Shown: positions 1 to 64,000 of the stretch, in pieces
Layout: the number at the start of each line of letters is the position of its first letter
How positions within the stretch are numbered: position 1 is the stretch's first letter
Assembly: GCA_003104905.1 (NCBI GenBank)
Contig: PQAS01000058.1
Coordinates: forward strand, 1 to 64,000
Source of the DNA: Candidatus Methanoperedentaceae archaeon
GTDB lineage: Archaea > Halobacteriota > Methanosarcinia > Methanosarcinales > Methanoperedenaceae
Length of the DNA stretch: 64,000 nucleotides
Direction: 5' to 3'
The notes under the pieces: model-generated
What the model was told of the DNA's origin: nothing
Database searches by the model: none
Seen by the model: only the letters and a program-made list of their open reading frames with translations
Made by a program: the position numbers and the translations under genes

Positions 1-255
1 TTTAAGATCAAGACCTTTAAGAGTTTCACAAGCAACATCTCTGATACCTTGAAGGATCGAACTTGGGATTTCAGGGTACTTGCTTCTTATACTGTAATAA
101 GTAGCTTTGTGAACAGATACTTTGCTGCAAATATGATGCTCAAATCCGTAAGTAGCGATTTCATTAAAAACCTTGTTGCTCATGGTCATGGTCTGTCTGA
201 GCGTTTCCTTGTCTTTTTCGAGCAAATCCAGTTTCAACTTAATTGTTTTTTCCAT
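1..255 (-). CDS. tnpB: TnpB-like protein of the IS200/IS605 family, N-terminal part only
   Basis: Reading the minus strand from the ATG at 255 gives 85 codons without a stop, running off the left edge. The peptide starts MEKTIKLKLDLLEKDKETLR and continues with a 'MSNKVFNEIATYG' stretch and a 'KATYYSIRSKYPEIPSSI' stretch. This is the usual N-terminal layout of TnpB/OrfB proteins, which are RNA-guided nucleases carried by IS200/IS605 transposons. The RuvC motifs and zinc finger would lie outside the window, so activity cannot be judged. No tnpA lies upstream. The stem-loop at 341-360 may belong to this end of the element. Identification is by family resemblance of a fragment. Confidence 0.7.
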   Translation of the reverse strand, partial: MEKTIKLKLDLLEKDKETLRQTMTMSNKVFNEIATYGFEHHICSKVSVHKATYYSIRSKYPEIPSSILQGIRDVACETLKGLDLK

Positions 256-340
256 TCAAAATCCATTACGAGAGGACGGTATATATGATTAATGATAGAG
301 CAGAGAGAAAGTATTATTATGGCGACGGGGCACGATTCCT

Positions 341-360
341 CCCCGGATTGAAATTCGGGG
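341..360. other. stem-loop upstream of tnpB, possible transposon end structure
   Basis: CCCCG at 341-345 pairs perfectly with CGGGG at 356-360 across a 10-nt loop. It lies between the divergent tnpB fragment and the glutaredoxin gene. IS200/IS605 elements end in subterminal hairpins, so this could be the left end. It could equally be an RNA structure in the leader of the glutaredoxin gene. Confidence 0.3.
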
Positions 361-391
361 TATCCTCTACCCCTGCGCCCCGGAGGACACA

Positions 392-649
392 ATGAGTACA
401 AAAATCAAACCAAGGCTTTATACACTGAGCACATGCGTTCATTGCAGCGCATTAAAAAGGTTCCTGGCAGAAAACGGGATAGAATACGACTATGTGGATG
501 TTGATAAACTGCATGGAAGGGAAAAACAGGATATACTTTCCGAAATGACGAAAATCACCGGGGACATGAGATTCCCGACCATAGTGATAGGTAAAAAGGT
601 AATTGTGGGTTTCTATGAAGATAAAGTAAGAGAGGCGCTTGGTCTATGA
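392..649 (+). CDS. glutaredoxin-like thiol-disulfide oxidoreductase
   Basis: An 85-aa single-domain thioredoxin-fold protein. Visible are the redox motif CVHC (Cys15, Cys18) after the first beta strand (PRLYTLSTC) and the 'RFPTIVIG' loop carrying the cis-proline typical of the fold. Length fits archaeal glutaredoxins. A strong Shine-Dalgarno sequence GGAGG at 382-386 sets the start at the ATG at 392. The stop codon overlaps the start of the next gene (ATGA at 646-649), so the two are probably translationally coupled. The neighbour is a ferredoxin:thioredoxin-reductase-like protein. This suggests the glutaredoxin receives electrons from ferredoxin or rubredoxin through that partner, in the cytoplasm. 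The partnership is inferred from gene order. Confidence 0.88.
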   Translation: MSTKIKPRLYTLSTCVHCSALKRFLAENGIEYDYVDVDKLHGREKQDILSEMTKITGDMRFPTIVIGKKVIVGFYEDKVREALGL

Positions 650-1143
650 GAACTATAGAAGAAATGTTCGAGGAGATGAAAAAGATCGCACAGGAGGAAG
701 GTTACAGGTTCACTCCCAATAAGGTTGAACTCCAGGAGATTCTTCAGGGCATGTGGGACAACGAGCATCGCTATGGTTATCCATCCTGTCCCTGCCGTCT
801 TGCTGGCGGTGAGCTTGCTGATGATATGGATATAATCTGCCCGTGCAATTACCGGGATGCGGATATCACAGAGTATGGAAGCTGCTTGTGTACGCTTTAT
901 GTGAATGATGAATGGATATCAGGAAGGAAGCCGCATGGTGTTGTGCCTGAGCGGCGGCCGCAGGAATATTATATAAAGGGTTATCCGGGCATCAAAGAAC
1001 AGAAAGGTGCAGGAGGTGGAGAAATGGTAGAAGTTTACAGGTGCCAGGTTTGCGGTTATCTGTGCGCAAGGGAAGAGGCGCCCGATCTGTGTCCTATTTG
1101 CAGGGCGAAGAAGGAACGGTTCGAGAAGTTCAGAATGAAATAG
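646..1143 (+). CDS. ferredoxin:thioredoxin reductase catalytic-subunit-like protein with C-terminal rubredoxin-like domain
   Basis: A 165-aa protein. The N-terminal part shows the FTR beta-subunit cysteine pattern: CPC at 48-50, CPC at 65-67 and CLC at 80-82. In the family these bind a 4Fe-4S cluster next to a redox-active disulfide. The C-terminal part carries CQVC (133, 136) and CPIC (149, 152), a rubredoxin-type iron or zinc knuckle. Such FTR-rubredoxin fusions occur in methanogens and are thought to reduce thioredoxin- or glutaredoxin-like proteins. It overlaps the upstream glutaredoxin gene by 4 bp, which fits a two-gene redox operon. The specific electron donor cannot be told from sequence. 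Confidence 0.85.
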   Translation: MRTIEEMFEEMKKIAQEEGYRFTPNKVELQEILQGMWDNEHRYGYPSCPCRLAGGELADDMDIICPCNYRDADITEYGSCLCTLYVNDEWISGRKPHGVVPERRPQEYYIKGYPGIKEQKGAGGGEMVEVYRCQVCGYLCAREEAPDLCPICRAKKERFEKFRMK

Positions 1144-1231
1144 GATTTCGCACCGTGAGAGAATGAATTTCGATATCTTTATTTAATATAATGATAATCC
1201 GTGTGAAGTTTATCCGGTGAGGCGTGTGATT

Positions 1232-3145
1232 ATGGAAATGTTTTCTCGAATAAGGTCAGTGATAGTATTGTTGATTATTTTGGTAGCAGCGTTTTTTCTA
1301 ATTCCTGCTGTTTTTGGAGCATCCCCGAATGATGCATGTTTTGAATGTCATAATTCATCAGGCTCAAAACCAATTGATCGTTCTCTTTACGAATCCAATC
1401 CGCACAGTATAATCGAATGTATTGACTGTCACAATTCAATCCCATCTTCAGAGCCTGATCATGGAAAGTTCATAAGGCAATTAAATGGAAGCAAAATTTC
1501 CGGGCCTTTAGACACAATTTATTCAACAGAAAAATTTGACCTATGTTATTTCTGCCATAATGAAACAAAATTAATAGGCATGGCCCCTGGATTTATCGCA
1601 TCTGATAATCACGTGAGTCAGGATATAAACATTTCAAGCATAGGTACTAATTTCATAAACATTGATGAATCAGGGTATCACAATGGAAGCCGTTATCCAA
1701 ATATAGGGCCGGATATCCCAACTAATATTCACTGGAATCATCTGGATGCCTTCGGAAGTGTTAATTACGGAATTGGAGGTAAATTTGACTCTAATATGGA
1801 TGGTTCTAAAGATTCTTTCCAATCATGCCCTGCCTGTCATAACGTACATGGGACAAATTTTACAAAAATGACGCGGAATGACATGGAAATAACTTATAAT
1901 GCAAGTGGAAATTTCTGGTATATCGGAAGCGACAAATATAATCAAGGAGGTGGCGACCTTTATTGTTCAGGTTGTCACACCTACGGCACCACTTTCAAAT
2001 ACTACAGGAATGAAATAAATTTATTCGAGGATTGCGTTTCATGCCATATAGACGGTATGCCTGGGGATGTAAATGCATCCGCTTTTGGAGTACATGTTAA
2101 TATCAATACATCCGGCGATGGACTAAATAATAAGGACTGCTGGACATGCCACTATAACAGGGATATGAACAGGAACAATATCAGGAAATGCGAGGACTGT
2201 CACGTCAGTGGAATATCTCTGCCTGAACCTGCCCCGATAATAAGTACGCATTTGTCAGGTACGGCTGTTAAGAATTATTCTTGTACGGATTGTCACAGCA
2301 AAGTCATTGCAGATCCGGGCGAAGGAATCGTAAATATAACATCCCATTACCTGAAAAGACCCGTTATATCAAGCATAAATTATTGTGATTATTGCCATGG
2401 ACCAAATGCTAATGAATTATTTCAGGCAAAGAACAAGACTATCAATGAATTCAATCATGATGATAGGAATTGGGATGGAACAGCAACATGCAGGACATGC
2501 CATTCAAATTCCAGCGTGACAGCGGATCCTCTGGCTGGTGATAGTTCTTCGTTCCATGATCTGACTACTGAATTGGGTGATGTGTTCAATGGAACACCAG
2601 CTACAACAGCAAATTGCGTTCTTTGCCATACACAAAAAGATGCAAGATTTGTGTCCGCCCCAACTCCCCCGCAAACACATCCTGATACTTCCGGCATGAC
2701 ACCTTCGGATTGCTATGCATGTCATGGAGATAACAGGCATAATGTTGCAGGAAGCTGCATAAATTGCCACTCAATCAATACAACAAGATATTATGTCAAT
2801 ACAAGCCTATTCGCAAGACATAAAAATGTAAATAAGAGCGATGGCCTGGATAATATTACTGATGATGATTGTAAAACCTGTCACTTCAATAGTTCAATGC
2901 CTATGGACCTTGGCGCTGCAAATTATGATAATACATATTTCTGTCAGGATTGCCATACAGCCGGTGGAAGAAATTCGATACAATATAATAACCTGACAGA
3001 TGAAACCCTGAAGAAGGCCCCAATGCCGCCCGGACATGGACAAAATAACTGTGCACAATGTCATATTCCCGGATTTGACAAACCAAGGCCTCTAACAGAT
3101 AAAGTGCGATATCATACACATGGTCCAGCAGGATTTGTAGAGTAG
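1232..3145 (+). CDS. secreted multiheme c-type cytochrome, 17 CXXCH motifs
   Basis: About 637 aa from the ATG at 1232, which follows a GGTGAGG Shine-Dalgarno sequence at 1215-1221; an in-frame GTG at 1217 is the alternative. A hydrophobic signal segment (SVIVLLIILVAAFFLIPAVF) precedes the mature protein. I count 17 CXXCH haem-binding motifs, from CFECH near the N-terminus to CAQCH near the C-terminus, with extra histidines as possible distal ligands. There is no obvious C-terminal membrane anchor or S-layer domain. Proteins of this kind carry electrons outside the membrane in ANME archaea, towards minerals, nitrate reductase systems or partner cells. The exact role cannot be assigned. The gene ends with TAG. 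It appears monocistronic. Confidence 0.93.
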   Translation: MEMFSRIRSVIVLLIILVAAFFLIPAVFGASPNDACFECHNSSGSKPIDRSLYESNPHSIIECIDCHNSIPSSEPDHGKFIRQLNGSKISGPLDTIYSTEKFDLCYFCHNETKLIGMAPGFIASDNHVSQDINISSIGTNFINIDESGYHNGSRYPNIGPDIPTNIHWNHLDAFGSVNYGIGGKFDSNMDGSKDSFQSCPACHNVHGTNFTKMTRNDMEITYNASGNFWYIGSDKYNQGGGDLYCSGCHTYGTTFKYYRNEINLFEDCVSCHIDGMPGDVNASAFGVHVNINTSGDGLNNKDCWTCHYNRDMNRNNIRKCEDCHVSGISLPEPAPIISTHLSGTAVKNYSCTDCHSKVIADPGEGIVNITSHYLKRPVISSINYCDYCHGPNANELFQAKNKTINEFNHDDRNWDGTATCRTCHSNSSVTADPLAGDSSSFHDLTTELGDVFNGTPATTANCVLCHTQKDARFVSAPTPPQTHPDTSGMTPSDCYACHGDNRHNVAGSCINCHSINTTRYYVNTSLFARHKNVNKSDGLDNITDDDCKTCHFNSSMPMDLGAANYDNTYFCQDCHTAGGRNSIQYNNLTDETLKKAPMPPGHGQNNCAQCHIPGFDKPRPLTDKVRYHTHGPAGFVE

Positions 3146-3158
3146 GGGAGAATTTCCC

Positions 3159-3449
3159 TTAATTGTTTTTATTATTAGAATATTCCTTGACCACCTTTAT
3201 AGAAGTTTGATATGAAATTTCAGAAGATAGTCTTGAAACCAGGAATGTGAGGCCAGCCATCAGGATACCCAATGATGTATTATCTTTTCCGAAATATACT
3301 CCTACAAGCACCAATAGAATATTGTGAGTCCCGCCTACTATATGTTGAATATTCTGGAGTCCTCTTGAGTCATCAGGCAGTTTTACATTCTTGGGAGACA
3401 TACTTTCACGGATTGAACCAACTTTTTTCCATGAAATATATGAAATCAC
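3159..3449 (-). CDS. hypothetical small membrane protein
   Basis: A 96-aa open frame with an ATG start, convergent with the cytochrome gene and 13 bp from its stop. The centre is hydrophobic (HNILLVLVGVYFG, then LGILMAGLTFLVSRL), consistent with two short membrane helices. The tail is polar and asparagine/lysine rich. I do not recognise a family. It may be co-transcribed with, or a remnant of, something upstream on the minus strand. The coding call rests on length and the coherent hydrophobic pattern only. Confidence 0.4.
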   Translation of the reverse strand: MISYISWKKVGSIRESMSPKNVKLPDDSRGLQNIQHIVGGTHNILLVLVGVYFGKDNTSLGILMAGLTFLVSRLSSEISYQTSIKVVKEYSNNKNN

Positions 3450-3501
3450 ATTATCATAAACAAAAGTGTGAAGTTTTGAACATTCTTTTGCATAAAAAAA
3501 T

Positions 3502-3966
3502 TCATTTCTTCCTCATTTTTTTAAGAGGCGTACCGCACACAGGGCAGTCATCTCCGGCCGGGAATCTTCGTTTGCATCCGATACAGAATTTTTCCCAAAG
3601 GAGTATATCCTTTATTTTCTTCTGTCCTGCCGGAATGACCTTAATTCCCAGTTGTATAGCAGTGTTCTGGACAGCATAATCATCAGTAACCAAAATTGTA
3701 TTTTCACTTCGAGTATATTCAAGAGCTTTTGCCAGCAGGTCAAGGTCAGTCCTTGAAAGTTCTTCACTATCTTTTGTTTCTTTTGCCTTGGATGTAACTT
3801 CCCTGATGAAACTTTGAAGCACCGGCTCGATCCTTACATTCATAAGTTCCATTATCGTGCGTGATCTCTCATCCCTGATCTCATCAAGAACTGAGGGTAC
3901 GGTTATGATAATTCCTTCGATTCTTTTCCTGGTTATGAAAAGGGAGGAGTCAGCTATGTATATCAT
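3502..3966 (-). CDS. nob1: Nob1-type rRNA maturation endonuclease (PIN domain plus zinc ribbon)
   Basis: About 154 aa from the ATG at 3966; an in-frame TTG at 3981 would add five residues. The PIN nuclease domain starts MIYIADSSLF with its first catalytic aspartate. Further acidic residues follow in 'RTDLDLLAKAL' and 'ILVTDDYAVQNTA'. The C-terminal zinc ribbon has CIGC then CPVC, ending in a basic tail. Archaeal Nob1 cleaves the 3' end of pre-16S rRNA during small-subunit maturation. Both domains and their order match that family, so this is probably a conserved housekeeping gene. It lies 12 bp downstream of the sdhC-bioY chimera on the same strand. Confidence 0.82.
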   Translation of the reverse strand: MIYIADSSLFITRKRIEGIIITVPSVLDEIRDERSRTIMELMNVRIEPVLQSFIREVTSKAKETKDSEELSRTDLDLLAKALEYTRSENTILVTDDYAVQNTAIQLGIKVIPAGQKKIKDILLWEKFCIGCKRRFPAGDDCPVCGTPLKKMRKK

Positions 3967-3993
3967 TCTTATGGCATTCAAAAAAAGATGATC

Positions 3994-4866
3994 CTACCCC
4001 ATCTCATTCCCGAATGGTTTCCTGGGGATAATTGCGGCTGCGATTGCCGAAACGATCAATCCTTTATAAATATCAACCACAATGAATGGCAGTGCACCCA
4101 ATTCAATGGCTTTTTGTATGTTCACTCCAAGCACCAATGATAACTGGATAACACCAAAAAGGTAGATTATCGCTATACCTAGAACCATAAGACTTAAAAG
4201 TCCTGCAAAACTCCTGGTTCTTAAATACCTGTCAGTGAACCAGCCTATGATCAGCGATGCAAAGATGAATCCAATGATATAACCGCCAGTGACCCCGGAA
4301 AGGATCTCTATTCCTGCTTTTCCTTCACTGAACCAGGGAATTCCGGCTGCGCCCAATCCTGCGTATAATCCCTGGCTCATACCGCCATACCATTTTCCAA
4401 GGATCACGCCTGAGAGAAGGACTGCAAATACCTGCCCTGTGACAGGAACGGGTGTATAGGGAAGATAGAACCTCAATTGTGCAAGAATGCCTGTAAAGCA
4501 CGCAAAAGCAAAAGCAAGAGCAACTTTATTCAAAGCAGGTGATTCAAACCGCCATTTGAAAAAATTATATCTGGCAGAGTCGTATTTTACGGATAAATTT
4601 TTTATATTGTTTCCAAGTTCGGACATAGGACACCTATTGTAAACTTTTTGGTCAGAAAGGTAGACAATCATAATAAAGTTTACTGTAGCCAGACGGCCTG
4701 GCAAAAAAAGCGTATTTATCAAGAAATCAAACGGCGTCTTAACTCCCGGAAAATGCACCCACCAGACATGGATGAACAGGTAAATTACAAGCAATAATCC
4801 CGTAATGCGCTGCACAAGCCATGCCAGCAAACCTGTGCCGTAAGCTATTTCTTTATCCATAGTCAC
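3994..4866 (-). CDS. bioY: chimera: truncated SdhC-like membrane anchor fused in frame to BioY biotin transporter
   Basis: 290 aa in two unlike parts. Residues 1-60 match the start of succinate dehydrogenase cytochrome b subunits: 'LAWLVQRITGLLLVIYLFIHVW', containing the RITG motif and a candidate haem histidine. The SdhC then stops; its second and third helices and the second haem ligand region are missing. From about residue 80 (MSELGNNIKN) the protein is a complete-looking BioY, the substrate-binding membrane subunit of biotin ECF transporters. Typical segments are 'LPYTPVPVTGQVFAVLL' and 'GLYAGLGAAGIPWFSEG'. The linker (about 61-79) has no family character and may be the former bioY upstream region read in frame. 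The gene overlaps sdhB by 4 bp. Biotin uptake may survive, perhaps from an internal start at the ATG of codon 80. Succinate dehydrogenase anchoring is very unlikely. Confidence 0.75.
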   Translation of the reverse strand: MTMDKEIAYGTGLLAWLVQRITGLLLVIYLFIHVWWVHFPGVKTPFDFLINTLFLPGRLATVNFIMIVYLSDQKVYNRCPMSELGNNIKNLSVKYDSARYNFFKWRFESPALNKVALAFAFACFTGILAQLRFYLPYTPVPVTGQVFAVLLSGVILGKWYGGMSQGLYAGLGAAGIPWFSEGKAGIEILSGVTGGYIIGFIFASLIIGWFTDRYLRTRSFAGLLSLMVLGIAIIYLFGVIQLSLVLGVNIQKAIELGALPFIVVDIYKGLIVSAIAAAIIPRKPFGNEMG

Positions 4867-5627
4867 CTCAATATGTTCTTTATTTTCTGCAATATTATCT
4901 TTCTTGTAAGCGCCGTAATGGCATTTGTGGGCGGCACCTTTTTAGGACAGACCTCAACACTTCTATAGACATGGTCACAGGCCCAGACGCCTTTTGTGGA
5001 GTCAAGTCTTTTTAGCATATCTTCGAGTCCCTGATACCTTGGATCCGCATAGAACCGCATTGCTTTTGCGAGTGTGGAAGGACCCAGATAATCTTTATCT
5101 CTTGCGGAGACAGGACATGCCCCATAACACAGGCCGCACAAAATACATGAAGCATATTTATCTGCGTTTGCTGTGTCTTTTTGAGTCATTAAGTTCTCTT
5201 GCATGCCTTCAAACCAGGGCTTCACAGATTCATAATGTTTGAAAAAAGGCTTCATGTCCACTATAAGATCTTTGATCAATGGAAGGTTGGGTAATGGTTC
5301 TATAAGAATTTCATCCCCGGTCTTAAATTCCGGTTTTGCAAGTGGGCCGTATGCCGAAATTGATAGCACCTTTTCGCCCACAATTTCAGATACCTGTGTC
5401 CGGCAAGCAAGCCGATGCTTTTTGTTTATTAGCATGGCGCATGAACCGCATACTGCCCCGCGGCATGAATACCGAAATGCCAGGGTGCTGTCCTGTGCAT
5501 CCTGTATCTGGAAAAGCGCCTCCAGCACGGACATGTGGGGTTTTGGTTCCATTTCAAATCGGTCATATCCGGATTTTTCCCCGTCGAATCTCTTTATTTT
5601 AAATCTGACAAGTTTTCCATTAACCAT
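4863..5627 (-). CDS. succinate dehydrogenase/fumarate reductase iron-sulfur subunit (SdhB-like), with a missing 3Fe-4S cysteine
   Basis: 254 aa from the ATG at 5627, which matches the family start (MVNGKLVRFKIKRFDG). A TTG at 5723 would add 32 residues without family resemblance. The N-terminal plant-type ferredoxin domain has the 2Fe-2S cysteines C55, C60, C63 and C75. The C-terminal domain has CILCGLC (161, 164, 167) and C171 for the 4Fe-4S and 3Fe-4S clusters, then C217 and C227. The expected third 3Fe-4S ligand, between them, is serine (S223, codon AGT, one base from TGT). No flavoprotein subunit gene is next to it, and the membrane anchor downstream is truncated. The locus therefore looks like a decaying succinate dehydrogenase. 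A role as a stand-alone iron-sulfur protein is not excluded. Confidence 0.8.
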   Translation of the reverse strand: MVNGKLVRFKIKRFDGEKSGYDRFEMEPKPHMSVLEALFQIQDAQDSTLAFRYSCRGAVCGSCAMLINKKHRLACRTQVSEIVGEKVLSISAYGPLAKPEFKTGDEILIEPLPNLPLIKDLIVDMKPFFKHYESVKPWFEGMQENLMTQKDTANADKYASCILCGLCYGACPVSARDKDYLGPSTLAKAMRFYADPRYQGLEDMLKRLDSTKGVWACDHVYRSVEVCPKKVPPTNAITALTRKIILQKIKNILR

Positions 5628-5824
5628 AATCCCATCTATAGCTATTGTTTGACACTCTATTAAAACTTTGTTTGCCAGCCCCCAAATCCGTGTTCCCTTG
5701 ATTTGATGAATACTTTTCTTCAATCCAAACGCTCATCAATAAAAACTATGATACCAAAAAACCATAAACATGATGGAACAATACATATATCAAGATAATT
5801 TGGAAAAATAAGGGAGGAAAGAAT

Positions 5825-6340
5825 ATGGATGTGTATAAAGCAATAATATCAAGACGAAGTATCAGAGCGTATGAATCCCGTGATGTTGAAGAGGATAAAT
5901 TGGAAAGAATCCTTGAATCCGGCAGACTTTCTCCTTCTGCAGGAAACCGCCAGGAGCGCAGGTTTATAGTAATCAGGGATGCAGGAACACGAAAAGCACT
6001 TTCAGATGCTGCAAAGGGTCAGGTATTCGTTGCCCAGGCGCCAGTAGTAATTGCAGCCTGTTCAGTTGAATCTGAATATGTTATGTCTTGCGGGCAACTG
6101 GCTTATCCCATTGATACCGCGATAGCTGTGGATCATATGACCCTCCAGGCAGTTGAAGAAGGGCTGGGAACGTGCTGGATCGGCGCATTCGACGAAAAAA
6201 GGGTAAAAGAAATATTGAATATTCCTGATAGTGTCCGAGTGGTTGCGCTTTTGCCTCTTGGTTACCCTGTTGCGATCCCGAAGCCTACGGCGAGAAAAAG
6301 TCCTGGTGAGATAGTTATGCGGGAAAAGTGGAGAATTTGA
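5825..6340 (+). CDS. nitroreductase family FMN oxidoreductase
   Basis: 171 aa, compact member of the nitroreductase fold. Seen are the N-terminal FMN-phosphate-binding pattern 'RRSIRAYESRDVEEDKL', 'SPSAGNRQ' for flavin contact, and the C-terminal 'LGTCWIGAFDEKRVKEIL' and 'VVALLPLGYPV' segments typical of the family. A good Shine-Dalgarno sequence (AGGGAGG near 5811-5817) precedes the ATG. Members bind FMN and reduce varied substrates using NAD(P)H or, in methanogens, sometimes F420H2. The substrate is unknown. It is transcribed alone, divergently from the sdhB remnant. Confidence 0.88.
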   Translation: MDVYKAIISRRSIRAYESRDVEEDKLERILESGRLSPSAGNRQERRFIVIRDAGTRKALSDAAKGQVFVAQAPVVIAACSVESEYVMSCGQLAYPIDTAIAVDHMTLQAVEEGLGTCWIGAFDEKRVKEILNIPDSVRVVALLPLGYPVAIPKPTARKSPGEIVMREKWRI

Positions 6341-6869
6341 AGCCTCCAGCAAATCAGCAGGAGATATCCCACAGGCTTGCGACTTTAGTGGATTTGATTA
6401 TTCAAAGATTATTTTTCCACAAGTAACCTCCCATCGTTCGTCGTGTTGGCCAATATAGAATAAAGCCGCCCCTGCCACAATATGCCAGAGAACAAAAGCC
6501 AATGAATGTTATCAGTGATAACTTTATACTGGTATCAGCACTTAATGATACAAGAAGTGGTTACGAGTTTGAGACGGAAATCGCTCAAAATAGAACATCA
6601 GTAAAGAAGATCGCTAAGCTTAACTTCAATTGGTGATACCCTTACCTGGAAATTTCCTGGTTGAACCACGGAAGTGAGAGCATCTCCCATACAGGTCACT
6701 TTTTCCGGTTGCCAACGTATTCCTGGAGCATCTCATTTGTGGATGGGGTGATGGCTCTTGTCTTTGGTGTTGAAGGCAGCCAGTCTTTTGCATGATGGTC
6801 TCCATTTCGTGGTTTTGTCTTTTGCTTGGCTATCAGAGAACTACCAATTGGCACAAAGTGAGTTTTTTC

Positions 6870-6956
6870 TTATATGAATTCTTCCAGAAACCATAATAGC
6901 CCGAGAAACGACATGATGATGCCAATAAACAATAGTGCTATCCCTTTTTTACTCAT
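6870..6956 (-). CDS. possible 28-aa single-span membrane peptide
   Basis: ATG at 6956 opens a 28-codon frame: a lysine pair, one hydrophobic helix (GIALLFIGIIMSFLGLLWFL) and an acidic end. The composition is that of a small membrane peptide rather than random sequence. There is no Shine-Dalgarno sequence; a TATA-like stretch (TAATATAAG) lies just upstream, so a leaderless transcript is possible. No homologue is recognised. Confidence 0.3.
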   Translation of the reverse strand: MSKKGIALLFIGIIMSFLGLLWFLEEFI

Positions 6957-7068
6957 ATACTTATATTAGACTTGTAGCGAAATAAGCATTAACCCTGTTT
7001 GTTTACTTTGAGACCAGCAACTTAAGCTTCATGGGACAGAGCCTATCGTATAGACTCTGAAACAACTG

Positions 7069-7230
7069 ATGAGGGAGAATGGAAAACTCATTAAGGACTA
7101 TGCTGATATTATAGAACTCCTCGATCTGAGTTATGGGGGAACAGAGATTGAATTAAATTTCCTGGGTGATATGCTTGATGATTTTGATTTTCTAAGGGAA
7201 TGTTTAAGGAGAATTCCAGAAAATCACTGA
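7069..7230 (+). CDS. possible 53-aa protein next to the integration site
   Basis: ATG at 7069, stop TGA at 7228. The peptide is acidic and helical in character ('LIKDYADIIELLDLSYGGTE', 'FLGDMLDDFDFLRECLRRI'). It has good coding composition but no clear ribosome-binding site, and an in-frame TAG lies shortly upstream. It could be a small native gene or the tail of a decayed one. It ends 14 bp before the tRNA-Leu 3' half. Confidence 0.35.
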   Translation: MRENGKLIKDYADIIELLDLSYGGTEIELNFLGDMLDDFDFLRECLRRIPENH

Positions 7231-7243
7231 ATAAAAATACGGA

Positions 7244-7299
7244 TGCGGGGGATGGGATTTGAACCCACGAATTCCTGCGAAACAGGATCTTAAGTCCTG
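7244..7299 (-). tRNA. 3' half of the split host tRNA-Leu(UAA)
   Basis: Read on the minus strand, this gives the anticodon arm CAGGA-CTTAAGA-TCCTG (anticodon UAA), a variable arm, the T arm GTGGGTTCAAATCCCAT, the acceptor strand CCCCCGC and discriminator A. The sequence 5' of the anticodon stem (7300 upward) does not form a D arm or acceptor strand. It belongs to the integrated element. The matching 5' half is at 52437-52476. Alone this half cannot give a working tRNA. Confidence 0.9.
7287..7299. other. left attachment-site core
   Basis: 13-bp ATCTTAAGTCCTG, identical to 52437-52449. It covers the anticodon stem and loop of tRNA-Leu. Bases on both sides differ between copies, which fixes the core length. 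Confidence 0.88.
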
Positions 7300-7347
7300 T
7301 TGGATTTATGCCACAAGATTTATCTTCAAAAAAGCATACTTTCAACC

Positions 7348-8487
7348 ATGAGACGGCCAATTAAAATCTCAAAACTTAATAAACCAAATGTGAAGATCAT
7401 TGAGAACTACAGGCGTGCTCTGGAACTTGAACAGCTTGGTGAACTAACGATTAACGGTTATTTATGGAAGATATATACCGCCCTTGAGCATCTAAAATTT
7501 AAGGCTGCCGATAAGATAACGAAAGAAGATATCCAGGATTATCTCATCCACAGGCGAAAGAATAACAAGCAGCGCACAATTAACGGCGATATCATAGCCC
7601 TTCGCAAGTTCTACGAATGGTTAAAACCTGGTAATGATTTCTTCACTGGTATTAAAGTAAAGCAGCCTAAGAATTACCTGCCCGTGGAGCAGCTTATAAC
7701 CACTGAAGATGTTAAGAAACTGCTTGCAGTATGTAAGAGCCAGCGGGATAGGGCTATCTTAATCCTTATCTGGGATTCAGGATGCAGGCTGGATGAGATC
7801 CTCACCAGGAATATTAACCACGTCCAGTTTGATGAGCACGGCGCCACAATGATAGTCAATGGTAAAACAGGAATGCGTAAGGTAAGATTGATAGATTCCC
7901 TCCCGGATATCCGGCTCTGGCTCAACCAGCATCCTATTAAGAATAATCCGGATGCACCCTTATTCGTTACTGAGCGAAGATATGACCACAAGGAGGGAAA
8001 AGTCCAGGGCGAACGCAGGTTGGATCACAATACAATTCAAAACATGCTAAAGAAGATAGGAAGACTGGCAGAAATTGATAAAAGCGTCCATCCTCACGCC
8101 CTGAGGCATGCACGCCTTACATACTTCGTCAAGCAGGGTTTCATGGAAAGCGAGTTACGGATTCTTGCAGGCTGGACTAAAGAGAGCAACATGGCAGCCA
8201 CTTATATTCATCTAAGCGGCGGCGACGTTGACAGAAAACTACTTGCAAAGAATGGCCTCATAAAGGATGATGAGGAGCTCTTGCTCAAGACCTTGAAGCC
8301 AGGGAAATGTCCAAGATGCTCTGCTGAGAATCCTGTTGATGCCAAATATTGCAGCATCTGTGGGCTTATTCTTGATCAAAACCTTTCAGAAAAAATCCAG
8401 AATTACGAGAAACAAATACCTCAGCTGATAGAGCTGCTGCTTAAGAGTGATGAAACCAGAAAATTGTTAGCAGGGATCGTGAAATAA
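7348..8487 (+). CDS. int: tyrosine recombinase (integrase) with C-terminal zinc ribbon
   Basis: 379 aa from the ATG at 7348; an in-frame TTG at 7300 would start right at the att core. An N-terminal SAM-like core-binding domain (about residues 20-100, 'LEQLGELTINGYLWKIYTAL') precedes the catalytic domain. Catalytic residues are visible: Arg in 'WDSGCRLDEIL', Lys in 'VNGKTGMRKV', HALRH (HxxR), 'LAGWTK' with Trp in place of the second His, and Tyr in 'MAATYIHLSG'. The C-terminus has a zinc ribbon (CPRC ... CSIC), as in many archaeal XerA-like integrases. Its position 49 bp from the att core indicates that it integrates and excises this element in tRNA-Leu. Confidence 0.92.
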   Translation: MRRPIKISKLNKPNVKIIENYRRALELEQLGELTINGYLWKIYTALEHLKFKAADKITKEDIQDYLIHRRKNNKQRTINGDIIALRKFYEWLKPGNDFFTGIKVKQPKNYLPVEQLITTEDVKKLLAVCKSQRDRAILILIWDSGCRLDEILTRNINHVQFDEHGATMIVNGKTGMRKVRLIDSLPDIRLWLNQHPIKNNPDAPLFVTERRYDHKEGKVQGERRLDHNTIQNMLKKIGRLAEIDKSVHPHALRHARLTYFVKQGFMESELRILAGWTKESNMAATYIHLSGGDVDRKLLAKNGLIKDDEELLLKTLKPGKCPRCSAENPVDAKYCSICGLILDQNLSEKIQNYEKQIPQLIELLLKSDETRKLLAGIVK

Positions 8488-8573
8488 TCTCGCCTCTCTC
8501 TTTTTACTATTATAATATATAATATGTTGATGCGCGATGTTAGCTTTTAACTCAGGTCGTTCCATATGTTCGA

Positions 8574-9368
8574 TTATTTTGCAATTTCTAAAAATATTCT
8601 TTCAATTTCCTCCGGACTGAAACCAGTAAAAGTAGCGACATTTATTATTTCTTGTTTTGAAATGGAGCCAATGGTCTTTTTGATATTTATTCTATCATAG
8701 AACTCAAGCAGGTTTGATTTTATATCTGATATTTCAGCATCGGAAAACCAGAGTAAGGCAAAAATATCAGCAATGTCTTTCAATCGTTTGTGCTCTTTAT
8801 CGCGACCTATTACCGAATTTAATTTTGTCGCCAGGAGAATATGTGGCTCTGGGAGCCAGAGGTTATTCCCGAATGATCTCTCAACCATCCGATTGGATTT
8901 ATTGAGGAAAACCATCTCAAGTAACGGTTCATCAACTGGATTAAATTTAAAAACTTTATAGAATTTTGGATGAATAATATCAACAATAGGGTCTATATAT
9001 AATGGAAATACAAAGTGCTGCGGGATTGTTTTCACTTCATCTTCATTCAATTCCTTTTTAGTTTCTATGTGAAACTCCTTCAGGTATCTGAATCCTACAG
9101 GCGCAAAGTCAAGTTCTTCCTCAATGATTCGAAGAGATCTGGCAAATGTAGATTCATTCAATTCTTTTTCGCTCCAATCTTTCTCAAAATGAAATCCCAG
9201 GTCTATGTCTCTTGATCCGATGTAATTTCGACCTGTTCTTTTCTTAAAGTTTTTATTGACGTGGTGGTAAACCGCCCATCCGCCAATCAGGCAAATCGGC
9301 TCTTCGAGTCTACTAATAACTGTTTTAAGATATCCATGTGAAATTTCTATCTCATGCGGTTCATACAT
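8574..9368 (-). CDS. nucleotidyltransferase, toxin of an AbiE-like (type IV) toxin-antitoxin pair
   Basis: 264 aa. The N-terminal part shows a nucleotidyltransferase core: 'ICLIGGWAVYHH' followed by 'YIGSRDIDLGFHF', the G-S/G-G plus D-x-D arrangement of AbiEii-type enzymes. A later acidic position in 'YIDPIVDIIHP' and the helical region 'HILLATKLNSVIGRDKEHKR' fit the same group. AbiEii proteins transfer nucleotides to targets such as tRNA and block growth. The gene overlaps the upstream winged-helix gene by 8 bp, the usual antitoxin-toxin order. The subfamily is divergent from the pair at 15870-17470, so the toxin function is inferred. Confidence 0.68.
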   Translation of the reverse strand: MYEPHEIEISHGYLKTVISRLEEPICLIGGWAVYHHVNKNFKKRTGRNYIGSRDIDLGFHFEKDWSEKELNESTFARSLRIIEEELDFAPVGFRYLKEFHIETKKELNEDEVKTIPQHFVFPLYIDPIVDIIHPKFYKVFKFNPVDEPLLEMVFLNKSNRMVERSFGNNLWLPEPHILLATKLNSVIGRDKEHKRLKDIADIFALLWFSDAEISDIKSNLLEFYDRINIKKTIGSISKQEIINVATFTGFSPEEIERIFLEIAK

Positions 9369-9942
9369 TTTTCATAACCTTCTGGATAAGCAACTCTGCC
9401 GCCTCTATGCATACGCCTCCTTCAATCATCAGGTCAACGATCAGCTGAGGCGTTGAAACTATTGCGAAATTATCTTTCTCAAAGTACTTATAAAAAATAT
9501 GCTTTTCGGCAAGCAACAGCCGCAGATTTCCTTTGCCAACCAGTCCCTTCTTTGAGATCATATCGTGCCACTGTTTCCAATCCTCTTCTATTATATATAC
9601 ATCGATTCTGCTTGGAAAGAGATAATTCTGGATTAGATTTTCTGCCTGATATGTGGTCAATGCATAAGGTAAATTATTATTTTTGAGCAGCTTCAAAGGC
9701 TCTTTAACCATGTACTCCCTGTATTTGTACTTAATATGAACCGACTGCCAGTAGCTTAATAGGGCAGGGTAATCCAGCACTTTGGTGTCTTTTACCAGTC
9801 CCATATTCTCTAACTTTAAGAAAAACTCCCTTACCCATGGATAAGTCGCAACTGCCTGTCTTGCAATCTCATATTTGCTCATATCTCCGAGAGGATTATT
9901 TGCGAGAACCCTGAGCATTCTATCTCTTACTTTTCCGCGCAT
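9361..9942 (-). CDS. winged-helix antitoxin-like regulator paired with the nucleotidyltransferase
   Basis: 193 aa. The N-terminal region (MRGKVRDRMLRVLANNPLGD, 'SKYEIARQAVATYPWVREFFLKLENMGLV') reads as a winged helix-turn-helix. The rest resembles the substrate-sensing part of AbiEi-type antitoxins ('ALTTYQAENLIQNYLFPSRIDVYI'). It overlaps the following nucleotidyltransferase gene by 8 bp (ATGTATGA). An inverted repeat at 9968-9986 just upstream is a candidate binding site for autorepression. The role as antitoxin is inferred from domain type and operon position. Confidence 0.65.
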   Translation of the reverse strand: MRGKVRDRMLRVLANNPLGDMSKYEIARQAVATYPWVREFFLKLENMGLVKDTKVLDYPALLSYWQSVHIKYKYREYMVKEPLKLLKNNNLPYALTTYQAENLIQNYLFPSRIDVYIIEEDWKQWHDMISKKGLVGKGNLRLLLAEKHIFYKYFEKDNFAIVSTPQLIVDLMIEGGVCIEAAELLIQKVMKNV

Positions 9943-9967
9943 AAGTATGAAGGTAACAATGTATATT

Positions 9968-9986
9968 TATATAGTTTAGCTATATA
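9968..9986. promoter_or_regulatory. inverted repeat, candidate antitoxin operator/promoter
   Basis: TATATAG (9968-9974) and CTATATA (9980-9986) form a perfect 7-bp inverted repeat with a 5-bp spacer. It sits about 25 bp upstream of the winged-helix gene start at 9942 and between it and the divergent yjbQ gene. The placement overlaps where a TATA box is expected, so a bound repressor would block transcription. Confidence 0.4.
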
Positions 9987-10083
9987 GGTAATTCAAAGTA
10001 TTTATAAGGCTTGCCTTCAGTCTGGATGATTGAAGAGATTCATTAAGAGAATGTTATTTAATACGAATAATCAATATCTGCTT

Positions 10084-10506
10084 ATGCCAGTTGAAACAAA
10101 AGAGATTTCAGTTATAGGGAAAGAAGATTGCGGGATCGTTGATATTACAGAAGAGGTTTCAAATGTTGTAAAAAATTCAAAAATACAAAATGGAGCGGTC
10201 ACGATCTTCTGTATCGGTTCAACAGGATCGATCACGACTATGGAATCCGAATCAAATCTTTCAAGAGACGTCTCTGAATTTCTCGAAAGAATAATTCCGC
10301 TGGACAGGGACTATCACCATCACAAAACATGGGGTGATTTCAATGGCGGTTCTCATTTAAGAGCAATGTTCCTGGGCCCAAGCCTTACAGTTCCTTTTGT
10401 TGAGAAGAGACTCACTCTCGGAACATGGCAGCAGATTGTCTATCTGAACTTTGACAGGATCGAAAAAACAAGAAAAATCATATTGCAGATAATCGGAGAA
10501 CCTTAA
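10084..10506 (+). CDS. yjbQ: YjbQ/UPF0047 family protein
   Basis: 140 aa from the ATG at 10084 (MPVETKEISV), the normal family start; a TTG at 10030 would add 18 unmatched residues. Family features are 'GIVDITEEVSNVV', the 'CIGSTGSITTMESE' strand-loop used by archaeal members, the histidine cluster 'DYHHHKTWGDFNGGSHLRAM', and 'LTLGTWQQIVYLNFD'. A secondary thiamin-phosphate synthase activity has been reported for this family, but the physiological role is unsettled. It is the only housekeeping-like gene in this part of the element. It may be a passenger captured from a host. Confidence 0.85.
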   Translation: MPVETKEISVIGKEDCGIVDITEEVSNVVKNSKIQNGAVTIFCIGSTGSITTMESESNLSRDVSEFLERIIPLDRDYHHHKTWGDFNGGSHLRAMFLGPSLTVPFVEKRLTLGTWQQIVYLNFDRIEKTRKIILQIIGEP

Positions 10507-10576
10507 ATCCTGCATTTTTTCTTCATGAAATAACATATCCATTTCTGATAGAAGCGTAAGCCTTAAATCATTTTAT

Positions 10577-10588
10577 GTATTATAACAC
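10577..10588. promoter_or_regulatory. element operator, variant copy
   Basis: GTATTATAACAC, a near match to the perfect palindrome GTATTATAATAC at 52124-52135. As at 52 kb it is followed by ACGTACAC-like bases and then the start codon of a small DNA-binding-type gene (10598). Confidence 0.5.
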
Positions 10589-10597
10589 GTACACATT

Positions 10598-10768
10598 ATG
10601 AAACGACTGCAAAATAATTCGGGAAATCAGTATCCGTACGTTTATCTTGATAAGCTCATGATTGAAATGGGGTTCAGATGGAAAAAGGGGCAGGCTATCG
10701 ATATTGATTATGATGTATTGAATAAACGCATCATAATTACTGAATTCAACAATGAAAGGAAATTATGA
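10598..10768 (+). CDS. small AbrB-like protein
   Basis: 56 aa. 'PYVYLDKLMIEMGFRWKKGQ' followed by 'IDIDYDVLNKRIIITEF' follows the swapped-hairpin AbrB/MazE pattern (residue-loop, 'KKG', then two beta strands). These are dimeric DNA-binding domains often used by antitoxins and plasmid regulators. The gene lies directly behind a copy of the element operator (10577-10588). It overlaps the next small gene (ATGATG/TGA at 10765-10770), so both are probably co-translated. It is too short for confident family assignment. Confidence 0.6.
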   Translation: MKRLQNNSGNQYPYVYLDKLMIEMGFRWKKGQAIDIDYDVLNKRIIITEFNNERKL

Positions 10769-10932
10769 TGGCAGCAAAATCTGAAATTGACACACTCCGT
10801 AATGATCCGCTTGTTCAAATGTATGCCAATGCGCCGGAGGAGATCTATCAACTTGCGAAGAATACCAATCCAATGCTGAGAAAGGCAATCGAGTGGGCAA
10901 AGGCGATCGTTGCCTCAAGGGGAGTTCAATGA
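10765..10932 (+). CDS. small hypothetical protein coupled to the AbrB-like gene
   Basis: 55 aa; starts at an ATG overlapping the previous stop codon. Mostly helical ('AKSEIDTLRNDPLVQMYANA', 'MLRKAIEWAKAIVASRGVQ'). No family is recognised. Tight coupling with an AbrB-like protein would suit a toxin-antitoxin or regulator-partner role, but nothing in the peptide itself shows toxicity. Confidence 0.5.
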   Translation: MMAAKSEIDTLRNDPLVQMYANAPEEIYQLAKNTNPMLRKAIEWAKAIVASRGVQ

Positions 10933-10987
10933 AGCAGATCAGCATTTCCCGAACTGTCACTTTTTATCTTTTCAATGATTTTGCGAT

Positions 10988-11656
10988 ATGACTGAAAATG
11001 TGAACCATAAAAATAGGAAAATTCACAGAACTTGCGCCATTACTCCTCCTACTCCTGCCAATTCTATTTCAAATCCCTGCAAGTTCAGGGGAAAAACCAT
11101 AGAGATCCTCAGCATTCTTTCAAATAGCGGTGGAATGACTACAAGAGAGATTGCTGATAAAACGGGGATACCAATAAGAGAAGTTTGGGTATACTGCCGA
11201 AGAGGAGAGAAAAAAGGTATAATTGAGAGGAAAGAACGATGGGGCTGGATTTCCACCGTGTTTGGTTTTTTAATATTAGATATTAATAATAATAATGTAA
11301 ACACCTGTACAACACAAGGTAAACACAAAGTAAACACCTGTACAACACGTCTTTACACAGTTGCAAAAAAATCACAACAACTGAACCTGTCAGTTTATGC
11401 CAATCGCTCAGACATCACTGAACCTGAGCGAATAGTAGTAGAAGTACTTGTGAAGCACTATGAAAGAACAGGGGAGAAATATCGCTACTTTCGTGATTTC
11501 TACCATTTCTGTGATGAAACCGGTGTGGGTGCGGTAGATGCTCCAGAGGCTCTTGCCAGATTAAAAGAAGAAGGATGCATCTACACAAGAAAAGATGAGT
11601 TCGGGTGGAAGATCGGTCTCAAGGTCAATTTTGTAGAGAGGTTAAAATTCTGTTAA
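10988..11656 (+). CDS. winged-helix DNA-binding protein with internal repeat
   Basis: 222 aa. Residues about 35-90 form a helix-turn-helix/winged helix ('ILSNSGGMTTREIADKTGIP', 'EVWVYCRRGEKKGIIERKER'). The C-terminal third ('EPERIVVEVLVKHYERTGEK', 'APEALARLKEEGCIYTRKDE') looks like a second winged helix. Between them is a low-complexity linker with the repeated peptide 'VNTCTT', encoded by the direct repeats at 11297-11348. Two DNA-binding modules flanking a repeat-rich linker would suit a replication initiator or element regulator. That is inference from architecture, as no specific family is recognised. Confidence 0.55.
   Translation: MTENVNHKNRKIHRTCAITPPTPANSISNPCKFRGKTIEILSILSNSGGMTTREIADKTGIPIREVWVYCRRGEKKGIIERKERWGWISTVFGFLILDINNNNVNTCTTQGKHKVNTCTTRLYTVAKKSQQLNLSVYANRSDITEPERIVVEVLVKHYERTGEKYRYFRDFYHFCDETGVGAVDAPEALARLKEEGCIYTRKDEFGWKIGLKVNFVERLKFC
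11297..11348. repeat. iteron-like direct repeats (GTAAACAC)
   Basis: A 19-bp sequence is exactly repeated at 11297-11315 and 11330-11348. Its first eight bases, GTAAACAC, also occur at 11319. The three copies start 22 and 11 bp apart, close to whole turns of the helix. They lie inside a coding region. Confidence 0.6.
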
Positions 11657-11667
11657 TAAGAGGTAAA

Positions 11668-12306
11668 ATGAAAAGGAATAACTTACTATGGACTTTATTT
11701 TTGTTGATGACAGTCCTTTTTAGCGGATGCATTCAGCAGAAATTTGAAGGTATTGAATTAGCAAATCAAGTGAGAAAGGATGTTTTTTCAAATGATACTC
11801 TCATGTTTGAAATGAAGATACCTTCAGGATGGAAATCAGACGCGATGTATATAGGCTCCTTTTTTGGAGTAATGAATTTTGTAAATGAGAAATATCCCTG
11901 GTATCCCTGGGGTGATGACAGCGTCATAAGGCTTGATCTTAAAGAATATGGAACCCTCTCCATTGTTCAAGTAAACATGGATAAACAGATCGTCCCTATG
12001 GGATACACATTGGAATATGCACGTTCGGATCAAATGAATATAAAAGACGGCATTATATATGAGGGATATACTGAACTTGGCGGAGAAAAAGCATGGGAGA
12101 TCATAAGAAAATATAAAATGAATGATTCTGTTTATGAACCGGTCGGAGACTTATATCAGCGAGATATATTTGTTATTCATGGAAAGAAGTTATATCAGTT
12201 GAGTTTCAGGGTCATTAGTACGGATGTTGAAAGACGGGATAATGTTACTGCGGAGCTGGAACCGGATTTCAATGAAATCTTCACATCATTCAGGTTTATA
12301 GATTAA
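11668..12306 (+). CDS. secreted lipoprotein of unknown function
   Basis: 212 aa from the ATG at 11668, preceded by GAGGT at 11660-11664. A signal peptide (RNNLLWTLFLLMTVLFSGC) ends in a lipobox-like LFSGC, so the mature protein should be lipid-anchored outside the membrane. The mature part ('MFEMKIPSGWKSDAMYIGSF') resembles the PsbP-like or general 'surface lipoprotein' fold in outline only. It follows the winged-helix gene closely and may share its transcript. Confidence 0.65.
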   Translation: MKRNNLLWTLFLLMTVLFSGCIQQKFEGIELANQVRKDVFSNDTLMFEMKIPSGWKSDAMYIGSFFGVMNFVNEKYPWYPWGDDSVIRLDLKEYGTLSIVQVNMDKQIVPMGYTLEYARSDQMNIKDGIIYEGYTELGGEKAWEIIRKYKMNDSVYEPVGDLYQRDIFVIHGKKLYQLSFRVISTDVERRDNVTAELEPDFNEIFTSFRFID

Positions 12307-12404
12307 TGTTATCTCTGCCTGTTTTATTTTTTGTCCCAGAACCAGTGAGAATATGTGACCTGAATAAAATAATATAAATTCGAAAAAGAAAGATATCACA
12401 TTCT

Positions 12405-13145
12405 ATGGCAACTATAATTATTTCAGACCTGCACAATAGAGTTGATTGGGTGGAACCTGCACTATCACTGCTGAAACCATATGACAATGTTATCTTTCTT
12501 GGAGATTATTTTGATGATTTTAACGATACACCGGAGGATGCCGCAAATTCTGCAAAATGGCTAAAACAATCTCTATCAAGACCAAATAGGATCCACCTGT
12601 GCGGGACTCATGATATCTGGTACAGGTTTCCTGACAATCAATATATTCAGGCAAGTGGAAATACTGAAGAGAAATCAGATGCAATAAACCAGATTATTAC
12701 TGAAAAAGATTGGGGATTATTACAATTATTTCATTATGAACAGGGATTTTTGTTTACGCATGCTGGAGTGCATTCGTATTTTATCAAAAAATTTGCTTTT
12801 GAAAATAAAATAAGCATGCAGGGAGAAATAATTGACAAAATTCTAAAGCCAGCAACCCAAAAAGCATTGATGGACATCAGTAACAATAGACCAAATGAGT
12901 GGTTAGCTGCTGGATTTGCCAGAGGAGGGATGCAGGCGGTCGGAGGAATAACATGGCTTGATTGGGATGATGAGTTTGAACCAGTACCTGAATTGAATCA
13001 GATAGTTGGTCATACGCAGATGAAATATCCAGGTGAGAAAAGTATGCAAAATAGTAAGAACTATTGCCTTGATACAAAGAACAAACATTTAGGAGTCCTT
13101 GAAAATGGTATTTTTTCATATATAGAGAACAATAGCAGGCTATAG
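12405..13145 (+). CDS. calcineurin-like metallophosphoesterase
   Basis: 246 aa. Metal-binding motifs in order: 'IISDLHNR' (D-x-H), 'VIFLGDYFDDF' (GDxxD), 'HLCGTHDIWYR', 'LFTHAGVHSYF' and 'QIVGHTQMKYP' (GHT). The third motif is normally GNHD/E; here threonine replaces the asparagine metal ligand. The family includes protein and nucleotide phosphatases and diadenosine-tetraphosphatases. Which substrate is used is not visible. The gene stands alone behind an AT-rich upstream region. Confidence 0.8.
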   Translation: MATIIISDLHNRVDWVEPALSLLKPYDNVIFLGDYFDDFNDTPEDAANSAKWLKQSLSRPNRIHLCGTHDIWYRFPDNQYIQASGNTEEKSDAINQIITEKDWGLLQLFHYEQGFLFTHAGVHSYFIKKFAFENKISMQGEIIDKILKPATQKALMDISNNRPNEWLAAGFARGGMQAVGGITWLDWDDEFEPVPELNQIVGHTQMKYPGEKSMQNSKNYCLDTKNKHLGVLENGIFSYIENNSRL

Positions 13146-13300
13146 AGACAGGATAAAATAGCGGACATATTCTTTACAAAAGAATCTTTTTCCAGGCTGT
13201 CAATGTATTTTCATCAAGAACACAAATCTTCAATTTTCAGAGTTTTGGGGGAAGACAATTTATCTCGATCATTTGCTGCTAATTGGTACTTGACAAGACA

Positions 13301-13831
13301 CTAGCTGCAGGTATTATTTAAGTGGTCGAAAATTATTTTGGCTGTTTCTTTAGCCAATAGTCCTGTGGTATCGATTTGGTATTCGCCTTCGTATTTTTTC
13401 TTCATTACTTCTTCATTTAAACGTTGGCAAATATCATACTTTCTAAACTCCTCTTTTTTGCGGGATTGAATCCTTCTTTTTAGTTCTTCTTCACTTGTAT
13501 AAAGACCAAAAACACTAATGGATAAGTCTTTGTCTAATTGATTAAGATGGTCGAGATACTTTACTATTTTATCTGAACTAAAAGTATCCACCACTATTAC
13601 AGGACGAAAACCTGATTTAATAAAATCATATACTAATTTCGCAGATATGTTCAGCAGATTAATATGTTCGCTCTGATTTGTCCAATCTACTGAAATGACC
13701 ATTGACCGCAGAATATCTACTTCTAACCTGACGCCTTTTGGATAAAATTTTGACAGGCATTTTGCAGATTGTGATTTACCAGCGCCTGGAGCGCCCCTTA
13801 TTATAATTACATCTAATTTTTCACTGCTCAT
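13301..13831 (-). CDS. P-loop kinase/AAA-type small NTPase
   Basis: 176 aa. Walker A 'IIRGAPGAGKSQSAKCLSKF' (GAPGAGKS) lies near the N-terminus. 'VRLEVDILRSM' and 'FRPVIVVDTFSS' provide acidic residues typical of small-molecule or polynucleotide kinases of the AAA_33/zeta-toxin-like group. 'EEELKRRIQSRKKEEFRKYD' looks like the lid with basic residues. It overlaps the radical SAM gene upstream by 4 bp and is the last gene of the 15.7-13.3 kb operon. The substrate is unknown; a phosphate-transfer step in the same pathway is a reasonable guess. Confidence 0.7.
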   Translation of the reverse strand: MSSEKLDVIIIRGAPGAGKSQSAKCLSKFYPKGVRLEVDILRSMVISVDWTNQSEHINLLNISAKLVYDFIKSGFRPVIVVDTFSSDKIVKYLDHLNQLDKDLSISVFGLYTSEEELKRRIQSRKKEEFRKYDICQRLNEEVMKKKYEGEYQIDTTGLLAKETAKIIFDHLNNTCS

Positions 13832-14844
13832 GATAAGAATTGTGGTTCAGGTATATTACAGGATAACCACTTGCAGGGTAAATTACAGTTCTTCATTAGC
13901 CTGGTAATTTCAGTAGTCCTTTTTTTGGAAAGAATAGAAATAATATCTTCTTTTAAAATATTTCCCAAAGGCTCTCGTGCCAAAGGAATACGAAGATGGT
14001 CAAAGCATTTAACCACATCTCCATTGTAATAGACACAAATATTTTTCCGGGCCGCACAAACCATATCATTATCGAGTAGTGAAGATACATTGGCATCATG
14101 CCACACTCCTCCAAAATCCATATAGGGCTGAGAAGTATGTTGAATGCCTAATTCATCGCAAAATGTTTTAACCTTTGGGATATCATCTCTGGTTTCATAG
14201 GCAAAAACCGATTGAATTTTCAATCTGTCGCCCAATATTTTTCTTGCCAGTAATATATTGCTCATTACTTTGTCGTAATGATTTCTGCCCCTGAATTCAT
14301 TCCATTTGCTCTTTTCCATTGTATCTAACGACACCACAAGAATGTGTTCAAAATTGGAATACTTAACCAGAAAATCTTCTGTAATCAATGATCCGTTCGT
14401 TACCACAAACATAGGAACATTAAGTTTTCTTGATTCTTCTGCGATATGCAAAACATCTTCCATAAATAACAGGGGTTCACCGCCTGTAATTGTAACCTGA
14501 TACAAGTTGTTATGCAATGATTGCAGGCATTTGATAAAATCCTTTAGGTTGATTCTCTCGCTGTCAGGTTCGGGCGTTTTCCATATTCCACATTTGGAGC
14601 ATCTGTCATTGCACCGCCTGGTAATCATGTAGATTAATTCATTTCGCCTTACACCATACAATCTTCGGACTGGGGACTTGTACCATCTGTAAATACTCCA
14701 TTCGATAGTCTTTAAAAATATCAATGGAATTAAAAAACGTTTTTTCTCAATTCTTTTTGAAAAAGGAACCATTTCCCCCATATAATCATTAATTAAATGA
14801 GAGAGGCTTGACTGATTGAATTTTCTTCTATATATTAGTGACAT
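13828..14844 (-). CDS. radical SAM protein with probable SPASM-like tail
   Basis: About 338 aa from the ATG at 14844; a longer frame runs to 14916, and the short overlap with the preceding gene favours the inner start. The radical SAM motif is 'MITRRCNDRCSKCGIW' (CxxxCxxC), followed by the 'TITGGEPLL' glycine motif and 'VSLDTMEKSKWNEFRG'. C-terminal cysteines (CAARKNIC, 'NGDVVKCFDH', 'NCNLPCKWLSC') resemble an auxiliary cluster region as in SPASM/Twitch enzymes, which modify peptides or sugars. An N-terminal extension of about 70 residues is basic and partly hydrophobic. It is placed between a glycosyltransferase and a P-loop kinase. Confidence 0.78.
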   Translation of the reverse strand: MSLIYRRKFNQSSLSHLINDYMGEMVPFSKRIEKKRFLIPLIFLKTIEWSIYRWYKSPVRRLYGVRRNELIYMITRRCNDRCSKCGIWKTPEPDSERINLKDFIKCLQSLHNNLYQVTITGGEPLLFMEDVLHIAEESRKLNVPMFVVTNGSLITEDFLVKYSNFEHILVVSLDTMEKSKWNEFRGRNHYDKVMSNILLARKILGDRLKIQSVFAYETRDDIPKVKTFCDELGIQHTSQPYMDFGGVWHDANVSSLLDNDMVCAARKNICVYYNGDVVKCFDHLRIPLAREPLGNILKEDIISILSKKRTTEITRLMKNCNLPCKWLSCNIPEPQFLS

Positions 14845-15592
14845 GAGCATTCCCCGAATAAATTGATTCTGATGAGTCCCATAACAACACAGTGTGTCCT
14901 TCATACAGGGTGGCACTTGAACTCTTATATTTCATAAATAATTTTACAAATCTCTTGAAACCCGACAGGGAGTTTTTGTAACCATAATCATGCCAGAGTT
15001 TGGCTTTTACGCAAAAACCAATTTTATACTTGCTCCGAAGACGTAAACACAAATCAACATCTTCACCAGCTGCGGTTGGGAACTTCTCATCAAAACGGAA
15101 CTGTTTAGCCACTTCAGCCTTCATCCCGAAATTTAAAGACGGCATATACCACAATTCTTTTTTATCGGGTAATAACCACTTGCCGCTTAAAGTCCCATTA
15201 ATGTCATGATAATAATCCAATAATGTTTTACCCCAGGAATAGGTCATGCCTCCAACGGCTCCAAAGTCAGTTTGAGAAAGAAATAATGTCATTTGTTCAT
15301 TCCATTGTTTGTCCAAAATGCAGTCATGGTCAGTGAATAGCAGATATTGTGCATTTTGCTCCAGTGCTTTATCTATTCCAATGTTTCGAGCCCTTGCCGG
15401 TCCGCCATTACGGGATAATCTGATATGTTCTATGAAATTAAACGGTAGTGAATAAGAAAAAGGACTGGCATCCTCAATTACATAAACTTTGTCAAACTGT
15501 TTTGATTGGTTTTGAACACTAATAAGTAGACGTTGAAGACAGTTAATGTCCCATTTCGTTCTAATCAAACATGGAATTATAAGTATACTCAT
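14828..15592 (-). CDS. family 2 glycosyltransferase
   Basis: 254 aa GT-A fold enzyme. Seen are the N-terminal strand and nucleotide site ('LIIPCLIRTKWDINCLQRLL', 'VYVIEDASP'), 'RLSRNGGPARARNIGIDKAL', the D-x-D equivalent 'LFTDHDCIL', and the acceptor/catalytic 'AAGEDVDLCLRLR'. The 'GGPARARNIG' segment is found in many GT2 enzymes acting on small or peptide acceptors. The gene overlaps the radical SAM gene slightly and follows a 37-codon peptide gene by 21 bp. Acceptor and sugar are unknown. Confidence 0.82.
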   Translation of the reverse strand: MSILIIPCLIRTKWDINCLQRLLISVQNQSKQFDKVYVIEDASPFSYSLPFNFIEHIRLSRNGGPARARNIGIDKALEQNAQYLLFTDHDCILDKQWNEQMTLFLSQTDFGAVGGMTYSWGKTLLDYYHDINGTLSGKWLLPDKKELWYMPSLNFGMKAEVAKQFRFDEKFPTAAGEDVDLCLRLRSKYKIGFCVKAKLWHDYGYKNSLSGFKRFVKLFMKYKSSSATLYEGHTVLLWDSSESIYSGNAHVTNI

Positions 15593-15613
15593 ATAGCAAA
15601 AATATTGAATTTT

Positions 15614-15727
15614 TTATTCATTATGCACCATATTGGTCGTGCGTAAGATTTTCCACATTGCCACCAACTCGTTCAATTCCGCATTGCTTATATACTCGTT
15701 TTTGATGTGTTGTTCAGCTTTTTCCAT
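15614..15727 (-). CDS. 37-aa peptide, possible substrate of the downstream modification genes
   Basis: ATG at 15727, stop TAA at 15614-15616. An AAAGGTG Shine-Dalgarno-like sequence lies six bases upstream of the ATG on the minus strand. The peptide begins MEKAEQHIKNEYISNAELNE, is hydrophilic, and ends 'KILRTTNMVHNE'. It is the first gene of a row with the GT2, radical SAM and kinase genes. Size, position and ribosome-binding site suit a peptide precursor of a RiPP-like pathway. There is no cysteine and no known leader motif, so this is a hypothesis only. Confidence 0.45.
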   Translation of the reverse strand: MEKAEQHIKNEYISNAELNELVAMWKILRTTNMVHNE

Positions 15728-15869
15728 ATATTACACCTTTATTTCTTTAAAATCCATAATATACAGAGGACTGATATTCTTTCCTGGACTTTTATTGTTT
15801 GCATGGTATATATCTGTATTGTTTTTGATTTTTATGGCAAACAATCTCTGAACATATCGTATAATCGGC

Positions 15870-16652
15870 TCATTTCAGAAACTCAAGCTCTTTCTTCAGA
15901 TCTGTTATGATCGTGTCAAAAATAGGAACTTCCTTCATCAATCTTCCCAGACCCTTTTCCCAGAAATCTCTCGCCTCATTAAGCTTTTCTTCCTCAAAAA
16001 ACATTTCATAGTTCGGCTTGATATTCTTGAATTTGCATTTTTCCTTGAAAAGATCCTTGATCACATCCTTATCAAATTTGTTACTGGTCAGGAGCATCCA
16101 GACGTCAAAGTAATCCCTGCTTTTGCCTCGCTGTATAATTGAACGAAGTTTTTCAAGCAAAATCTCATCCAGAGAATAAACAAGGATTGTAAAGCCTATA
16201 CTGTCAGAATAACCATCAGTTATTTCAATTTTTAAAAGTTTAGTGACCAGCATCTCTTTCAGGCTTATATCCATTCTGATAACATTCTTGCCAAGTGATC
16301 CTGTGAATTGTATTGATACTATAGCATGATCTGGATTTGAATGAAAACTTGAAATATTGAAATTCATTCCTGTCTTTTCATTGAGCAAGTTCAGACAGTC
16401 TCTGAGCATCGGTTCAATTTCTTCCTGGGTGATTTCTGTCACAAGTGTGAAATCCAGATCTTCTGACAACCTCCAGAATTTCGGAAAATACACTTTGCTC
16501 AATGCCGTTCCCCCCTTGAACCCCAGAACATCTTTAAGTTTGGAATTATATACTCCATAAAGCATCCAGGTCAGAGCATAGTCCTTTTCCATGACCCCTG
16601 CCGGGAATCCTTTATTCCTTGCTACTTTCTTTACTTCATCAGCTGTTATCAA
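15870..16652 (-). CDS. abiEii: AbiEii-type nucleotidyltransferase toxin
   Basis: 260 aa starting with TTG at 16652, which overlaps the antitoxin stop (TTGA). Diagnostic motifs are 'LGFKGGTALSKVYF' (the KGGTAL loop) and 'RLSEDLDFTLV' (SxDLDF), then 'SLDEILLEKLRSIIQRGKSRDYFDVWML', a strongly conserved helix of the family (cited in parts: EILLEKLRSI and RDYFDVW). AbiEii toxins are nucleotidyltransferases that cause abortive infection or bacteriostasis and are countered by AbiEi. It forms an operon with the gene at 16649-17470, giving a complete AbiE type IV system on the element. Confidence 0.87.
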   Translation of the reverse strand: MITADEVKKVARNKGFPAGVMEKDYALTWMLYGVYNSKLKDVLGFKGGTALSKVYFPKFWRLSEDLDFTLVTEITQEEIEPMLRDCLNLLNEKTGMNFNISSFHSNPDHAIVSIQFTGSLGKNVIRMDISLKEMLVTKLLKIEITDGYSDSIGFTILVYSLDEILLEKLRSIIQRGKSRDYFDVWMLLTSNKFDKDVIKDLFKEKCKFKNIKPNYEMFFEEEKLNEARDFWEKGLGRLMKEVPIFDTIITDLKKELEFLK

Positions 16653-17470
16653 AACTCTTCACCTATTTTTCTGTTTATTAACAGCTTCCATTTTTCATTA
16701 TATTTTCCCTTTCTTGATTTTATAGAAGGGTCAAGAACTGAATACCCTTTTGAAATATTTTCCAGCATCGTTTTCTTAAAATCTTCATCAAGTTTTAGGT
16801 CCAGGATCTCTGACAAATATCCAAGTCTTTTCAGTATTGTTGCATTTCCCATCTTTTTTGCATGATCAACTATCTTTTCAAAAAATAGACCTTCAGCTTT
16901 CAAAGCCTTTGCGACTTCAGTTATATCGCCGCAATACTCAGGATGGTCGAGGCAGTCTGCTATGGTTTTTTCCTTCTCTGATATGAAGATGTTTTTTCCT
17001 GCAATGTTCACAGCAGTATAACCAAAAAACTTCTTTCTGGATAAAGTTACAAAAAGATACTCCACATCCAGTATTTTCCTGTTGCTCCTTCTCTTTGTGG
17101 TTGCAATGAATACAGAAAAAGGTATCTGCTCTGTCAGATGATAGTAATTCAATGCGCTCCAGAATGCAATATAATAAGGTTCAATAAGCTTTGATCCGAT
17201 AACGAATTCATGTTCCGTATATTTCGGTTTAACCCCTGCGGATAAAGGCATTATAAGGTATTTTCCAGCTTCTATTTTTTCAATCCACTTTTTAGCCTTA
17301 AGATTGCTTATTATTTTTCTGGTCTGAACACAGGATCTTTTAAGAACATCAGTCGCATCTCTTATCGTAAAAATTTCCCTTCCTTCTTCGGACAGCTTCG
17401 AAAGCAGATATGATTCTGTCTTTGAAATGCCTTTTCTATTCTCTGTAAGATATATCCCTGATTTAATCAC
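16649..17470 (-). CDS. abiEi: AbiEi-type antitoxin
   Basis: 273 aa, GTG start at 17470. N-terminal winged helix ('ESYLLSKLSEEGREIFTIRD', 'VQTRKIISNLKAKKWIEKIE', 'GKYLIMPL') followed by the AbiEi C-terminal domain: 'YYIAFWSALNYYHLTEQIP', 'VFIATTKRRSN', 'VEYLFVTLSRKKFFGY' and 'EKTIADCLDHPEYCGDI'. These are standard landmarks of the family. AbiEi represses its own promoter and neutralises the toxin. A TATA-like TATAAG about 30 bp upstream with almost no leader suggests leaderless translation. Confidence 0.86.
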   Translation of the reverse strand: MIKSGIYLTENRKGISKTESYLLSKLSEEGREIFTIRDATDVLKRSCVQTRKIISNLKAKKWIEKIEAGKYLIMPLSAGVKPKYTEHEFVIGSKLIEPYYIAFWSALNYYHLTEQIPFSVFIATTKRRSNRKILDVEYLFVTLSRKKFFGYTAVNIAGKNIFISEKEKTIADCLDHPEYCGDITEVAKALKAEGLFFEKIVDHAKKMGNATILKRLGYLSEILDLKLDEDFKKTMLENISKGYSVLDPSIKSRKGKYNEKWKLLINRKIGEEF

Positions 17471-17600
17471 AAATATTACAATGATTATAGATGCTTATAA
17501 ACTTAACTGCGATCTGGTGACTGTAATCAAATGCATGGTTCCTTAACACACTTGCTTCTCCTAATTCTTTGCGTTTTAATACGTACGTTTCATAATACAT
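17463..17600 (-). pseudogene. remnant of a ribbon-helix-helix gene
   Basis: From the ATG-like position at 17600 the peptide reads MYYETYVLKRKELGEASVLR NHAF in two parts, closely matching the start region of the intact gene at 51865-52116 (MYYNTYTMKRKEMSEASVRR NYAF). The ATG used by the intact copy is TTA here and the rest of the protein does not match. It carries the same upstream operator motif. It is probably a duplicated and decayed copy. Confidence 0.55.
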
Positions 17601-17650
17601 AAAATATTTATACCTTAATAACATATCTTTGTATGTACGTATTATAATAT
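17587..17650. promoter_or_regulatory. two divergent copies of the element operator
   Basis: GTTTCATAATAC at 17587-17598 and GTATTATAATAT at 17639-17650, each within a wider TACGTA-containing block, match the palindrome at 52124-52135. They lie back to back around 17.6 kb, one facing the decayed ribbon-helix-helix gene and one facing the ERCC4/PrimPol operon. This could place replication genes under the element's regulator. Confidence 0.5.
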
Positions 17651-17903
17651 GTAGGTGATATGATTGATAGACAAAATGCAAAGCGGTTTTGAAGAGAATG
17701 AAAGTGCACTTCTCTGTACGACTATAGAGAATAGAAAAGCGGCAGAGGTTAACGCACAGAAGAAATGACAATAACAAAGTTCCCTGCACATACTGTTTAT
17801 ATCGGCCATAACGGCTCAATACCGCCACTGAAACACGAAGATGGGGAGAGATCATATAACTCTATTCTCTCCCCTGCCTCCTATTTACAAGGAGGGAATT
17901 AAG

Positions 17904-18272
17904 ATGCTTGAAAAACAGGGCGTTGAAATCGTAATCACCGATCTTGAATTGGGTGATCATATAGTAAACAAGAAGATTGCATTTAAGCGCATAACAATCA
18001 AGGATTTACTAAAATCTATTTTCGAGGAGATTAAACTCTTTGATCAGATAAAACATCTGGCAGCCAGGTACGACCACACGATACTGATAATAGAAGGCGA
18101 AGATCCTTTCTTTTCAGGTCGAACTGTAAATCCGGGATCCATTCAAGGCTTTTTAAGAAAATTAGCGGTTTCTTTCCAGGTTCCAGTTGTCTTTACTTTG
18201 AATGAAGCTGAGACCTCTGAGATAATATCGAGCATAGCCGGAGTAGAACAGCCCGAGCAGATTGGGCACTAA
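17904..18272 (+). CDS. ERCC4-like nuclease domain protein, probably inactive
   Basis: 122 aa from the ATG at 17904, fixed by a strong AAGGAGGG ribosome-binding site at 17890-17897. The sequence follows the XPF/Hef ERCC4 fold: 'GVEIVITDLELGDHIVNKKI', 'FKRITIKDLLKSIFEEIKLF', 'LAARYDHTILIIEGEDPF' and 'IQGFLRKLAVSFQVPVVFTL'. The catalytic ERK motif (usually V-E-R-K-T) reads F-K-R-I-T, and the upstream D-x-R-E aspartate is absent because the protein starts later. It may serve as a DNA-structure-binding subunit instead. The PrimPol gene starts 4 bp after its stop, so a joint replication role is likely. Confidence 0.65.
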   Translation: MLEKQGVEIVITDLELGDHIVNKKIAFKRITIKDLLKSIFEEIKLFDQIKHLAARYDHTILIIEGEDPFFSGRTVNPGSIQGFLRKLAVSFQVPVVFTLNEAETSEIISSIAGVEQPEQIGH

Positions 18273-18275
18273 AAA

Positions 18276-20024
18276 GTGGTGGTCCATGTGGGAATAGAAC
18301 AGTTTAACGAGGCCATCAAGCTCACCAGAAAAGGCTGGGTGATCCATCCGCTTGCAGGCCCAAAGGACAAAGGAAATAGTCCTGGAAAAAGACCTTTATT
18401 AAACAACTGGCAGAAGAGAAAGAAGGCTATGGAAGTCGAATTGAAATACTGGTTTGAGAAAACTGATAATAACGTGGGGCTTGTCCTGGGAAAAGAAAGT
18501 GGCGTTCTTGTAATTGATTTTGATAAACCTGATTGGATCGATGTTCTTTTCCCGCCAGAACAAAAGATACTTGAAAAGACGCTGAGGACAGGAAGGATCG
18601 CAAGCAGAGGTCATGCTTATTTCAGATATACGGATAAAATAAGTGCGCAAAAGCTTCGTGAGTTCGGGATCGAATTACTCACGTCAGGCAATCAGGTAGT
18701 AGTGCCTCCTTCTATCCACAGGGAAGGTCAGCAGTACAAATGGATCTTGCCAGCGGGCGCAGACATTGAAACCTTCGAGCTTCCAGACCTTCCGGATGCG
18801 GTCATTGAGAGATTCATTCTGCTAAAGTCCCTCGAAGCAAAAATGAGGGGCTGCCGCAAATGCTTCAGGTGGATCGTGAACCAGTCAACTGATACAATGC
18901 ACGGCAAAGAGGGGCGCAGGCTGATGCTTGCAACAGCAACGGAATTAAAAGCCCACAATATCACTCTTGATGAATTGAAGCTGTATGCAAAAAAAGTATA
19001 TGTCGATAAATACGATCCGAAGCGCACGGCACAGGAATGGAAGAATGTCGATGAAAGAAAAACCTGGAGATGTGACACAATACAGGAAAATTTCCCTGAA
19101 GTATTAGCGCAGTGCGAGACCTGTACTGGAAAGATCATCGAAAAAGAACATAAGGACAGGGAGACTGCCGGAAAGGCCATGGAAATATTGGAGACAGGCG
19201 ATCCGATAGGATATATACTGGACACCTGGAACATGATACATCTGGGAGACAGGGAGTTAGGCTATATGCTATTATGCAGTTCAGTTTGCAGCAGTATAGC
19301 TGCAAGCGACGGTCTGTCGATAAACATCAGGAGTGCATGGGGATACCATGCATGCATGTCAATGTTGCATCTTATCCCGGAGAAATGGTGGGTAAAGAGA
19401 AGCTTTGGAGATAATGCGATATTTTATTCCAATTCGATCCAGCCGGATATGATCTTCTTTTCTGACGATGAGGAAATGTCAGATGATCTGAGGATGGTAT
19501 TCAGGAAAAGTGTCAGCAATTTTCAGGAACTGACAGAGATTGAGATTGTTAGCGATCATGGAAAAACAGAAATTTTCAAAGTGCTGACTGGACTTACTTG
19601 GTGGCTCTCTGCAATAAAAGATCCTGAAATAGAACAACACTGCCTCAAGATTGTGATAGAAAACACTGATCAGAGGACAAAAGCGATCTCTGAAAGGCTG
19701 CAGAAACGAAGAAAGATTGGCGAGGAAAGGTATCCGGAATACCCGGAAGTTAATATCTGCAGGGCAATATTTGATGAGATCAAATCAAAGAAAGAAAAGG
19801 TTGTTTTTAATTTCGATATCAGGTTTGGAGACCGTATCGGGATCGAATCACAGAACTTCATTTATGAACTCATGCTTGCGACTGCGCTTATTAACAGGTA
19901 TCAGAGGCAGAGAAATGATGAAGGAGCAATAATAGCCGAAAGAAAAGATTTTGATACTGCGGCTCACAACTTTGCGGCCCTCAGCGACATTCAGGTCAGC
20001 AAGCTCACGAAGCCAGAATTTTAG
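18276..20024 (+). CDS. PrimPol-domain DNA primase/polymerase, element replication protein
   Basis: 582 aa, GTG start at 18276. The N-terminal half is a bifunctional primase-polymerase domain: 'LTRKGWVIHPLAGPKDKGNS' with 'GKRPLLNNWQ', 'NVGLVLGKESGVLVIDFDKP' with the catalytic D-F-D at residues 81-83, and 'ASRGHAYFRY' with the conserved histidine. 'LLTSGNQVVVPPSIHREG' is another family landmark. The C-terminal half (from about 200) has 'CETCTGK' and long helical stretches but no Walker A, so a fused helicase is not seen. Such proteins prime and extend DNA on archaeal plasmids and viruses. It is the best candidate replication gene of the element. Confidence 0.85.
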   Translation: MVVHVGIEQFNEAIKLTRKGWVIHPLAGPKDKGNSPGKRPLLNNWQKRKKAMEVELKYWFEKTDNNVGLVLGKESGVLVIDFDKPDWIDVLFPPEQKILEKTLRTGRIASRGHAYFRYTDKISAQKLREFGIELLTSGNQVVVPPSIHREGQQYKWILPAGADIETFELPDLPDAVIERFILLKSLEAKMRGCRKCFRWIVNQSTDTMHGKEGRRLMLATATELKAHNITLDELKLYAKKVYVDKYDPKRTAQEWKNVDERKTWRCDTIQENFPEVLAQCETCTGKIIEKEHKDRETAGKAMEILETGDPIGYILDTWNMIHLGDRELGYMLLCSSVCSSIAASDGLSINIRSAWGYHACMSMLHLIPEKWWVKRSFGDNAIFYSNSIQPDMIFFSDDEEMSDDLRMVFRKSVSNFQELTEIEIVSDHGKTEIFKVLTGLTWWLSAIKDPEIEQHCLKIVIENTDQRTKAISERLQKRRKIGEERYPEYPEVNICRAIFDEIKSKKEKVVFNFDIRFGDRIGIESQNFIYELMLATALINRYQRQRNDEGAIIAERKDFDTAAHNFAALSDIQVSKLTKPEF

Positions 20025-20145
20025 GCGCAATGCCATCTCCTGGCAGAATGATATGTTGAGATAGAAAATAGAAATTTTTAAATATGGATATGGGATTATA
20101 TCGCCCATTAAAACCAAGAGTTAACATTCACAGTTAAAAGGGATC

Positions 20146-20505
20146 ATGAAAATGGCAGGTAAAATGGCAGTTTCAAAAAAGGCTTCGGAAGAAGAGTTAA
20201 GAGAGCTTCTTTCAAAAGAAGATGATAAACTTAAAAAGATCTTGATATTCATGAAGAGTACCATTCAGGAAACAAATTTGCCCTGGATATCATGGAAAAT
20301 GCTGGAAGACAATGCCGGAAAAATATTGGGTAATTCTAGACGTCCCGGGGCTGATCTATGGGCGATCATGCAGCAGCTTACGTATTCGCTTGTGGAAAAA
20401 GAGTTTGAAGTTATAGATCCAGAATTCTATGAATACAAGATTGGGAATACCTGGGTCTATTTCCCGGCAAAAATGATAAAGGGATATTGCGAGAAAGAAG
20501 AATAA
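20146..20505 (+). CDS. hypothetical element protein
   Basis: 119 aa, charged N-terminus (KKASEEELRELLSKEDDKLK) and a compact C-terminal part ('LPWISWKMLEDNAGKILGNS', 'FYEYKIGNTWVYFPAK'). The layout suggests a small winged-helix or clamp-like protein, but no family is recognised. A TATA-like TTTTTAAATATGG at about 20077-20089 lies upstream. It follows the PrimPol gene in the same direction. Confidence 0.55.
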   Translation: MKMAGKMAVSKKASEEELRELLSKEDDKLKKILIFMKSTIQETNLPWISWKMLEDNAGKILGNSRRPGADLWAIMQQLTYSLVEKEFEVIDPEFYEYKIGNTWVYFPAKMIKGYCEKEE

Positions 20506-20755
20506 TTTCAAATTTTTAATATCAGAAGTTAAAGTTGATTTTTAACTCCTGTATTTATTAGCAGCTTGTTGATTTTTAATAAATGCTTATTCTGATTTAT
20601 TATACATGATCCTCAAATTCAGGATTAAATTCTCATTTTAATTACTAATAATTATATTGTCGTAAATATTATATATCGTTAAAGACATCTGGTCATTTTG
20701 AGGGCATGGGAATGACGTCGAGAGGCGTTTTTTCCCTGCCCCGGGGTATGAAAAT

Positions 20756-20938
20756 ATGAATAAAGAAATTACATCAAATAGAATTATGAAACCAGGGAAA
20801 TTAGATAATATTTCCAGAGCGGCCACAGGATATTTTGAGGGATTTTCGAATCCATTTCAAAAAATGAATGATGAATTGAGGGAGCCGCGCTGTCCGATAG
20901 ATGATGTCCTTTGCTGGTTAAATCTGGGAGATTCATGA
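20756..20938 (+). CDS. small hypothetical protein
   Basis: 60 aa. It ends in an acidic helix-like 'CPIDDVLCWLNLGDS'. The stop overlaps the next gene's start (ATGA at 20935-20938), which is a mark of real translation-coupled genes. The function is unknown. Confidence 0.45.
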   Translation: MNKEITSNRIMKPGKLDNISRAATGYFEGFSNPFQKMNDELREPRCPIDDVLCWLNLGDS

Positions 20939-21135
20939 CAGGGCAATGTCATGGTATTCGAGGCTTTCTATGCCAGGCCGTAATAATAGATCTGGATTAT
21001 CTCATAAAGCAGGGGATATTTACGGATGATATTCAGGCTATCCAGTTTGCATTAACACATATCACCATGGAGGAGCGCATAAAGGAGGTGCAGAAGCTCA
21101 GAGCAGTCAGTAAGTGGCAGGAAGAAAATGTGTGA
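20935..21135 (+). CDS. small hypothetical protein coupled to the previous gene
   Basis: 66 aa from the ATG at 20935. The centre reads 'VIIDLDYLIKQGIFTDDIQA' then 'IQFALTHITMEERIKEVQKL', which is similar in style to ribbon-helix-helix or VapB-like antitoxins. The partner at 20756 would then be its operon mate. Family assignment is not firm. Confidence 0.45.
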   Translation: MTGQCHGIRGFLCQAVIIDLDYLIKQGIFTDDIQAIQFALTHITMEERIKEVQKLRAVSKWQEENV

Positions 21136-21464
21136 TCTTCACAGGATTTACTGTCAATAACCTTGCCCTAGAATTGATAAAGGTTCACTGTTCGGATTGC
21201 TTCGCAAACAAGTAGACAAATCCGAACGAACCATTATCTGGCCGCTTTTCCATACGTCAGAGTGTGTACAAAATCAAGATTTTGCAGAATTTGGAAGCTT
21301 AATTTTTTGTTTAATAAATATGACTTTTTTTCTACTTTTCACACAGTCTGACTTATACAGATCTCTTCAAAGACATCTGAATAAATTCAAAGGCATCAGG
21401 AGGATGGCCTGATTAAATATCATATCGTTTTTATTGAACAAAACATCTTGTATTGTATTCGATA
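21136..21464. other. non-coding interval
   Basis: AT-rich with no supported gene. Short open frames here lack ribosome-binding sites and protein-like composition. It separates the replication-side gene cluster from the convergent STAND ATPase gene. Confidence 0.5.
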
Positions 21465-24400
21465 TTAGCTGCGGTGCAATGCTGCCTCAATCTGTTCCAC
21501 TACTGTGTGTTGGGGTGATCCATCTCCTAGTTCACGCTCACGTGCGATTCTTTCAGCTTCTTTTAGTAGAATATTCTCAGGGATCGGTGATATAGTGTTA
21601 TTCCTCGGCAAATCCATATCATTGGTGTCAGTGATCCACCAATCGCGCAATGCCCTCAGCATTTTCTTTCCTTCCATTCCGCGCTCCATACAATAAGGAA
21701 TGATTGACCGTAGTTCTGTGCAAGTAGGGTCACCCGACAACACTTCATCAAACAGAAAACGGTTATAGCTCATGGCATATAAAAGAGCATGCTGATAGTA
21801 ACGTAGGGCAGTGTAGAAACCACTTCCCCATTCGGTGATATGGCTGTCCCAAGCAATGTGTCCCTGCGTCAACCGTAGCGAAGCAAGATGGTCATTATAT
21901 TCATGCTTATAGGCCAATTTTTCAGCTTCATTTAATAGTGATTGGAGGTTTTTGTAATTACCTTGAGCATATTGAATGCGTACTAAACCCGTTAAGGAAC
22001 CACACTCAAAATAGTATCGCCCATATGTACGCAAAGCTAACGCTTGCTCATAAAACTGCGAAGCCTCCATGAGTGCTCCTTTGATTTCGTTTGCCATGCC
22101 TAACCAAAAACCCCATTCCAAGATGTGAATTGGGTCTGGTCCTATTGAGCTTAAACCTAGTGCCCTCTTAAAACATTTTTCGGCTTGCTCGATTTCTCCT
22201 GCTTGTAACAATGTCATGCCCCAAAATCCTAAGAAATATGCTAAATCATTATTAAAATCTGATCCCTTTTGTTCGAATTCTATTATCTTTTTTTGGAAGA
22301 AGTCGTCAACTTCTTTCTTATTCTTTATTTGCATACCGATAGCGAGGAAATGATCGCGAGAAGAAGGATTTTTTTTTCTGTTGGATAGTTCTGCTTCGAG
22401 TTTAATTAATTCCATGAATTTCTTTTCAACTTCTTGATATCGACCCATCCAGACCAAAGCAACTGGATAGCCAGCAAAGGAAGCTCCGGTCCTTAGCATT
22501 TTGTAGAAAGGATATTCTCTGTATCTTTCCGCAAGTCCAAGTCCCTTTTGATATTGAAGCCAGTATTCAGACCACCTTCCTTGTAATGCATAGATTCGTT
22601 TTAGGCCGTGGATGCCCCTTATGATCTTATGGATATCTTCGAGTCCATAGATTTCCTTAATGAGTTCACAAACCCGTAGAGCATCTTGTGCCGTTTCCTC
22701 TGCTTGATTCCAGTTGGGAGGACTCGTTCTGATATATGAACCAGACATCAGTTGAAGGGCTGTGACCTTCTCAGAGTCATCATCTGTTAAAAACTCAAGG
22801 CTTTTTCTCAGGACATCATGCGCTTTTTGCCACCCATCATGCTGAGTTGTTCGCTCCGGTCTTTCCAATATTTCCCCCCATTTGCATAATGCATAGCCCT
22901 TCAATTTGGTTTCACTCTGATCATTTTCACTAATATCTTTGTAGAGTTGTTCTGCATCAGTTAATCGCGCCTCTAAGTGTGCTAGTCGTGCATTATAGTA
23001 TTTTCGCCACATCTGACTATTCTTGCGTTCTAGCGAATAGGTATTCACATCACTTATCAAAGCTCTCAAACGACTAACTAGCCCATATCGTGCTAAATCC
23101 TCTGCCATTTCATTGAATAGTTGCATACCCATTTTCTCATCAGTACGCATTAGATGATACAGTTGTTCTAGTCTCAGACTTTCAGCATTCTCACCACTAT
23201 CTTTTGCCAATTGCGCTTTGTAGTACTCTGCTGCAAGCCTATTCAGAGTGTGAAAGCGCTCCGGAGTACGCATGTACAATGACTCGTTAATCATTTCGCG
23301 CATTGTGTCATGAACAGATAGGAATATCTCATGACTAGAACGAATGAACGGCCATCGCCGCAACTCATCATACACCATATCGGCATCCTCCACAGAAAGT
23401 GCACCTAATGAATCTGCATTAAAATAGCGTAGCACTGCCGCAACTTCAAAGGATGGCTTCATCTCGTTTGGCACACCTTCCAACAACCTATCTGCTAGTT
23501 CAGCCACTACCTGTGGCTGGACTGCCTTAAAGTCTTCATTGGCCTTTGGGTATCTTACCCATAACTTTATAACAGTCGTAGCCACCATGGGCAGACCACG
23601 GGAAAACTGAACAATCGCTTCCACTTGACTGGGGTTAGGTTTGCCACCTTGGATGAGGGCGTAGTAGCGAAATACCAGCTTGCGCAAATCATCTGGCTCC
23701 ATCTCTTCCATTTCGATGATTTCTGCCTTCATCATCCAACCTGGCCAGGCACGATCCCATTCCGGTATCGCCCGCCCTGCGATGACCAAAACCATGTTTT
23801 CAGGCAAATGTTTCCCTATGTCGCATAACCAACCACTAAGTGTCTTTATTTGTTCGAATGTGTCCAACATTAGCACTATTCTGTGTTTTTGGGCTACCTG
23901 TGCAATATCACTCAAGAAGTCATCCGTGAGTTTCTTTGGGTCGATGTACAGGTCAATATCAGATTTTGAGAGAAAACTTTTAAGGAAATCCCTAAACTCT
24001 TCAGCACTAGTTCCGATTATTGCTCCAGCCAGTGCTCCTACCACAGTGCCGAAACCAGGCACTACTGAGCCCGCAGCTGCACCGATGGCAGCACCTGTGG
24101 TAGCTTCTGTTGCTTTAACAGCAACTCTACCAGCAAAGTCGGCTGCTTTTCCATGTTTCTCTAATTCCTTAAGCTTTTGTGCATCCACTCTTGATACAAT
24201 TGCTTTATAATGCCTGATGGTACCTTCGAATTTCTTTAGTTCAATGCCATCAGCTTTTAGGTCGTTAACCCAATTGGAAAGAATACTAGCCTCCGATTTG
24301 GCGTCCTCACATGAAGTTAAAGCAATAGGAATATGTATCTTTTTGCAGTGCAATCGATACATTTTTAACAAACTCGATTTGCCTATAGCGCCTATTCCAT

Positions 24401-24563
24401 GAATTAAAATGAGGTTTTTTGATAAAGATATATTATTTACCAAATCTCCAAAAACTTGTTTGGCATGTTCAGCATCGGTAAAAAACTGTTCAAGTTCAGT
24501 ATCTTCTTTATATATTTTTGTGGAGTGATGATTACCCTTTATTTTACGTTGAAAGTCGCTCAT
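21465..24563 (-). CDS. STAND-type NTPase with glycine-zipper insert and TPR-like C-terminus
   Basis: 1032 aa. NTPase core: Walker A 'LILIHGIGAIGKSSLLK' (56-64), Walker B 'RIVLMLDTFEQ' (about 230-237) and a sensor-like 'VLVIAGRAIPEWD'. A winged-helix-like region follows ('YNADSLGALS' region to 'HDTMREMINESLYM'). Residues from about 430 are helical repeats resembling TPRs ('LGLSSIGPDPIHILEWGFWL', 'EQALALRTYGRYYFECGSL'). Unusually, residues 155-184, inside the NTPase domain, are a glycine zipper (GAAIGAAAGSVV, GALAGAIIG) able to insert into a membrane. STAND proteins are signal-triggered switches, and many prokaryotic ones are antiphage sensors. A defence role with a membrane-active effector is inferred, not shown. 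Confidence 0.75.
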   Translation of the reverse strand: MSDFQRKIKGNHHSTKIYKEDTELEQFFTDAEHAKQVFGDLVNNISLSKNLILIHGIGAIGKSSLLKMYRLHCKKIHIPIALTSCEDAKSEASILSNWVNDLKADGIELKKFEGTIRHYKAIVSRVDAQKLKELEKHGKAADFAGRVAVKATEATTGAAIGAAAGSVVPGFGTVVGALAGAIIGTSAEEFRDFLKSFLSKSDIDLYIDPKKLTDDFLSDIAQVAQKHRIVLMLDTFEQIKTLSGWLCDIGKHLPENMVLVIAGRAIPEWDRAWPGWMMKAEIIEMEEMEPDDLRKLVFRYYALIQGGKPNPSQVEAIVQFSRGLPMVATTVIKLWVRYPKANEDFKAVQPQVVAELADRLLEGVPNEMKPSFEVAAVLRYFNADSLGALSVEDADMVYDELRRWPFIRSSHEIFLSVHDTMREMINESLYMRTPERFHTLNRLAAEYYKAQLAKDSGENAESLRLEQLYHLMRTDEKMGMQLFNEMAEDLARYGLVSRLRALISDVNTYSLERKNSQMWRKYYNARLAHLEARLTDAEQLYKDISENDQSETKLKGYALCKWGEILERPERTTQHDGWQKAHDVLRKSLEFLTDDDSEKVTALQLMSGSYIRTSPPNWNQAEETAQDALRVCELIKEIYGLEDIHKIIRGIHGLKRIYALQGRWSEYWLQYQKGLGLAERYREYPFYKMLRTGASFAGYPVALVWMGRYQEVEKKFMELIKLEAELSNRKKNPSSRDHFLAIGMQIKNKKEVDDFFQKKIIEFEQKGSDFNNDLAYFLGFWGMTLLQAGEIEQAEKCFKRALGLSSIGPDPIHILEWGFWLGMANEIKGALMEASQFYEQALALRTYGRYYFECGSLTGLVRIQYAQGNYKNLQSLLNEAEKLAYKHEYNDHLASLRLTQGHIAWDSHITEWGSGFYTALRYYQHALLYAMSYNRFLFDEVLSGDPTCTELRSIIPYCMERGMEGKKMLRALRDWWITDTNDMDLPRNNTISPIPENILLKEAERIARERELGDGSPQHTVVEQIEAALHRS

Positions 24564-24744
24564 GATTTCACTTAATTTCAGTCACACATTTACCAATAAC
24601 TTCAAGACTTCAAATAGCTTTTCTAGCAATACTATACTATTTCTGATGATAGACACAATATGTATATAATAATATAAAAATAAATAAGTAGAATGGCAAA
24701 ATATTTATTTCACATAGTAAACAGGACATATGCTCTTAGCCTTC

Positions 24745-25365
24745 TTAATCCAAATCATATCCTTCTTCTTTCAGCATCTTTATCGTGAAATCACGGTAGC
24801 TCAGCCACTTTGCCGGATCAAACTCCGATGCATCCTAGTAGTCAATACCTTCATCTATCGTTCTGATTTCGCAGCCATCAGCTGCTGCAAATACTCATCG
24901 ATCGTGCCCTGAGCAGATATATTCTCGGTTTCCTAGTCTGCTGAGGTCTCAGGATCCTGCTGTATGCCGGAATCTGCTTGCTTGGCGTCCAGGACGTATC
25001 GGCTATGATGACCACATTCGCCTGCGGGATGTTGAGCCTGGTCTCGCATGTAGTTGTCGCCAACAGTACATGAGTGCCGTTGTTCTTGAAATCGTTGAGA
25101 ACCACGTTCCTGTTCTTGATCCCCTGCGAGCCTATGAATACATGAGACCTAATTCCCCTAGTCTTGAGTTCTGCCTGCATGAGCTTCTGGAAATCAGGGC
25201 GTTCTGAGAAGACGATGATCTTCTCTTCCCTGGATAGAGCTTCTTATATCAGGTCCAGTGTTCTCTCCTGTTTCGTGGTGATACCGCCTGGCCAGAGGCA
25301 GTGCCGTTATTTGTTTTCTTCAATTATATTATGGGATCATACTTATGAACTGCAGGTGGGTCAAG
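24745..25365 (-). pseudogene. decayed SF2 helicase C-terminal domain
   Basis: Three frames of the minus strand join into one helicase C-terminal half. Pieces include 'REEKIIVFSERPDFQKLMQA', 'NDFKNNGTHVLLATTTCETR', 'PQANVVIIADTSWTPSKQI', 'GTIDEYLQQLMAAKSE' and a terminal 'FDPAKWLSYRDFTIKML'. In-frame stops occur in the piece before 'EALSREE' and in 'TIDEGIDY', and frame changes are needed near 24.88 and 25.29 kb. The ATPase half is missing. It is the remnant of a SNF2- or DEAD-type gene lost during element reshuffling. Confidence 0.7.
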
Positions 25366-25371
25366 TGTCAT

Positions 25372-25680
25372 CTATTTCTGCGTAACTCGTACCCACCTAT
25401 CCCCATTATCCTCAACAAGACCCTTGTCCGTGATGTTCATCACGCTTGTAAATCCCAGCACATTGGTCACCTCTAAAGTCGTCCCCCGTTTAATATAGAC
25501 ACCTTTTTGGGTATGTCCGGAAGCCTCAGGAACAAGAAGATACGTTCCATCCTCTCTGATCTCAAGAGTCTTTGATGGCGTCTTATCGAGCCTGTAAGTG
25601 CCGATATAATCATCCTGGCTTAAACAACCGGAAGACAGGGATGTAAGCAGCATCACAACTGCAAAAAGTTCAAATCTCAT
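25372..25680 (-). CDS. small secreted lipoprotein
   Basis: 102 aa with a signal peptide ending in a lipobox (LLTSLSSGCLSQ). The mature part is short and beta-rich ('YIGTYRLDKTPSKTLEIRED', 'GHTQKGVYIKRGTTLEV'), like small lipocalin-type or DUF-type surface lipoproteins. It overlaps the AbrB-like gene upstream by 4 bp. The location next to the secretion-like operon suggests a surface function, such as entry exclusion. This is speculation. Confidence 0.6.
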   Translation of the reverse strand: MRFELFAVVMLLTSLSSGCLSQDDYIGTYRLDKTPSKTLEIREDGTYLLVPEASGHTQKGVYIKRGTTLEVTNVLGFTSVMNITDKGLVEDNGDRWVRVTQK

Positions 25681-25871
25681 TCAAAGTCCACCTTCTTGAG
25701 AGGTTTAAGCACGATCGTTTTTCCATCCCATTTGACAGCCAGCTCCTCGCCCTGGCCAAGACCAATATCGAATCCCTTAGGCAGGTTAATAGTTGCACTT
25801 CCGTTCGGCCGCCGGTAGTACTTGGCGAATGTGTATTGTATCTCTTCCTTCAGTTTTTCATCCCTGGACAT
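25677..25871 (-). CDS. small AbrB-like DNA-binding protein
   Basis: 64 aa. 'NGSATINLPKGFDIGLGQGE' then 'ELAVKWDGKTIVLKPL' fits the AbrB/SpoVT swapped-hairpin pattern. It is divergent from the secretion-like operon starting at 25965, with 93 bp of AT-rich DNA between them. It could regulate both directions. It overlaps the lipoprotein gene by 4 bp. Confidence 0.55.
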   Translation of the reverse strand: MSRDEKLKEEIQYTFAKYYRRPNGSATINLPKGFDIGLGQGEELAVKWDGKTIVLKPLKKVDFE

Positions 25872-25964
25872 ATTTATGCATATTTCACATATTATTATAT
25901 ATATCCTCCTGTTTATGTAGTATTGTAATAAGTTATTTAAATTAATAAGTAATTACGTAGATTT

Positions 25965-26321
25965 ATGAAATTATATGTAATTTGTTTATTATCACTCATT
26001 CTTCTAGGAAATCCCGCTATCGCAGCGGTCAATGACAGCGATCTGATGAAGCCTGGCATGGGACGTACCTGGCTTGAACAGCAGGGAGCAGATGTTCAGG
26101 AAGTGCTTAACTTCGTTCTGGGCGCCCTTGTTGTCGTAACGATAGTGGCCTATGCAATATTCACAGGGAAGGCGGGCATAGGATTCATGTCGCATTCAAC
26201 ATCCATGGGAGACCCCAGAGAAAGAGCGCATGCACAGAATGCTTTACTGAATGTCCTTTATGCACTGGTGGCAATAGTATTACTCATAAAGATCGGGACA
26301 CGTTTCTTTGGCTGGTATTGA
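25965..26321 (+). CDS. VirB2/TrbC-like two-span membrane protein (candidate pilin)
   Basis: 118 aa. Signal peptide (MKLYVICLLSLILLGNPAIA ending at AA), then two hydrophobic segments, 'VLNFVLGALVVVTIVAYAIF' and 'LNVLYALVAIVLLIKIG', joined by a short charged loop. Size and topology match VirB2/TrbC-type pilins of type IV secretion systems. The primary sequence gives no specific match. It is the first gene of a four-gene overlapping operon that ends in a VirB4-type ATPase, and this is the main support. Confidence 0.6.
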   Translation: MKLYVICLLSLILLGNPAIAAVNDSDLMKPGMGRTWLEQQGADVQEVLNFVLGALVVVTIVAYAIFTGKAGIGFMSHSTSMGDPRERAHAQNALLNVLYALVAIVLLIKIGTRFFGWY

Positions 26322-27226
26322 GCATTATTTTCTTTTTGCCGTCAGGGGGTGCAGGAGTGCTTGAAGAACTGGACAGCATGTATGTTACTGATGTGTCAGA
26401 GCTTCCGCAATACAGCGAATCCGACCTGCGCCCTGACATAGAAATCACTACGGCAGGGCATTTGCAGGGATGGGTCGATATTGTTGGCTTCGAAAAGACC
26501 GCAAATATAAGCGGAACATTCTTTGTAATCGGTGATCCTGCGGCAAATGCCGTGGTGAGGGGAAATGCCTGGATCGAGTCGTATCCTGATGGAGTCAATA
26601 ACGAACTCATACAGGAAATATCCGTGAAGCAGGTCGGAGGAAACACCACAGCCACCCTTCATGCAATATTGAAATGGCAGACCCAGTCCTGTGATGACAA
26701 AGGATGCTGGATAAGCGGCAGTTTCTCAGAAACACATGACTGGACAGACTCTGAGCCCTCTCCGCAACAGTTTACATTTCCGGATCCGCAGAATATGACA
26801 GTTGAGCAGTATCCGGGATTTGTCCCCATGAGCCTTATCAGGTTTGAGAATTTGAGCGATTCCATAATTTCTTTCAATATCACCACTACAGACGGTTCTG
26901 TTGAACATCTTGTGAACATTGGCACAGTCGAGCGTACTCGAAAAGGGATCCCCTACATGAACGTCACCCCGTTCTCTGTATGGAAAAAAACAGGGACGGG
27001 GATATACCATCAGGGCAGCGACGTGATAATGGAAGGAAACGCAATATCTTCAGTGTCCTTATGGACGCCCTTTGGAAAAGTCCCTGATTTCAATTTCCGT
27101 GATTATGCGGTTTATCACCGGAATGAACAGACAGGCATACATCCCGCAATAGGTTTCATAATTTACGCAGTTCTAGTATTTTTTATGGGAATTTACATAA
27201 TGTACAGGTCATCGAGGTTCAGATGA
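26318..27226 (+). CDS. surface-exposed secretion-operon protein with C-terminal membrane anchor
   Basis: 302 aa, TTG start overlapping the previous stop (TTGA). The body is beta-rich and polar with many N-glycosylation-type sequons ('TANISG', 'NTTATLH', 'QNMTVEQ'). A single hydrophobic helix near the C-terminus ('PAIGFIIYAVLVFFMGIYIM') is followed by a basic end. The topology is outside-body, inside-tail. No family is recognised. The position between pilin-like and VirB6-like genes suggests a structural part of the secretion machine. Confidence 0.6.
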   Translation: MSIIFFLPSGGAGVLEELDSMYVTDVSELPQYSESDLRPDIEITTAGHLQGWVDIVGFEKTANISGTFFVIGDPAANAVVRGNAWIESYPDGVNNELIQEISVKQVGGNTTATLHAILKWQTQSCDDKGCWISGSFSETHDWTDSEPSPQQFTFPDPQNMTVEQYPGFVPMSLIRFENLSDSIISFNITTTDGSVEHLVNIGTVERTRKGIPYMNVTPFSVWKKTGTGIYHQGSDVIMEGNAISSVSLWTPFGKVPDFNFRDYAVYHRNEQTGIHPAIGFIIYAVLVFFMGIYIMYRSSRFR

Positions 27227-28119
27227 AACAGGTCTTCTTCTGCCTTGTTCTATGCCTGATCGTTGTTCAACCTGCATCAGCATATCTTGACCTTGATGAA
27301 TTGATCCCTTCCCTTGTATCAAAAGGATTTGACAGGATAATCGAGTCGCAGGCAGATAATCTCTACGGCATTATCGGAGTGAACAGTTCGGATATCCAGC
27401 CTGCAGTATCAACAATGATGGCTCAGAAGAACGATTTTCTTACCAATCCATCGGTGCAGAAAGAGAAGAACTTTACCGCATTCTGGTATTTTGTGTTTTA
27501 TCTGATATTTCTCCTGGCTGGAGGGATCGCTGTGATGAAAGAGTCCGCAGATCCATCCAGCATGGGTAATACTTACGGAACCTGGAGGAACAGATACTTC
27601 GAGATAGCCATAATCGCGCCTCTTGTATGGGCATTCTATCTGTATGGTCTTGAGTGGTTATTCTCGCTTGAATATGTAATGGCAAAATCAGCGTTCTTGG
27701 AATCGATGGATTTTGTCTCCTATTCTCCCACCAATGTTCTTGCATATCTTATGAGGGCGATAAGTTCGGTATCCATAATGCTGATATTTTATTACAGGTA
27801 TCTTGTGGTGGGCATTGTATCAGAGTATTTTCTTTTGTTTGCAGCTGCAGCATTTTTCCCCTGGACAAGATCGTTTGCCAGGACAGTATTCACATATGGA
27901 ACTGTCATGCTGTTCTCACGTTTGATCATGTGCATGGTACTGCTGGGAGGAACCGGGATAATGAGCGGATTTCCCGCACCTTTCAATAAATCCATCCTGG
28001 TCTATAATGTGATCACAATTATGGCTCTTTTTTCAGGAGTGATATGCATCCTGTATCCGTTAATTGCGATTTTTGCCAATCCCATAAAATACAGGATAAC
28101 AGGAGCATTGTATGACTGA
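27223..28119 (+). CDS. VirB6/TrbL-like polytopic membrane protein
   Basis: 298 aa. N-terminal signal (QVFFCLVLCLIVVQPASAY), then at least five membrane spans, e.g. 'FWYFVFYLIFLLAGGIAVM', 'IAIIAPLVWAFYLYGLEWLF' and 'ITIMALFSGVICILYPLIAI'. This layout fits VirB6/TrbL inner-membrane channel proteins. It overlaps both neighbours (4 bp upstream, 8 bp downstream). Identification rests on topology and operon position. Confidence 0.62.
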   Translation: MKQVFFCLVLCLIVVQPASAYLDLDELIPSLVSKGFDRIIESQADNLYGIIGVNSSDIQPAVSTMMAQKNDFLTNPSVQKEKNFTAFWYFVFYLIFLLAGGIAVMKESADPSSMGNTYGTWRNRYFEIAIIAPLVWAFYLYGLEWLFSLEYVMAKSAFLESMDFVSYSPTNVLAYLMRAISSVSIMLIFYYRYLVVGIVSEYFLLFAAAAFFPWTRSFARTVFTYGTVMLFSRLIMCMVLLGGTGIMSGFPAPFNKSILVYNVITIMALFSGVICILYPLIAIFANPIKYRITGALYD

Positions 28120-31100
28120 CCAGAACAAAATAATCATACCTTTGCCTCCCAGGTTCATTGTGGGGAAGCTTCAGCTAGGACCTCTGGAGCTGGCCTGGGA
28201 TCAGGTAAAAGTATTGCTGATATGCACGCTCCTTACCACGATAGTTGTCGGGTCAGGTGAAGGAACAGCGGGACTCTTATTGAATCTTATAGAATTATCA
28301 GTAATCTGGGGTCTCTTCTACAAATACGCAAGAACCCATGACGTGTTAGTAGAATCAAAAATAATGCTGGGGCACAGGATCAGGAAGTTAAAAGGTCTTG
28401 ATAAATATTCAAGCGTATCAAGTCCGGATAAACATGTTTCCGAGCTCTACAGGTTTTCCATAAAGTCGGTGTCAAAAACAGGAATAATAGACTTTGGAAA
28501 GAACAGGTTTGGAGTGATCCTGGGCTGCGACACGCGCTGGCTTGATGATGAAGAACTCACGCGCAATATCGCAAGAGTGAACGGATTCCTGAACTCCATC
28601 CAGCCAGGGACACTGCTAAAGGTGCGCGCAAGCTCACAGATCCCTTACCTGAATCCCGTGGAAAAAATGGTGATGAAGCAGGTTAATCAATCCAGATCTC
28701 CAAATGAGAAGGCTTTGCTTTATTCTCTTCATGACCTGTCCTCCAGGACTCCAAAGACCACAGACTGGGACGTGAAGATATTCATTTCAATGAAATCTGA
28801 TCCAAAAGAAATAGAGACCCGGATGATGACCCTTATTCCGGGAGTGAAAAACAGATTACAGGCCGCACATACCGCATCTGCGGTGATAACACACCCTGAT
28901 AAAATATACAATATCCTTGCAAATGATAATACAGGCTACCATGTGCATGCCAACAGGACGCCTGCACTCTATGGAGAAAAAGCGATCTGGAAAAATATTC
29001 TGAGGCAAATCATGCAGGGTTCGATCATCGAGAACAAAGACCATCTTCTGGTGAACAATACCGAGTATATTTCCTGCCTTATAGTCGGGATCCCTGTCGG
29101 AGGTGTGAGTGGGTTCCCGCCCACGCTCTCACCTGAAATCCTGACTCAAATTTACAGATTGTCTGCAAGTGAAGAACATGTGATAAGAATTGACCAGAGC
29201 ATATACCCGATAAATTCTCCTGAGGCCCTGAAAGAAATAAAAGGGGCGATCAATCTCATTAAAGGGAATGAGCAATCGCTACAGCACAACCAGACAGCGC
29301 GCATGGATATGGGTCTTGACCTGGAAGACCTGACGGCGCTCTATGCACAGATAAAGGACGGCAGGGAGAGCATGTTCAACATTAATTTTATTATAACCGT
29401 ATTTTCTCCTTCATACGAATCTTTGCTGTCCGGTCTTTCAAAGGTAAGTGCAATACTCAGCGCGAACAATATCATGAACCGTGTGCCTGATGGCAGGATA
29501 CTGGAAACCATACAATGCACTCAATTCCTGCCATACTATGATGAGAAGATCGCAGTCTGGCTCCCCACTTCAGGGATATCACGGATCACTCCCATAGTAA
29601 ATGGCCCGAACAATATGGTCTCATCCAATGGCGTTTATTTCGGGAATGATATTCATACGCAGCAGGAGGTAATAATTGACCTTGATAAGCTTGGAGCAAG
29701 CCACACACTGATGATCGGCCCCACAAGATCAGGAAAAACCACAGCCATGGCAATAACCGGAATAAGAACTATCCTGAACGGTGATGATGCCATCTACATA
29801 ACAAATAAACCTGATTCAACAACAAATTATCTCGCAGTTGCAGAGTATTTCAGTGACGTAAGCCAGATAATTAACCTTGGAAGGCAGCCTGACGGCAAAA
29901 CGTGTTACAACATCAATCCCCTTGAGATAATCTTTAATGAGAACGTGCAGTTCGACCCGATCTCGAAGTTCTATGAGCACGTGAATACTGTCAAGTTTTT
30001 CCTGAACCTGCTCACAGGCGGGGACAGGACTCACAAACAAATAACATACATTGGAGAGACCCTGGTAGAGCTCTATGCAAAGTTCGGAATATCCCCTGAA
30101 GATAGGAAAACCTGGAAACAGGAAAAACAGCCCACCTTTCTTGATTTATATGATCTGTGGGAGAAGGATAAAATGATCTACAAAAACGATGCCACGATCG
30201 AAGCGGTTTATAGCAGAACATCATCTCTCAGGAATACGCTGAGATGGCTTTCCAATCCAACCAACGTGGACCTGACAAAGCAATATACTGTCATTGATCT
30301 TTCTGCAATTCCCATAGATGCCCAGGAGGCCATGAATTATCTTCTCACAGCCATTCTTGCCCTGCGATTCAATATAAAGTCAAAAAGAAAGACCACGATC
30401 ATGATCGATGAGGCTGGAGTATTCCTGAAGAACGCCAGACTGCAGGATGAATTCTCACGAATGTTGAAGCAGGCAGGAAGTTTTGGAGTCCGGATAATAA
30501 TCGGGTCTCAGCAGCTATCTGACCTTTCAAGTATCGGTCCTGAACTGAGGGCGAACATCTTTATCTCAGAGGTGTATGGACTGAACATCGGAAAGAGTAT
30601 TGACGATGTCGTTCGTTTTTTCAAGCTTTCTAATAACGATGCGCAGTTCTTATTATCCTGCTCAAGGCCGGGCATGTGCGCGGTATCAGTGGGATACCCG
30701 TACGCGACTACTTATCATATGCAAAGAGTAGCATCTGATCTTGAGGCGCAGATCCTTTTCGGGAAACAGGAACGACAGGTTGCTTATACCTTTATCCATC
30801 CTGATCTTGAGACGTTTTCGAAAGAGCAGGGTGTTGTCATGTCTGACTGGATAAACGGTGATACCACTTTACTTCGTGCTCAAAGGCATACTGAATGGAC
30901 CCAGCGCGCCATAGGAAGCGGAAAAGTCTTTGCATATATCGAGAAGGAAATGTTGAATCACGAACTCATCCTGAACCAGAGCAAAGAACACTATCTGAGC
31001 GTTATCCAGATAGCGGCATACTTCATTGAACGAAATATCAAAGTTGAAGTGAACCACTACGATGACGTTGATGTTGTTGCCTGGCTGCCTGATGGGCCGG

Positions 31101-31327
31101 TGGCATTTGAGTACCAGACCTCGGGATTTAATGATGCAAAGAGATTGACCGAAAAGAGAAAAACAGGAGAAAACAAGTATGGTCGTCTGTTTTTTATAGG
31201 AAATACTCATAGCGTAAAAGAGGTCGCGCTTGCGATCGGAACAGATGAAATAGTTATTCCGAGGGGGACTCGCCTTGAGGAGAAGATACAAGACCTGCTG
31301 GGTGAAAAAACTGTACAGAACGAGTAG
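28112..31327 (+). CDS. VirB4/TraC-type secretion ATPase with C-terminal nuclease-like domain
   Basis: 1071 aa. Two membrane-type segments lie near the N-terminus (about 33-72). A VirB4-like middle follows, then Walker A 'TLMIGPTRSGKTTAMAITG' (from residue 536), Walker B 'KTTIMIDEAGVFLKNARL' (about 766) and the 'ILKQAGSFGVRIIIGSQQLS' type segment, as in conjugation ATPases. After about residue 900 the protein leaves the VirB4 pattern: 'VNHYDDVDVVAWLPDGPVAF' and 'FEYQTSGFNDAKRL' resemble a PD-(D/E)XK-type core with D and E-x-Q. VirB4 powers pilus assembly and DNA transfer. The tail could be a DNA-processing or targeting module. No VirD4 or relaxase is nearby. Confidence 0.8.
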   Translation: MTDQNKIIIPLPPRFIVGKLQLGPLELAWDQVKVLLICTLLTTIVVGSGEGTAGLLLNLIELSVIWGLFYKYARTHDVLVESKIMLGHRIRKLKGLDKYSSVSSPDKHVSELYRFSIKSVSKTGIIDFGKNRFGVILGCDTRWLDDEELTRNIARVNGFLNSIQPGTLLKVRASSQIPYLNPVEKMVMKQVNQSRSPNEKALLYSLHDLSSRTPKTTDWDVKIFISMKSDPKEIETRMMTLIPGVKNRLQAAHTASAVITHPDKIYNILANDNTGYHVHANRTPALYGEKAIWKNILRQIMQGSIIENKDHLLVNNTEYISCLIVGIPVGGVSGFPPTLSPEILTQIYRLSASEEHVIRIDQSIYPINSPEALKEIKGAINLIKGNEQSLQHNQTARMDMGLDLEDLTALYAQIKDGRESMFNINFIITVFSPSYESLLSGLSKVSAILSANNIMNRVPDGRILETIQCTQFLPYYDEKIAVWLPTSGISRITPIVNGPNNMVSSNGVYFGNDIHTQQEVIIDLDKLGASHTLMIGPTRSGKTTAMAITGIRTILNGDDAIYITNKPDSTTNYLAVAEYFSDVSQIINLGRQPDGKTCYNINPLEIIFNENVQFDPISKFYEHVNTVKFFLNLLTGGDRTHKQITYIGETLVELYAKFGISPEDRKTWKQEKQPTFLDLYDLWEKDKMIYKNDATIEAVYSRTSSLRNTLRWLSNPTNVDLTKQYTVIDLSAIPIDAQEAMNYLLTAILALRFNIKSKRKTTIMIDEAGVFLKNARLQDEFSRMLKQAGSFGVRIIIGSQQLSDLSSIGPELRANIFISEVYGLNIGKSIDDVVRFFKLSNNDAQFLLSCSRPGMCAVSVGYPYATTYHMQRVASDLEAQILFGKQERQVAYTFIHPDLETFSKEQGVVMSDWINGDTTLLRAQRHTEWTQRAIGSGKVFAYIEKEMLNHELILNQSKEHYLSVIQIAAYFIERNIKVEVNHYDDVDVVAWLPDGPVAFEYQTSGFNDAKRLTEKRKTGENKYGRLFFIGNTHSVKEVALAIGTDEIVIPRGTRLEEKIQDLLGEKTVQNE

Positions 31328-31500
31328 ATTTCGCCTGTTTAATACAGTTTGTTTTTGAAAAGGGGTTTTTGTAATTGAGTACATCCAGAGGTACTTTATT
31401 ATTGGGATGGTTATCCGGATATAGCCGCCCAATTATTGGAGTGATCAACCTGTGAACTATCCCATGGAATAGTACTTGCTAAAGCCACAATGCTGCAGGT

Positions 31501-32016
31501 TCATACCAGAGGCGTATCCGTAACTCCTGCATGTCGAGATTGGAATGGTTCTTTTTCAGGATCTTTCATACCCCAGAAGGAAAATCTTGTTGGTCTTAAG
31601 GCTCCGACCTCATAGCTCACCTTAAGAACCTGTCCCGATGTTATACGTATTACGTAGCTTGCTCCTTCAGGATTATATTCAGGCCACATCCACCATGTTT
31701 CATTATTCTCATCAAAAAATTTCATAAAACCATTCGGATCCCCAAATATGTTGTCCTGCCATGTAGCGATTATCTCATATTCACGATCGTTTCTCACATA
31801 AAATATTACAGGATCATCGTTTAAGTCTTTAAGGTTAATTTCAAGTAACTCAGTACAGGTTATGTCCTGCCATATACTAATATTTTCATCGGTTTCTATG
31901 AAAACGCTTGTAAACACTGGCGGTCCTGACTGTGGATGCGGGGATAGAAATGGAAGAAAAATGAATATAATAGCACAAATTATGATAATTGCCCCAATGG
32001 TATGCTGCCTGCCCAC
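31501..32016 (-). CDS. membrane-anchored extracytoplasmic protein
   Basis: 171 aa from the GTG at 32016 behind AGAGGTG; a TTG at 32037 is possible. One N-terminal membrane helix ('TIGAIIIICAIIFIFLPFL'), then a polar beta-rich domain ('ISIWQDITCTELLEINLKDL', 'SYVIRITSGQVLKVSYEVGA'). No family is recognised. It is convergent with the VirB4 gene. Confidence 0.6.
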   Translation of the reverse strand: MGRQHTIGAIIIICAIIFIFLPFLSPHPQSGPPVFTSVFIETDENISIWQDITCTELLEINLKDLNDDPVIFYVRNDREYEIIATWQDNIFGDPNGFMKFFDENNETWWMWPEYNPEGASYVIRITSGQVLKVSYEVGALRPTRFSFWGMKDPEKEPFQSRHAGVTDTPLV

Positions 32017-32058
32017 TTTTTCACCTCTTTTATTCAATTCAAAATTATTTACATATAC

Positions 32059-32197
32059 ATGATCATCATTTTTATTCTTTTCTAACTGCGCCGCTACGCG
32101 GTAGGGCGCCCGGGTTTAAGCAGTTCATACCCGATAAGGGAATAAGGTCATATTTGGTTATGCAAATTTATGATGAACAATGAGGCGCAGGGACTTA
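32059..32197. repeat. structured 139-bp repeat, copy 1
   Basis: The first 89 bp are identical to 33473-33561 and the last 50 bp are about three-quarters identical to the rest of copy 2. It contains a hairpin (GCGCC-G-CTAC-GCG-GTAG-GGCGC), a CCCGGG palindrome and an outer AACT/AGTT pair. Same orientation as copy 2. Possible non-coding RNA or miniature mobile element. Confidence 0.75.
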
Positions 32198-32311
32198 GGC
32201 GAACTCTCTGTATGCTATGGAAAATCCTATTGTTTCTTTCAGATTTTTATCATGGGACTAAGATACAATAGTTTTAAATATTTACATGTATTTGTGCTAA
32301 TTAAACAATTT

Positions 32312-32779
32312 ATGCAAATTATTGTAAATGCTACATTTCTAATAAATACATTGAGAACTGAACCCGAAATATTGAGAAAGATGAAGCTATCCACCATAAA
32401 AAATGTAGCTGTTGAAATTGAAAATGAGCTTGGGATAAACATAAATGATTCCAATGTCGAGATAATTCAAACTGGCTCTGCAAAACTTGATTTTGGCAAT
32501 GATAAAAAAGGGCGGCTTTCAACAACTGACATTAATCTATTGAAAACCTGCTATATACATCGAAAAGGATGCATCCTTGTGAGTGATGATCTGCTGTTAA
32601 AAAATACAGCATCAGAAAATGATATAAAGTGTTACACTACGCCTGAGTTTGCTGCATATCAATTGAAAAAATGTGCAATCACAAAACAACAATGTGTTAA
32701 ATTCATGAATATTTTGAAGAAAATATATATTAGGCCGAAGGATATTGATAAGATATTGAAAAGAATAGAAAGTTGGTGA
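32312..32779 (+). CDS. PIN-like toxin with altered first acidic residue
   Basis: 155 aa from the ATG at 32312. The start MQIIVNATFLINTLR follows the VapC PIN pattern but has Asn where the first catalytic Asp is expected. Later acidic positions are present ('GRLSTTDINLLKTCYIHRKG', 'CILVSDDLLLKNTA'). VapC toxins cleave tRNA or rRNA, and loss of the first aspartate may lower activity. The next gene starts 4 bp after the stop and looks like an antitoxin. The pair lies between two copies of a structured repeat, suggesting it moves as a cassette. Confidence 0.65.
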   Translation: MQIIVNATFLINTLRTEPEILRKMKLSTIKNVAVEIENELGININDSNVEIIQTGSAKLDFGNDKKGRLSTTDINLLKTCYIHRKGCILVSDDLLLKNTASENDIKCYTTPEFAAYQLKKCAITKQQCVKFMNILKKIYIRPKDIDKILKRIESW

Positions 32780-32783
32780 GAAT

Positions 32784-33074
32784 ATGGGAACAAATATTAA
32801 TGTGACACTTCCGGATTTGATCGCAGGCTACCTCAAACGGAAATCCAAAGAAGAATATCTTCCGATATCTGCAATTGCAAGGAAATACATTGCCAGAGGA
32901 GTAACAGAGGAACTTATTATCGAATATCATATGAAAGGATATTCAATCTCCAGGATATCCGAAAATATCGATGTACCGGTCGCCAGGGTAATGGAGGTTC
33001 TTTCAAGGCTTGATGAAGAAAGTGATGTAGATAAAACTCTCGAAGAGATCGAACACAATTCAACCGATTCCTGA
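32784..33074 (+). CDS. antitoxin-like DNA-binding protein (UPF0175-like)
   Basis: 96 aa. 'TNINVTLPDLIAGYLKRKSK' followed by 'VTEELIIEYHMKGYSISRIS' and 'ENIDVPVARVMEVLSRLDEE' matches the layout of UPF0175/RHH-HTH antitoxins: a strand for DNA contact, then a helix-turn-helix. It follows the PIN gene by 4 bp with GAGAATATG as a weak ribosome-binding site. It probably neutralises the PIN protein and regulates the operon. Confidence 0.62.
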   Translation: MGTNINVTLPDLIAGYLKRKSKEEYLPISAIARKYIARGVTEELIIEYHMKGYSISRISENIDVPVARVMEVLSRLDEESDVDKTLEEIEHNSTDS

Positions 33075-33216
33075 AATTTTTATCTAATGCTATTGTTTTG
33101 GTGGACTGCTTCTTCTAATTTGCCTTGTCCCAGTAAGCATCCCCGGGGCAACATAGGCATTGGAATAGAGAGGGGATTCACTTGTTCCAGGATATCAATA
33201 GCTGAAGAGGTGTAAT

Positions 33217-33426
33217 ATGTCGCAAGTCACAGCAATAGAACCTCCAAAGGTAATGGAAAAGGTATTTAACATACTTAAGAAAGAGCTGAGCAAAGAAGAG
33301 TATCTGGTTTATCTTCAGGCGATAACCCCAAGAATAGGGGATGCAACCAGAGAACTTGGGGAACTCACAGAGAAGATGAACCTTGAAGATATTCTCCAAA
33401 AGGCGAAAACGATGGAAAAAACATGA
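33217..33426 (+). CDS. small conserved-type hypothetical protein
   Basis: 69 aa; GAAGAGGTG at 33206-33214 precedes the ATG. Helical, with 'LKKELSKEEYLVYLQAITPR' and 'IGDATRELGELTEKMNLEDI'. Similar short proteins with this 'EEYLxYLxxITPRxGDATxELR' pattern are common in archaea near toxin genes. I infer an antitoxin-like or accessory role in the cassette. Confidence 0.6.
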   Translation: MSQVTAIEPPKVMEKVFNILKKELSKEEYLVYLQAITPRIGDATRELGELTEKMNLEDILQKAKTMEKT

Positions 33427-33472
33427 TTTAAATCAATAGAGTTGAAAAATTTCCTTTATCCTTTAAGTATAT

Positions 33473-33611
33473 ATGATCATCATTTTTATTCTTTTCTAAC
33501 TGCGCCGCTACGCGGTAGGGCGCCCGGGTTTAAGCAGTTCATACCCGATAAGGGAATAAGGCCAAATCTAATTGCGCGGATTTATGATGAACTATGAGGC
33601 GCGGGGACATC
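33473..33611. repeat. structured 139-bp repeat, copy 2
   Basis: Direct repeat of 32059-32197; the first 89 bp match exactly. The two copies bracket the PIN toxin, antitoxin and small-protein genes at a distance of 1414 bp. Confidence 0.75.
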
Positions 33612-34147
33612 GTACCGCCGATACATACTGAAAATCCTGAATTTTTTGTTGAAAATGTTGTGCTGGCAGATTAAATCTTTTTTGAGGTTGGATAGATCAT
33701 TTCGCTCTTTCTTCGATGTGCTTTTTTCTCCTGAAAATAGCATTGATAGCTGTAATCCGTCGTTGTCTCGTTATCCGTACGCTCCAATCACCGCATCCTT
33801 CGCTCACTGCGCTACGCTTCGTTCACTCAGGCACAACTGCCTTGCGGTCATTGTCGCTGCTCTCCTGGCGACACTCTTGCGCTCCAGTGGGTGCTCAGAG
33901 AGTCGCCGGTATCGGTAGCATGTCTCTTTCAGGAAGCACGTTGTTTCCGTATATAGAAGCATGCTAGATCAGCAAGGAAAGATGACTCACCATGGTCTGA
34001 ATTGACAGCTGTTGATGATGGTGAGGGGCAGCTTCAGAACTCATCATTCAAAGATATCTTCATTATCACTATCTAGGGATGACATTACCGTAAGCGTAAA
34101 AAAAGATAGATACTACAATTTTACCTTTTTGTTTGCATAGCTTCCTG
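33612..34147. other. non-coding interval with a dispersed repeat
   Basis: No gene supported. It holds copy 1 of a dispersed GC-rich repeat (33778-33912; copy 2 at 48175-48311). Open frames across it follow the repeat in two strands and lack start signals. Confidence 0.55.
33778..33912. repeat. dispersed 135-bp repeat, copy 1
   Basis: Starts TACGCTCCAATCACCGCATC and ends GAGAGTCGCCGGTAT. It matches 48175-48311 in the same orientation, with exact blocks at both ends and a more variable middle. Both copies are in gene-free intervals. Confidence 0.7.
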
Positions 34148-34654
34148 TTATTTTCCCAATAACCTGTCAAGCAGACTCCTTTTATATTTGACACCATTTA
34201 TTATTATCTCTGCTCCCTGGTTCTTTGAGATTGTGCCTACTTTACCTGCAATTATTTTCCCTTTTAATGTATTACCAATACCCATTATCTCATCTGCGAT
34301 TATTTCTCCTCCGTTCATGGAGCTTCCGGTTTCACCTCCTGCTTTATTAACCTTGATCTTTCCACCTTTCATGCATGTTCCAAGCATTTTCCCCGCTGTT
34401 CCTGTTTCTATAGTACCCTTTTCAAGTTCAAAACCGATATAATCCAGGTTATTTCGCCGGAGATGAAATGTATCAGGGTTCATGCATTCAGCACATATTG
34501 ATGTAAGGTAACCAACTACCATTTTCTCATACGGGTCATCAGGTGTTGATCTTAAGATCAGGTCTTTGATCTCTTCACAATCCTTTGGCGCAACCCTTTT
34601 GATCTCAACCTTACTGACATTTGCAATTTGTTTGATAATTTCCTTAAGTTCCAT
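34148..34654 (-). CDS. glycine-rich beta-helix protein of the FwdC/GXGXG type
   Basis: 168 aa. After a helical N-terminal part ('IIKQIANVSKVEIKRV') come repeated strands with regularly placed glycines: 'LEKGTIETGTAGKMLGTCMK', 'GGETGSSMNGGEIIADEIMG' and 'LKGKIIAGKVGTISKNQGAE'. This recalls the C-terminal GXGXG beta-helix of formylmethanofuran dehydrogenase subunit C and glutamate synthase, but the protein is too short to be either. It may be a structural or binding domain. Function not assigned. Confidence 0.55.
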   Translation of the reverse strand: MELKEIIKQIANVSKVEIKRVAPKDCEEIKDLILRSTPDDPYEKMVVGYLTSICAECMNPDTFHLRRNNLDYIGFELEKGTIETGTAGKMLGTCMKGGKIKVNKAGGETGSSMNGGEIIADEIMGIGNTLKGKIIAGKVGTISKNQGAEIIINGVKYKRSLLDRLLGK

Positions 34655-34768
34655 AGGGGATTTTTATGCTCCTGGTGATAAATCACTTTTTCCTCATCAT
34701 CTTCGATCATCCTCATCCCGGACGCTTCCCAATATCCAGAGCGTTCATTCTTGAGATCATCGCCCGGA

Positions 34769-35623
34769 TTATTCTAAGATCTTCCACTTGATGACGTGAT
34801 CTGTTAGCTCCTTTTTTAAAATGATTTGATTATCTGAAAGGAGATCGCCTTTTTCTATTTCGATAAATCCAAATCGGTTCAAAAATCTCTCGAATACTCT
34901 TAAATAATAACATCTCTGAAATCGTTCTTCACCAGTTGAATATTCGGTATTGGGGAATTCGCTTAATACAGATGGAAAAGCACGTAAATATTTATCTGAA
35001 TAGAACTTCATTCCTTTTGCCTGATCGCCATATTTTTGAATAAGGAATATTGAGAATCCAAATCCTCCTTGAATAATCCATGCTTCAGGATATAAGTCAC
35101 TATATCCCCAATTGAATCTTGTTGAATAAGCTGTAAATAGATACTGATACAATTCAGAAGCAGATTTCTTATCGAGGTATTCCTTACATTTATTGGTCAA
35201 CAATATTGTCCCGTGTTTTTTTTGTGTAAATCCAATTAATTGCGTGAAGATGTTTATGAAATGTATATAATAAGAATCCTCTTCTCTCATAATGGGTTGA
35301 TTAATAAATGCAGCTCTATCTCCTTCCAGAATATCCATATCACAGAGTTCTCTACAAAATTTTCTAGGTAGATTTCCTTTTTGTGTTAATTTCAATGGCT
35401 GTTGTGTCTTCACAATATGTAAATACTGTATAATATGATTGTAAAATCGCACTTGAGTGATTAGTTTATCATTAATTTCCGGATTAAATATCAAAGGCGA
35501 ATTCTCCTTATCAGAAGTTGAGTATAACAAATAATGCATCTCATTTGGTGTAAATCCTTCAAAATCATCAAGCTGGTATCTATTTGTTGGAAAATCAATG
35601 TGATCTTGATCCATGAATACCAT
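34769..35623 (-). CDS. hypothetical protein
   Basis: 284 aa, soluble, not recognised. 'YQLDDFEGFTPNEMHYLLYS' at the N-terminus and 'QQPLKLTQKGNLPRKFCREL' suggest a winged-helix-like region. The C-terminal 'FERFLNRFGFIEIEKGD' reads as another. It could be a DNA-binding regulator. It stands alone with AT-rich flanks. Confidence 0.6.
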   Translation of the reverse strand: MVFMDQDHIDFPTNRYQLDDFEGFTPNEMHYLLYSTSDKENSPLIFNPEINDKLITQVRFYNHIIQYLHIVKTQQPLKLTQKGNLPRKFCRELCDMDILEGDRAAFINQPIMREEDSYYIHFINIFTQLIGFTQKKHGTILLTNKCKEYLDKKSASELYQYLFTAYSTRFNWGYSDLYPEAWIIQGGFGFSIFLIQKYGDQAKGMKFYSDKYLRAFPSVLSEFPNTEYSTGEERFQRCYYLRVFERFLNRFGFIEIEKGDLLSDNQIILKKELTDHVIKWKILE

Positions 35624-35789
35624 ATTAATGTCCCTCCTTAATTATAATGCAATCCCAATATCAATTAGCATTATTCATGGAGTATGCCTCGTGTGACTCC
35701 CTGAAACAACAAGAATCAAATTAAATGAACACAAATCATTTAACTGAAGATTCACATATTCATCATAAATTCCTGCAAAGAGATTTATT

Positions 35790-36107
35790 ATGGCACTTGA
35801 TGAGAATAAGGTAAAAATTATTGCTGAAATAATCGTAAAAAAGACTCATCCGAAAAATATATACCTCTTCGGTTCCCATGCAAAAGGAACAGCCAGGCCG
35901 GAAAGTGACCTTGACTTGCTGATTATTGCAGATATGCCAGGCCCAAAAAACAAATGCAGTCTTGCAATATGTCGTCTTTTTCCGAATAGGGATTTCTCGC
36001 TTGATGTTTTTGTTTATCATGAAGATGAATTTAATGAAGAGGTTGACATTGCCAATACGCTTGCTACCGCGGTAGCAAGGGAGGGTAAGCTCATTTATGC
36101 CGGATAA
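35790..36107 (+). CDS. mntA: minimal nucleotidyltransferase (MNT type), no HEPN partner adjacent
   Basis: 105 aa. Catalytic core 'IYLFGSHAKGTARPESDLDL' (GSxAxG and DxD), with a third acid in 'RDFSLDVFVY'. The family includes MntA antitoxins that adenylylate HEPN toxins. The expected HEPN gene is not next to it: upstream is an unrelated hypothetical and downstream an aldo-keto reductase. It is either an orphan or works in trans. Confidence 0.82.
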   Translation: MALDENKVKIIAEIIVKKTHPKNIYLFGSHAKGTARPESDLDLLIIADMPGPKNKCSLAICRLFPNRDFSLDVFVYHEDEFNEEVDIANTLATAVAREGKLIYAG

Positions 36108-36255
36108 GGTACCCTGGGGATTTTATTGAGTTCTACGTAGAAAACATTGCGATACCATTATTACCCATACTCATATGTTTCACTTACATTGAATATCATT
36201 TTATTCGATAGTGAGGATGTCGAGAATGAGAATATGCAAAATCTGAGATGATTTA

Positions 36256-37398
36256 ATGCTATTTAGAAAAATGAATAAAGTGGAATCTGGTCTCTCTATA
36301 CTGGGCTTCGGATGCATGCGCCTGCCGGTAACAAAAGATGGAAATATCGATGAAGAACAGGCTACCGATATGCTCAGGTATGCCATAGATCATGGCGTGA
36401 ACTACGTTGATACCGCCTATCCATACCATAATGGGGAGAGCGAACCTTTCGTTGGTCGGGCACTGCAGGGAGGATATCGCGAGAAGGTGAACCTGGCTAC
36501 AAAACTTCCCAGCTGGCTGATCAAATCACGTGCTGATATGGATCGTTATCTTGATGAGCAGCTCAAGCGGTTACAGACAGATCATATTGATTTTTACCTG
36601 GTCCACGGACTCATGAAACCATTCTGGGAAAATCTAAGTACAATGGGTGTTACCGACTTCCTGGATAGTGCCATTGCCGATGGAAGAATTAAGTATGCTG
36701 GGTTTTCATTCCACGATGAACTGGCATTATTTAAGGAGATCGTAGATGCTTATGATTGGACGTTCTGCCAGATCCAGTACAATTTCATGGATGAGCAGAA
36801 TCAAGCTGGAACGGAGGGACTCAGGTATGCAGCTGACCATGGGCTTGGAATTGTGATCATGGAGCCTCTGCGTGGCGGTATGCTTACCAGGGACATTCCT
36901 TCCATCAACAACATCTGGAAAAAGGCTCCTGTCCAGAGAAGCCTTCCAGATCGGGCCCTGCGGTGGGTATGGAATCATCCTGAAGTGACAGTTGTTTTAT
37001 CCGGCATGTCATCCTTCGAACAGGTTGAGCAAAACCTCGGATATGCACAGAATGGTCTTCCAAACTCGCTTTCTCAGGAGGAACTTAGCCTGTTTAAAGA
37101 GGTGGAGATCGAGTATAAGAAGCGCATCAAGATCCCATGCACAGGCTGCAGATACTGTATGCCATGTTCATCCAATGTCAGCATCCCTGAGTGCTTTGAG
37201 ATGTACAATCAGGGCTGCATGTTCGATGCGCATGACGCTGCCAGCACCCAATACGATTTTGTATTGAGCGGTTTTTTGACCGGAAGCCCTGGATTTGCCT
37301 CCCAATGCCAGGAATGCGGGGAATGCGAGGAGAAGTGTCCACAGGGCATACCGATTCGAGAATACCTCAAGAAGGTCGCAGCGTATTTTGGGAAGTGA
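36256..37398 (+). CDS. aldo/keto reductase with C-terminal ferredoxin-type domain
   Basis: 380 aa. The aldo/keto reductase barrel starts 'GLSILGFGCMRLPVTKDG' and shows 'GVNYVDTAYPYHNGESE' (catalytic Asp and Tyr), 'LATKLPSWL' (Lys) and 'YLVHGL' (His). The C-terminus has 'CTGCRYCMPCSSNVSIPECF' and 'CQECGECEEKCPQGIPIREY', two iron-sulfur-binding cysteine groups. These fusions are frequent in anaerobes, and the substrate is generally unknown. It is a metabolic passenger in an otherwise conflict-oriented element. Confidence 0.88.
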   Translation: MLFRKMNKVESGLSILGFGCMRLPVTKDGNIDEEQATDMLRYAIDHGVNYVDTAYPYHNGESEPFVGRALQGGYREKVNLATKLPSWLIKSRADMDRYLDEQLKRLQTDHIDFYLVHGLMKPFWENLSTMGVTDFLDSAIADGRIKYAGFSFHDELALFKEIVDAYDWTFCQIQYNFMDEQNQAGTEGLRYAADHGLGIVIMEPLRGGMLTRDIPSINNIWKKAPVQRSLPDRALRWVWNHPEVTVVLSGMSSFEQVEQNLGYAQNGLPNSLSQEELSLFKEVEIEYKKRIKIPCTGCRYCMPCSSNVSIPECFEMYNQGCMFDAHDAASTQYDFVLSGFLTGSPGFASQCQECGECEEKCPQGIPIREYLKKVAAYFGK

Positions 37399-37606
37399 TT
37401 ATTTCGCAAAGAAGCACATCGGAGTGCTCTGCGCTCCTAAAGGTTCATGCCTCGATCCAGGAGTGGTCAGTGAGGAACTTACCAGGGAAGATGGTATTGA
37501 GGATTAGCTGGTGAATAATTTCAAGCCAGCAGTCATCAGCAGGCTGGCTGAGAAGTTACATATTATGATAAGATTGAAGTAAGAGAGCAGCGAAAGTGAA
37601 GGAAAA

Positions 37607-38083
37607 ATGGCAGGATATACAGTACACAATAAAATAGCAGAGATTGCAGGAATACCATCTGCCATATCCGAAGAGATCAATCGATTCATGGAGGATACGA
37701 ATCCTCCAAAAGATTTTGAAGATCACAATACTGAAAATAAGATATTCGTATGCGGGCACTTGAATGTATCAATCAGGACTTTGATGGGAAGTGAAAAGTT
37801 ACAAGAAAGGGGAAAAAAGGAGTGCGTACAAAAAGAGGACTTGAAATGGCTGCTGGCAACGAGAAAAGAATATATCAGGCCCTACTATCTGCATCTTGCT
37901 GTCGATAATATTTGTGAGAATAAGGATCGGATAAAGAGCGGTAAAGTGACTATTGAGAATTGCGTAAATAGCTGGGGTAAAAACCGTGCTGTCGTTGTTC
38001 CGGGAACAGAACCTTATTTGAGAGATGTGTTAGAATTTTTGAGAAATAATGTCGAGAAAATCAGACCGATTATTTTTTCATAA
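37607..38083 (+). CDS. hypothetical protein
   Basis: 158 aa with ATG at 37607. 'YTVHNKIAEIAGIPSAISEE' and 'INRFMEDTNPP' at the N-terminus, then a region rich in charged residues. No motif for a known enzyme family is seen. The 200 bp upstream, after the reductase, show no gene. Confidence 0.5.
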   Translation: MAGYTVHNKIAEIAGIPSAISEEINRFMEDTNPPKDFEDHNTENKIFVCGHLNVSIRTLMGSEKLQERGKKECVQKEDLKWLLATRKEYIRPYYLHLAVDNICENKDRIKSGKVTIENCVNSWGKNRAVVVPGTEPYLRDVLEFLRNNVEKIRPIIFS

Positions 38084-38206
38084 TTCAGTTGATAATGCTT
38101 TCATCATTAATATATATTAGAAAATTCAATATATAGAAATACCAATTATTTAGTTTATTAAATCTGAATAATTTAATTAGAATATAATCAAGAATTTTCA
38201 AATACT

Positions 38207-39184
38207 ATGGCAAGAATAATTTTAAACAATAAAGAATATACACTTTATGACTTCGACAATGAGGCCGAGTTTGAGAAAGCAGTTATTGAAAATCAAAAGT
38301 ATCTTTTTGGTAAAGATTCTATATATGTAGATGTCAAACGAAAAATCGGGCGTGATAATCACCGCGGTATACCCGATGCTTTTTTGATAGATTTTTATGA
38401 TACAAGAAAGCCACAACTCTATATCGTAGAAAATGAAGTGGCATCGCATGATGTATATGCGCATATTTCAGAACAAATTGTGCGCTTTGGAGCAAGTACC
38501 GTGACATCTGCAAATCAAATTCGCGACATGCTTATTAAGGCAATAGAAAATGAACCGAAAACAAAAAAAGATATAGAAAAATATATCACTCAAACTATTT
38601 TCAAAACTGTTACAGAGTTAATGCTTTATCTTACTGAGAACGATATTAAAATTGTTCTTGCAATAAATGAGGTTACCGCTGACCTAAATATTGCCTTTAA
38701 AATCTTCAAGAATCCACCAGACATTGTCCTTTTACAGCGCTATGTATGTGGAAACGATAGATCATACTACTACGAACCGATGCGGGAAGAAATTGAAGAT
38801 ATTGAAATCGAAAAAAAGAAAACTGGCGAAGCGGCAGATTTTGATACAGTTGTTTGTGCCGCTTTTGAGGATGGATTCAAGAATGCATATCAGAAAAATA
38901 ATGCTTGGTGGGAAATTCGTCTTTCACAGCAGGCGCGCGAAAAGTTAAAATATCTCGCGATTTATGAAAAAGCCCCAATTGCTCATATAAGCCATTATGC
39001 GGAAATTGAACGTATAGAGCCGTATAAAGACACCGGCAAATATATTTTGTATTTAAAAAATAAGAAAACCATTAAACCGATCAAACTAAGCACAGGCAAA
39101 AAAGGCGAAGCTCCGCAAGCACCGCGTTATACGACACTTAATAAATTATTACAAGCTAAAACAATTAGCGAGCTTTGGAGTTAA
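38207..39184 (+). CDS. PD-(D/E)XK-like nuclease-domain protein
   Basis: 325 aa. The N-terminal half has 'RGIPDAFLIDFYDTRKPQLY' followed by 'IVENEVASHDVYAHISEQIV'. This is the D ... E-x-E spacing of restriction-endonuclease-like folds, with Glu-Asn-Glu-Val in place of the usual E-x-K. The C-terminal half ('ARYTTLNKLLQAKTISELW' end) probably binds a partner or DNA. It is convergent with the Rad50-like gene (22 bp between stops). A nuclease role in defence or repair fits the neighbours; activity is uncertain because of the missing lysine. Confidence 0.65.
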   Translation: MARIILNNKEYTLYDFDNEAEFEKAVIENQKYLFGKDSIYVDVKRKIGRDNHRGIPDAFLIDFYDTRKPQLYIVENEVASHDVYAHISEQIVRFGASTVTSANQIRDMLIKAIENEPKTKKDIEKYITQTIFKTVTELMLYLTENDIKIVLAINEVTADLNIAFKIFKNPPDIVLLQRYVCGNDRSYYYEPMREEIEDIEIEKKKTGEAADFDTVVCAAFEDGFKNAYQKNNAWWEIRLSQQAREKLKYLAIYEKAPIAHISHYAEIERIEPYKDTGKYILYLKNKKTIKPIKLSTGKKGEAPQAPRYTTLNKLLQAKTISELWS

Positions 39185-39206
39185 ACAAGATTAAAATAAT
39201 GAAAAA

Positions 39207-41306
39207 TTAATTCAACTCAATAATATTATCTACATTTGCTTTATAGAAGTCATCATGGGTCATTAGAATAATCTGACATGTTTTTGACAGTTTTTTAAGT
39301 AATGCAATTGTTAGATTGCGTCGCCCTGAATCAAATGAACCAAACGGTTCGTCTAATATTAAAGGGGGATTTACAGATTTACTTAATGCATCACTTGTCG
39401 CTACTCTTAATGCAAAATACAGTTGATCTTTCGCTCCTGTACTCAAGAAGTCAGGCGCAATAATTTCCTTTTTTTCAGGTGACTTTACTCGAATATCAAA
39501 ATTATGATCAATAAAAATTTCTGAATATTTATTACCCGTGATCTGGTTTAAGATATTATTGGCTTTATCTTCAAGTTCCGGAGCCATCTGTTTTTGAATT
39601 TCGGTCGAGACTTCCTGGAGCATTTCTCTGGCAATTTTTAATGCTTTACTTCTTTCCTGTAATCGATTTAATTGCTCTTTTTTGTACTCAATTCCCTCTT
39701 CTAATTCTATTGAAGGTTTTTCAATATCCATGGTGCTTAATTGCCCAATAATTTTTTGATTCTGTTGTTTTAACTCATCGATTTCATCTTTCAATCCAGA
39801 TAGCTTCTGCAATTGTATCTGTTCTTCTGCGCTAAGATTCAGATCCCCAAGTTCTTCCAATCTTTTATCATTCTTCCCCATCTCAATTAGAAGATTATCC
39901 TTCTTTTTTTCTAATTCATCCAGTTTATTAATGCCCAATAGGATCTCTTTTTGAGATACTAGATTCGTTCTTTTCTGCCCTCTTCGTGTATAAATATCCA
40001 ATTTTTCCGATAATTCTTTGTAATTTCTGGATGGCAATGAAAGATAATAACTTTCGATTTGTTTGGATAAATTTTCAATCGATGATTCTTTTTCACGTAT
40101 ATCAGATTCGAATTGATCTATTCTTGTTTGAATTGCAATAACATTCCCACTTTTTGATTTAATAGTATGAAATACTATCAAAATAATTCCGATGAAAATG
40201 CCTATGATAAATAATGAATTTATTAAAAATATTCCCATCATGCTGATTAAAAAGATAACGAGTCCTGAATACAAAAAAATACTCGATATTTTTGGATTAG
40301 AATTGTTTAAAGTACCTTGTTCTTTATTCAGTTTTTCTTTAATTGTAGTTATCTCAGTCTGAAGTCCATTTTTTTTATCTTCTAAAGATTTTAGTTCAGA
40401 AATTGTCTCATTGGATATTTTTTCGTATCCTGATAATTTTTCAAGTTCTTCATCTATTCCCTCGATCTCTTTATTTATATCTTTGACTTTTTGAACATTA
40501 GTCATCAAAGTCTGAAGACTATCTTTCTTATTTGAGTTTTCATCTTTAAGTTTTTTAATGGCATCATACTTAGTTTTTATTGATTCATACTTTTTAAAGT
40601 GTGATTCTTTTGAGGCAATGTTTACTTCTATTGCTTTTTGTTTTTCTTTGAGATCAATAGCGGATTTTTCCTGTCTTTTTGCTTCATCTAGAGATAAGTT
40701 AGTATCTTTAATTTCACTATTAATTTGATCCAGGATACCATTACTTCTGGGGCCGCCATCGATCTCTTTAATTTTTTTATCCAATATTTCAATTGCCTTA
40801 TTGGCTGATGTGTCTTCTGTGCCAGTAATTAAATTAGAGATAATATCTTTTATTTGTTTTATAGCAATTTTTTCTTTTAAGGCAGCCATTTCTCCTTGAG
40901 TAACACATACAGTATTCTCAAAAACGCGTTTTTCAGGAAAACCAATATGCTCAGAAATTATATTTTTTGCTGCCTTTTCTGTTCTAGCTATTTCTGTAAA
41001 ATCTGCCCCATCTTGTTTTTCGACCACGACTTTTTTGGATTTTAGATCGCGTGATATTCTATATACTTCGCCATTGTTGGTTTGATAAGTCAATTTCACT
41101 TTGCAAACATCCGGATTATTCCATGAATAACAACAGTCTAATTCCGCCTTCGCTGGCGCAAATAATGAAGCTAATATTGCGTTATGTAAAGTTGATTTAC
41201 CTGATTCATTAGGTCCGATGATAATATTGACTCCGTCTTTAAAATTTATTGTTCTTTGTGTGCCAAATTGGCCGAAACCCTGAACAGATAATTCCATCAA
41301 TTTCAT
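39207..41306 (-). CDS. Rad50/SbcC-like ATPase with a central membrane hairpin (YhaN-like)
   Basis: 699 aa. Walker A 'NIIIGPNESGKSTLHNAILA' (31-39), ABC signature 'LSTGAKDQLYFALRVA' and Walker B 'PLILDEPFGSFDSGRR' near the C-terminus, with long coiled coils between. The zinc hook of Rad50 is absent. Instead residues about 340-380 hold two adjoining hydrophobic helices ('SIFLYSGLVIFLISMMGIFL', 'FIIGIFIGIILIVF'). This is the layout of Bacillus YhaN, partner of YhaO. The gene overlaps the Mre11-like gene by 4 bp. The pair probably acts on DNA ends at the membrane. Confidence 0.82.
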   Translation of the reverse strand: MKLMELSVQGFGQFGTQRTINFKDGVNIIIGPNESGKSTLHNAILASLFAPAKAELDCCYSWNNPDVCKVKLTYQTNNGEVYRISRDLKSKKVVVEKQDGADFTEIARTEKAAKNIISEHIGFPEKRVFENTVCVTQGEMAALKEKIAIKQIKDIISNLITGTEDTSANKAIEILDKKIKEIDGGPRSNGILDQINSEIKDTNLSLDEAKRQEKSAIDLKEKQKAIEVNIASKESHFKKYESIKTKYDAIKKLKDENSNKKDSLQTLMTNVQKVKDINKEIEGIDEELEKLSGYEKISNETISELKSLEDKKNGLQTEITTIKEKLNKEQGTLNNSNPKISSIFLYSGLVIFLISMMGIFLINSLFIIGIFIGIILIVFHTIKSKSGNVIAIQTRIDQFESDIREKESSIENLSKQIESYYLSLPSRNYKELSEKLDIYTRRGQKRTNLVSQKEILLGINKLDELEKKKDNLLIEMGKNDKRLEELGDLNLSAEEQIQLQKLSGLKDEIDELKQQNQKIIGQLSTMDIEKPSIELEEGIEYKKEQLNRLQERSKALKIAREMLQEVSTEIQKQMAPELEDKANNILNQITGNKYSEIFIDHNFDIRVKSPEKKEIIAPDFLSTGAKDQLYFALRVATSDALSKSVNPPLILDEPFGSFDSGRRNLTIALLKKLSKTCQIILMTHDDFYKANVDNIIELN

Positions 41307-42394
41307 CGAATTTCTCCTCCATCCAATGCTTGAATACCCAATCTTAAAGCCCTTTCCAGCAATTTTTTCTCTTCTGGATCGTTTGATCCGCTGATCTTTC
41401 CCTGCATTTTAGATATAAACGCGCCTTTAATAGTGTTATCCACCTGAAGATCTGATGGAGAAGTAATATTATCAATAATTTCTAAATGGAAAAAAGAATC
41501 TTCTATTTCTTCCAACATGGTTTCGCTATCTAACTTCAATAGTTTTTCTGGAACTCCAGACAATTTCACCCTCAATAATTTGCCGGGATCAGATTTCTCA
41601 CGTATTTTGGTCTCTATTTCCATTTCGTTAACCATATCTGTGCATTCTAATTCGTATGTCTCATACACTTTAGAATTGATATTATTTGGATTGATATTCA
41701 CTCCATTTTTATCAAGATCAACAAGAACAACGCCTCTTTGGCCTGTATCATTAAATCCTAATCCATCTGGAGTGCCGGGATAACATGCCGGAACAGATGT
41801 TTTTATCTCATGGAATGTATGAAAATGACCCAGAGCAATGTAGTCCATTTTACTGCCTTCAATTTCTTCTTTCTCTATCGGGTAGTAATTTTCATCTCCA
41901 AAATCCATGACTTTATATGAACCGTGAACCAATGCAATATTATATTTATCAGGCAAAGGCTCTGGCAGATCTTTCAATATGTGTTTATCGAATTTTTCAG
42001 AGTCATAAGCTATGCCATGTACTGCTAGATCCCCAATCGTTTTGGTGGAAAATTCTTTATCAAATATCGTTACGTTTGAAGGAAAATCATTTTCAGAATA
42101 TACGGATCCTTTTACCATTGGATCGTGATTTCCAGGGATCAAGAATACCGGGATTTGCGCCCTTTTCATTTCGTTTATGACAAAGGAAATCAATGATGGG
42201 GGTGGATAAGGATCATCAAAAAGGTCACCTGCTATCAATAATACATTTGATCTCGAACTTTGTGTCAGATCGATCATTTTGCTGAATGTCTTTTTCAGGT
42301 CTTCTCTTCGAATTCGTGCTTTGGCAGGGGGAAGACCCTTGAATTTTATACCCAAATGAACATCAGCAACATGCAATACTCGTAATGATTTCAT
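41303..42394 (-). CDS. Mre11/SbcD-like DNA exonuclease (YhaO-like)
   Basis: 363 aa. Phosphoesterase motifs in order: 'VLHVADVHLGIKFKG', 'LLIAGDLFDDP', 'VFLIPGNHDPM', 'IALVHGSYKV' and 'YIALGHFHTFHE'. A capping and partner-binding C-terminus follows. Mre11/SbcD proteins are Mn-dependent nucleases that process DNA ends together with a Rad50/SbcC ATPase, which here is encoded directly downstream with a 4-bp overlap. Because the host should have its own Mre11-Rad50, this pair is probably an element-specific defence or maintenance module. Confidence 0.87.
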   Translation of the reverse strand: MKSLRVLHVADVHLGIKFKGLPPAKARIRREDLKKTFSKMIDLTQSSRSNVLLIAGDLFDDPYPPPSLISFVINEMKRAQIPVFLIPGNHDPMVKGSVYSENDFPSNVTIFDKEFSTKTIGDLAVHGIAYDSEKFDKHILKDLPEPLPDKYNIALVHGSYKVMDFGDENYYPIEKEEIEGSKMDYIALGHFHTFHEIKTSVPACYPGTPDGLGFNDTGQRGVVLVDLDKNGVNINPNNINSKVYETYELECTDMVNEMEIETKIREKSDPGKLLRVKLSGVPEKLLKLDSETMLEEIEDSFFHLEIIDNITSPSDLQVDNTIKGAFISKMQGKISGSNDPEEKKLLERALRLGIQALDGGEIR

Positions 42395-42686
42395 TGATAC
42401 ACCGATTTAGTGGATTATTTATGTATTTATATATTTATTTCTGTGGCTATTTTGACTCTTTATTAGTTAGTAGTTACCACTTTTTTAATCCAATATAACT
42501 TCATCAGATATTAAGGTTATTTACAATATCATGATAATCATAATATCATAGAAGATTTTATATGATGGATAAATAATAGAGGATATATTATTTGATTCTC
42601 AAATATGGTATGAAGGTGAAAGGTTGATCAAAGTTGGAGAAGTATCAAAATAGTAAAGAAGCGTGTTATTTTGGGTGGAGATAAAT

Positions 42687-45104
42687 ATGAACGATAGAAA
42701 TAATGAGTACATTCAGGAATTTGATCGTTGGTATCAAGAGAAAGCCCGACCTTTTCTTAATGAACATTTGGAGAAAAAGTTTTTAGATCTGGATAATGGC
42801 CTCGAACGGATAAAAAGATTAGAGCAGATTGGAAATGAAGAGCTTCCCATATGTTTTCTTGGTGCATCAGGGGTTGGCAAAAGCACTCTAATAAATGCTC
42901 TGGTTGCTGGCAAGGAGCTAATCTTGCCTAGTGGGGGAATCGGCCCCCTGACTGCAATAGCGATGGACGTCAGTTACGATAGCAAACCAGCCTTTGAAGC
43001 GGAGTATCATACAGCTAGGGAGCTGAATAGATTGATTTTCGCCCTGCAAAAATCACCCGAATTGAAGGCTACCAAAAGCGTCAATGTTGATGTTTCCAAG
43101 GATTTGGACAATGATGCCAAACGAGATATCGAACTTAATTTATCCGACGATCAATTGTCAAATGATTCTTACAAACTAACTCCGATGCAGGTATACCGCA
43201 AACAAGCCCAACTTCTCATCAAGGGCAATCAGGATTCGGATGCAGATCTGCAATATTTGATAGATTCACTATGCAGTGCGGCTGGAAAGGGACGCCCATG
43301 CAGCACAAAAGTTTTGCCTGAGGACGAGGAACGAATCAACAGAATCAAGAGTGCCCTTCTTACAAAAGGGAAGAAGCGCGTTGAGCGTGGTGGGGATCCT
43401 GATGGATTTGATCGGGAGTTATCATATCACGCATCGGGTTTTCTAGCACCATTGATTAAGGCGCTGCATGTACGGTGGAATTCTGATTTTTTGAAAAATG
43501 GAATTCTGGTCGTCGATCTTCCTGGTGTTGGTGTGGCGGGGGATGCACACAAGGAGGAAACCGCCAAATGGATCAATGAGAAAGCTAAGGCTGTAGTCCT
43601 CGTCGTTGATCACCGGGGCATTACAGAATCATCTGCCGACTTACTTCGCAAGAGCCATTTTCTTCAACGCTTGATGTTTTATGCGGATGAACCTACTGAC
43701 GATCCATTGAAGCTAGCAGTGGCTGTTGTGCGTTTAGATGACGTGGCCGATAATGAATTTGCTAGGAACAGGAATCGGAGAAAAGCTGACCATCTATCTG
43801 ATCAGTTCGATCGAGCTCGTTCTCTGATTTCAGCACAGTTAAGGCAAGAACTTAATCGAGATTGGGATTCCAGCGACAAAGCCATAAGAAATACTAAGAT
43901 CGAGATCATTGAAAGGATCTGCAAAGACCTGTTAGTTTTTCCAGTCAGTGCTCCGCAATATCGAAGATTTCTTGCTGCAGATCCTGAAGATGCTGCATTC
44001 ATTAATAATATTGTTCAAAGTGGCATTCCCGCAATGCAGCAAGGTTTGATTGATATCACTGCTGCCTGGAAATCGGATGTGAGTCATCGATTGGATGAGT
44101 CAATTAAGGCGTGGAAGGATCTAATTGAGGCTCATATCAACAATGTGCGGGCTCAATGGGAAGGAAACAAACATACTGAACAAGAATTGCAAGATTTGCG
44201 ACGCGATATTGAGATGGTGCTAGGACCTCTCCAAAAGGAGTTCCTGGTTCGCCAGGGGTCCTTTCGTCAATTTCTTAAGAAAACTATGCCGAAGGAGATT
44301 GAAGCCCTTGTAATGCATGCCAAGGATAGTGCACGCAAAGAGATTAACAATTATCTCCAAGGCCTTAAGGACGCTCACTGGGCTACACTCAGAGCTGCAG
44401 TACGGCGAGACGGAGTATATCTCACTGGAAGAAGCAGAACGATTAATCTTCCTGATGACTTGACTGACAAGTTTATTGAGCCCATTGCAGATGTTTGGGG
44501 GAAATCCATAATCAAGGAAATCAGGAAGGAGACTCGTCAATATGTAATTGACTGCGAAAAAATGGTCATCGCATTAGCAAAATGGTGTCGAGAACAGGGC
44601 ACAAGAGTCTCTCCAAGCTTGTTGGACTCACAACTTGACCTTCTTAAGGCTGAAAGCAAACAGATTGATGAAGTCGGAAAAGAAATCCTTGATGGTCTCC
44701 GTGTTATGGTAAAAGATAATCTTTCCAAAGTAATCTACAAACCAATAAAGAACAAATGCAACGAATTTGTGAGGAAAGGAGACGACATAGGGCCTGGAGT
44801 CAAGGTTCGAATTCTTGACTTGTTTGATAATTTGGCAGAATCTAGCACCGATGTTGCTGCCGAGACAGCAAGGGAATTATTACTTGAGTGCTTCAAGATA
44901 GTTGAAAATGAGTTGCAACAGGTTCTAAAGAATCTCGAAAATCCCCTTGAGAACGCCCGAGATGGAATTTTGAACGCTCATCGAAACAGAATCGAGAAAG
45001 CGACCTCAAAAAATCGCCAAGAAATCCTCGATCGATGTGATGATTTGTTTCGATCCATTCCTAAAGCATCGAGCACACCCCCAGAAGAGCTTGTAGTGGT
45101 GTGA
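42687..45104 (+). CDS. dynamin-like large GTPase
   Basis: 805 aa from the ATG at 42687, behind GGTGGAG at 42674-42680. P-loop 'ICFLGASGVGKSTLINALV' (59-67), switch threonine in 'GGIGPLTAIAMDV', and G3 'GILVVDLPGVGVAGDAHKEE' (277-280). A G4-like 'VAVVRLDDVAD' carries RLDD instead of N/TKxD. The rest is long amphipathic helices with probable coiled coils. Bacterial dynamin-like proteins remodel membranes and several protect against phage. The stop codon overlaps the start of the SNF2 gene (GTGATG), so the two proteins are co-translated and likely work together. Confidence 0.75.
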   Translation: MNDRNNEYIQEFDRWYQEKARPFLNEHLEKKFLDLDNGLERIKRLEQIGNEELPICFLGASGVGKSTLINALVAGKELILPSGGIGPLTAIAMDVSYDSKPAFEAEYHTARELNRLIFALQKSPELKATKSVNVDVSKDLDNDAKRDIELNLSDDQLSNDSYKLTPMQVYRKQAQLLIKGNQDSDADLQYLIDSLCSAAGKGRPCSTKVLPEDEERINRIKSALLTKGKKRVERGGDPDGFDRELSYHASGFLAPLIKALHVRWNSDFLKNGILVVDLPGVGVAGDAHKEETAKWINEKAKAVVLVVDHRGITESSADLLRKSHFLQRLMFYADEPTDDPLKLAVAVVRLDDVADNEFARNRNRRKADHLSDQFDRARSLISAQLRQELNRDWDSSDKAIRNTKIEIIERICKDLLVFPVSAPQYRRFLAADPEDAAFINNIVQSGIPAMQQGLIDITAAWKSDVSHRLDESIKAWKDLIEAHINNVRAQWEGNKHTEQELQDLRRDIEMVLGPLQKEFLVRQGSFRQFLKKTMPKEIEALVMHAKDSARKEINNYLQGLKDAHWATLRAAVRRDGVYLTGRSRTINLPDDLTDKFIEPIADVWGKSIIKEIRKETRQYVIDCEKMVIALAKWCREQGTRVSPSLLDSQLDLLKAESKQIDEVGKEILDGLRVMVKDNLSKVIYKPIKNKCNEFVRKGDDIGPGVKVRILDLFDNLAESSTDVAAETARELLLECFKIVENELQQVLKNLENPLENARDGILNAHRNRIEKATSKNRQEILDRCDDLFRSIPKASSTPPEELVVV

Positions 45105-47869
45105 TGACGATGGCTGAACCTCGAATGGTATTACGCCCCAATGATATTATCCCTCTTTCAGTAATTCGACATCAAGAAGAATGGGGGCTATTATGCTTTG
45201 ACCTTGCTGGACCACCAAGGCGCTTCTGGGCTGATGGCGAATCTACACCTGTTCCGATTGTTGATATGGGGGTTGATGCCAGGCGGGTTGAATCCTGCCT
45301 CACACCCGCCCAACTATTGACTTCATTCCAGAACAATGATACGTGGCCATCCATGACCCGGAGAAGTATAGCCCGTTTGCGGGCCTTCTTCCTACTATCG
45401 GAGGATCCTCAGCGAAGGCTTGATGCGAGAAAAGTGAACACACTCGCGCATCAAGTTAGTCTCGTAAGACATATTTTGGATACTCCAACCCTGAAACGAG
45501 TTTTGATTGCTGATGAGGTGGGGCTGGGGAAGACTATAGAGGTCGGGCTGCTCGTTTATGAGCTACTTGCGTTGAGCCCTCGTCTTCGAGTCCTTTACCT
45601 AGCTCCTGCTCGACTAGTCAGGAACGTGCGACTAGAATTAGATCGGCTTGAACTTTCGTTTCGGCAATGGACGGCGGTAGATCGAGATGCGAGATTAGAT
45701 GACCAACTAGTCGTCGGAAGCATCCAAAAGGCCGTGCATCCTTCTAATAGCAAGAAAATTCTTGACAGTGGTCCCTGGGATATCGTGGTGGTTGATGAGT
45801 GCCATCACTTGTCAGATTGGGGGCTTGGAGGGGGGAATCCTAGGGAGAACTACAGACTTGTACGTGATCTTCTGGCAAAGATGAATACAGCTGGACGAGT
45901 ATTCTTCCTTAGTGGAACTCCCCATCAAGGACATCAACCTCGGTTTGAGAACCTTCTTCGTTTGCTTCAACAAGAAGGCGAATCCATAAATGAAATGGCC
46001 GGTCGAGTCATATATCGGACAAAAGATGATGTTGTGGACTGGGATGGCAACCCAATCTTTCCGAGCCGACAAGTAAACTCACCCATTGTCTTTGATTCTG
46101 GTGAGCATTATCGAGAATGGCTAAAGGAAATTCACCAGTTCTATAGTCCATATGGTATTTTCGACGATCAAGATGCAGGCAAGCGAGCCGCAGGATGGCG
46201 CTGTGCCCAGGCGTTGCAATGGGCAGCTTCCAGCCCGAAGGCGGGACTCAGCTATTTGATTAGGCAAGCGATCCGTGCAGGTTGGACGCTTAAAACTCGG
46301 AACTTGTCTTCTGCGCTGGCCGCCCTTAGACCTTACAGGAAAGGCCCTGTTAACGAACCATTGGACCAACTTTTTAATCGAATTAAGAAGGACCTAGGTC
46401 CCCAAGATGATGGAGCCGAGTTAGAGGACATTGAGGAAGGTGAAGATCAAATATGCAATGATGTAGATCACGCTGGATTGGAGCAATTAATCAAGATTGG
46501 CCTTTCAGTTCTAAGAGAGTCTGGGGATTCTAAATGGAATCTGATAAGAGATCGACTGCTTGAACCGGCTGGAAATGAGCGTGTTGTCTTGTTTGCACAG
46601 CCCATCGAAACAGTTACCGATTTCGCTCAGTATTTAGAACGAACTTTTGGGATGCCGCCAGCAGTAATTATTGGAGGGCAGACTGACTTGGAACGGCAGA
46701 AAGAAATAGATCGGTTCAGAAGCCCCAATGGCCCTCAATTCTTAGTGTCTTCCAGGGCAGGTGGGGAAGGAATCAACCTTCAGGTTGCGTGGCGTCTTGT
46801 TCATATTGACGTTCCCTGGAACCCTATGGAACTAGAGCAAAGAGTAGGAAGAGTCCATCGCTTTGGTACGAGAGAGAAAATTATTATAGATACATTGGTA
46901 ATGAAGAATACCCGGGAAGAGGAGGCATATGCAGTTGCAAACAATAGACTTCGAATGATTGCAGCGACGCTAGTTCCTCCAGATAAATTTGATGCATTGT
47001 TTTCTCGCGTCATGACATTGATTCCACCAGAGGAACTGCAGGAAGCTATTTTGAGACGAAGCGATGCAGATGGCGGAGTTGACGTAGAAATGATCAGTCG
47101 TCTGGTTCAAGAAGGCTTCAAAAATTGGAGTTCCTTCCATACCAAGTACTCATCCGAGCAAAAGAAAATCAAGGAATTGAACCCTGGATTGGCCAATTGG
47201 GGGGATGTTTATGAGTTTGTTTGTGAACAAGCGGGTGCCAAACCAGTTGCAGGATTTTCATCGCTATATTTCCGCTCAAATGGTGGCGAAGTTAATGGCC
47301 AGACGCGGGAGGCCAAAGTAGTAACCTTCGATGAAACTAGCTATTTTTGTTGTGGAGATTATGCTGGGATGCCGGTTTATTGTCCTGGCAACTCTAAGGC
47401 TGAACAATTGGGATTGAATGCCACGGTAGTGGCATCAGCACTTCGACAGGCTGCTTTTCCGAAAGAAGTCTGTGGGGCTGCACATCTTCGTTGGCCCAAA
47501 GACATTGAATTGCCTCTTCGGCTGCGACCGCCGTTCGGCGTAATCATACTATTGAAACAGACACTTAGAATGGAGCAAGCCACTTGGCGCGAAGGGCAAA
47601 CTTCCCTTCATTGCTATGTTGCGACTCAAGAAGATGGCCACAAACTCGTAGGTGGGCATGACCGTGAATTGCTTTTGCGTGGGATTTTCAAGGGAACCAT
47701 TCGAACTAAACCAGAAGAGAATAAAGAACTCGTCGAAAAGATCTGCATGGCCGAGGAATCTATCATCGGTACTCTTCAGCAGATCACAAGTCAAGAGATG
47801 GCTCAGGGAACACGATATGCTGTAATGCCTTTGTTTGCTGGCATAGTCGGGGTTCCAAGTAAAGATTGA
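45101..47869 (+). CDS. SNF2-family (RapA/HepA-like) DNA translocase
   Basis: 922 aa; starts are crowded (GTG 45101, ATG 45104 or ATG 45110). Motif I 'LIADEVGLGKTIEVGLLVYE' (138-146), Ia 'VLYLAPARLV', II 'IVVVDECHHLSDW' (232-236), III 'FFLSGTPHQGHQ', V 'VSSRAGGEGINLQV' and VI 'MELEQRVGRVHRFG'. All SNF2 helicase motifs are intact. The C-terminal 250 residues are not assigned. SNF2 proteins translocate on duplex DNA. In defence systems such as DISARM they act beside nucleases or methylases, but here the only coupled partner is a dynamin-like GTPase. Confidence 0.85.
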   Translation: MMTMAEPRMVLRPNDIIPLSVIRHQEEWGLLCFDLAGPPRRFWADGESTPVPIVDMGVDARRVESCLTPAQLLTSFQNNDTWPSMTRRSIARLRAFFLLSEDPQRRLDARKVNTLAHQVSLVRHILDTPTLKRVLIADEVGLGKTIEVGLLVYELLALSPRLRVLYLAPARLVRNVRLELDRLELSFRQWTAVDRDARLDDQLVVGSIQKAVHPSNSKKILDSGPWDIVVVDECHHLSDWGLGGGNPRENYRLVRDLLAKMNTAGRVFFLSGTPHQGHQPRFENLLRLLQQEGESINEMAGRVIYRTKDDVVDWDGNPIFPSRQVNSPIVFDSGEHYREWLKEIHQFYSPYGIFDDQDAGKRAAGWRCAQALQWAASSPKAGLSYLIRQAIRAGWTLKTRNLSSALAALRPYRKGPVNEPLDQLFNRIKKDLGPQDDGAELEDIEEGEDQICNDVDHAGLEQLIKIGLSVLRESGDSKWNLIRDRLLEPAGNERVVLFAQPIETVTDFAQYLERTFGMPPAVIIGGQTDLERQKEIDRFRSPNGPQFLVSSRAGGEGINLQVAWRLVHIDVPWNPMELEQRVGRVHRFGTREKIIIDTLVMKNTREEEAYAVANNRLRMIAATLVPPDKFDALFSRVMTLIPPEELQEAILRRSDADGGVDVEMISRLVQEGFKNWSSFHTKYSSEQKKIKELNPGLANWGDVYEFVCEQAGAKPVAGFSSLYFRSNGGEVNGQTREAKVVTFDETSYFCCGDYAGMPVYCPGNSKAEQLGLNATVVASALRQAAFPKEVCGAAHLRWPKDIELPLRLRPPFGVIILLKQTLRMEQATWREGQTSLHCYVATQEDGHKLVGGHDRELLLRGIFKGTIRTKPEENKELVEKICMAEESIIGTLQQITSQEMAQGTRYAVMPLFAGIVGVPSKD

Positions 47870-49021
47870 TAACCATAACTCTGCAATCTTTTGCTAGCTG
47901 GATCACAGTATCTTGCATCAGGCCTTCGAGCATAGTTCCTTCAATAGATGGCGTTGCCACGGGATTCTGAAGATTCTACTGGAGCCATGCGGCGCGGGAA
48001 TTTTGTCCATAAAGTGCTTGAGAAAGAGGTTAGTGAGAAAATTTCCTCAAAGGATCGGCTGTATGTATGAGAATCAAAAGAGTTTAGGAATTTTTTGGTT
48101 TAGATTTATAAGTCTGCAGTATGGTTTTCCATGGCAGAAAGATTGAAAAATGATCTTTGCAGCCAATTTATCTTTACGCTCCAATCACCGCATCCTTCGT
48201 TCACTCCGCCTTGCTGCGTTCACTCAGGTCGGCTCTTGCCTTGCGGTCATTGTCGCTGTAGTCTAGACGACACTCTTGCGCTCCAGTGGGTGCTCAGAGA
48301 GTCGCCGGTATTGTTTATCATATCACTATACCTTTTTCTGTTTTTACTGCAAATAGGCGCGCATGAATATACTGATATGAAAGGGCAGGGGGCTATCATA
48401 TCATGGGCAGTCGGAATAATGATTTTGTGGTCGCCCCTGGGTATGATTTCATTATCTATGATTTGTCGCTTCGCTCCGCAGGGGCTTACGCTGCCTCAGC
48501 CCTCCGCTTCGCTTCGGACATCGGCAGTTCTCGCTGCGGCTCGAACCCCTGCAAGTTTTGAAGAATGAGATGAGCCAATGCATAGTAACTGCAAATATGA
48601 TAAGACATAGGCATTTGTGACCGTGAAATTTTGAATGCATCGGTGTCGTTGCGGCAGCGCCACTGAAGCAGGACACTCAATCGCAGATCCCCAGAGGAAT
48701 GCCAGTGCTTCTCAGAAAACTGTCTTTGGAGTGCAGAACAGTTTTCATATAATGGCCATGGGGCTAACTTATTCAAGTATCCAAATGCGGATCAAACTAA
48801 CCAACGTTTGAATATTTCGGCTGGGTTCCCTCCCCAGCCGACCTACTTTTATAAAAAGTAGGCAAAATGAAACGATTCAGGATGTATGGAATGGTTTTAT
48901 GGTATGAGTGCCCTTCGGGTGGGGTATATACGCTCGCTGCGCCTGCCCTTCGCTCGCTGTAAGCTGGACGAAAATAGGCATAACCTCAGAAGGTTTGAAG
49001 CTGCTCACCTGCGCGCCGCCA
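47870..49021. other. 1.15-kb gene-free interval with repeats
   Basis: No gene supported. It contains copy 2 of the dispersed repeat (48175-48311) and further GC-rich stretches of similar style (about 48470-48550 and 48930-48970) that are rich in CTTCGCTC-type words. Open frames here run through repeats and lack ribosome-binding sites. Probably a landing zone for insertions. Confidence 0.5.
48175..48311. repeat. dispersed 137-bp repeat, copy 2
   Basis: Same orientation as 33778-33912; the last block (CACTCTTGCGCTCCAGTGGG and onward to CCGGTAT) is identical in both. The two copies are 14.4 kb apart, with the nuclease/GTPase/SNF2 gene block between them. Confidence 0.7.
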
Positions 49022-49180
49022 TCATGGAGATCTTGAAACCTTATCCAGCTTTTTCAAATCCACTTTTGATTCAATAAGAAAGTCAAGAATCTGGGAAAAA
49101 GTCAAATCTTTATAGCGCTCCTGTATTGCCTTGAGTTTATTGTATGTTTCCTCATCGAGCCTGATGCTTTTAGTAGTCAT
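49022..49180 (-). CDS. ribbon-helix-helix regulator/antitoxin
   Basis: 52 aa, ATG at 49180. 'MTTKSIRLDEETYNKLKAIQ' is the typical VapB/CopG-type start, followed by a helical 'KDLTFSQILDFLIESKVDL'. Such proteins bind inverted repeats as dimers. An inverted repeat (49234-49259) and TATA-like AT tracts lie between this gene and the divergent ArdC operon. No toxin gene is adjacent on its strand. Confidence 0.7.
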   Translation of the reverse strand: MTTKSIRLDEETYNKLKAIQERYKDLTFSQILDFLIESKVDLKKLDKVSRSP

Positions 49181-49233
49181 TATTACTGATACCTCGGTGT
49201 TATATTGTATGCATTTATATTAATACTTTGCAT

Positions 49234-49259
49234 GCACATTCTAAAGGATTTTAATGTGC
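49234..49259. promoter_or_regulatory. inverted repeat between divergent genes
   Basis: GCACATT (49234-49240) and AATGTGC (49253-49259) form a perfect 7-bp inverted repeat with a 12-bp spacer. Nearby ATGCATGC-type palindromes flank it (about 49229 and 49275). Likely operator controlling the ribbon-helix-helix gene and the ArdC operon. Confidence 0.45.
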
Positions 49260-49375
49260 GTTTACTTAAATAGTATGCATGCGTATAAAGCATTAAGGAA
49301 AAGAGCAGGATTGCCCCTGCGGTGCTAGTAACACCCAGAGGCGCGGCTCATTCCTGAGTAGGAGGAATAAGCAAT

Positions 49376-49582
49376 ATGGAAAACAACGCACAGAGAATTA
49401 AATCTATCTCCTCTGCGGAGATGGATAGTATCGAAGAACTGAAAAACCATCTTAACCAGAAGGCAGCCAATCCGCCACAAATTGACATTTTTACGTTGGA
49501 AGGCCGTCTTGCATGGAGAGATTGGTCAGAAGGGGGCAGGGAGATTGAAAGACAACTTGAAGCTGAGGGAGTGAAGCTATGA
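49376..49582 (+). CDS. small hypothetical protein, first gene of the ArdC operon
   Basis: 68 aa, ATG at 49376 behind AGGAGGAAT. Charged and helical ('SISSAEMDSIEELKNHLNQK', 'GRLAWRDWSEGGREIERQLE'). It overlaps the next gene by ATGA. The function is unknown. The operon context suggests a helper of antirestriction or establishment functions. Confidence 0.6.
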   Translation: MENNAQRIKSISSAEMDSIEELKNHLNQKAANPPQIDIFTLEGRLAWRDWSEGGREIERQLEAEGVKL

Positions 49583-49833
49583 TGAAAAAAGATCATAACT
49601 TCATGGACAGTAGAGATATTGGCACCTAGAAAAGACTGGAAAGATCTTTTGATATCAGGGTTTTGAACCGCTTTGAATACTTCGAGGCTGTGAACAGCAA
49701 GAACGGCCACAGGTACAAAGTACAAATCACCGGGCAGGATATAGTTTGTTCCTGTCCTGATGCGAAAAACCATAATTGCAAGCATGAAATCGCTGTGGCT
49801 CGTTACATGGACTTTTTTAAGGAGGTGGTCTAA
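49579..49833 (+). pseudogene. SWIM zinc-finger protein with an in-frame TAG
   Basis: The frame opens at ATG 49579, overlapping the previous stop, reads 16 codons, meets TAG at 49627-49629, and continues open for 67 codons to TAA at 49831. The continuation encodes 'RVLNRFEYFEAVNSKNGHRY' then 'VCSCPDAKNHNCKHEIAVAR', a clear SWIM CxCx(n)CxH zinc finger of a nucleic-acid-binding protein. Either the gene is broken, it starts again at a TTG near 49660 (after CAGGG), or the TAG is read through. TAG is a normal stop elsewhere in the window. Confidence 0.6.
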
Positions 49834-50673
49834 ATGACCACCCCTGCACCCGGGAACCCACGAGTAAAAGAGGCAATGGACCTGCTTCTCAAAATCTTCG
49901 ATGAGGAAAACCTTGAGAAAGTCGCTCATGCAGTGTTCAGGGGAGGCGGCAATATCCCTTCAGATAAATGGAGTTTCTTTAATCGCATCATTATGTTCAT
50001 GCATGATACAGAAGACGCAAGAGGATTCAAACAATGGCACGAAGCCGGAAGGTTCGTCATGAAAGGTTCAAAAGCTTTCTATATCCTCGGGCCTGTGTTC
50101 AAGAAGATCACAGATGAGAAGCCCACGGCATCAAGTGAGACCGAGAGGACTGAAAAAGAAATACTTGCAGGATTCAGGGGTATCCCGGTTTTCAGGAGCG
50201 AGGACACAGAAGGAGCGCCTCTGATAACAGAAAATTACAAAGTCAATATTCCCTGCGAGTTCAACGGCATCATACAGGAGCTCAATCTTAAGGTTGTACC
50301 AGTCCGGTTCTGTGGGACATCCTACGGATCTTACAACCTGCTTAACAAGAATATCAAGCTTGCCAGCCCAGATATAGAAGTTTTTCTTCACGAACTCAGC
50401 CATGCAGTAGATGACAGGCTTAACGGCCTGAAGCCCGGCCAGAAGAAGGATCAGGAAGTAACAGCAGAGTTCAGCGCCGCAGTAATTGGTCATCTGATGG
50501 GTTATAAGATACCTCCTGGCAATGTCAAAGAGTATATAGAAAATTATAGTTTCAAGGAACTTCTCAATTCCCTGTCCAGGATCGAGAAAGTGGTTACTTT
50601 TGTGATCGACAGGACAAGGATGAATCCGGTTGAGGTCAACATCCCCATGCAAGCAGCCGCCTGCACCGGTTGA
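49834..50673 (+). CDS. ardC: ArdC-type antirestriction protein
   Basis: 279 aa. N-terminal single-strand DNA-binding domain of ArdC type ('FFNRIIMFMHDTEDARGFKQ', 'GRFVMKGSKAFYILGPVFKK') and a C-terminal zinc-metallopeptidase-like domain with HELSH ('EVFLHELSHAVDDRLNG') and a downstream Glu ('DQEVTAEFSAAVIGHLMGYK'). ArdC proteins of conjugative plasmids protect incoming DNA from restriction. A GGAGGTGG ribosome-binding site lies at 49821-49828, inside the upstream gene's end. It supports a conjugative life style for the element. Confidence 0.85.
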   Translation: MTTPAPGNPRVKEAMDLLLKIFDEENLEKVAHAVFRGGGNIPSDKWSFFNRIIMFMHDTEDARGFKQWHEAGRFVMKGSKAFYILGPVFKKITDEKPTASSETERTEKEILAGFRGIPVFRSEDTEGAPLITENYKVNIPCEFNGIIQELNLKVVPVRFCGTSYGSYNLLNKNIKLASPDIEVFLHELSHAVDDRLNGLKPGQKKDQEVTAEFSAAVIGHLMGYKIPPGNVKEYIENYSFKELLNSLSRIEKVVTFVIDRTRMNPVEVNIPMQAAACTG

Positions 50674-51074
50674 AGATTTCGCTTATGGTTCTGTTAGGGT
50701 GAGGACCCCACATTACCAGCATCGGTTCATCATGCCTGGCGCCATAACCCACGGGGATTTATACTCCTTGCCCCATGGGGCAGGGGTTGCCCTGGGGCGA
50801 GTACAAATCCTCCTGCTAAAACTGCAAAGCTTTCTCTATCTACTCCATATGTTTCTTTATCCTCTGCAGATGCATCATCTTTTTCTTTTTGAACGTGCGC
50901 TGGGGAAAGATTCCCCAGACCCTTTCAAATGCTTGAGGAATATTCCAGCGGGAATATGGTGTCTGGGCATTCGCCCAGAGTCAGGAAGTGTGCTTCGCAG
51001 GAACATGCAACGCCATGTTTATATTCATTGTCGATCTTTCCTTCGTGAATATTAAAAAGTAATACTGTAATTAT
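50674..51074. other. gene-free interval with a series of hairpins
   Basis: No gene supported. Contains the palindrome TGCCCCATGGGGCA (50769-50782) and three consecutive perfect stem-loops at 50900-50918, 50940-50957 and 50962-50979. It lies downstream of ArdC and upstream of the RNase III-like gene. Confidence 0.55.
50900..50979. other. cluster of three perfect stem-loops
   Basis: CTGGGGAA-aga-TTCCCCAG (50900-50918), ATATTCC-agcg-GGAATAT (50940-50957) and TCTGGGC-attc-GCCCAGA (50962-50979). Short loops and unbroken stems within 80 bp suggest a structured RNA, a transfer origin or replication origin rather than chance. Confidence 0.5.
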
Positions 51075-51770
51075 ATGTTGGAGATGAAAAAAATGCTTAA
51101 TAAGATGGGTGATTCATCATATCATAAATTGAAGTGGAACATTAAAGGTGTTTTTGACAATTTCCCAATAATAGAAAAAGCACTGGAAAATCAGTTAAAT
51201 CAGCTTCCTGAAAATCATCTTCGAGAAAAAAGGAAGATTACAAACTGGATTGATCAAATTAAGAAAATCAACAATAATATCAATCATATTAAGAAATCTA
51301 AACTTGTTGAACTGGAAAGAAATATTAATTACAATTTTGCAGAACCGGATTTGGTTGTTTTATCTTTTATTCAGCCAAGCATCAGAAATATGTTTGAAGA
51401 GTTGAATATATATTATTCAAAACTCAGCTTGAATGCTAATTTAGAAACTTGTTTGAGCATAGATGAGGCGGCTAAAGTGTTAGCATTAATTGGTGATGCT
51501 GCAATCAGTCTGGCATTGATACAGATTCTCTGGCAGCCTAATATTTCAAATGTTGGAGAGTTATCAATAAAGCGATCAGAATATGCATCAAATGAAAATA
51601 TGGCAATGATGTGTGATAAATGGGGTTTGTATGATTTTAGAATTCATTTTGGTTCAGATCATTCTGAAAATAACCATGCAAAAGGAACCATTATAGAAGC
51701 ACTGTTTGGTGTTGTATATATTGAAGCCGGGCTAGACCAAGTAATACTATCAATCGATACCTTAAAGTAA
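51075..51770 (+). CDS. RNase III-like domain protein, catalytically degenerate
   Basis: 231 aa from the ATG at 51075; the ATG at 51093 behind GGAGATG is an alternative. The C-terminal 130 residues follow RNase III: 'DEAAKVLALIGDAAISLALI' (signature, retaining the Asp of GD) and 'NNHAKGTIIEALFGVVYIEA' (retaining the final Glu). The two signature glutamates (E-x-x-E before the GD) and the Asp three residues before the final Glu are replaced. The N-terminal 90 residues are helical and coiled-coil-like, with no double-strand RNA-binding domain. Family membership seems good; cleavage activity is doubtful. Confidence 0.68.
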   Translation: MLEMKKMLNKMGDSSYHKLKWNIKGVFDNFPIIEKALENQLNQLPENHLREKRKITNWIDQIKKINNNINHIKKSKLVELERNINYNFAEPDLVVLSFIQPSIRNMFEELNIYYSKLSLNANLETCLSIDEAAKVLALIGDAAISLALIQILWQPNISNVGELSIKRSEYASNENMAMMCDKWGLYDFRIHFGSDHSENNHAKGTIIEALFGVVYIEAGLDQVILSIDTLK

Positions 51771-51864
51771 ATAAATAGAATCACTCCCCGAGATTCAAGT
51801 AATAGACGATGCTGTAAAGAAAGTCCCGGCATTTTTTGCAGGCATAAGTCCGCCAGAATTGAAA

Positions 51865-52116
51865 TTATGATTTACTTTCTGGCATCTTGACTCGTTTGGA
51901 CTTTTTGGCCTCCCCTGGATTTTCTAAATTCGATATTTTTGACTCTTCTTCCCTCATTTCATAGATAGTCCGCATGCGTTCAATTGAAAGATCAATAGCT
52001 TCGGTCTCATTCCTGTATATTTTGTGATCTATGAGCCAATTAAGGTTTTCAATTGTACGCTGACTGAATGCATAGTTTCTTCGCACACTCGCTTCACTCA
52101 TTTCTTTTCGCTTCAT
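51865..52116 (-). CDS. ribbon-helix-helix regulator of the element
   Basis: 83 aa from the ATG at 52116 (MKRKEMSEASVRRN). 'NYAFSQRTIENLNWLIDHKI' and 'YRNETEAIDLSIERMRTIYE' form the strand-helix-helix of CopG/Arc-type repressors. A basic tail follows ('EAKKSKRVKMPESK'). The perfect palindrome GTATTATAATAC sits 8 bp upstream of the start and recurs in front of other element genes, so this protein is the probable common repressor. A decayed copy of the gene is at 17463-17600. Confidence 0.75.
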   Translation of the reverse strand: MKRKEMSEASVRRNYAFSQRTIENLNWLIDHKIYRNETEAIDLSIERMRTIYEMREEESKISNLENPGEAKKSKRVKMPESKS

Positions 52117-52123
52117 AGTGTAC

Positions 52124-52135
52124 GTATTATAATAC
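52124..52135. promoter_or_regulatory. element operator, perfect palindrome GTATTATAATAC
   Basis: 12-bp perfect palindrome within a TGTACGTATTATAATACAT block, between a TATA-like ATATAAATAG (about 52140-52150 on the minus strand) and the start codon of the ribbon-helix-helix gene. Variants are at 10577, 17587 and 17639. Confidence 0.6.
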
Positions 52136-52247
52136 ATATAACTATTTATATCTTTGCAGCATATCATGCCGAAAAAGCAAGCAGAATAGGAGCATCCTGG
52201 AAAAATAAGCGCCGATCGGATGAATTTAAAAATTTTAGTAAAATTGA

Positions 52248-52330
52248 TGCGAGAGATGGGATTTGAACCCACGAATGCCTGCGCAATTGGATCTTAAGTC
52301 CAACTCCTTTGGCCACTTGGATACCCTCGC
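52248..52330 (-). tRNA. intact tRNA-Leu(UAA) carried by the element
   Basis: 83-nt class II tRNA. Acceptor GCGAGGG pairs with CTCTCGC (one G-U), anticodon arm TTGGA-CTTAAGA-TCCAA (UAA), variable arm, T arm GTGGGTTCAAATCCCAT, discriminator A. It lies 107 bp inside the right att core and differs from the reconstructed host tRNA in the acceptor, D and anticodon stems while keeping the same anticodon. It is the only complete tRNA in the window and probably supplies the function lost by splitting the host gene. Confidence 0.93.
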
Positions 52331-52415
52331 ATATTTTGACCTTATTAAACACAAGGTTTATATCTGAAATTTGCCAAGTATTCATTGCCTTTTTTATGAT
52401 GTATTGGCTTAAATC

Positions 52416-52437
52416 TTGTGTTGTGTTTTTAACACAA
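52416..52437. repeat. inverted repeat touching the right att core
   Basis: TTGTGTT (52416-52422) and AACACAA (52431-52437) form a perfect 7-bp inverted repeat whose last base is the first base of the att core. It may be a recombinase arm or core-binding site, or a terminator-like hairpin. Confidence 0.45.
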
Positions 52438-52449
52438 TCTTAAGTCCTG
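52437..52449. other. right attachment-site core
   Basis: 13-bp ATCTTAAGTCCTG identical to 7287-7299, same orientation. Confidence 0.88.
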
Positions 52450-52476
52450 CACCTTTGGCCGCTTGGTTACCCCCGC
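52437..52476 (-). tRNA. 5' half of the split host tRNA-Leu(UAA)
   Basis: On the minus strand from 52476: acceptor strand GCGGGGG, D-arm region (TAACCAAGCGGCCAAAGGTG), then the anticodon arm start CAGGACTTAAGAT, where the match ends at the att core. GCGGGGG is fully complementary to CCCCCGC in the 3' half 45 kb away. Confidence 0.9.
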
Positions 52477-52832
52477 ACAGGGAGTGACGTTAAAAATCTT
52501 TTTGATGCATATTTATAACGCTTTTATATGTTTTTCTTAACTTATCCCATTTGAGGGATTAGTACCCTTTATTAGTTGCAGGGGTATAAAAAAGTACCAC
52601 ATTCCCCTTCTTCTTTTGTGAAAAACAGAGGTATTGAGACAACATGAAACAGTACAGGATAGGCTTCCTTCAAAAAGTATCATGTTGCCATCCTCCATCC
52701 TTAAGATTGTTCTTATAGGGGATAAAAAGGATAAGTGGTTATCAAATCTGATAATGCTTATAAAAAAAATTTAGAAAAAAAGAAGGTATGAATCCTTCTT
52801 CTTTCAATTTTCTCAATTTATTATCTATTTTA
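52477..52832. other. non-coding interval downstream of the large cytochrome gene
   Basis: No gene. It holds direct-repeat copy 1 (52701-52756) and an A/T-rich tract that may terminate transcription of the cytochrome gene. Confidence 0.5.
52701..52756. repeat. 56-bp direct repeat flanking the cytochrome gene, copy 1
   Basis: 51 of 56 bases match 57492-57547 in the same orientation (shared blocks GATTGTTCTTAT, GATAAAAAGGATAAG and TCAAATCTGATAATG). Copy spacing is 4791 bp. Confidence 0.75.
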
Positions 52833-55800
52833 TTATTTGCCCTTGCTAACTCTGGTCGACGCTTGCCCATTCAAGTCTCTCACTGTTAACTGATCATTTA
52901 CTGCTGCAGTTCCAGCATCGACCACTATACTGTTTTCTGACCAGCTTGTGGCTGTAGCTCTGAATGTTGCCGGCCTGCCCTTCACTATGTGAGTAATGAA
53001 CACTCCAAGATCAGAGAATGCTGGATCTGGTTTTGGTCCGAAGTTTGCACCTGTGATTGTTATGCTTCCTGACGCCAGTTTCGCGGATGCGACAGTTGTC
53101 TGTGTTACGGCAGTCAATGTAGTCAGTTTGCTCTTTGCATCTCCTTTCACAAGCTGCAATTTATGAACTCCTGCACTGAGTGCAGGGATATTCACCACTA
53201 TCTGTGTATCAGTTATTGATGCAGGCATATATATTACTCCATCTACAGATACAACCGATGTATACGCATCGTTGACGAAGTTCAGACCTGCGATAGTGAT
53301 ATCATTCACACTGCCTGCTAAAACTACAGACGGCGTTATGCTATCCATTGATGGAATAATGGCTCCCTGCATCGGTGCTGCTCCTGCAATCCATGATGCA
53401 TGGCAACCGTTGCAATCCGAGTTATTCCCGATATGGCCATTACCGGATTGTCCGTTATTTACTACCTGGATATTGTGGATTGACTGAACACTATGGCATT
53501 TCTCACAAGCTGTGCCGTTTATAGGCATAGTAGTACCTTGCTCAAAAGTTGCATTAGCAATATCAGCTGCCATAAGTGTAGAATTTCTCAACTCAATTAC
53601 GGTTTCTTCAGTACCATTAATTGTTATTTTAACAGTCGCATTTTGCACATCAAGTGATAGATGGCACCAGGTACATACATATCCGGATGTGCTATCTTTT
53701 TGATGTCCAATACCTCCATCCCAACCGGAAATTGCACCGTGGTGTGTATCGTGTTGGGTCATGATGACCGGCGATTCTGAGGAAGAGTTTCGGTGGCAGG
53801 CATAGCAGCCTCCCCAATATTTACCGCTTGTCGCATTATACGCCTTGAAATCAGCATATGGAGTTATCATAAACGATGTGTTATATGATGGTATATAATG
53901 GCTGTCGTTATAATTGGCTACGAAGCTGCCATGACAAACATTACACTGTCTTTCTTGTGCAGGCTGTCCAATACCTGCAGAATCATACGATGTATTGATA
54001 TGATGAGGTCTAGTTATGTTCACCTGTGCGCCAAGAGTATTGCCCCAGAACGCTGAACCGTTATGGCAATTAATACAGTTCTTATCTATCAGCATACCAT
54101 TTCCCACTCCTGGAGTTGAGGGGTGACAATCCTGGCAGCTGAATAGCTGGCCATTTGTTGGGTTTATCTGACTCCCAACCAGGTTGTGATGCCTCGTGCG
54201 TACACCGCCCATGTAAGTTGAATTATGACAGTATCTACACAATGACTCTGTATACTTATCAACCCTGGTATCGTATACACCTATGCTCTGATTTAAGGTA
54301 ATATTTTGTGGGGAAGGGGGTGATCCTTCAGAGACATTGTAGACATTATGAAGAAGCCCTGTAATATTTGTGCTTGGTGTCAGGCCTCCGTGACATACCT
54401 GACATGATGCGTCGTCTTTTGCAATATTGCTATGATTGAAATAACCGGGTTTACTCTGGTTTGCGCCATATGTTGCTTGACCCGTAATTTCAGGCGGCAC
54501 AACCAGTGCAATGAAACTGTTCACCATGTCATTGTAATTATTGGAACCGCTGGTATATCCCTGCCAGTGGCAGGAGGAGCACCAGTAGGTTGCACTTGAT
54601 ATTGTTGAGCCAACTACATTGTTGCCGTCAAATTGAGCGGGTCTGCCAAGAGCATTCTGATCATGCTGGGTGGACCCATGACAGTAAACACAAGCAGATA
54701 ATTGCGCGCTTGAACCTGTTGTCCAGTAGTTATTCCATTTCTGGCCTGCTAATGGATCATTGCTGTGGTTCAATGGTTTCTGGACCTTTGGGGCATTTAA
54801 CAGTCCCGTGCCCTGATGGCAGTCGGTACAGTTAACTGCACTCGTCTTATTTTCCGGACTATTGGGCTTGAATGATCCGTCTGGCTGTAAATATTGTACA
54901 GGGTGGATATTCTGGCCGGATGCCAGATGGCACTGTGTACAATCCACCGACCCATTATGCTTTTGCTTTGATAATGAATTATGACAGGTCTGGCAATAAC
55001 TGCTATTCGCAAGAGTGAGTGCGGGTTTGGTAAGCGTGCTCTCGTGTATTCTTCCGGAATTGTGACAGTTAATACATCCTGGATTTGTTCCAAGTTCTGT
55101 ATGGTTGTCTATACTTGCATTCCATGATGCATTTACCATTTCAGTTGTGAAAGTACCGGAGGGATTCTGGTGACAGTATGTACAATTGGATGTACTTCCT
55201 GTATTGTATAGAGAATCCGATGTCTTATTGCTGCCGTAATGGCTCACACTCGCAAATATTGATTTGACACCTCCAGGATCGCTATTCGAAATGATCATCT
55301 CTGTTTTATTGTGACAGTTCACACAGGAATCGTTAACAGTTGTATATTGTTTTGTCTTGATTTCAGATCCTGCTGAGTTATGTTCGCTCGCTATAAATGC
55401 TCCGAAATTACCGCTATCTGTGTGGCACTGGGTACATTTCTTGGGGACTTTATAGCCGTCAGGATGAGCGTTTGTGGGAAGTTCTGCTTCATTCACAACA
55501 CCATCTGCTGATACGGTGCTGTTGGTATGGCAGGCATAGCAGCGTTTGTTATCTGCTCCACTCGCGGTGGCGCCGTTGTTCAAGATATTGTGGATCGATG
55601 TGGCAGTGTTCATCTTGCTGACATCAACCTTTGCCTGACTTGCACCTATATCATGGCAGCTTACACAATTAGGACCCCCTCCCTTTCCGACATCCACATT
55701 ATGTACGAATTCACTGATATCCGGCGATGCCGAGAGAACTCCACCGTGGCATGCCATGCAATCTGCATCCGTGGTGCCATATGAAGCATGGTCAGTGCCG

Positions 55801-57353
55801 CTATTATTCCAGTTAGCTTGATTTAATAGGATACCGACCGGATCACGTGCAAATAATGCCATCGTTGCTGCATAATTACTATCTGTTGGATTATGACAGC
55901 TTGAACATACAGTGCCGCTGCCTATTGTTCCACCGATCGTGTCGGTTCCAGCAGGTACTGAAGCATTGCCCAGTCTTTTTGCGACATGTTTGTTATCGCC
56001 GTGACAATAAATACAGGCATCCTTTGTTGATGTCCAGTAAGTATTCCATTTTGTACCATTTCTATCTGTGCTGTGGTTCAATGGTTTCTGGACATGGGGA
56101 GCGGTTCCCGGATAGTCTCCGTGTTTTGGCTGCAAAAGAAGTGCGGAAAAGAAACTGGCATTCTGGTGGCAGTTGGTGCAATCGCCTTTATTTGTGCTGT
56201 TTAGATCCACATAAGTTGCAGTCTGGGAGAATACCTTGATTGCGTGAGCATCCTGGCTATGGCATACTGTGCAACTTACGTTATTGTTGTGGCGCTCATA
56301 TGCTTTGTGGCAGGAAGTGCATTGGGTGTACTCGGTGATGTCATTACTATTCGCAGGCAGAGGGGCAGGTTTTGTAATGTTGTGCATAGGTCCGTGGCAT
56401 ATCCAGCATGGCACGCCTTTGGTGTTGTTGTACCAGGTGCCATTGTGAGCTGAGTAAGAAATTACTGTTGACTTATTTGTTGTGGAATAGATAGTCGTGC
56501 CAGTTATACCATCAATAGTAGCCAACGTGTTGAAGCTAGTCAGGTTGTTATTATTCGCAGGGTGACAGTTAGCATTGTAGCAACTTGGGGTAAGAGTAGG
56601 CCAGGTATTTGTATTGAAAGGACCGTGACAATTTGCGTCGCTGCATGTGAATATACTATGTTTATCTATTGTTCTATCATTGTTGCCATATCCGGGATGG
56701 CATTTAACACATGGTGTCCCGTGGTTGCGACCGGTATGAGCCCCGGCGGCCATGCTATTAACCGTACCTGAAGAACCGAATTTATCTGAATAGGGGGATC
56801 TCGGAGAAGTCTGGTATTTTGCAGTAGTGGTTGGATTTTTATGACAATATCCTTTGCTGCAACTGGAAGTATATCCTTGAATGGAAAGGTTTACATAAGC
56901 AGTATCATTTATGCTTGGGCTGCTGACAATATTTGCCTTAACAGTCCAACTACCATAATCCGGATCTGTATCAGACGTAAAATCTCCTTTAACGCTATAC
57001 GGAAATAACGCAAGCCCGTTTGAAGCTGTAATCTTTGTACCACTCGCTTTTAGAGTTCCCGCTCCACTTTTAATTTCAAAATAAACATTCTGGCCGGCAA
57101 GTGGCATTCCATTAGCATCTACTAGCAATGCACCTGCCGTAAAGGTAAAAGAGCTATTATCACTATCATAACCCGATAAAAGTACTGAGGCATTATTGAA
57201 ACTTGCCACCGAATATCTATTTGTTGAGACCATTATTGTCTCATTAGCTGCACTTGCAGCACTACTCGAAAATAAAAATATCAATATTCCAAAAATAAGA
57301 ATTTTTCCAGCATCTATACTCCACGCTTTTTTAATCAATTTTTTTTCACTCAT
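52833..57353 (-). CDS. very large secreted multiheme cytochrome c with 31 haem-binding motifs
   Basis: 1506 aa. Signal peptide (ILIFGILIFLFSSSAASA), an N-terminal Ig-like domain (about 40-165, 'ALLVDANGMPLAGQNVYFEI'), then a haem region to about 1340 and two C-terminal IPT/TIG-like domains ('IIPSMDSITPSVVLAGSVND', 'SGSITITGANFGPKPD'). I count 28 CXXCH motifs plus three CX4CH motifs (CSKGYCH, CSDANCH, CYNANCH) clustered near the front. Internal similarity ('HVQKPLNHS' with 'KWNTYW'; 'KVQKPLNHS' with 'KWNNYW') points to duplication of a haem block. No S-layer domain or membrane anchor is seen. Such proteins are proposed extracellular electron conduits in ANME archaea. Confidence 0.93.
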   Translation of the reverse strand: MSEKKLIKKAWSIDAGKILIFGILIFLFSSSAASAANETIMVSTNRYSVASFNNASVLLSGYDSDNSSFTFTAGALLVDANGMPLAGQNVYFEIKSGAGTLKASGTKITASNGLALFPYSVKGDFTSDTDPDYGSWTVKANIVSSPSINDTAYVNLSIQGYTSSCSKGYCHKNPTTTAKYQTSPRSPYSDKFGSSGTVNSMAAGAHTGRNHGTPCVKCHPGYGNNDRTIDKHSIFTCSDANCHGPFNTNTWPTLTPSCYNANCHPANNNNLTSFNTLATIDGITGTTIYSTTNKSTVISYSAHNGTWYNNTKGVPCWICHGPMHNITKPAPLPANSNDITEYTQCTSCHKAYERHNNNVSCTVCHSQDAHAIKVFSQTATYVDLNSTNKGDCTNCHQNASFFSALLLQPKHGDYPGTAPHVQKPLNHSTDRNGTKWNTYWTSTKDACIYCHGDNKHVAKRLGNASVPAGTDTIGGTIGSGTVCSSCHNPTDSNYAATMALFARDPVGILLNQANWNNSGTDHASYGTTDADCMACHGGVLSASPDISEFVHNVDVGKGGGPNCVSCHDIGASQAKVDVSKMNTATSIHNILNNGATASGADNKRCYACHTNSTVSADGVVNEAELPTNAHPDGYKVPKKCTQCHTDSGNFGAFIASEHNSAGSEIKTKQYTTVNDSCVNCHNKTEMIISNSDPGGVKSIFASVSHYGSNKTSDSLYNTGSTSNCTYCHQNPSGTFTTEMVNASWNASIDNHTELGTNPGCINCHNSGRIHESTLTKPALTLANSSYCQTCHNSLSKQKHNGSVDCTQCHLASGQNIHPVQYLQPDGSFKPNSPENKTSAVNCTDCHQGTGLLNAPKVQKPLNHSNDPLAGQKWNNYWTTGSSAQLSACVYCHGSTQHDQNALGRPAQFDGNNVVGSTISSATYWCSSCHWQGYTSGSNNYNDMVNSFIALVVPPEITGQATYGANQSKPGYFNHSNIAKDDASCQVCHGGLTPSTNITGLLHNVYNVSEGSPPSPQNITLNQSIGVYDTRVDKYTESLCRYCHNSTYMGGVRTRHHNLVGSQINPTNGQLFSCQDCHPSTPGVGNGMLIDKNCINCHNGSAFWGNTLGAQVNITRPHHINTSYDSAGIGQPAQERQCNVCHGSFVANYNDSHYIPSYNTSFMITPYADFKAYNATSGKYWGGCYACHRNSSSESPVIMTQHDTHHGAISGWDGGIGHQKDSTSGYVCTWCHLSLDVQNATVKITINGTEETVIELRNSTLMAADIANATFEQGTTMPINGTACEKCHSVQSIHNIQVVNNGQSGNGHIGNNSDCNGCHASWIAGAAPMQGAIIPSMDSITPSVVLAGSVNDITIAGLNFVNDAYTSVVSVDGVIYMPASITDTQIVVNIPALSAGVHKLQLVKGDAKSKLTTLTAVTQTTVASAKLASGSITITGANFGPKPDPAFSDLGVFITHIVKGRPATFRATATSWSENSIVVDAGTAAVNDQLTVRDLNGQASTRVSKGK

Positions 57354-57491
57354 ATCGCCTATCCCATCCTATCAAATTTTATTAGATATGTCTTTACAAT
57401 TATTATGAGACTGAAGAGCCTCTAAATACCGGGATATTTTCTTGAGGTTCTTCTTCTTACTGCTGTTATTTGTTCATATCACGTTACTAAC

Positions 57492-57547
57492 TTAGGATTG
57501 TTCTTATCGGAGATAAAAAGGATAAGGGGTTCTCAAATCTGATAATG
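57492..57547. repeat. 56-bp direct repeat flanking the cytochrome gene, copy 2
   Basis: Matches 52701-52756. It lies 12 bp before the stop codon of the tyrosine recombinase gene, which suggests a link to its recombination site. Confidence 0.75.
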
Positions 57548-57558
57548 AGTTTTTCTAA

Positions 57559-58707
57559 CTATCTTGATTTTTTATTTTTTATTTTTGAAATTCCTTTCAT
57601 TATCTCCAACAACTGTGCCTCAAGGATATCCAGTCTTTTCTTAAGTTCCTGGGTCTCGCCATCCTTTGATTCGAGTTTTTCTTTGAGTGTCTCATTCTCT
57701 TTCGAAAGTTCATCGAGTCTCTTTGCGTCCTGTGTATCCAGGGATCGAATTATGATCTTTTTCTCAAAAGTCAAATGCGGGAGGAACGTTTTATACGTTT
57801 CTCTCAATTTATATACATCATAACGGAAATACGCAAGGTCACTACTTTTAGAAGTGTGTCCTAACATAAAGTCAATCATTTTTTTTGGCATTCCTGCGTT
57901 TTCCAAAGTAGATGCAAAGAACTTGCGCAAAGCGTGGCTCTTTGATTTTATTTGATAGTCTCCATTCTCGTATCCAAGCTGTGCAGCCAGCGTTCTAAAA
58001 AGCTTCCCGAAGGTTGTTTTGTTTATGCGTGTGGCGTTGTCGTATGTCACGAAGACAAAATCGTTCCCTTTGATTTTTAGCTTATCTATCCTGCCCCTTT
58101 CTTCAAAATAGTTCTTAAGAGCCTGTACTCCTTCCGGGCTGATGAAAGTGGTATAATCAACCTGCGGGTTTTGCTTCCTTACTGAAACAGTCCCTATATC
58201 ATCATCATCAAAGGCAATATCGTGTATTCGCAGGTTGATAATTTCCTGCCGTGCCATGCCGGACGTGACCATACAAAGAATAATAGCCCGGTCGCGCAGG
58301 CTGTGGCAATTCGTAACGAGGTTTTTCACATCTTCTTTCGATAAGAAGTTCATGTTCTGCCGCAAAGGCATCGGTTTTTTAATCCTGGTTATGCCCGACG
58401 ACAACTGTATATCATAAGCCCTGTAAAAGCTGCGGACACAGGTAATGGCTAATGATTGGGCTTTCGGTGACATTTCTTTGTTTTTAAGGCATATTTTATA
58501 TTTTGCAAAATATTCAAGCTCTTTTCTTTCACCCGGTAGTTTACCAGCCTTAATCTCGATTATCGCTTCGGAAATGAGTTCACCTGGTGCTTTCCCTGCA
58601 CACTCGCAAAACAGCTTCATATACATGGAGTAAACCCTCTGTGTGGATTCCGCAAGGTCTGAATTGGCGAACCATTGGAGCAATTTAACATCTTTCAATA
58701 TGTCCAT
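57559..58707 (-). CDS. tyrosine recombinase (second integrase)
   Basis: 382 aa. N-terminal SAM-like domain ('LAESTQRVYSMYMKLFCECA'), then catalytic residues: Arg in 'MVTSGMARQEIINLRIHDI', a Lys candidate in 'GTVSVRKQNPQ', 'KSHALRKFFASTL' (HxxR), 'FMLGHTSKSS' (His) and Tyr in 'DLAYFRYDVYKLR'. The last 80 residues are a leucine/glutamate-rich coiled coil. It differs from the integrase at 7348 and lies outside that element. The direct repeat touching its 3' end suggests it acts, or acted, on the cytochrome segment or another element to the left. Confidence 0.88.
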   Translation of the reverse strand: MDILKDVKLLQWFANSDLAESTQRVYSMYMKLFCECAGKAPGELISEAIIEIKAGKLPGERKELEYFAKYKICLKNKEMSPKAQSLAITCVRSFYRAYDIQLSSGITRIKKPMPLRQNMNFLSKEDVKNLVTNCHSLRDRAIILCMVTSGMARQEIINLRIHDIAFDDDDIGTVSVRKQNPQVDYTTFISPEGVQALKNYFEERGRIDKLKIKGNDFVFVTYDNATRINKTTFGKLFRTLAAQLGYENGDYQIKSKSHALRKFFASTLENAGMPKKMIDFMLGHTSKSSDLAYFRYDVYKLRETYKTFLPHLTFEKKIIIRSLDTQDAKRLDELSKENETLKEKLESKDGETQELKKRLDILEAQLLEIMKGISKIKNKKSR

Positions 58708-58837
58708 ATTAAATAGTAAGGATTGAATGATATATAAGATTTATCTAAAAAAGATTACCATAATTAACTCCTAAATCACTCTTAGATTACTTTAAGCTAA
58801 CGGCATGATTATGTATGATATCTTTCTATTATTATCT

Positions 58838-59830
58838 ATGCCCTTTGTCACATTTTCCCGAAATGTATTCATCCCGCTCACGAATGTCTGCAGGAACAGG
58901 TGCGGATATTGCGGATTCCGGCGCGATATGGGCGAGGCAAAACTTCTCTCACCCCCTGAAGTTAAGGCAATACTTTTAAAAGGCGCACGTTCCGGGTGTT
59001 CTGAAGCGCTTTTCACATTCGGAGAGCGTCCGGAGGAAGTTAATGGTTTCAGTGAATGGCTTATGGAGTTTGGATATGAGAATATTATAGATTATCTCCT
59101 GGAGATGTGCAAACTTTCAATAAACTTTGGCCTTTTGCCCCACAGCAATCCCGGAATACTTGAAAAGCCGGAATTTGAAAAATTAAAACCATATAATGCA
59201 AGCATGGGGCTGATGCTTGAGACTCTTGCCGAGATCAAAGGACATGAGGGCTGCGCGGGAAAATCCCCGGGTGCTCGCATAAAGACAATCGAATATGCCG
59301 GAGAACTCAAAATCCCCTTCACCACAGGAATTCTTACAGGAATAGGTGAAACATGGGAAGAAAGAGTGAGCTCTATCCATAAAATAAAAGAACTGCATGA
59401 AGAATTCGGACATATCCAGGAAGTCATAATCCAGAATTTCATTCCAAAACCCGGAACCAGAATGGCTTCATGGGATGCTCCGGGAATAAAAGAGATGATG
59501 CGAACGGTCAGGATGGCAAGGGAGATACTCCCGGCTGATATAACCATCCAGGTTTCACCCAACCTTATTCCCCCCCGGGAATTAGTAAAATGCGGCGCTA
59601 GTGACCTTGGGGGCATTTCACCCGAGACTATTGATCATATCAATCCCGAAGCACCATGGCCGAATTATATAGAATTGCAGGCAATGGTTGATGTTCCCCT
59701 TCGCGAAAGGCTGCCCATATATCCCGGATATATACAAAAAGGATGGTACAGCCCCAGGATCAGGGATTTATTGTTTACTCTTTCTGATACGGAAGGATTT
59801 AGGAAAACTTATAAACAGGAATATCGTTAG
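58838..59830 (+). CDS. cofG: 7,8-didemethyl-8-hydroxy-5-deazariboflavin synthase subunit CofG
   Basis: About 330 aa from the ATG at 58838 (MPFVTFSRNVFIPL); an earlier ATG at 58805 adds 11 residues. Radical SAM motif 'TNVCRNRCGYCGFRRDMGEA' (CxxxCxxC), then 'ALFTFGERPEEV', 'NPGILEKPEF', 'TTGILTGIGETWEERVSSI' and 'NFIPKPGTRMASWDAPG', all typical of CofG. With CofH it builds the deazaflavin chromophore Fo of coenzyme F420 from tyrosine and an aminopyrimidine. cofH follows in the same direction 31 bp downstream. Ends with TAG. Confidence 0.95.
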   Translation: MPFVTFSRNVFIPLTNVCRNRCGYCGFRRDMGEAKLLSPPEVKAILLKGARSGCSEALFTFGERPEEVNGFSEWLMEFGYENIIDYLLEMCKLSINFGLLPHSNPGILEKPEFEKLKPYNASMGLMLETLAEIKGHEGCAGKSPGARIKTIEYAGELKIPFTTGILTGIGETWEERVSSIHKIKELHEEFGHIQEVIIQNFIPKPGTRMASWDAPGIKEMMRTVRMAREILPADITIQVSPNLIPPRELVKCGASDLGGISPETIDHINPEAPWPNYIELQAMVDVPLRERLPIYPGYIQKGWYSPRIRDLLFTLSDTEGFRKTYKQEYR

Positions 59831-59861
59831 AACTGCAAATTCTGGTGGTAATATTCAGAAA

Positions 59862-60941
59862 TTGCAGGCCAAACAGGAATTGCGAAATATTCACGATGAA
59901 TGTACACAACGCGTCTTAGCTGGAAAATCTACTGTGGATGATGCATTGTTTCTTCTGAATTATCCGTCTTATCTATTTTCTTTAGCTGACATGCTTCGAA
60001 AAAATGTATCGGGGGACCGTGTGACCTATGTCATTAACAGGAACATAAATTTTACAAATAAATGCATCGGGACATGTAAATTCTGTGCCTTCAAGAAACA
60101 GGATGGATATATCATGTCAATCCCTGAAATTCTTGAAAAGACAAGAACTGCTGTCGCGATCAATGCCACTGAGGTTTGTATCCAGGGGGGTCTGCTTGCC
60201 AATTGGGATGTATTTGATTATTGCAATATCCTTGAGAACATTAAGAGTGAATTCCCGAAAATTCATATTCACGCTTTTTCTCCAATGGAAGTATATCATG
60301 CTTCGCAAAACAGCAATATGAGTTACAAAGAAACACTCTCAAACCTGAAAAGATCGGGTCTTGGCTCCATGCCGGGCACGGCTGCTGAAATACTTGTTGA
60401 CCGTGTGAGGGAAGAGATATGCCCGGATAAACTTACTGCCCATGAGTGGATAGATGTCATCAAAACAGCTCATAATTCAGGTATCCCCACAACAGCGACA
60501 ATAATGTACGGACATATTGAAACTCTTTCAGAACGAATAGAACATATAATGTTAATCAGGGATATCCAGAAGAAAACCGGTGGTTTCACTGAATTTGTGC
60601 CGCTTCCTTTTATGGCCTCCAATAATACCCTTGGAATGGGGAAAAATGTTTCCCGCGGCATCGAAGATCTAAAACTTCATGCCCTTGCAAGAGTACTCCT
60701 GTATCCGTATGTTAAAAATATCCAGGCAAGCTGGGTAAAGCTTGGCAGGGAACTTGCGCAATCAGCTCTTACATGCGGGGCTAATGATCTTGGCGGAACA
60801 TTGATGGAAGAACAGATATCAAAGAGTGCCGGGGCAACAAGCGGCGAGTATATGGCGCCCTTTGAGTTTGAGGAAATGATAAGTCAAATGAACAGGATCC
60901 CGCAGCAAAGGGATACTCTTTACAAATATATCAATCCCTAG
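59862..60941 (+). CDS. cofH: 5-amino-6-(D-ribitylamino)uracil:tyrosine 4-hydroxyphenyl transferase CofH
   Basis: 359 aa with TTG start at 59862 (GGTGGT at 59844-59849 as ribosome-binding site); the frame is open further upstream but would overlap cofG by about 140 bp. Radical SAM motif 'FTNKCIGTCKFCAFKKQDGY', 'EVCIQGGLLANWDVFDYCNI', 'IHIHAFSPMEVYHASQ', 'GSMPGTAAEILVD' and 'LTCGANDLGGTLMEEQISKS'. These are CofH landmarks. It joins tyrosine-derived hydroxybenzyl to the pyrimidine precursor before CofG closes the ring. Ends with TAG. Confidence 0.94.
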   Translation: MQAKQELRNIHDECTQRVLAGKSTVDDALFLLNYPSYLFSLADMLRKNVSGDRVTYVINRNINFTNKCIGTCKFCAFKKQDGYIMSIPEILEKTRTAVAINATEVCIQGGLLANWDVFDYCNILENIKSEFPKIHIHAFSPMEVYHASQNSNMSYKETLSNLKRSGLGSMPGTAAEILVDRVREEICPDKLTAHEWIDVIKTAHNSGIPTTATIMYGHIETLSERIEHIMLIRDIQKKTGGFTEFVPLPFMASNNTLGMGKNVSRGIEDLKLHALARVLLYPYVKNIQASWVKLGRELAQSALTCGANDLGGTLMEEQISKSAGATSGEYMAPFEFEEMISQMNRIPQQRDTLYKYINP

Positions 60942-61234
60942 ATCTTGAGAATTTTTATAAGTTTTTTGTAAATATTAGAGTTTAAATATTGTGTTTAAAC
61001 TTATTTAAGAATATTATATTTAAATGTATTTAATATCAATAATCAACATTTTCTCGTTTTACTTAAATATCATGCATATAATTATGATGATTTTATACTA
61101 ATAATGATGAGTCTACCCATACTGAGTCTACTTTTTTTTTGCAGCCTTTAATTATAAATACTTTTCTTATATACAATATATTAAAACGGAAGATTTATAT
61201 TTAATGACTACATTTAAAGATACGGTGAAATGTT
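60942..61234. other. AT-rich intergenic region with promoter for the regulator gene
   Basis: No gene seen. Long A/T runs may end the cofGH transcript. A TATA-like ATTTATATTTAA at about 61192-61203 and GGTG at 61225-61228 precede the gene at 61235. Confidence 0.5.
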
Positions 61235-61609
61235 ATGAAAAGTCTTTCAGTCAATGTGCTTGACAAAGCAGATGAAGAATTTGCCGATACACTTATTGAG
61301 TTAGGATTAAAAAGGAATGTTGCAAAAGTACTCACTTATTTGAAAAATGTTAAGGATGTAACTTCCAGGGACCTTGAAATGGGTTCTGATCTAAGGCAGC
61401 CTGAGGTAAGCATAGCTATGCGCGAACTTGAGGAACTGGCATGGATAGCGGAAAGAGAAGAGAAAAAACCTGGAAAAGGCAGACCATATAAGATATATCA
61501 GCTCAAAACCAATATTGAATCCATCATTGAACATCTTGAAACACAGAAGAAAAAAGAATCTCAGGCAATGATGGCCAGCATAAAACGTTTAAAAGAATTG
61601 ACTAAGTAA
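61235..61609 (+). CDS. winged-helix transcriptional regulator (TrmB/MarR-like)
   Basis: 124 aa. 'LIELGLKRNVAKVLTYLKNV' and 'VTSRDLEMGSDLRQPEVSIA' form a helix-turn-helix, followed by the wing 'MRELEELAWIAEREEKKPGK' with 'GRPYKIYQLK' and a C-terminal dimerisation helix. The layout matches short archaeal TrmB-like regulators. It precedes the radical SAM gene by 20-60 bp and may control it. The ligand is unknown. Confidence 0.78.
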   Translation: MKSLSVNVLDKADEEFADTLIELGLKRNVAKVLTYLKNVKDVTSRDLEMGSDLRQPEVSIAMRELEELAWIAEREEKKPGKGRPYKIYQLKTNIESIIEHLETQKKKESQAMMASIKRLKELTK

Positions 61610-61668
61610 AACAATTTATTTTTAGAGGGGTGGGAATTCTTTTATCTTATTTTTGGCATAAGGACTAC

Positions 61669-62754
61669 ATGCATTATCATATAATCCTGACAAAAGAATG
61701 CAACCTTAAATGCAATTATTGTGGAGGTGGGAGCGATTCACTACCCCGGGAAATCCAGTATTGCATAGATGACCTCAAAAAGTTCCTCTCTCAAGATGAA
61801 AATCCTATTATAGAATTCTATGGAGGGGAACCTCTTCTTCGTATCGCAACCATGAAAGAGATCATGGACCGGATACCCGGGAGATTTGTTATCCAGACCA
61901 ACGGTCTTCTGCTTCATAAGCTCGAATCGGATTATTTGAAAAAATTCCATTCGGTCCTCGTATCTATTGATGGGACAAAGGATGTGACAGACTCAGCGCG
62001 AGGAAACGGGGTTTATGAATGCATCATGGATAATATAAAGCTGATCAGGCAAAGGGGATTTTCAGGAGACCTTGTGGCCAGGATGACAGTAGCGCAGGGA
62101 ACTGATATATATGAGAATGTAATGCATCTTCTCACTGTAAAAGATGGATTTGACCATGTTCACTGGCAGCTTGATTTTGAAATGTTCTGGGAAGCATGGG
62201 AGCATACGATACCCGGTCTTCCTGAATGGATCCACTCTTATAATTCAGGGATCTCTTCACTCATAAGATGGTGGGTTTCCCGGATGGGGCAAACAGGACA
62301 CGTTGCCGGGATCGTACCATTTACAGGCGTGATGAAATCCCTTCTTGAAGGCACCGGGTCACACCTGCGATGCGGTTCAGGAATTGATTTTTTTACAATA
62401 ATGCCGGACGGCAGGATTTCTGCATGTCCTGTTTCTATTGATTTTGATTTTTCGGTCATAGGCTCAATACATGAAGATATTCCTTTATCTCTTATTAATA
62501 AGGCGAGAGTTGGTGAACCCTGTGTATCCTGTGAAATTTTTCAGATTTGCGGGGGAAGATGTCTTTTTGTGAACCGGTCGCAGGAACTTTTAAGGGAAAA
62601 TGGATATGATATGATATGCTGCACCGTCCAGCATCTTGTAAAGGAATTGCGGGAGGCTTTGCCGCAAATCCAGGAGCTTATCAGGACAGGGGTAATTGCA
62701 GGATCGGATTTTAATTATCCGGAATTTAATAACGGATGCGAAATCATACCGTAA
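61669..62754 (+). CDS. radical SAM/SPASM protein, putative peptide-modifying
   Basis: 361 aa from the ATG at 61669 (MHYHIILTKECN); a GTG at 61630 is possible. Radical SAM motif 'LTKECNLKCNYCGGGSDSLP' (CxxxCxxC), 'PIIEFYGGEPLL', 'SIDGTKDVTDSARG' and a C-terminal SPASM-type cysteine set: 'HLRCGSG', 'GRISACPVSID', 'CVSCEIFQICGGRCLF' and 'YDMICC'. It resembles an archaeal group annotated as peptide-modifying SPASM enzymes. I see no obvious precursor peptide gene next to it, so the substrate remains open. Confidence 0.82.
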   Translation: MHYHIILTKECNLKCNYCGGGSDSLPREIQYCIDDLKKFLSQDENPIIEFYGGEPLLRIATMKEIMDRIPGRFVIQTNGLLLHKLESDYLKKFHSVLVSIDGTKDVTDSARGNGVYECIMDNIKLIRQRGFSGDLVARMTVAQGTDIYENVMHLLTVKDGFDHVHWQLDFEMFWEAWEHTIPGLPEWIHSYNSGISSLIRWWVSRMGQTGHVAGIVPFTGVMKSLLEGTGSHLRCGSGIDFFTIMPDGRISACPVSIDFDFSVIGSIHEDIPLSLINKARVGEPCVSCEIFQICGGRCLFVNRSQELLRENGYDMICCTVQHLVKELREALPQIQELIRTGVIAGSDFNYPEFNNGCEIIP

Positions 62755-63202
62755 TGACGGCTGCCGTAAGATACGCCACTGCCAGGTAGCGAAGGAATTT
62801 GCCTGTGAATACAAAGACGGAAAAAATCCGGAAATTAAGTCGCAATAATCCGCCTGCGACCGTAATTGCGTCCCCCAGGAAGGGAAGCCATGTAAATAAA
62901 AGTACAAAAGAGCCGTATTTAGCGAAAATTTTTTCGGCCTTATTAAGTTCCTCAGGATTGAATTTGAGATATTTCTCAACAAATGTTCTTCCCTTGTATC
63001 CGATGTAATAACTTGTGCAGGCTCCAAGGAAGTTGCCCGTCGATGCAACTAAAACCAGTCCGGGGATATTAAATTTATTCTGGACAAGATAAATCAATAT
63101 GCCTTCGCTTCCGAAAGGAAGAATTGTCGAGGCCAGGAAACTTGCAAGGAAAAGACCCTCATAACCAAATCCGAGCAACATGCTTTCTAAAGATTCAAAC
63201 AT
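62744..63202 (-). CDS. DedA/SNARE-associated family membrane protein (YqaA-like)
   Basis: 152 aa. 'GLFLASFLASTILPFGSEGI' at the N-terminus, 'VLVASTGNFLGACTSYYIGY' with the glycine-rich turn, then 'AKYGSFVLLFTWLPFLGDAI' and 'GLLRLNFRIFSVF' are hallmarks of YqaA-type DedA proteins, which have four or five membrane segments. Members act in lipid transport and membrane homeostasis. The gene is convergent with the radical SAM gene and overlaps its 3' end by 11 bp. Confidence 0.85.
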   Translation of the reverse strand: MFESLESMLLGFGYEGLFLASFLASTILPFGSEGILIYLVQNKFNIPGLVLVASTGNFLGACTSYYIGYKGRTFVEKYLKFNPEELNKAEKIFAKYGSFVLLFTWLPFLGDAITVAGGLLRLNFRIFSVFVFTGKFLRYLAVAYLTAAVITV

Positions 63203-63304
63203 AGACTGAAATAATCACACCGGATATAAGAACAATTGTATTTAATTAAGGATAAATACTGATTCGTTGTTCATTATTTAATATCTTTCCAGGGAGGACT
63301 TGAT

Positions 63305-63715
63305 TTGGAAGCTGATGAAATAATCCGTATATTGAACCAGGATTTTATAAGGGAAATTGAAGCAACGTTGATCTATGTCAGGAATGCTTTCATCATACAG
63401 AAATGCGATCCCGGCAGGGTGACTGAAGCGATAGCGGTAGATGAAATGAGGCATATGAACTGGCTTGCTGAGCTCATAGTAAAAAGGGGTGGGAAACCCA
63501 GCATGGAACATAAGGAACTGGATTTTGGCGGCGATGACCTTTATGGCCAGCTAAAAAAACAGGTAGCGCTTGAAACTGAAACCATAGAGATATACAAACA
63601 ACAGATAGAAAGCATCGACGATGCGGAAGTTGTTGGCGTATTAAAGCATATCCTCGATGAAGAAAAGAGACACAGGAAAGAGTTCAGGACAAGGCTTGAT
63701 AAGATCAGCAGGTAA
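63305..63715 (+). CDS. ferritin-like diiron protein
   Basis: 136 aa, TTG start at 63305 with GGAGG at 63292-63296. A four-helix bundle with diiron ligands: 'FIREIEATLIYVRN' (Glu), 'AIAVDEMRHMNWLAELI' (ExxH), 'VALETETIEIYKQQIES' (Glu) and 'HILDEEKRHRKEFRTRL' (ExxxH). The family includes bacterioferritin- and rubrerythrin-like proteins for iron handling or peroxide defence. There is no rubredoxin domain, so electron supply is external. Confidence 0.85.
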   Translation: MEADEIIRILNQDFIREIEATLIYVRNAFIIQKCDPGRVTEAIAVDEMRHMNWLAELIVKRGGKPSMEHKELDFGGDDLYGQLKKQVALETETIEIYKQQIESIDDAEVVGVLKHILDEEKRHRKEFRTRLDKISR

Positions 63716-63736
63716 TATCCTATTGAGTCAATATAT

Positions 63737-64000
63737 ATGAATACTTTAGAAGGTTTTGAGGAACTTTCAGTAAGCAAAGAACATTCCGAGGTCAAAGTTC
63801 CTATAATGCATGTGGAACTGGCTCTGAAGGCCAGGTATTTCATAAAGGGAGGAGAAATTGGTTATTGCAGTTTATTGATAAATGATGTCAAAGGTCGCGG
63901 TTTAACCGGAAAACTGGCCGCAGCGGCTGCAAAATACTATGTCGGAAGGACTATCTGTGTATTCATATCTGAAATATCCGAAGGGAAAAAACTCATTACG
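63737..64000 (+). CDS. unidentified protein, N-terminal part only
   Basis: ATG at 63737, 88 codons open to the window edge. Alternating polar/hydrophobic strands ('KVPIMHVELALKARYFIKGG') then a glycine/alanine-rich helix ('GRGLTGKLAAAAAKYYVGRT'). Not recognised. It begins 21 bp after the ferritin-like gene and probably shares its transcript. Confidence 0.6.
   Translation, partial: MNTLEGFEELSVSKEHSEVKVPIMHVELALKARYFIKGGEIGYCSLLINDVKGRGLTGKLAAAAAKYYVGRTICVFISEISEGKKLIT

Follow-up and report, generated by a model that had tools for sequence, protein, structure and literature searches.

A leucine tRNA gene broken and replaced by an integrative, conjugation-like element of Methanoperedenaceae archaea

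The stretch of DNA analysed here (the window, 64,000 nucleotides of contig PQAS01000058.1 of a methane-oxidising Candidatus Methanoperedentaceae archaeon) carries what is almost certainly an integrative conjugation-like archaeal element with a 'break and replace' integration module: the host tRNA-Leu(UAA) gene is split, and a complete tRNA of the same isoacceptor lies just inside the element. If the reading is correct, this would be the first archaeal and the first non-phage case known to us of an integrating element that disables an essential tRNA gene of its host and compensates with its own copy. Comparison of the locus across many related genomes reveals the stages by which a mobile element turns into a resident gene, and in some lineages the tRNA of the element appears to have permanently replaced the host gene. 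Two questions become testable, namely whether the anticodon stem has been recoded as an adaptation against the integrase that the element itself encodes, and by what route mobile DNA replaces essential translation genes. The module is present in other families of the order and could thus serve as a selectable integration tool for archaea.

The split host gene and the element

The window is part of a 121-kb contig in a 2.91-Mb draft genome (59 contigs, 98.47% complete; G000 below). The sole tRNA detected in it by ARAGORN is a tRNA-Leu(UAA) on the minus strand (52246-52331), and the only match to the Rfam tRNA model RF00005 is at 52248-52330 on the same strand (56.5 bits, E=1.6e-9). The parts of the attachment region are listed below.

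7287-52449: integrated element, about 45.15 kb between the core copies; the homologous locus is collapsed in G004
About 7243-7299, minus strand: broken 3′ half of the host tRNA-Leu(UAA), beginning in the att core and flanking attL; 100% identical to the joined query
7287-7299, minus strand: attL core CAGGACTTAAGAT, in the anticodon stem-loop; one of just two copies in the genome
7312-7322, minus strand: putative left arm site of the integrase, TAAATCTTGTG, an 11-bp inverted repeat with 52410-52420
52248-52330, minus strand: complete tRNA-Leu(UAA) borne by the element, anticodon stem recoded to TTGGA/TCCAA from the host CAGGA/TCCTG (ARAGORN, Rfam and region-wise comparison)
52331-52436, minus strand: spacer from the broken 5′ half to the element tRNA, with ATATAAA about 30 bp upstream of the tRNA; probable tRNA promoter
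52350-52361, minus strand: third arm-like copy, ATAAACCTTGTG, overlying the TATA box of the element tRNA; similar in G011, G018 and G005
52410-52420, minus strand: putative right arm site of the integrase, CACAAGATTTA, an 11-bp inverted repeat with 7312-7322
52437-52449, minus strand: attR core CAGGACTTAAGAT, the other of the two genome copies
52437 to about 52476-52484, minus strand: broken 5′ half of the host tRNA-Leu(UAA), ending in the att core and flanking attR; 100% identical in G002
58805-60941, plus strand: radical-SAM region, the ancestral neighbour of the tRNA locus; 70-75% blastn matches adjoin the tRNA in G001, G002, G011, G015 and G024

At the two junctions of element and host, ARAGORN found no complete tRNA but half genes only. 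Both halves contain the 13-mer CAGGACTTAAGAT, which has no third site in the 2.91-Mb genome, and joining the flanks in silico restored a perfect cloverleaf tRNA-Leu(UAA), 100% identical over its full length to the intact tRNA of a relative (G001:C68). The splitting of the host gene, which the first-pass annotation had read from the letters of the window alone, is therefore real. Its description of a complete element tRNA with stems unlike those of the host also held: this tRNA starts 106 bp inward of the core and differs from the host tRNA chiefly in the acceptor and anticodon stems. When sequences were shuffled, an inverted repeat of 11 bp around the core was reached in 10 of 5000 trials.

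The possibility had further been raised that the split copy was the only leucine tRNA of the host with the UAA anticodon. A scan of the genome gave 43 tRNAs, with leucine represented by CAA, UAG, GAG, CAG and the UAA tRNA of the element. A search with the joined host tRNA returned the two halves and the element copy as its only UAA matches. Thus neither approach revealed a second intact tRNA-Leu(UAA) in this 98.47%-complete genome, an assembly in 59 contigs from whose last 1.5% a tRNA could have been missed. UUA is an ordinary codon of this host: ten of its ORFs use it for 44 of 324 leucines, and the two RNA polymerase fragments examined contain it five times. A leucine tRNA with the CAA anticodon is unable to read UUA. 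At 98% identity, the tRNA-Leu(UAG) of the same genome (G000:C55:96950-97034) closely matches the UAG tRNA carried by the element of G018, so that a second leucine tRNA of this genome may be element-derived.

The main genes of the element are the following.

7300-8487, plus strand: tyrosine integrase with a C-terminal zinc ribbon (Pfam PF00589, E=4.9e-16); 395 aa from TTG 7300, ATG 7348 being the likelier start
15870-17470, minus strand: AbiEii/AbiEi pair, a type IV toxin-antitoxin system, inside the element (PADLOC, E=1e-80 and 5e-88)
18276-20024, plus strand: Prim-Pol replication protein (PF09250, E=7.3e-24)
25965-31327, plus strand: conjugation-like module with a T4SS pilin-like protein and a VirB4-like ATPase

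The reading frame of the integrase is unbroken and adjoins attL. Ten element proteins were scanned against PHROGs and no phage structural family was found among them. In view of this result, and of the VirB4-like ATPase and the T4SS pilin, the term 'lysogeny' is not applicable; the logic of integration is alike. Neither a free circular form nor an attP junction was found in viral contigs or in the genome of the window. The viral contigs contained no relatives of the integrase and no attP junction pattern, and a plasmid collection yielded distant integrases only, every one below 60% identity. Cargo of defence type occupies 13828-14916 and 39207-47869 (a viperin-like radical SAM protein, a Lamassu-like SMC ATPase with an Mre11-like phosphoesterase, a dynamin-like GTPase and a DISARM/BREX-like helicase). 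Near the element tRNA lies a gene for an RNase III-domain protein (51075-51770, plus strand; PF00636, E=1.8e-13), a protein that is, to our knowledge, unusual in archaea. Outside the element, 52485-58800 holds a second insertion between the broken 5′ half and the ancestral radical-SAM neighbour. This insertion contains an ORF of 1506 aa, another tyrosine integrase (57559-58707) and, at 52700 and 57491, a direct repeat of 57 bp.

Recurrence with other leucine tRNAs and recoding of the anticodon stem

Of the 186 genomes of the order, 30 have relatives of the integrase (E<=1e-75). Each of the 31 loci inspected adjoins the 3′ half of a tRNA-Leu gene, the isoacceptors being UAG (15), UAA (8), CAA (4), GAG (2) and CAG (2). 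In 13 further elements, those whose other end was readable, a broken 5′ half is followed by a spacer of 44-112 bp and a complete tRNA of the same isoacceptor. This layout is seen with UAA in G002, G003, G011 and G015, with UAG in G018, G136, G107, G096, G097, G101 and G095, with CAA in G006, with GAG in G005 and with CAG in G151; several of the genomes that show it are single-contig. A single tRNA is carried, and in every readable case its isoacceptor is that of the broken gene. In the UAG cases outside the genus, the element copy is the only UAG tRNA found, other leucine matches being GAG, CAG or UAA, with one match in G095 left untyped. In G113 the attR half and a UAG tRNA are present, and no 5′ half was found next to the CAG tRNA of G154. 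By the CAG site of G151 and G154 (G151:C1:165642-174637 and G154:C1:1615923-1627739), several 3′ halves resembling tRNA-Leu lie within about 10-12 kb, and these clusters look as if integration had occurred repeatedly at one locus.

Among 12 elements compared (13-45 kb), the integrase alone is a protein common to all, so that integrase and tRNA behave as a portable module. The proposal that the element tRNA rescues the broken host gene is strongly supported, since this tRNA is the sole intact reader of UUA in the genome of the window and since 13 other elements carry the matching isoacceptor.

The element tRNAs were compared with the host tRNAs by region in ten pairs. No change was found in the anticodon loop (0 of 70 positions). 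In the anticodon stem 46 of 100 positions (46%) differ, all as full compensatory pairs; the corresponding values are 16% for the acceptor stem, 5% for the D region and 3% for the T arm. In G136 the whole tRNA shows five differences, four of them in the anticodon stem. Host-type Leu(UAA) tRNAs compared with one another gave 0 stem changes in 100 positions, a control drawn from one isoacceptor and one genus and set against ten partly non-independent pairs, so that the contrast is a strong one and not a formal probability. We infer that recoding of the stem allows the element tRNA to escape from the element's own integrase. In the simplest view, the stem would hold the core-binding sites of the integrase and the loop would be the region of strand exchange, in which case the element could protect its copy only through stem changes. 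Alternatively, the tRNA of some elements may derive from a naturally divergent allele, and the normal UAG tRNA of G151 and G154, which already has an ATGGG stem, fits this alternative.

Takeover in the genus, proposed dependence of the host and rival explanations

Among the 31 genomes of the genus, 15 have the host-type Leu(UAA) tRNA, 14 have the element-type and none has both. Two genomes have neither, and their completeness is 63% and 74%. In G000, G002, G003, G011 and G015, the element-type tRNA has the broken host 5′ half just upstream of it. The sister genomes G015 and G024 share the same odd D-arm insert and the same 3′ flank, the host gene being split in G015 and unbroken in G024; to judge from these shared features, G024 is the natural empty site for G015. 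The insert, about 20 nt (CCGGCCAAATACAAAAGAGG; G024:C86:22479-22552 and G015:C1:654879-654945), is perhaps a non-canonical intron, and the intact G024 gene that carries it was missed by ARAGORN.

In other genomes the host gene has decayed further. Short remnants of the host half are all that is left directly upstream of the element-type tRNA in G012 and G022, and host halves are decayed or lost in G003 and G004 as well as in these two. In G004, G005, G009, G013, G017 and G029, the element-type tRNA follows straight after the host promoter region and no element is present; in G004 the clean element-type tRNA stands between the same two host flanks as in the window, and the 45-kb element has been lost. 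On a tree of rpoB and rpoA1, about nine gains of the element-type are required, with clustering no greater than that of shuffled labels, and the sister pairs G015/G024, G012/G008 and G002/G019 are of unlike type. The CAGGA stem for UAA is kept in other families of the order. In rpoA1 of G011, G013, G017 and G023 (L206, L212, L211 and L210), the match is about 294 bases longer than in other genomes, and the open frame is 977 against 879 aa in three of the four, a possible intein or insertion.

A copy of this tRNA at the same position in strains that lack the element had been named as a refutation of rescue. Such copies were found in the six genomes just listed, but they do not refute rescue because remnants of the broken host half are present in other genomes and the gains are about nine and scattered. 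For the same two reasons, the element-type tRNA alone at the locus is read as the end state of takeover. In the cleanly replaced genomes, taken as a group rather than one by one, the direction of transfer would be from element to host.

An addiction-like dependence of the host was also proposed, and it stands in part. Loss of the element with the halves left apart should be lethal. After precise excision, however, the halves would be joined again into the host tRNA gene, and a cleanly cured cell is therefore predicted to live; in this respect the element is unlike a toxin-antitoxin pair. Until the host halves decay, the element would punish partial loss and not clean excision, and lock-in is seen only after such decay (G003, G012 and G022). 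The mechanism had been described as one without a toxin. This does not hold for the element as a whole, which also has a toxin-type gene in its AbiEi/AbiEii pair.

Four other explanations were weighed against the break-and-replace reading. The element-type tRNA could be an ancient allele of the hosts, passed down vertically within part of the genus and simply picked up by elements, as the clean copies at the ancestral locus in the six element-free genomes would suggest. This is very unlikely, as sister pairs differ in type, the nine changes on the tree equal the random expectation, remnants of the host half lie directly upstream of the tRNA in G012 and G022, and the other families retain the CAGGA stem. 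It is highly improbable that the tRNA serves translation of the element's own genes, or resistance to tRNA-cutting defences, with host rescue being incidental. UUA is slightly more common in element genes (151 of 894 leucine codons) than in the host genes counted, and the element bears an AbiE pair; against this, there is a single tRNA, always the isoacceptor of the broken gene and at a fixed place beside the junction, and 12 elements of unrelated content have just the integrase/tRNA module in common.

In archaeal split tRNAs both half genes are kept and their products are joined via a bulge-helix-bulge motif. That the present halves form a working split tRNA, trans-spliced as in Nanoarchaeum with the flanking inverted repeats pairing the half-transcripts, is extremely unlikely. 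The 11-bp inverted repeat does lie just outside the core on both halves, and a TATA-like sequence precedes both. However, the 13-nt core is duplicated and present on each half, a complete tRNA is available, the inverted repeat can also be explained as integrase arm sites, and the host halves have decayed or been lost in four genomes. Integration could also be of the ordinary tRNA-targeted kind, with the host tRNA made whole at an attachment junction and the additional tRNA carried as cargo. Tyrosine integrases of archaea and bacteria usually act in this way (PMC8371274), and yet the probability of such an event here is close to nil: the core is only 13 bp, the element side of the halves is not tRNA-like, and the additional tRNA is without exception the isoacceptor of the broken gene, 44-112 bp from the broken 5′ half. 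A host tRNA rebuilt at a junction is already refuted by both junction sequences.

Proposed mechanism and comparison with known systems

In the proposed break-and-replace mechanism, the tyrosine integrase, binding the 11-bp repeats beside the core, would take the anticodon stem-loop of the host tRNA-Leu(UAA) gene as its target and recombine it with a short core of attP. With a common core of just 13 bp, the tRNA is restored at neither junction and the host gene is left in two parts. The cell would survive because the element brings a whole tRNA-Leu of the same isoacceptor, encoded on the strand of the host gene and with a TATA-like promoter, 106 bp inside its right end. Expression of this copy would rely on a promoter of its own or on read-through from that of the host gene. 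It retains the anticodon loop needed for decoding, while the compensatory changes of the stem should let it escape recognition by the integrase. As long as both halves are intact, precise excision could restore the host gene. Decay of one half, or deletion of the element from its other end, would make the element tRNA the permanent host gene and deprive the locus of its attachment site. More generally, it is fairly likely that a portable module of integrase and spare tRNA, carried by otherwise unrelated elements throughout the order, breaks leucine tRNA genes and substitutes integrase-resistant, stem-recoded copies, and that repeated integration and decay have rewritten host leucine tRNA genes permanently, leaving loci that are now immune to this integrase.

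In SSV-type suicidal integration, attP lies within the integrase gene, which is split upon integration; the present integrase, in contrast, has an intact frame beside attL. The archaeal tyrosine recombinases known to target tRNA genes include those of SSV, pNOB8, pTN3, pT26-2 and SNJ2, and integrases of the pT26-2 type can target tRNA-Leu(TAA) in Methanococcales (review PMC8371274). Reconstruction of the tRNA is treated there as the rule for archaeal recombinases. These rebuild an intact tRNA at the junction, whereas the Methanoperedenaceae element does not. The Methanoperedens plasmid HMp_v5 has tRNAs seemingly absent from the host chromosome, which implies host dependence (PMC9674854); these are tRNAs for Asp, Arg and Val, present on the plasmid along with protein genes, and neither broken chromosomal halves nor integration are described. 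For the tRNA-Thr of Caldiarchaeum, integration of a mobile element has been linked to a tRNA fragment beside a complete tRNA (Sugahara 2012, PMC3293823). This is a single case with intron gain, read as a route to split or intron-containing tRNAs, with no replacement module or element family. Our search of the open-access literature found no earlier description of break-and-replace tRNA integration in archaea (Methanoperedens, Methanosarcina).

Bacterial phages offer nearer parallels. As it is cited in PMC10865867, the Lactobacillus johnsonii prophage Lj965 does not rebuild the tRNA on integration and encodes the cognate tRNA; being a bacterial prophage, it is likened to the present element by description and not by sequence. 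Nearest of all known systems is the tRNA-dependent lysogeny seen in actinobacteriophages such as Fionnbharth and Gaia, in which the core is about 10 bp, the tRNA is not rebuilt and integration is viable only if the phage supplies a tRNA of the same isotype (Guerrero-Bustamante & Hatfull 2024, PMC10865867). Neither archaea nor stems came up when the text of that paper was searched by word. The likeness extends to a tyrosine integrase next to the att site (PF00589, E=4.9e-16 here), to an attB that overlaps a host tRNA gene with a short core (13 bp, in the anticodon stem-loop), to the lack of a functional tRNA at either junction, to a matched tRNA supplied by the element, as in the 13 further elements, and to a host without another copy of the broken tRNA (UAA here, and the UAG cases). 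In contrast to the actinobacteriophage system, the hosts are archaea and the element is conjugation-like, without recognised phage genes. In all readable archaeal elements, no more than about 110 bp separate the tRNA from the junction; the genes affected comprise five leucine isoacceptors, the anticodon stem is recoded, and the genomes hold a record of decay and permanent takeover. The present case is thus an archaeal, non-phage variant of tRNA-dependent lysogeny.
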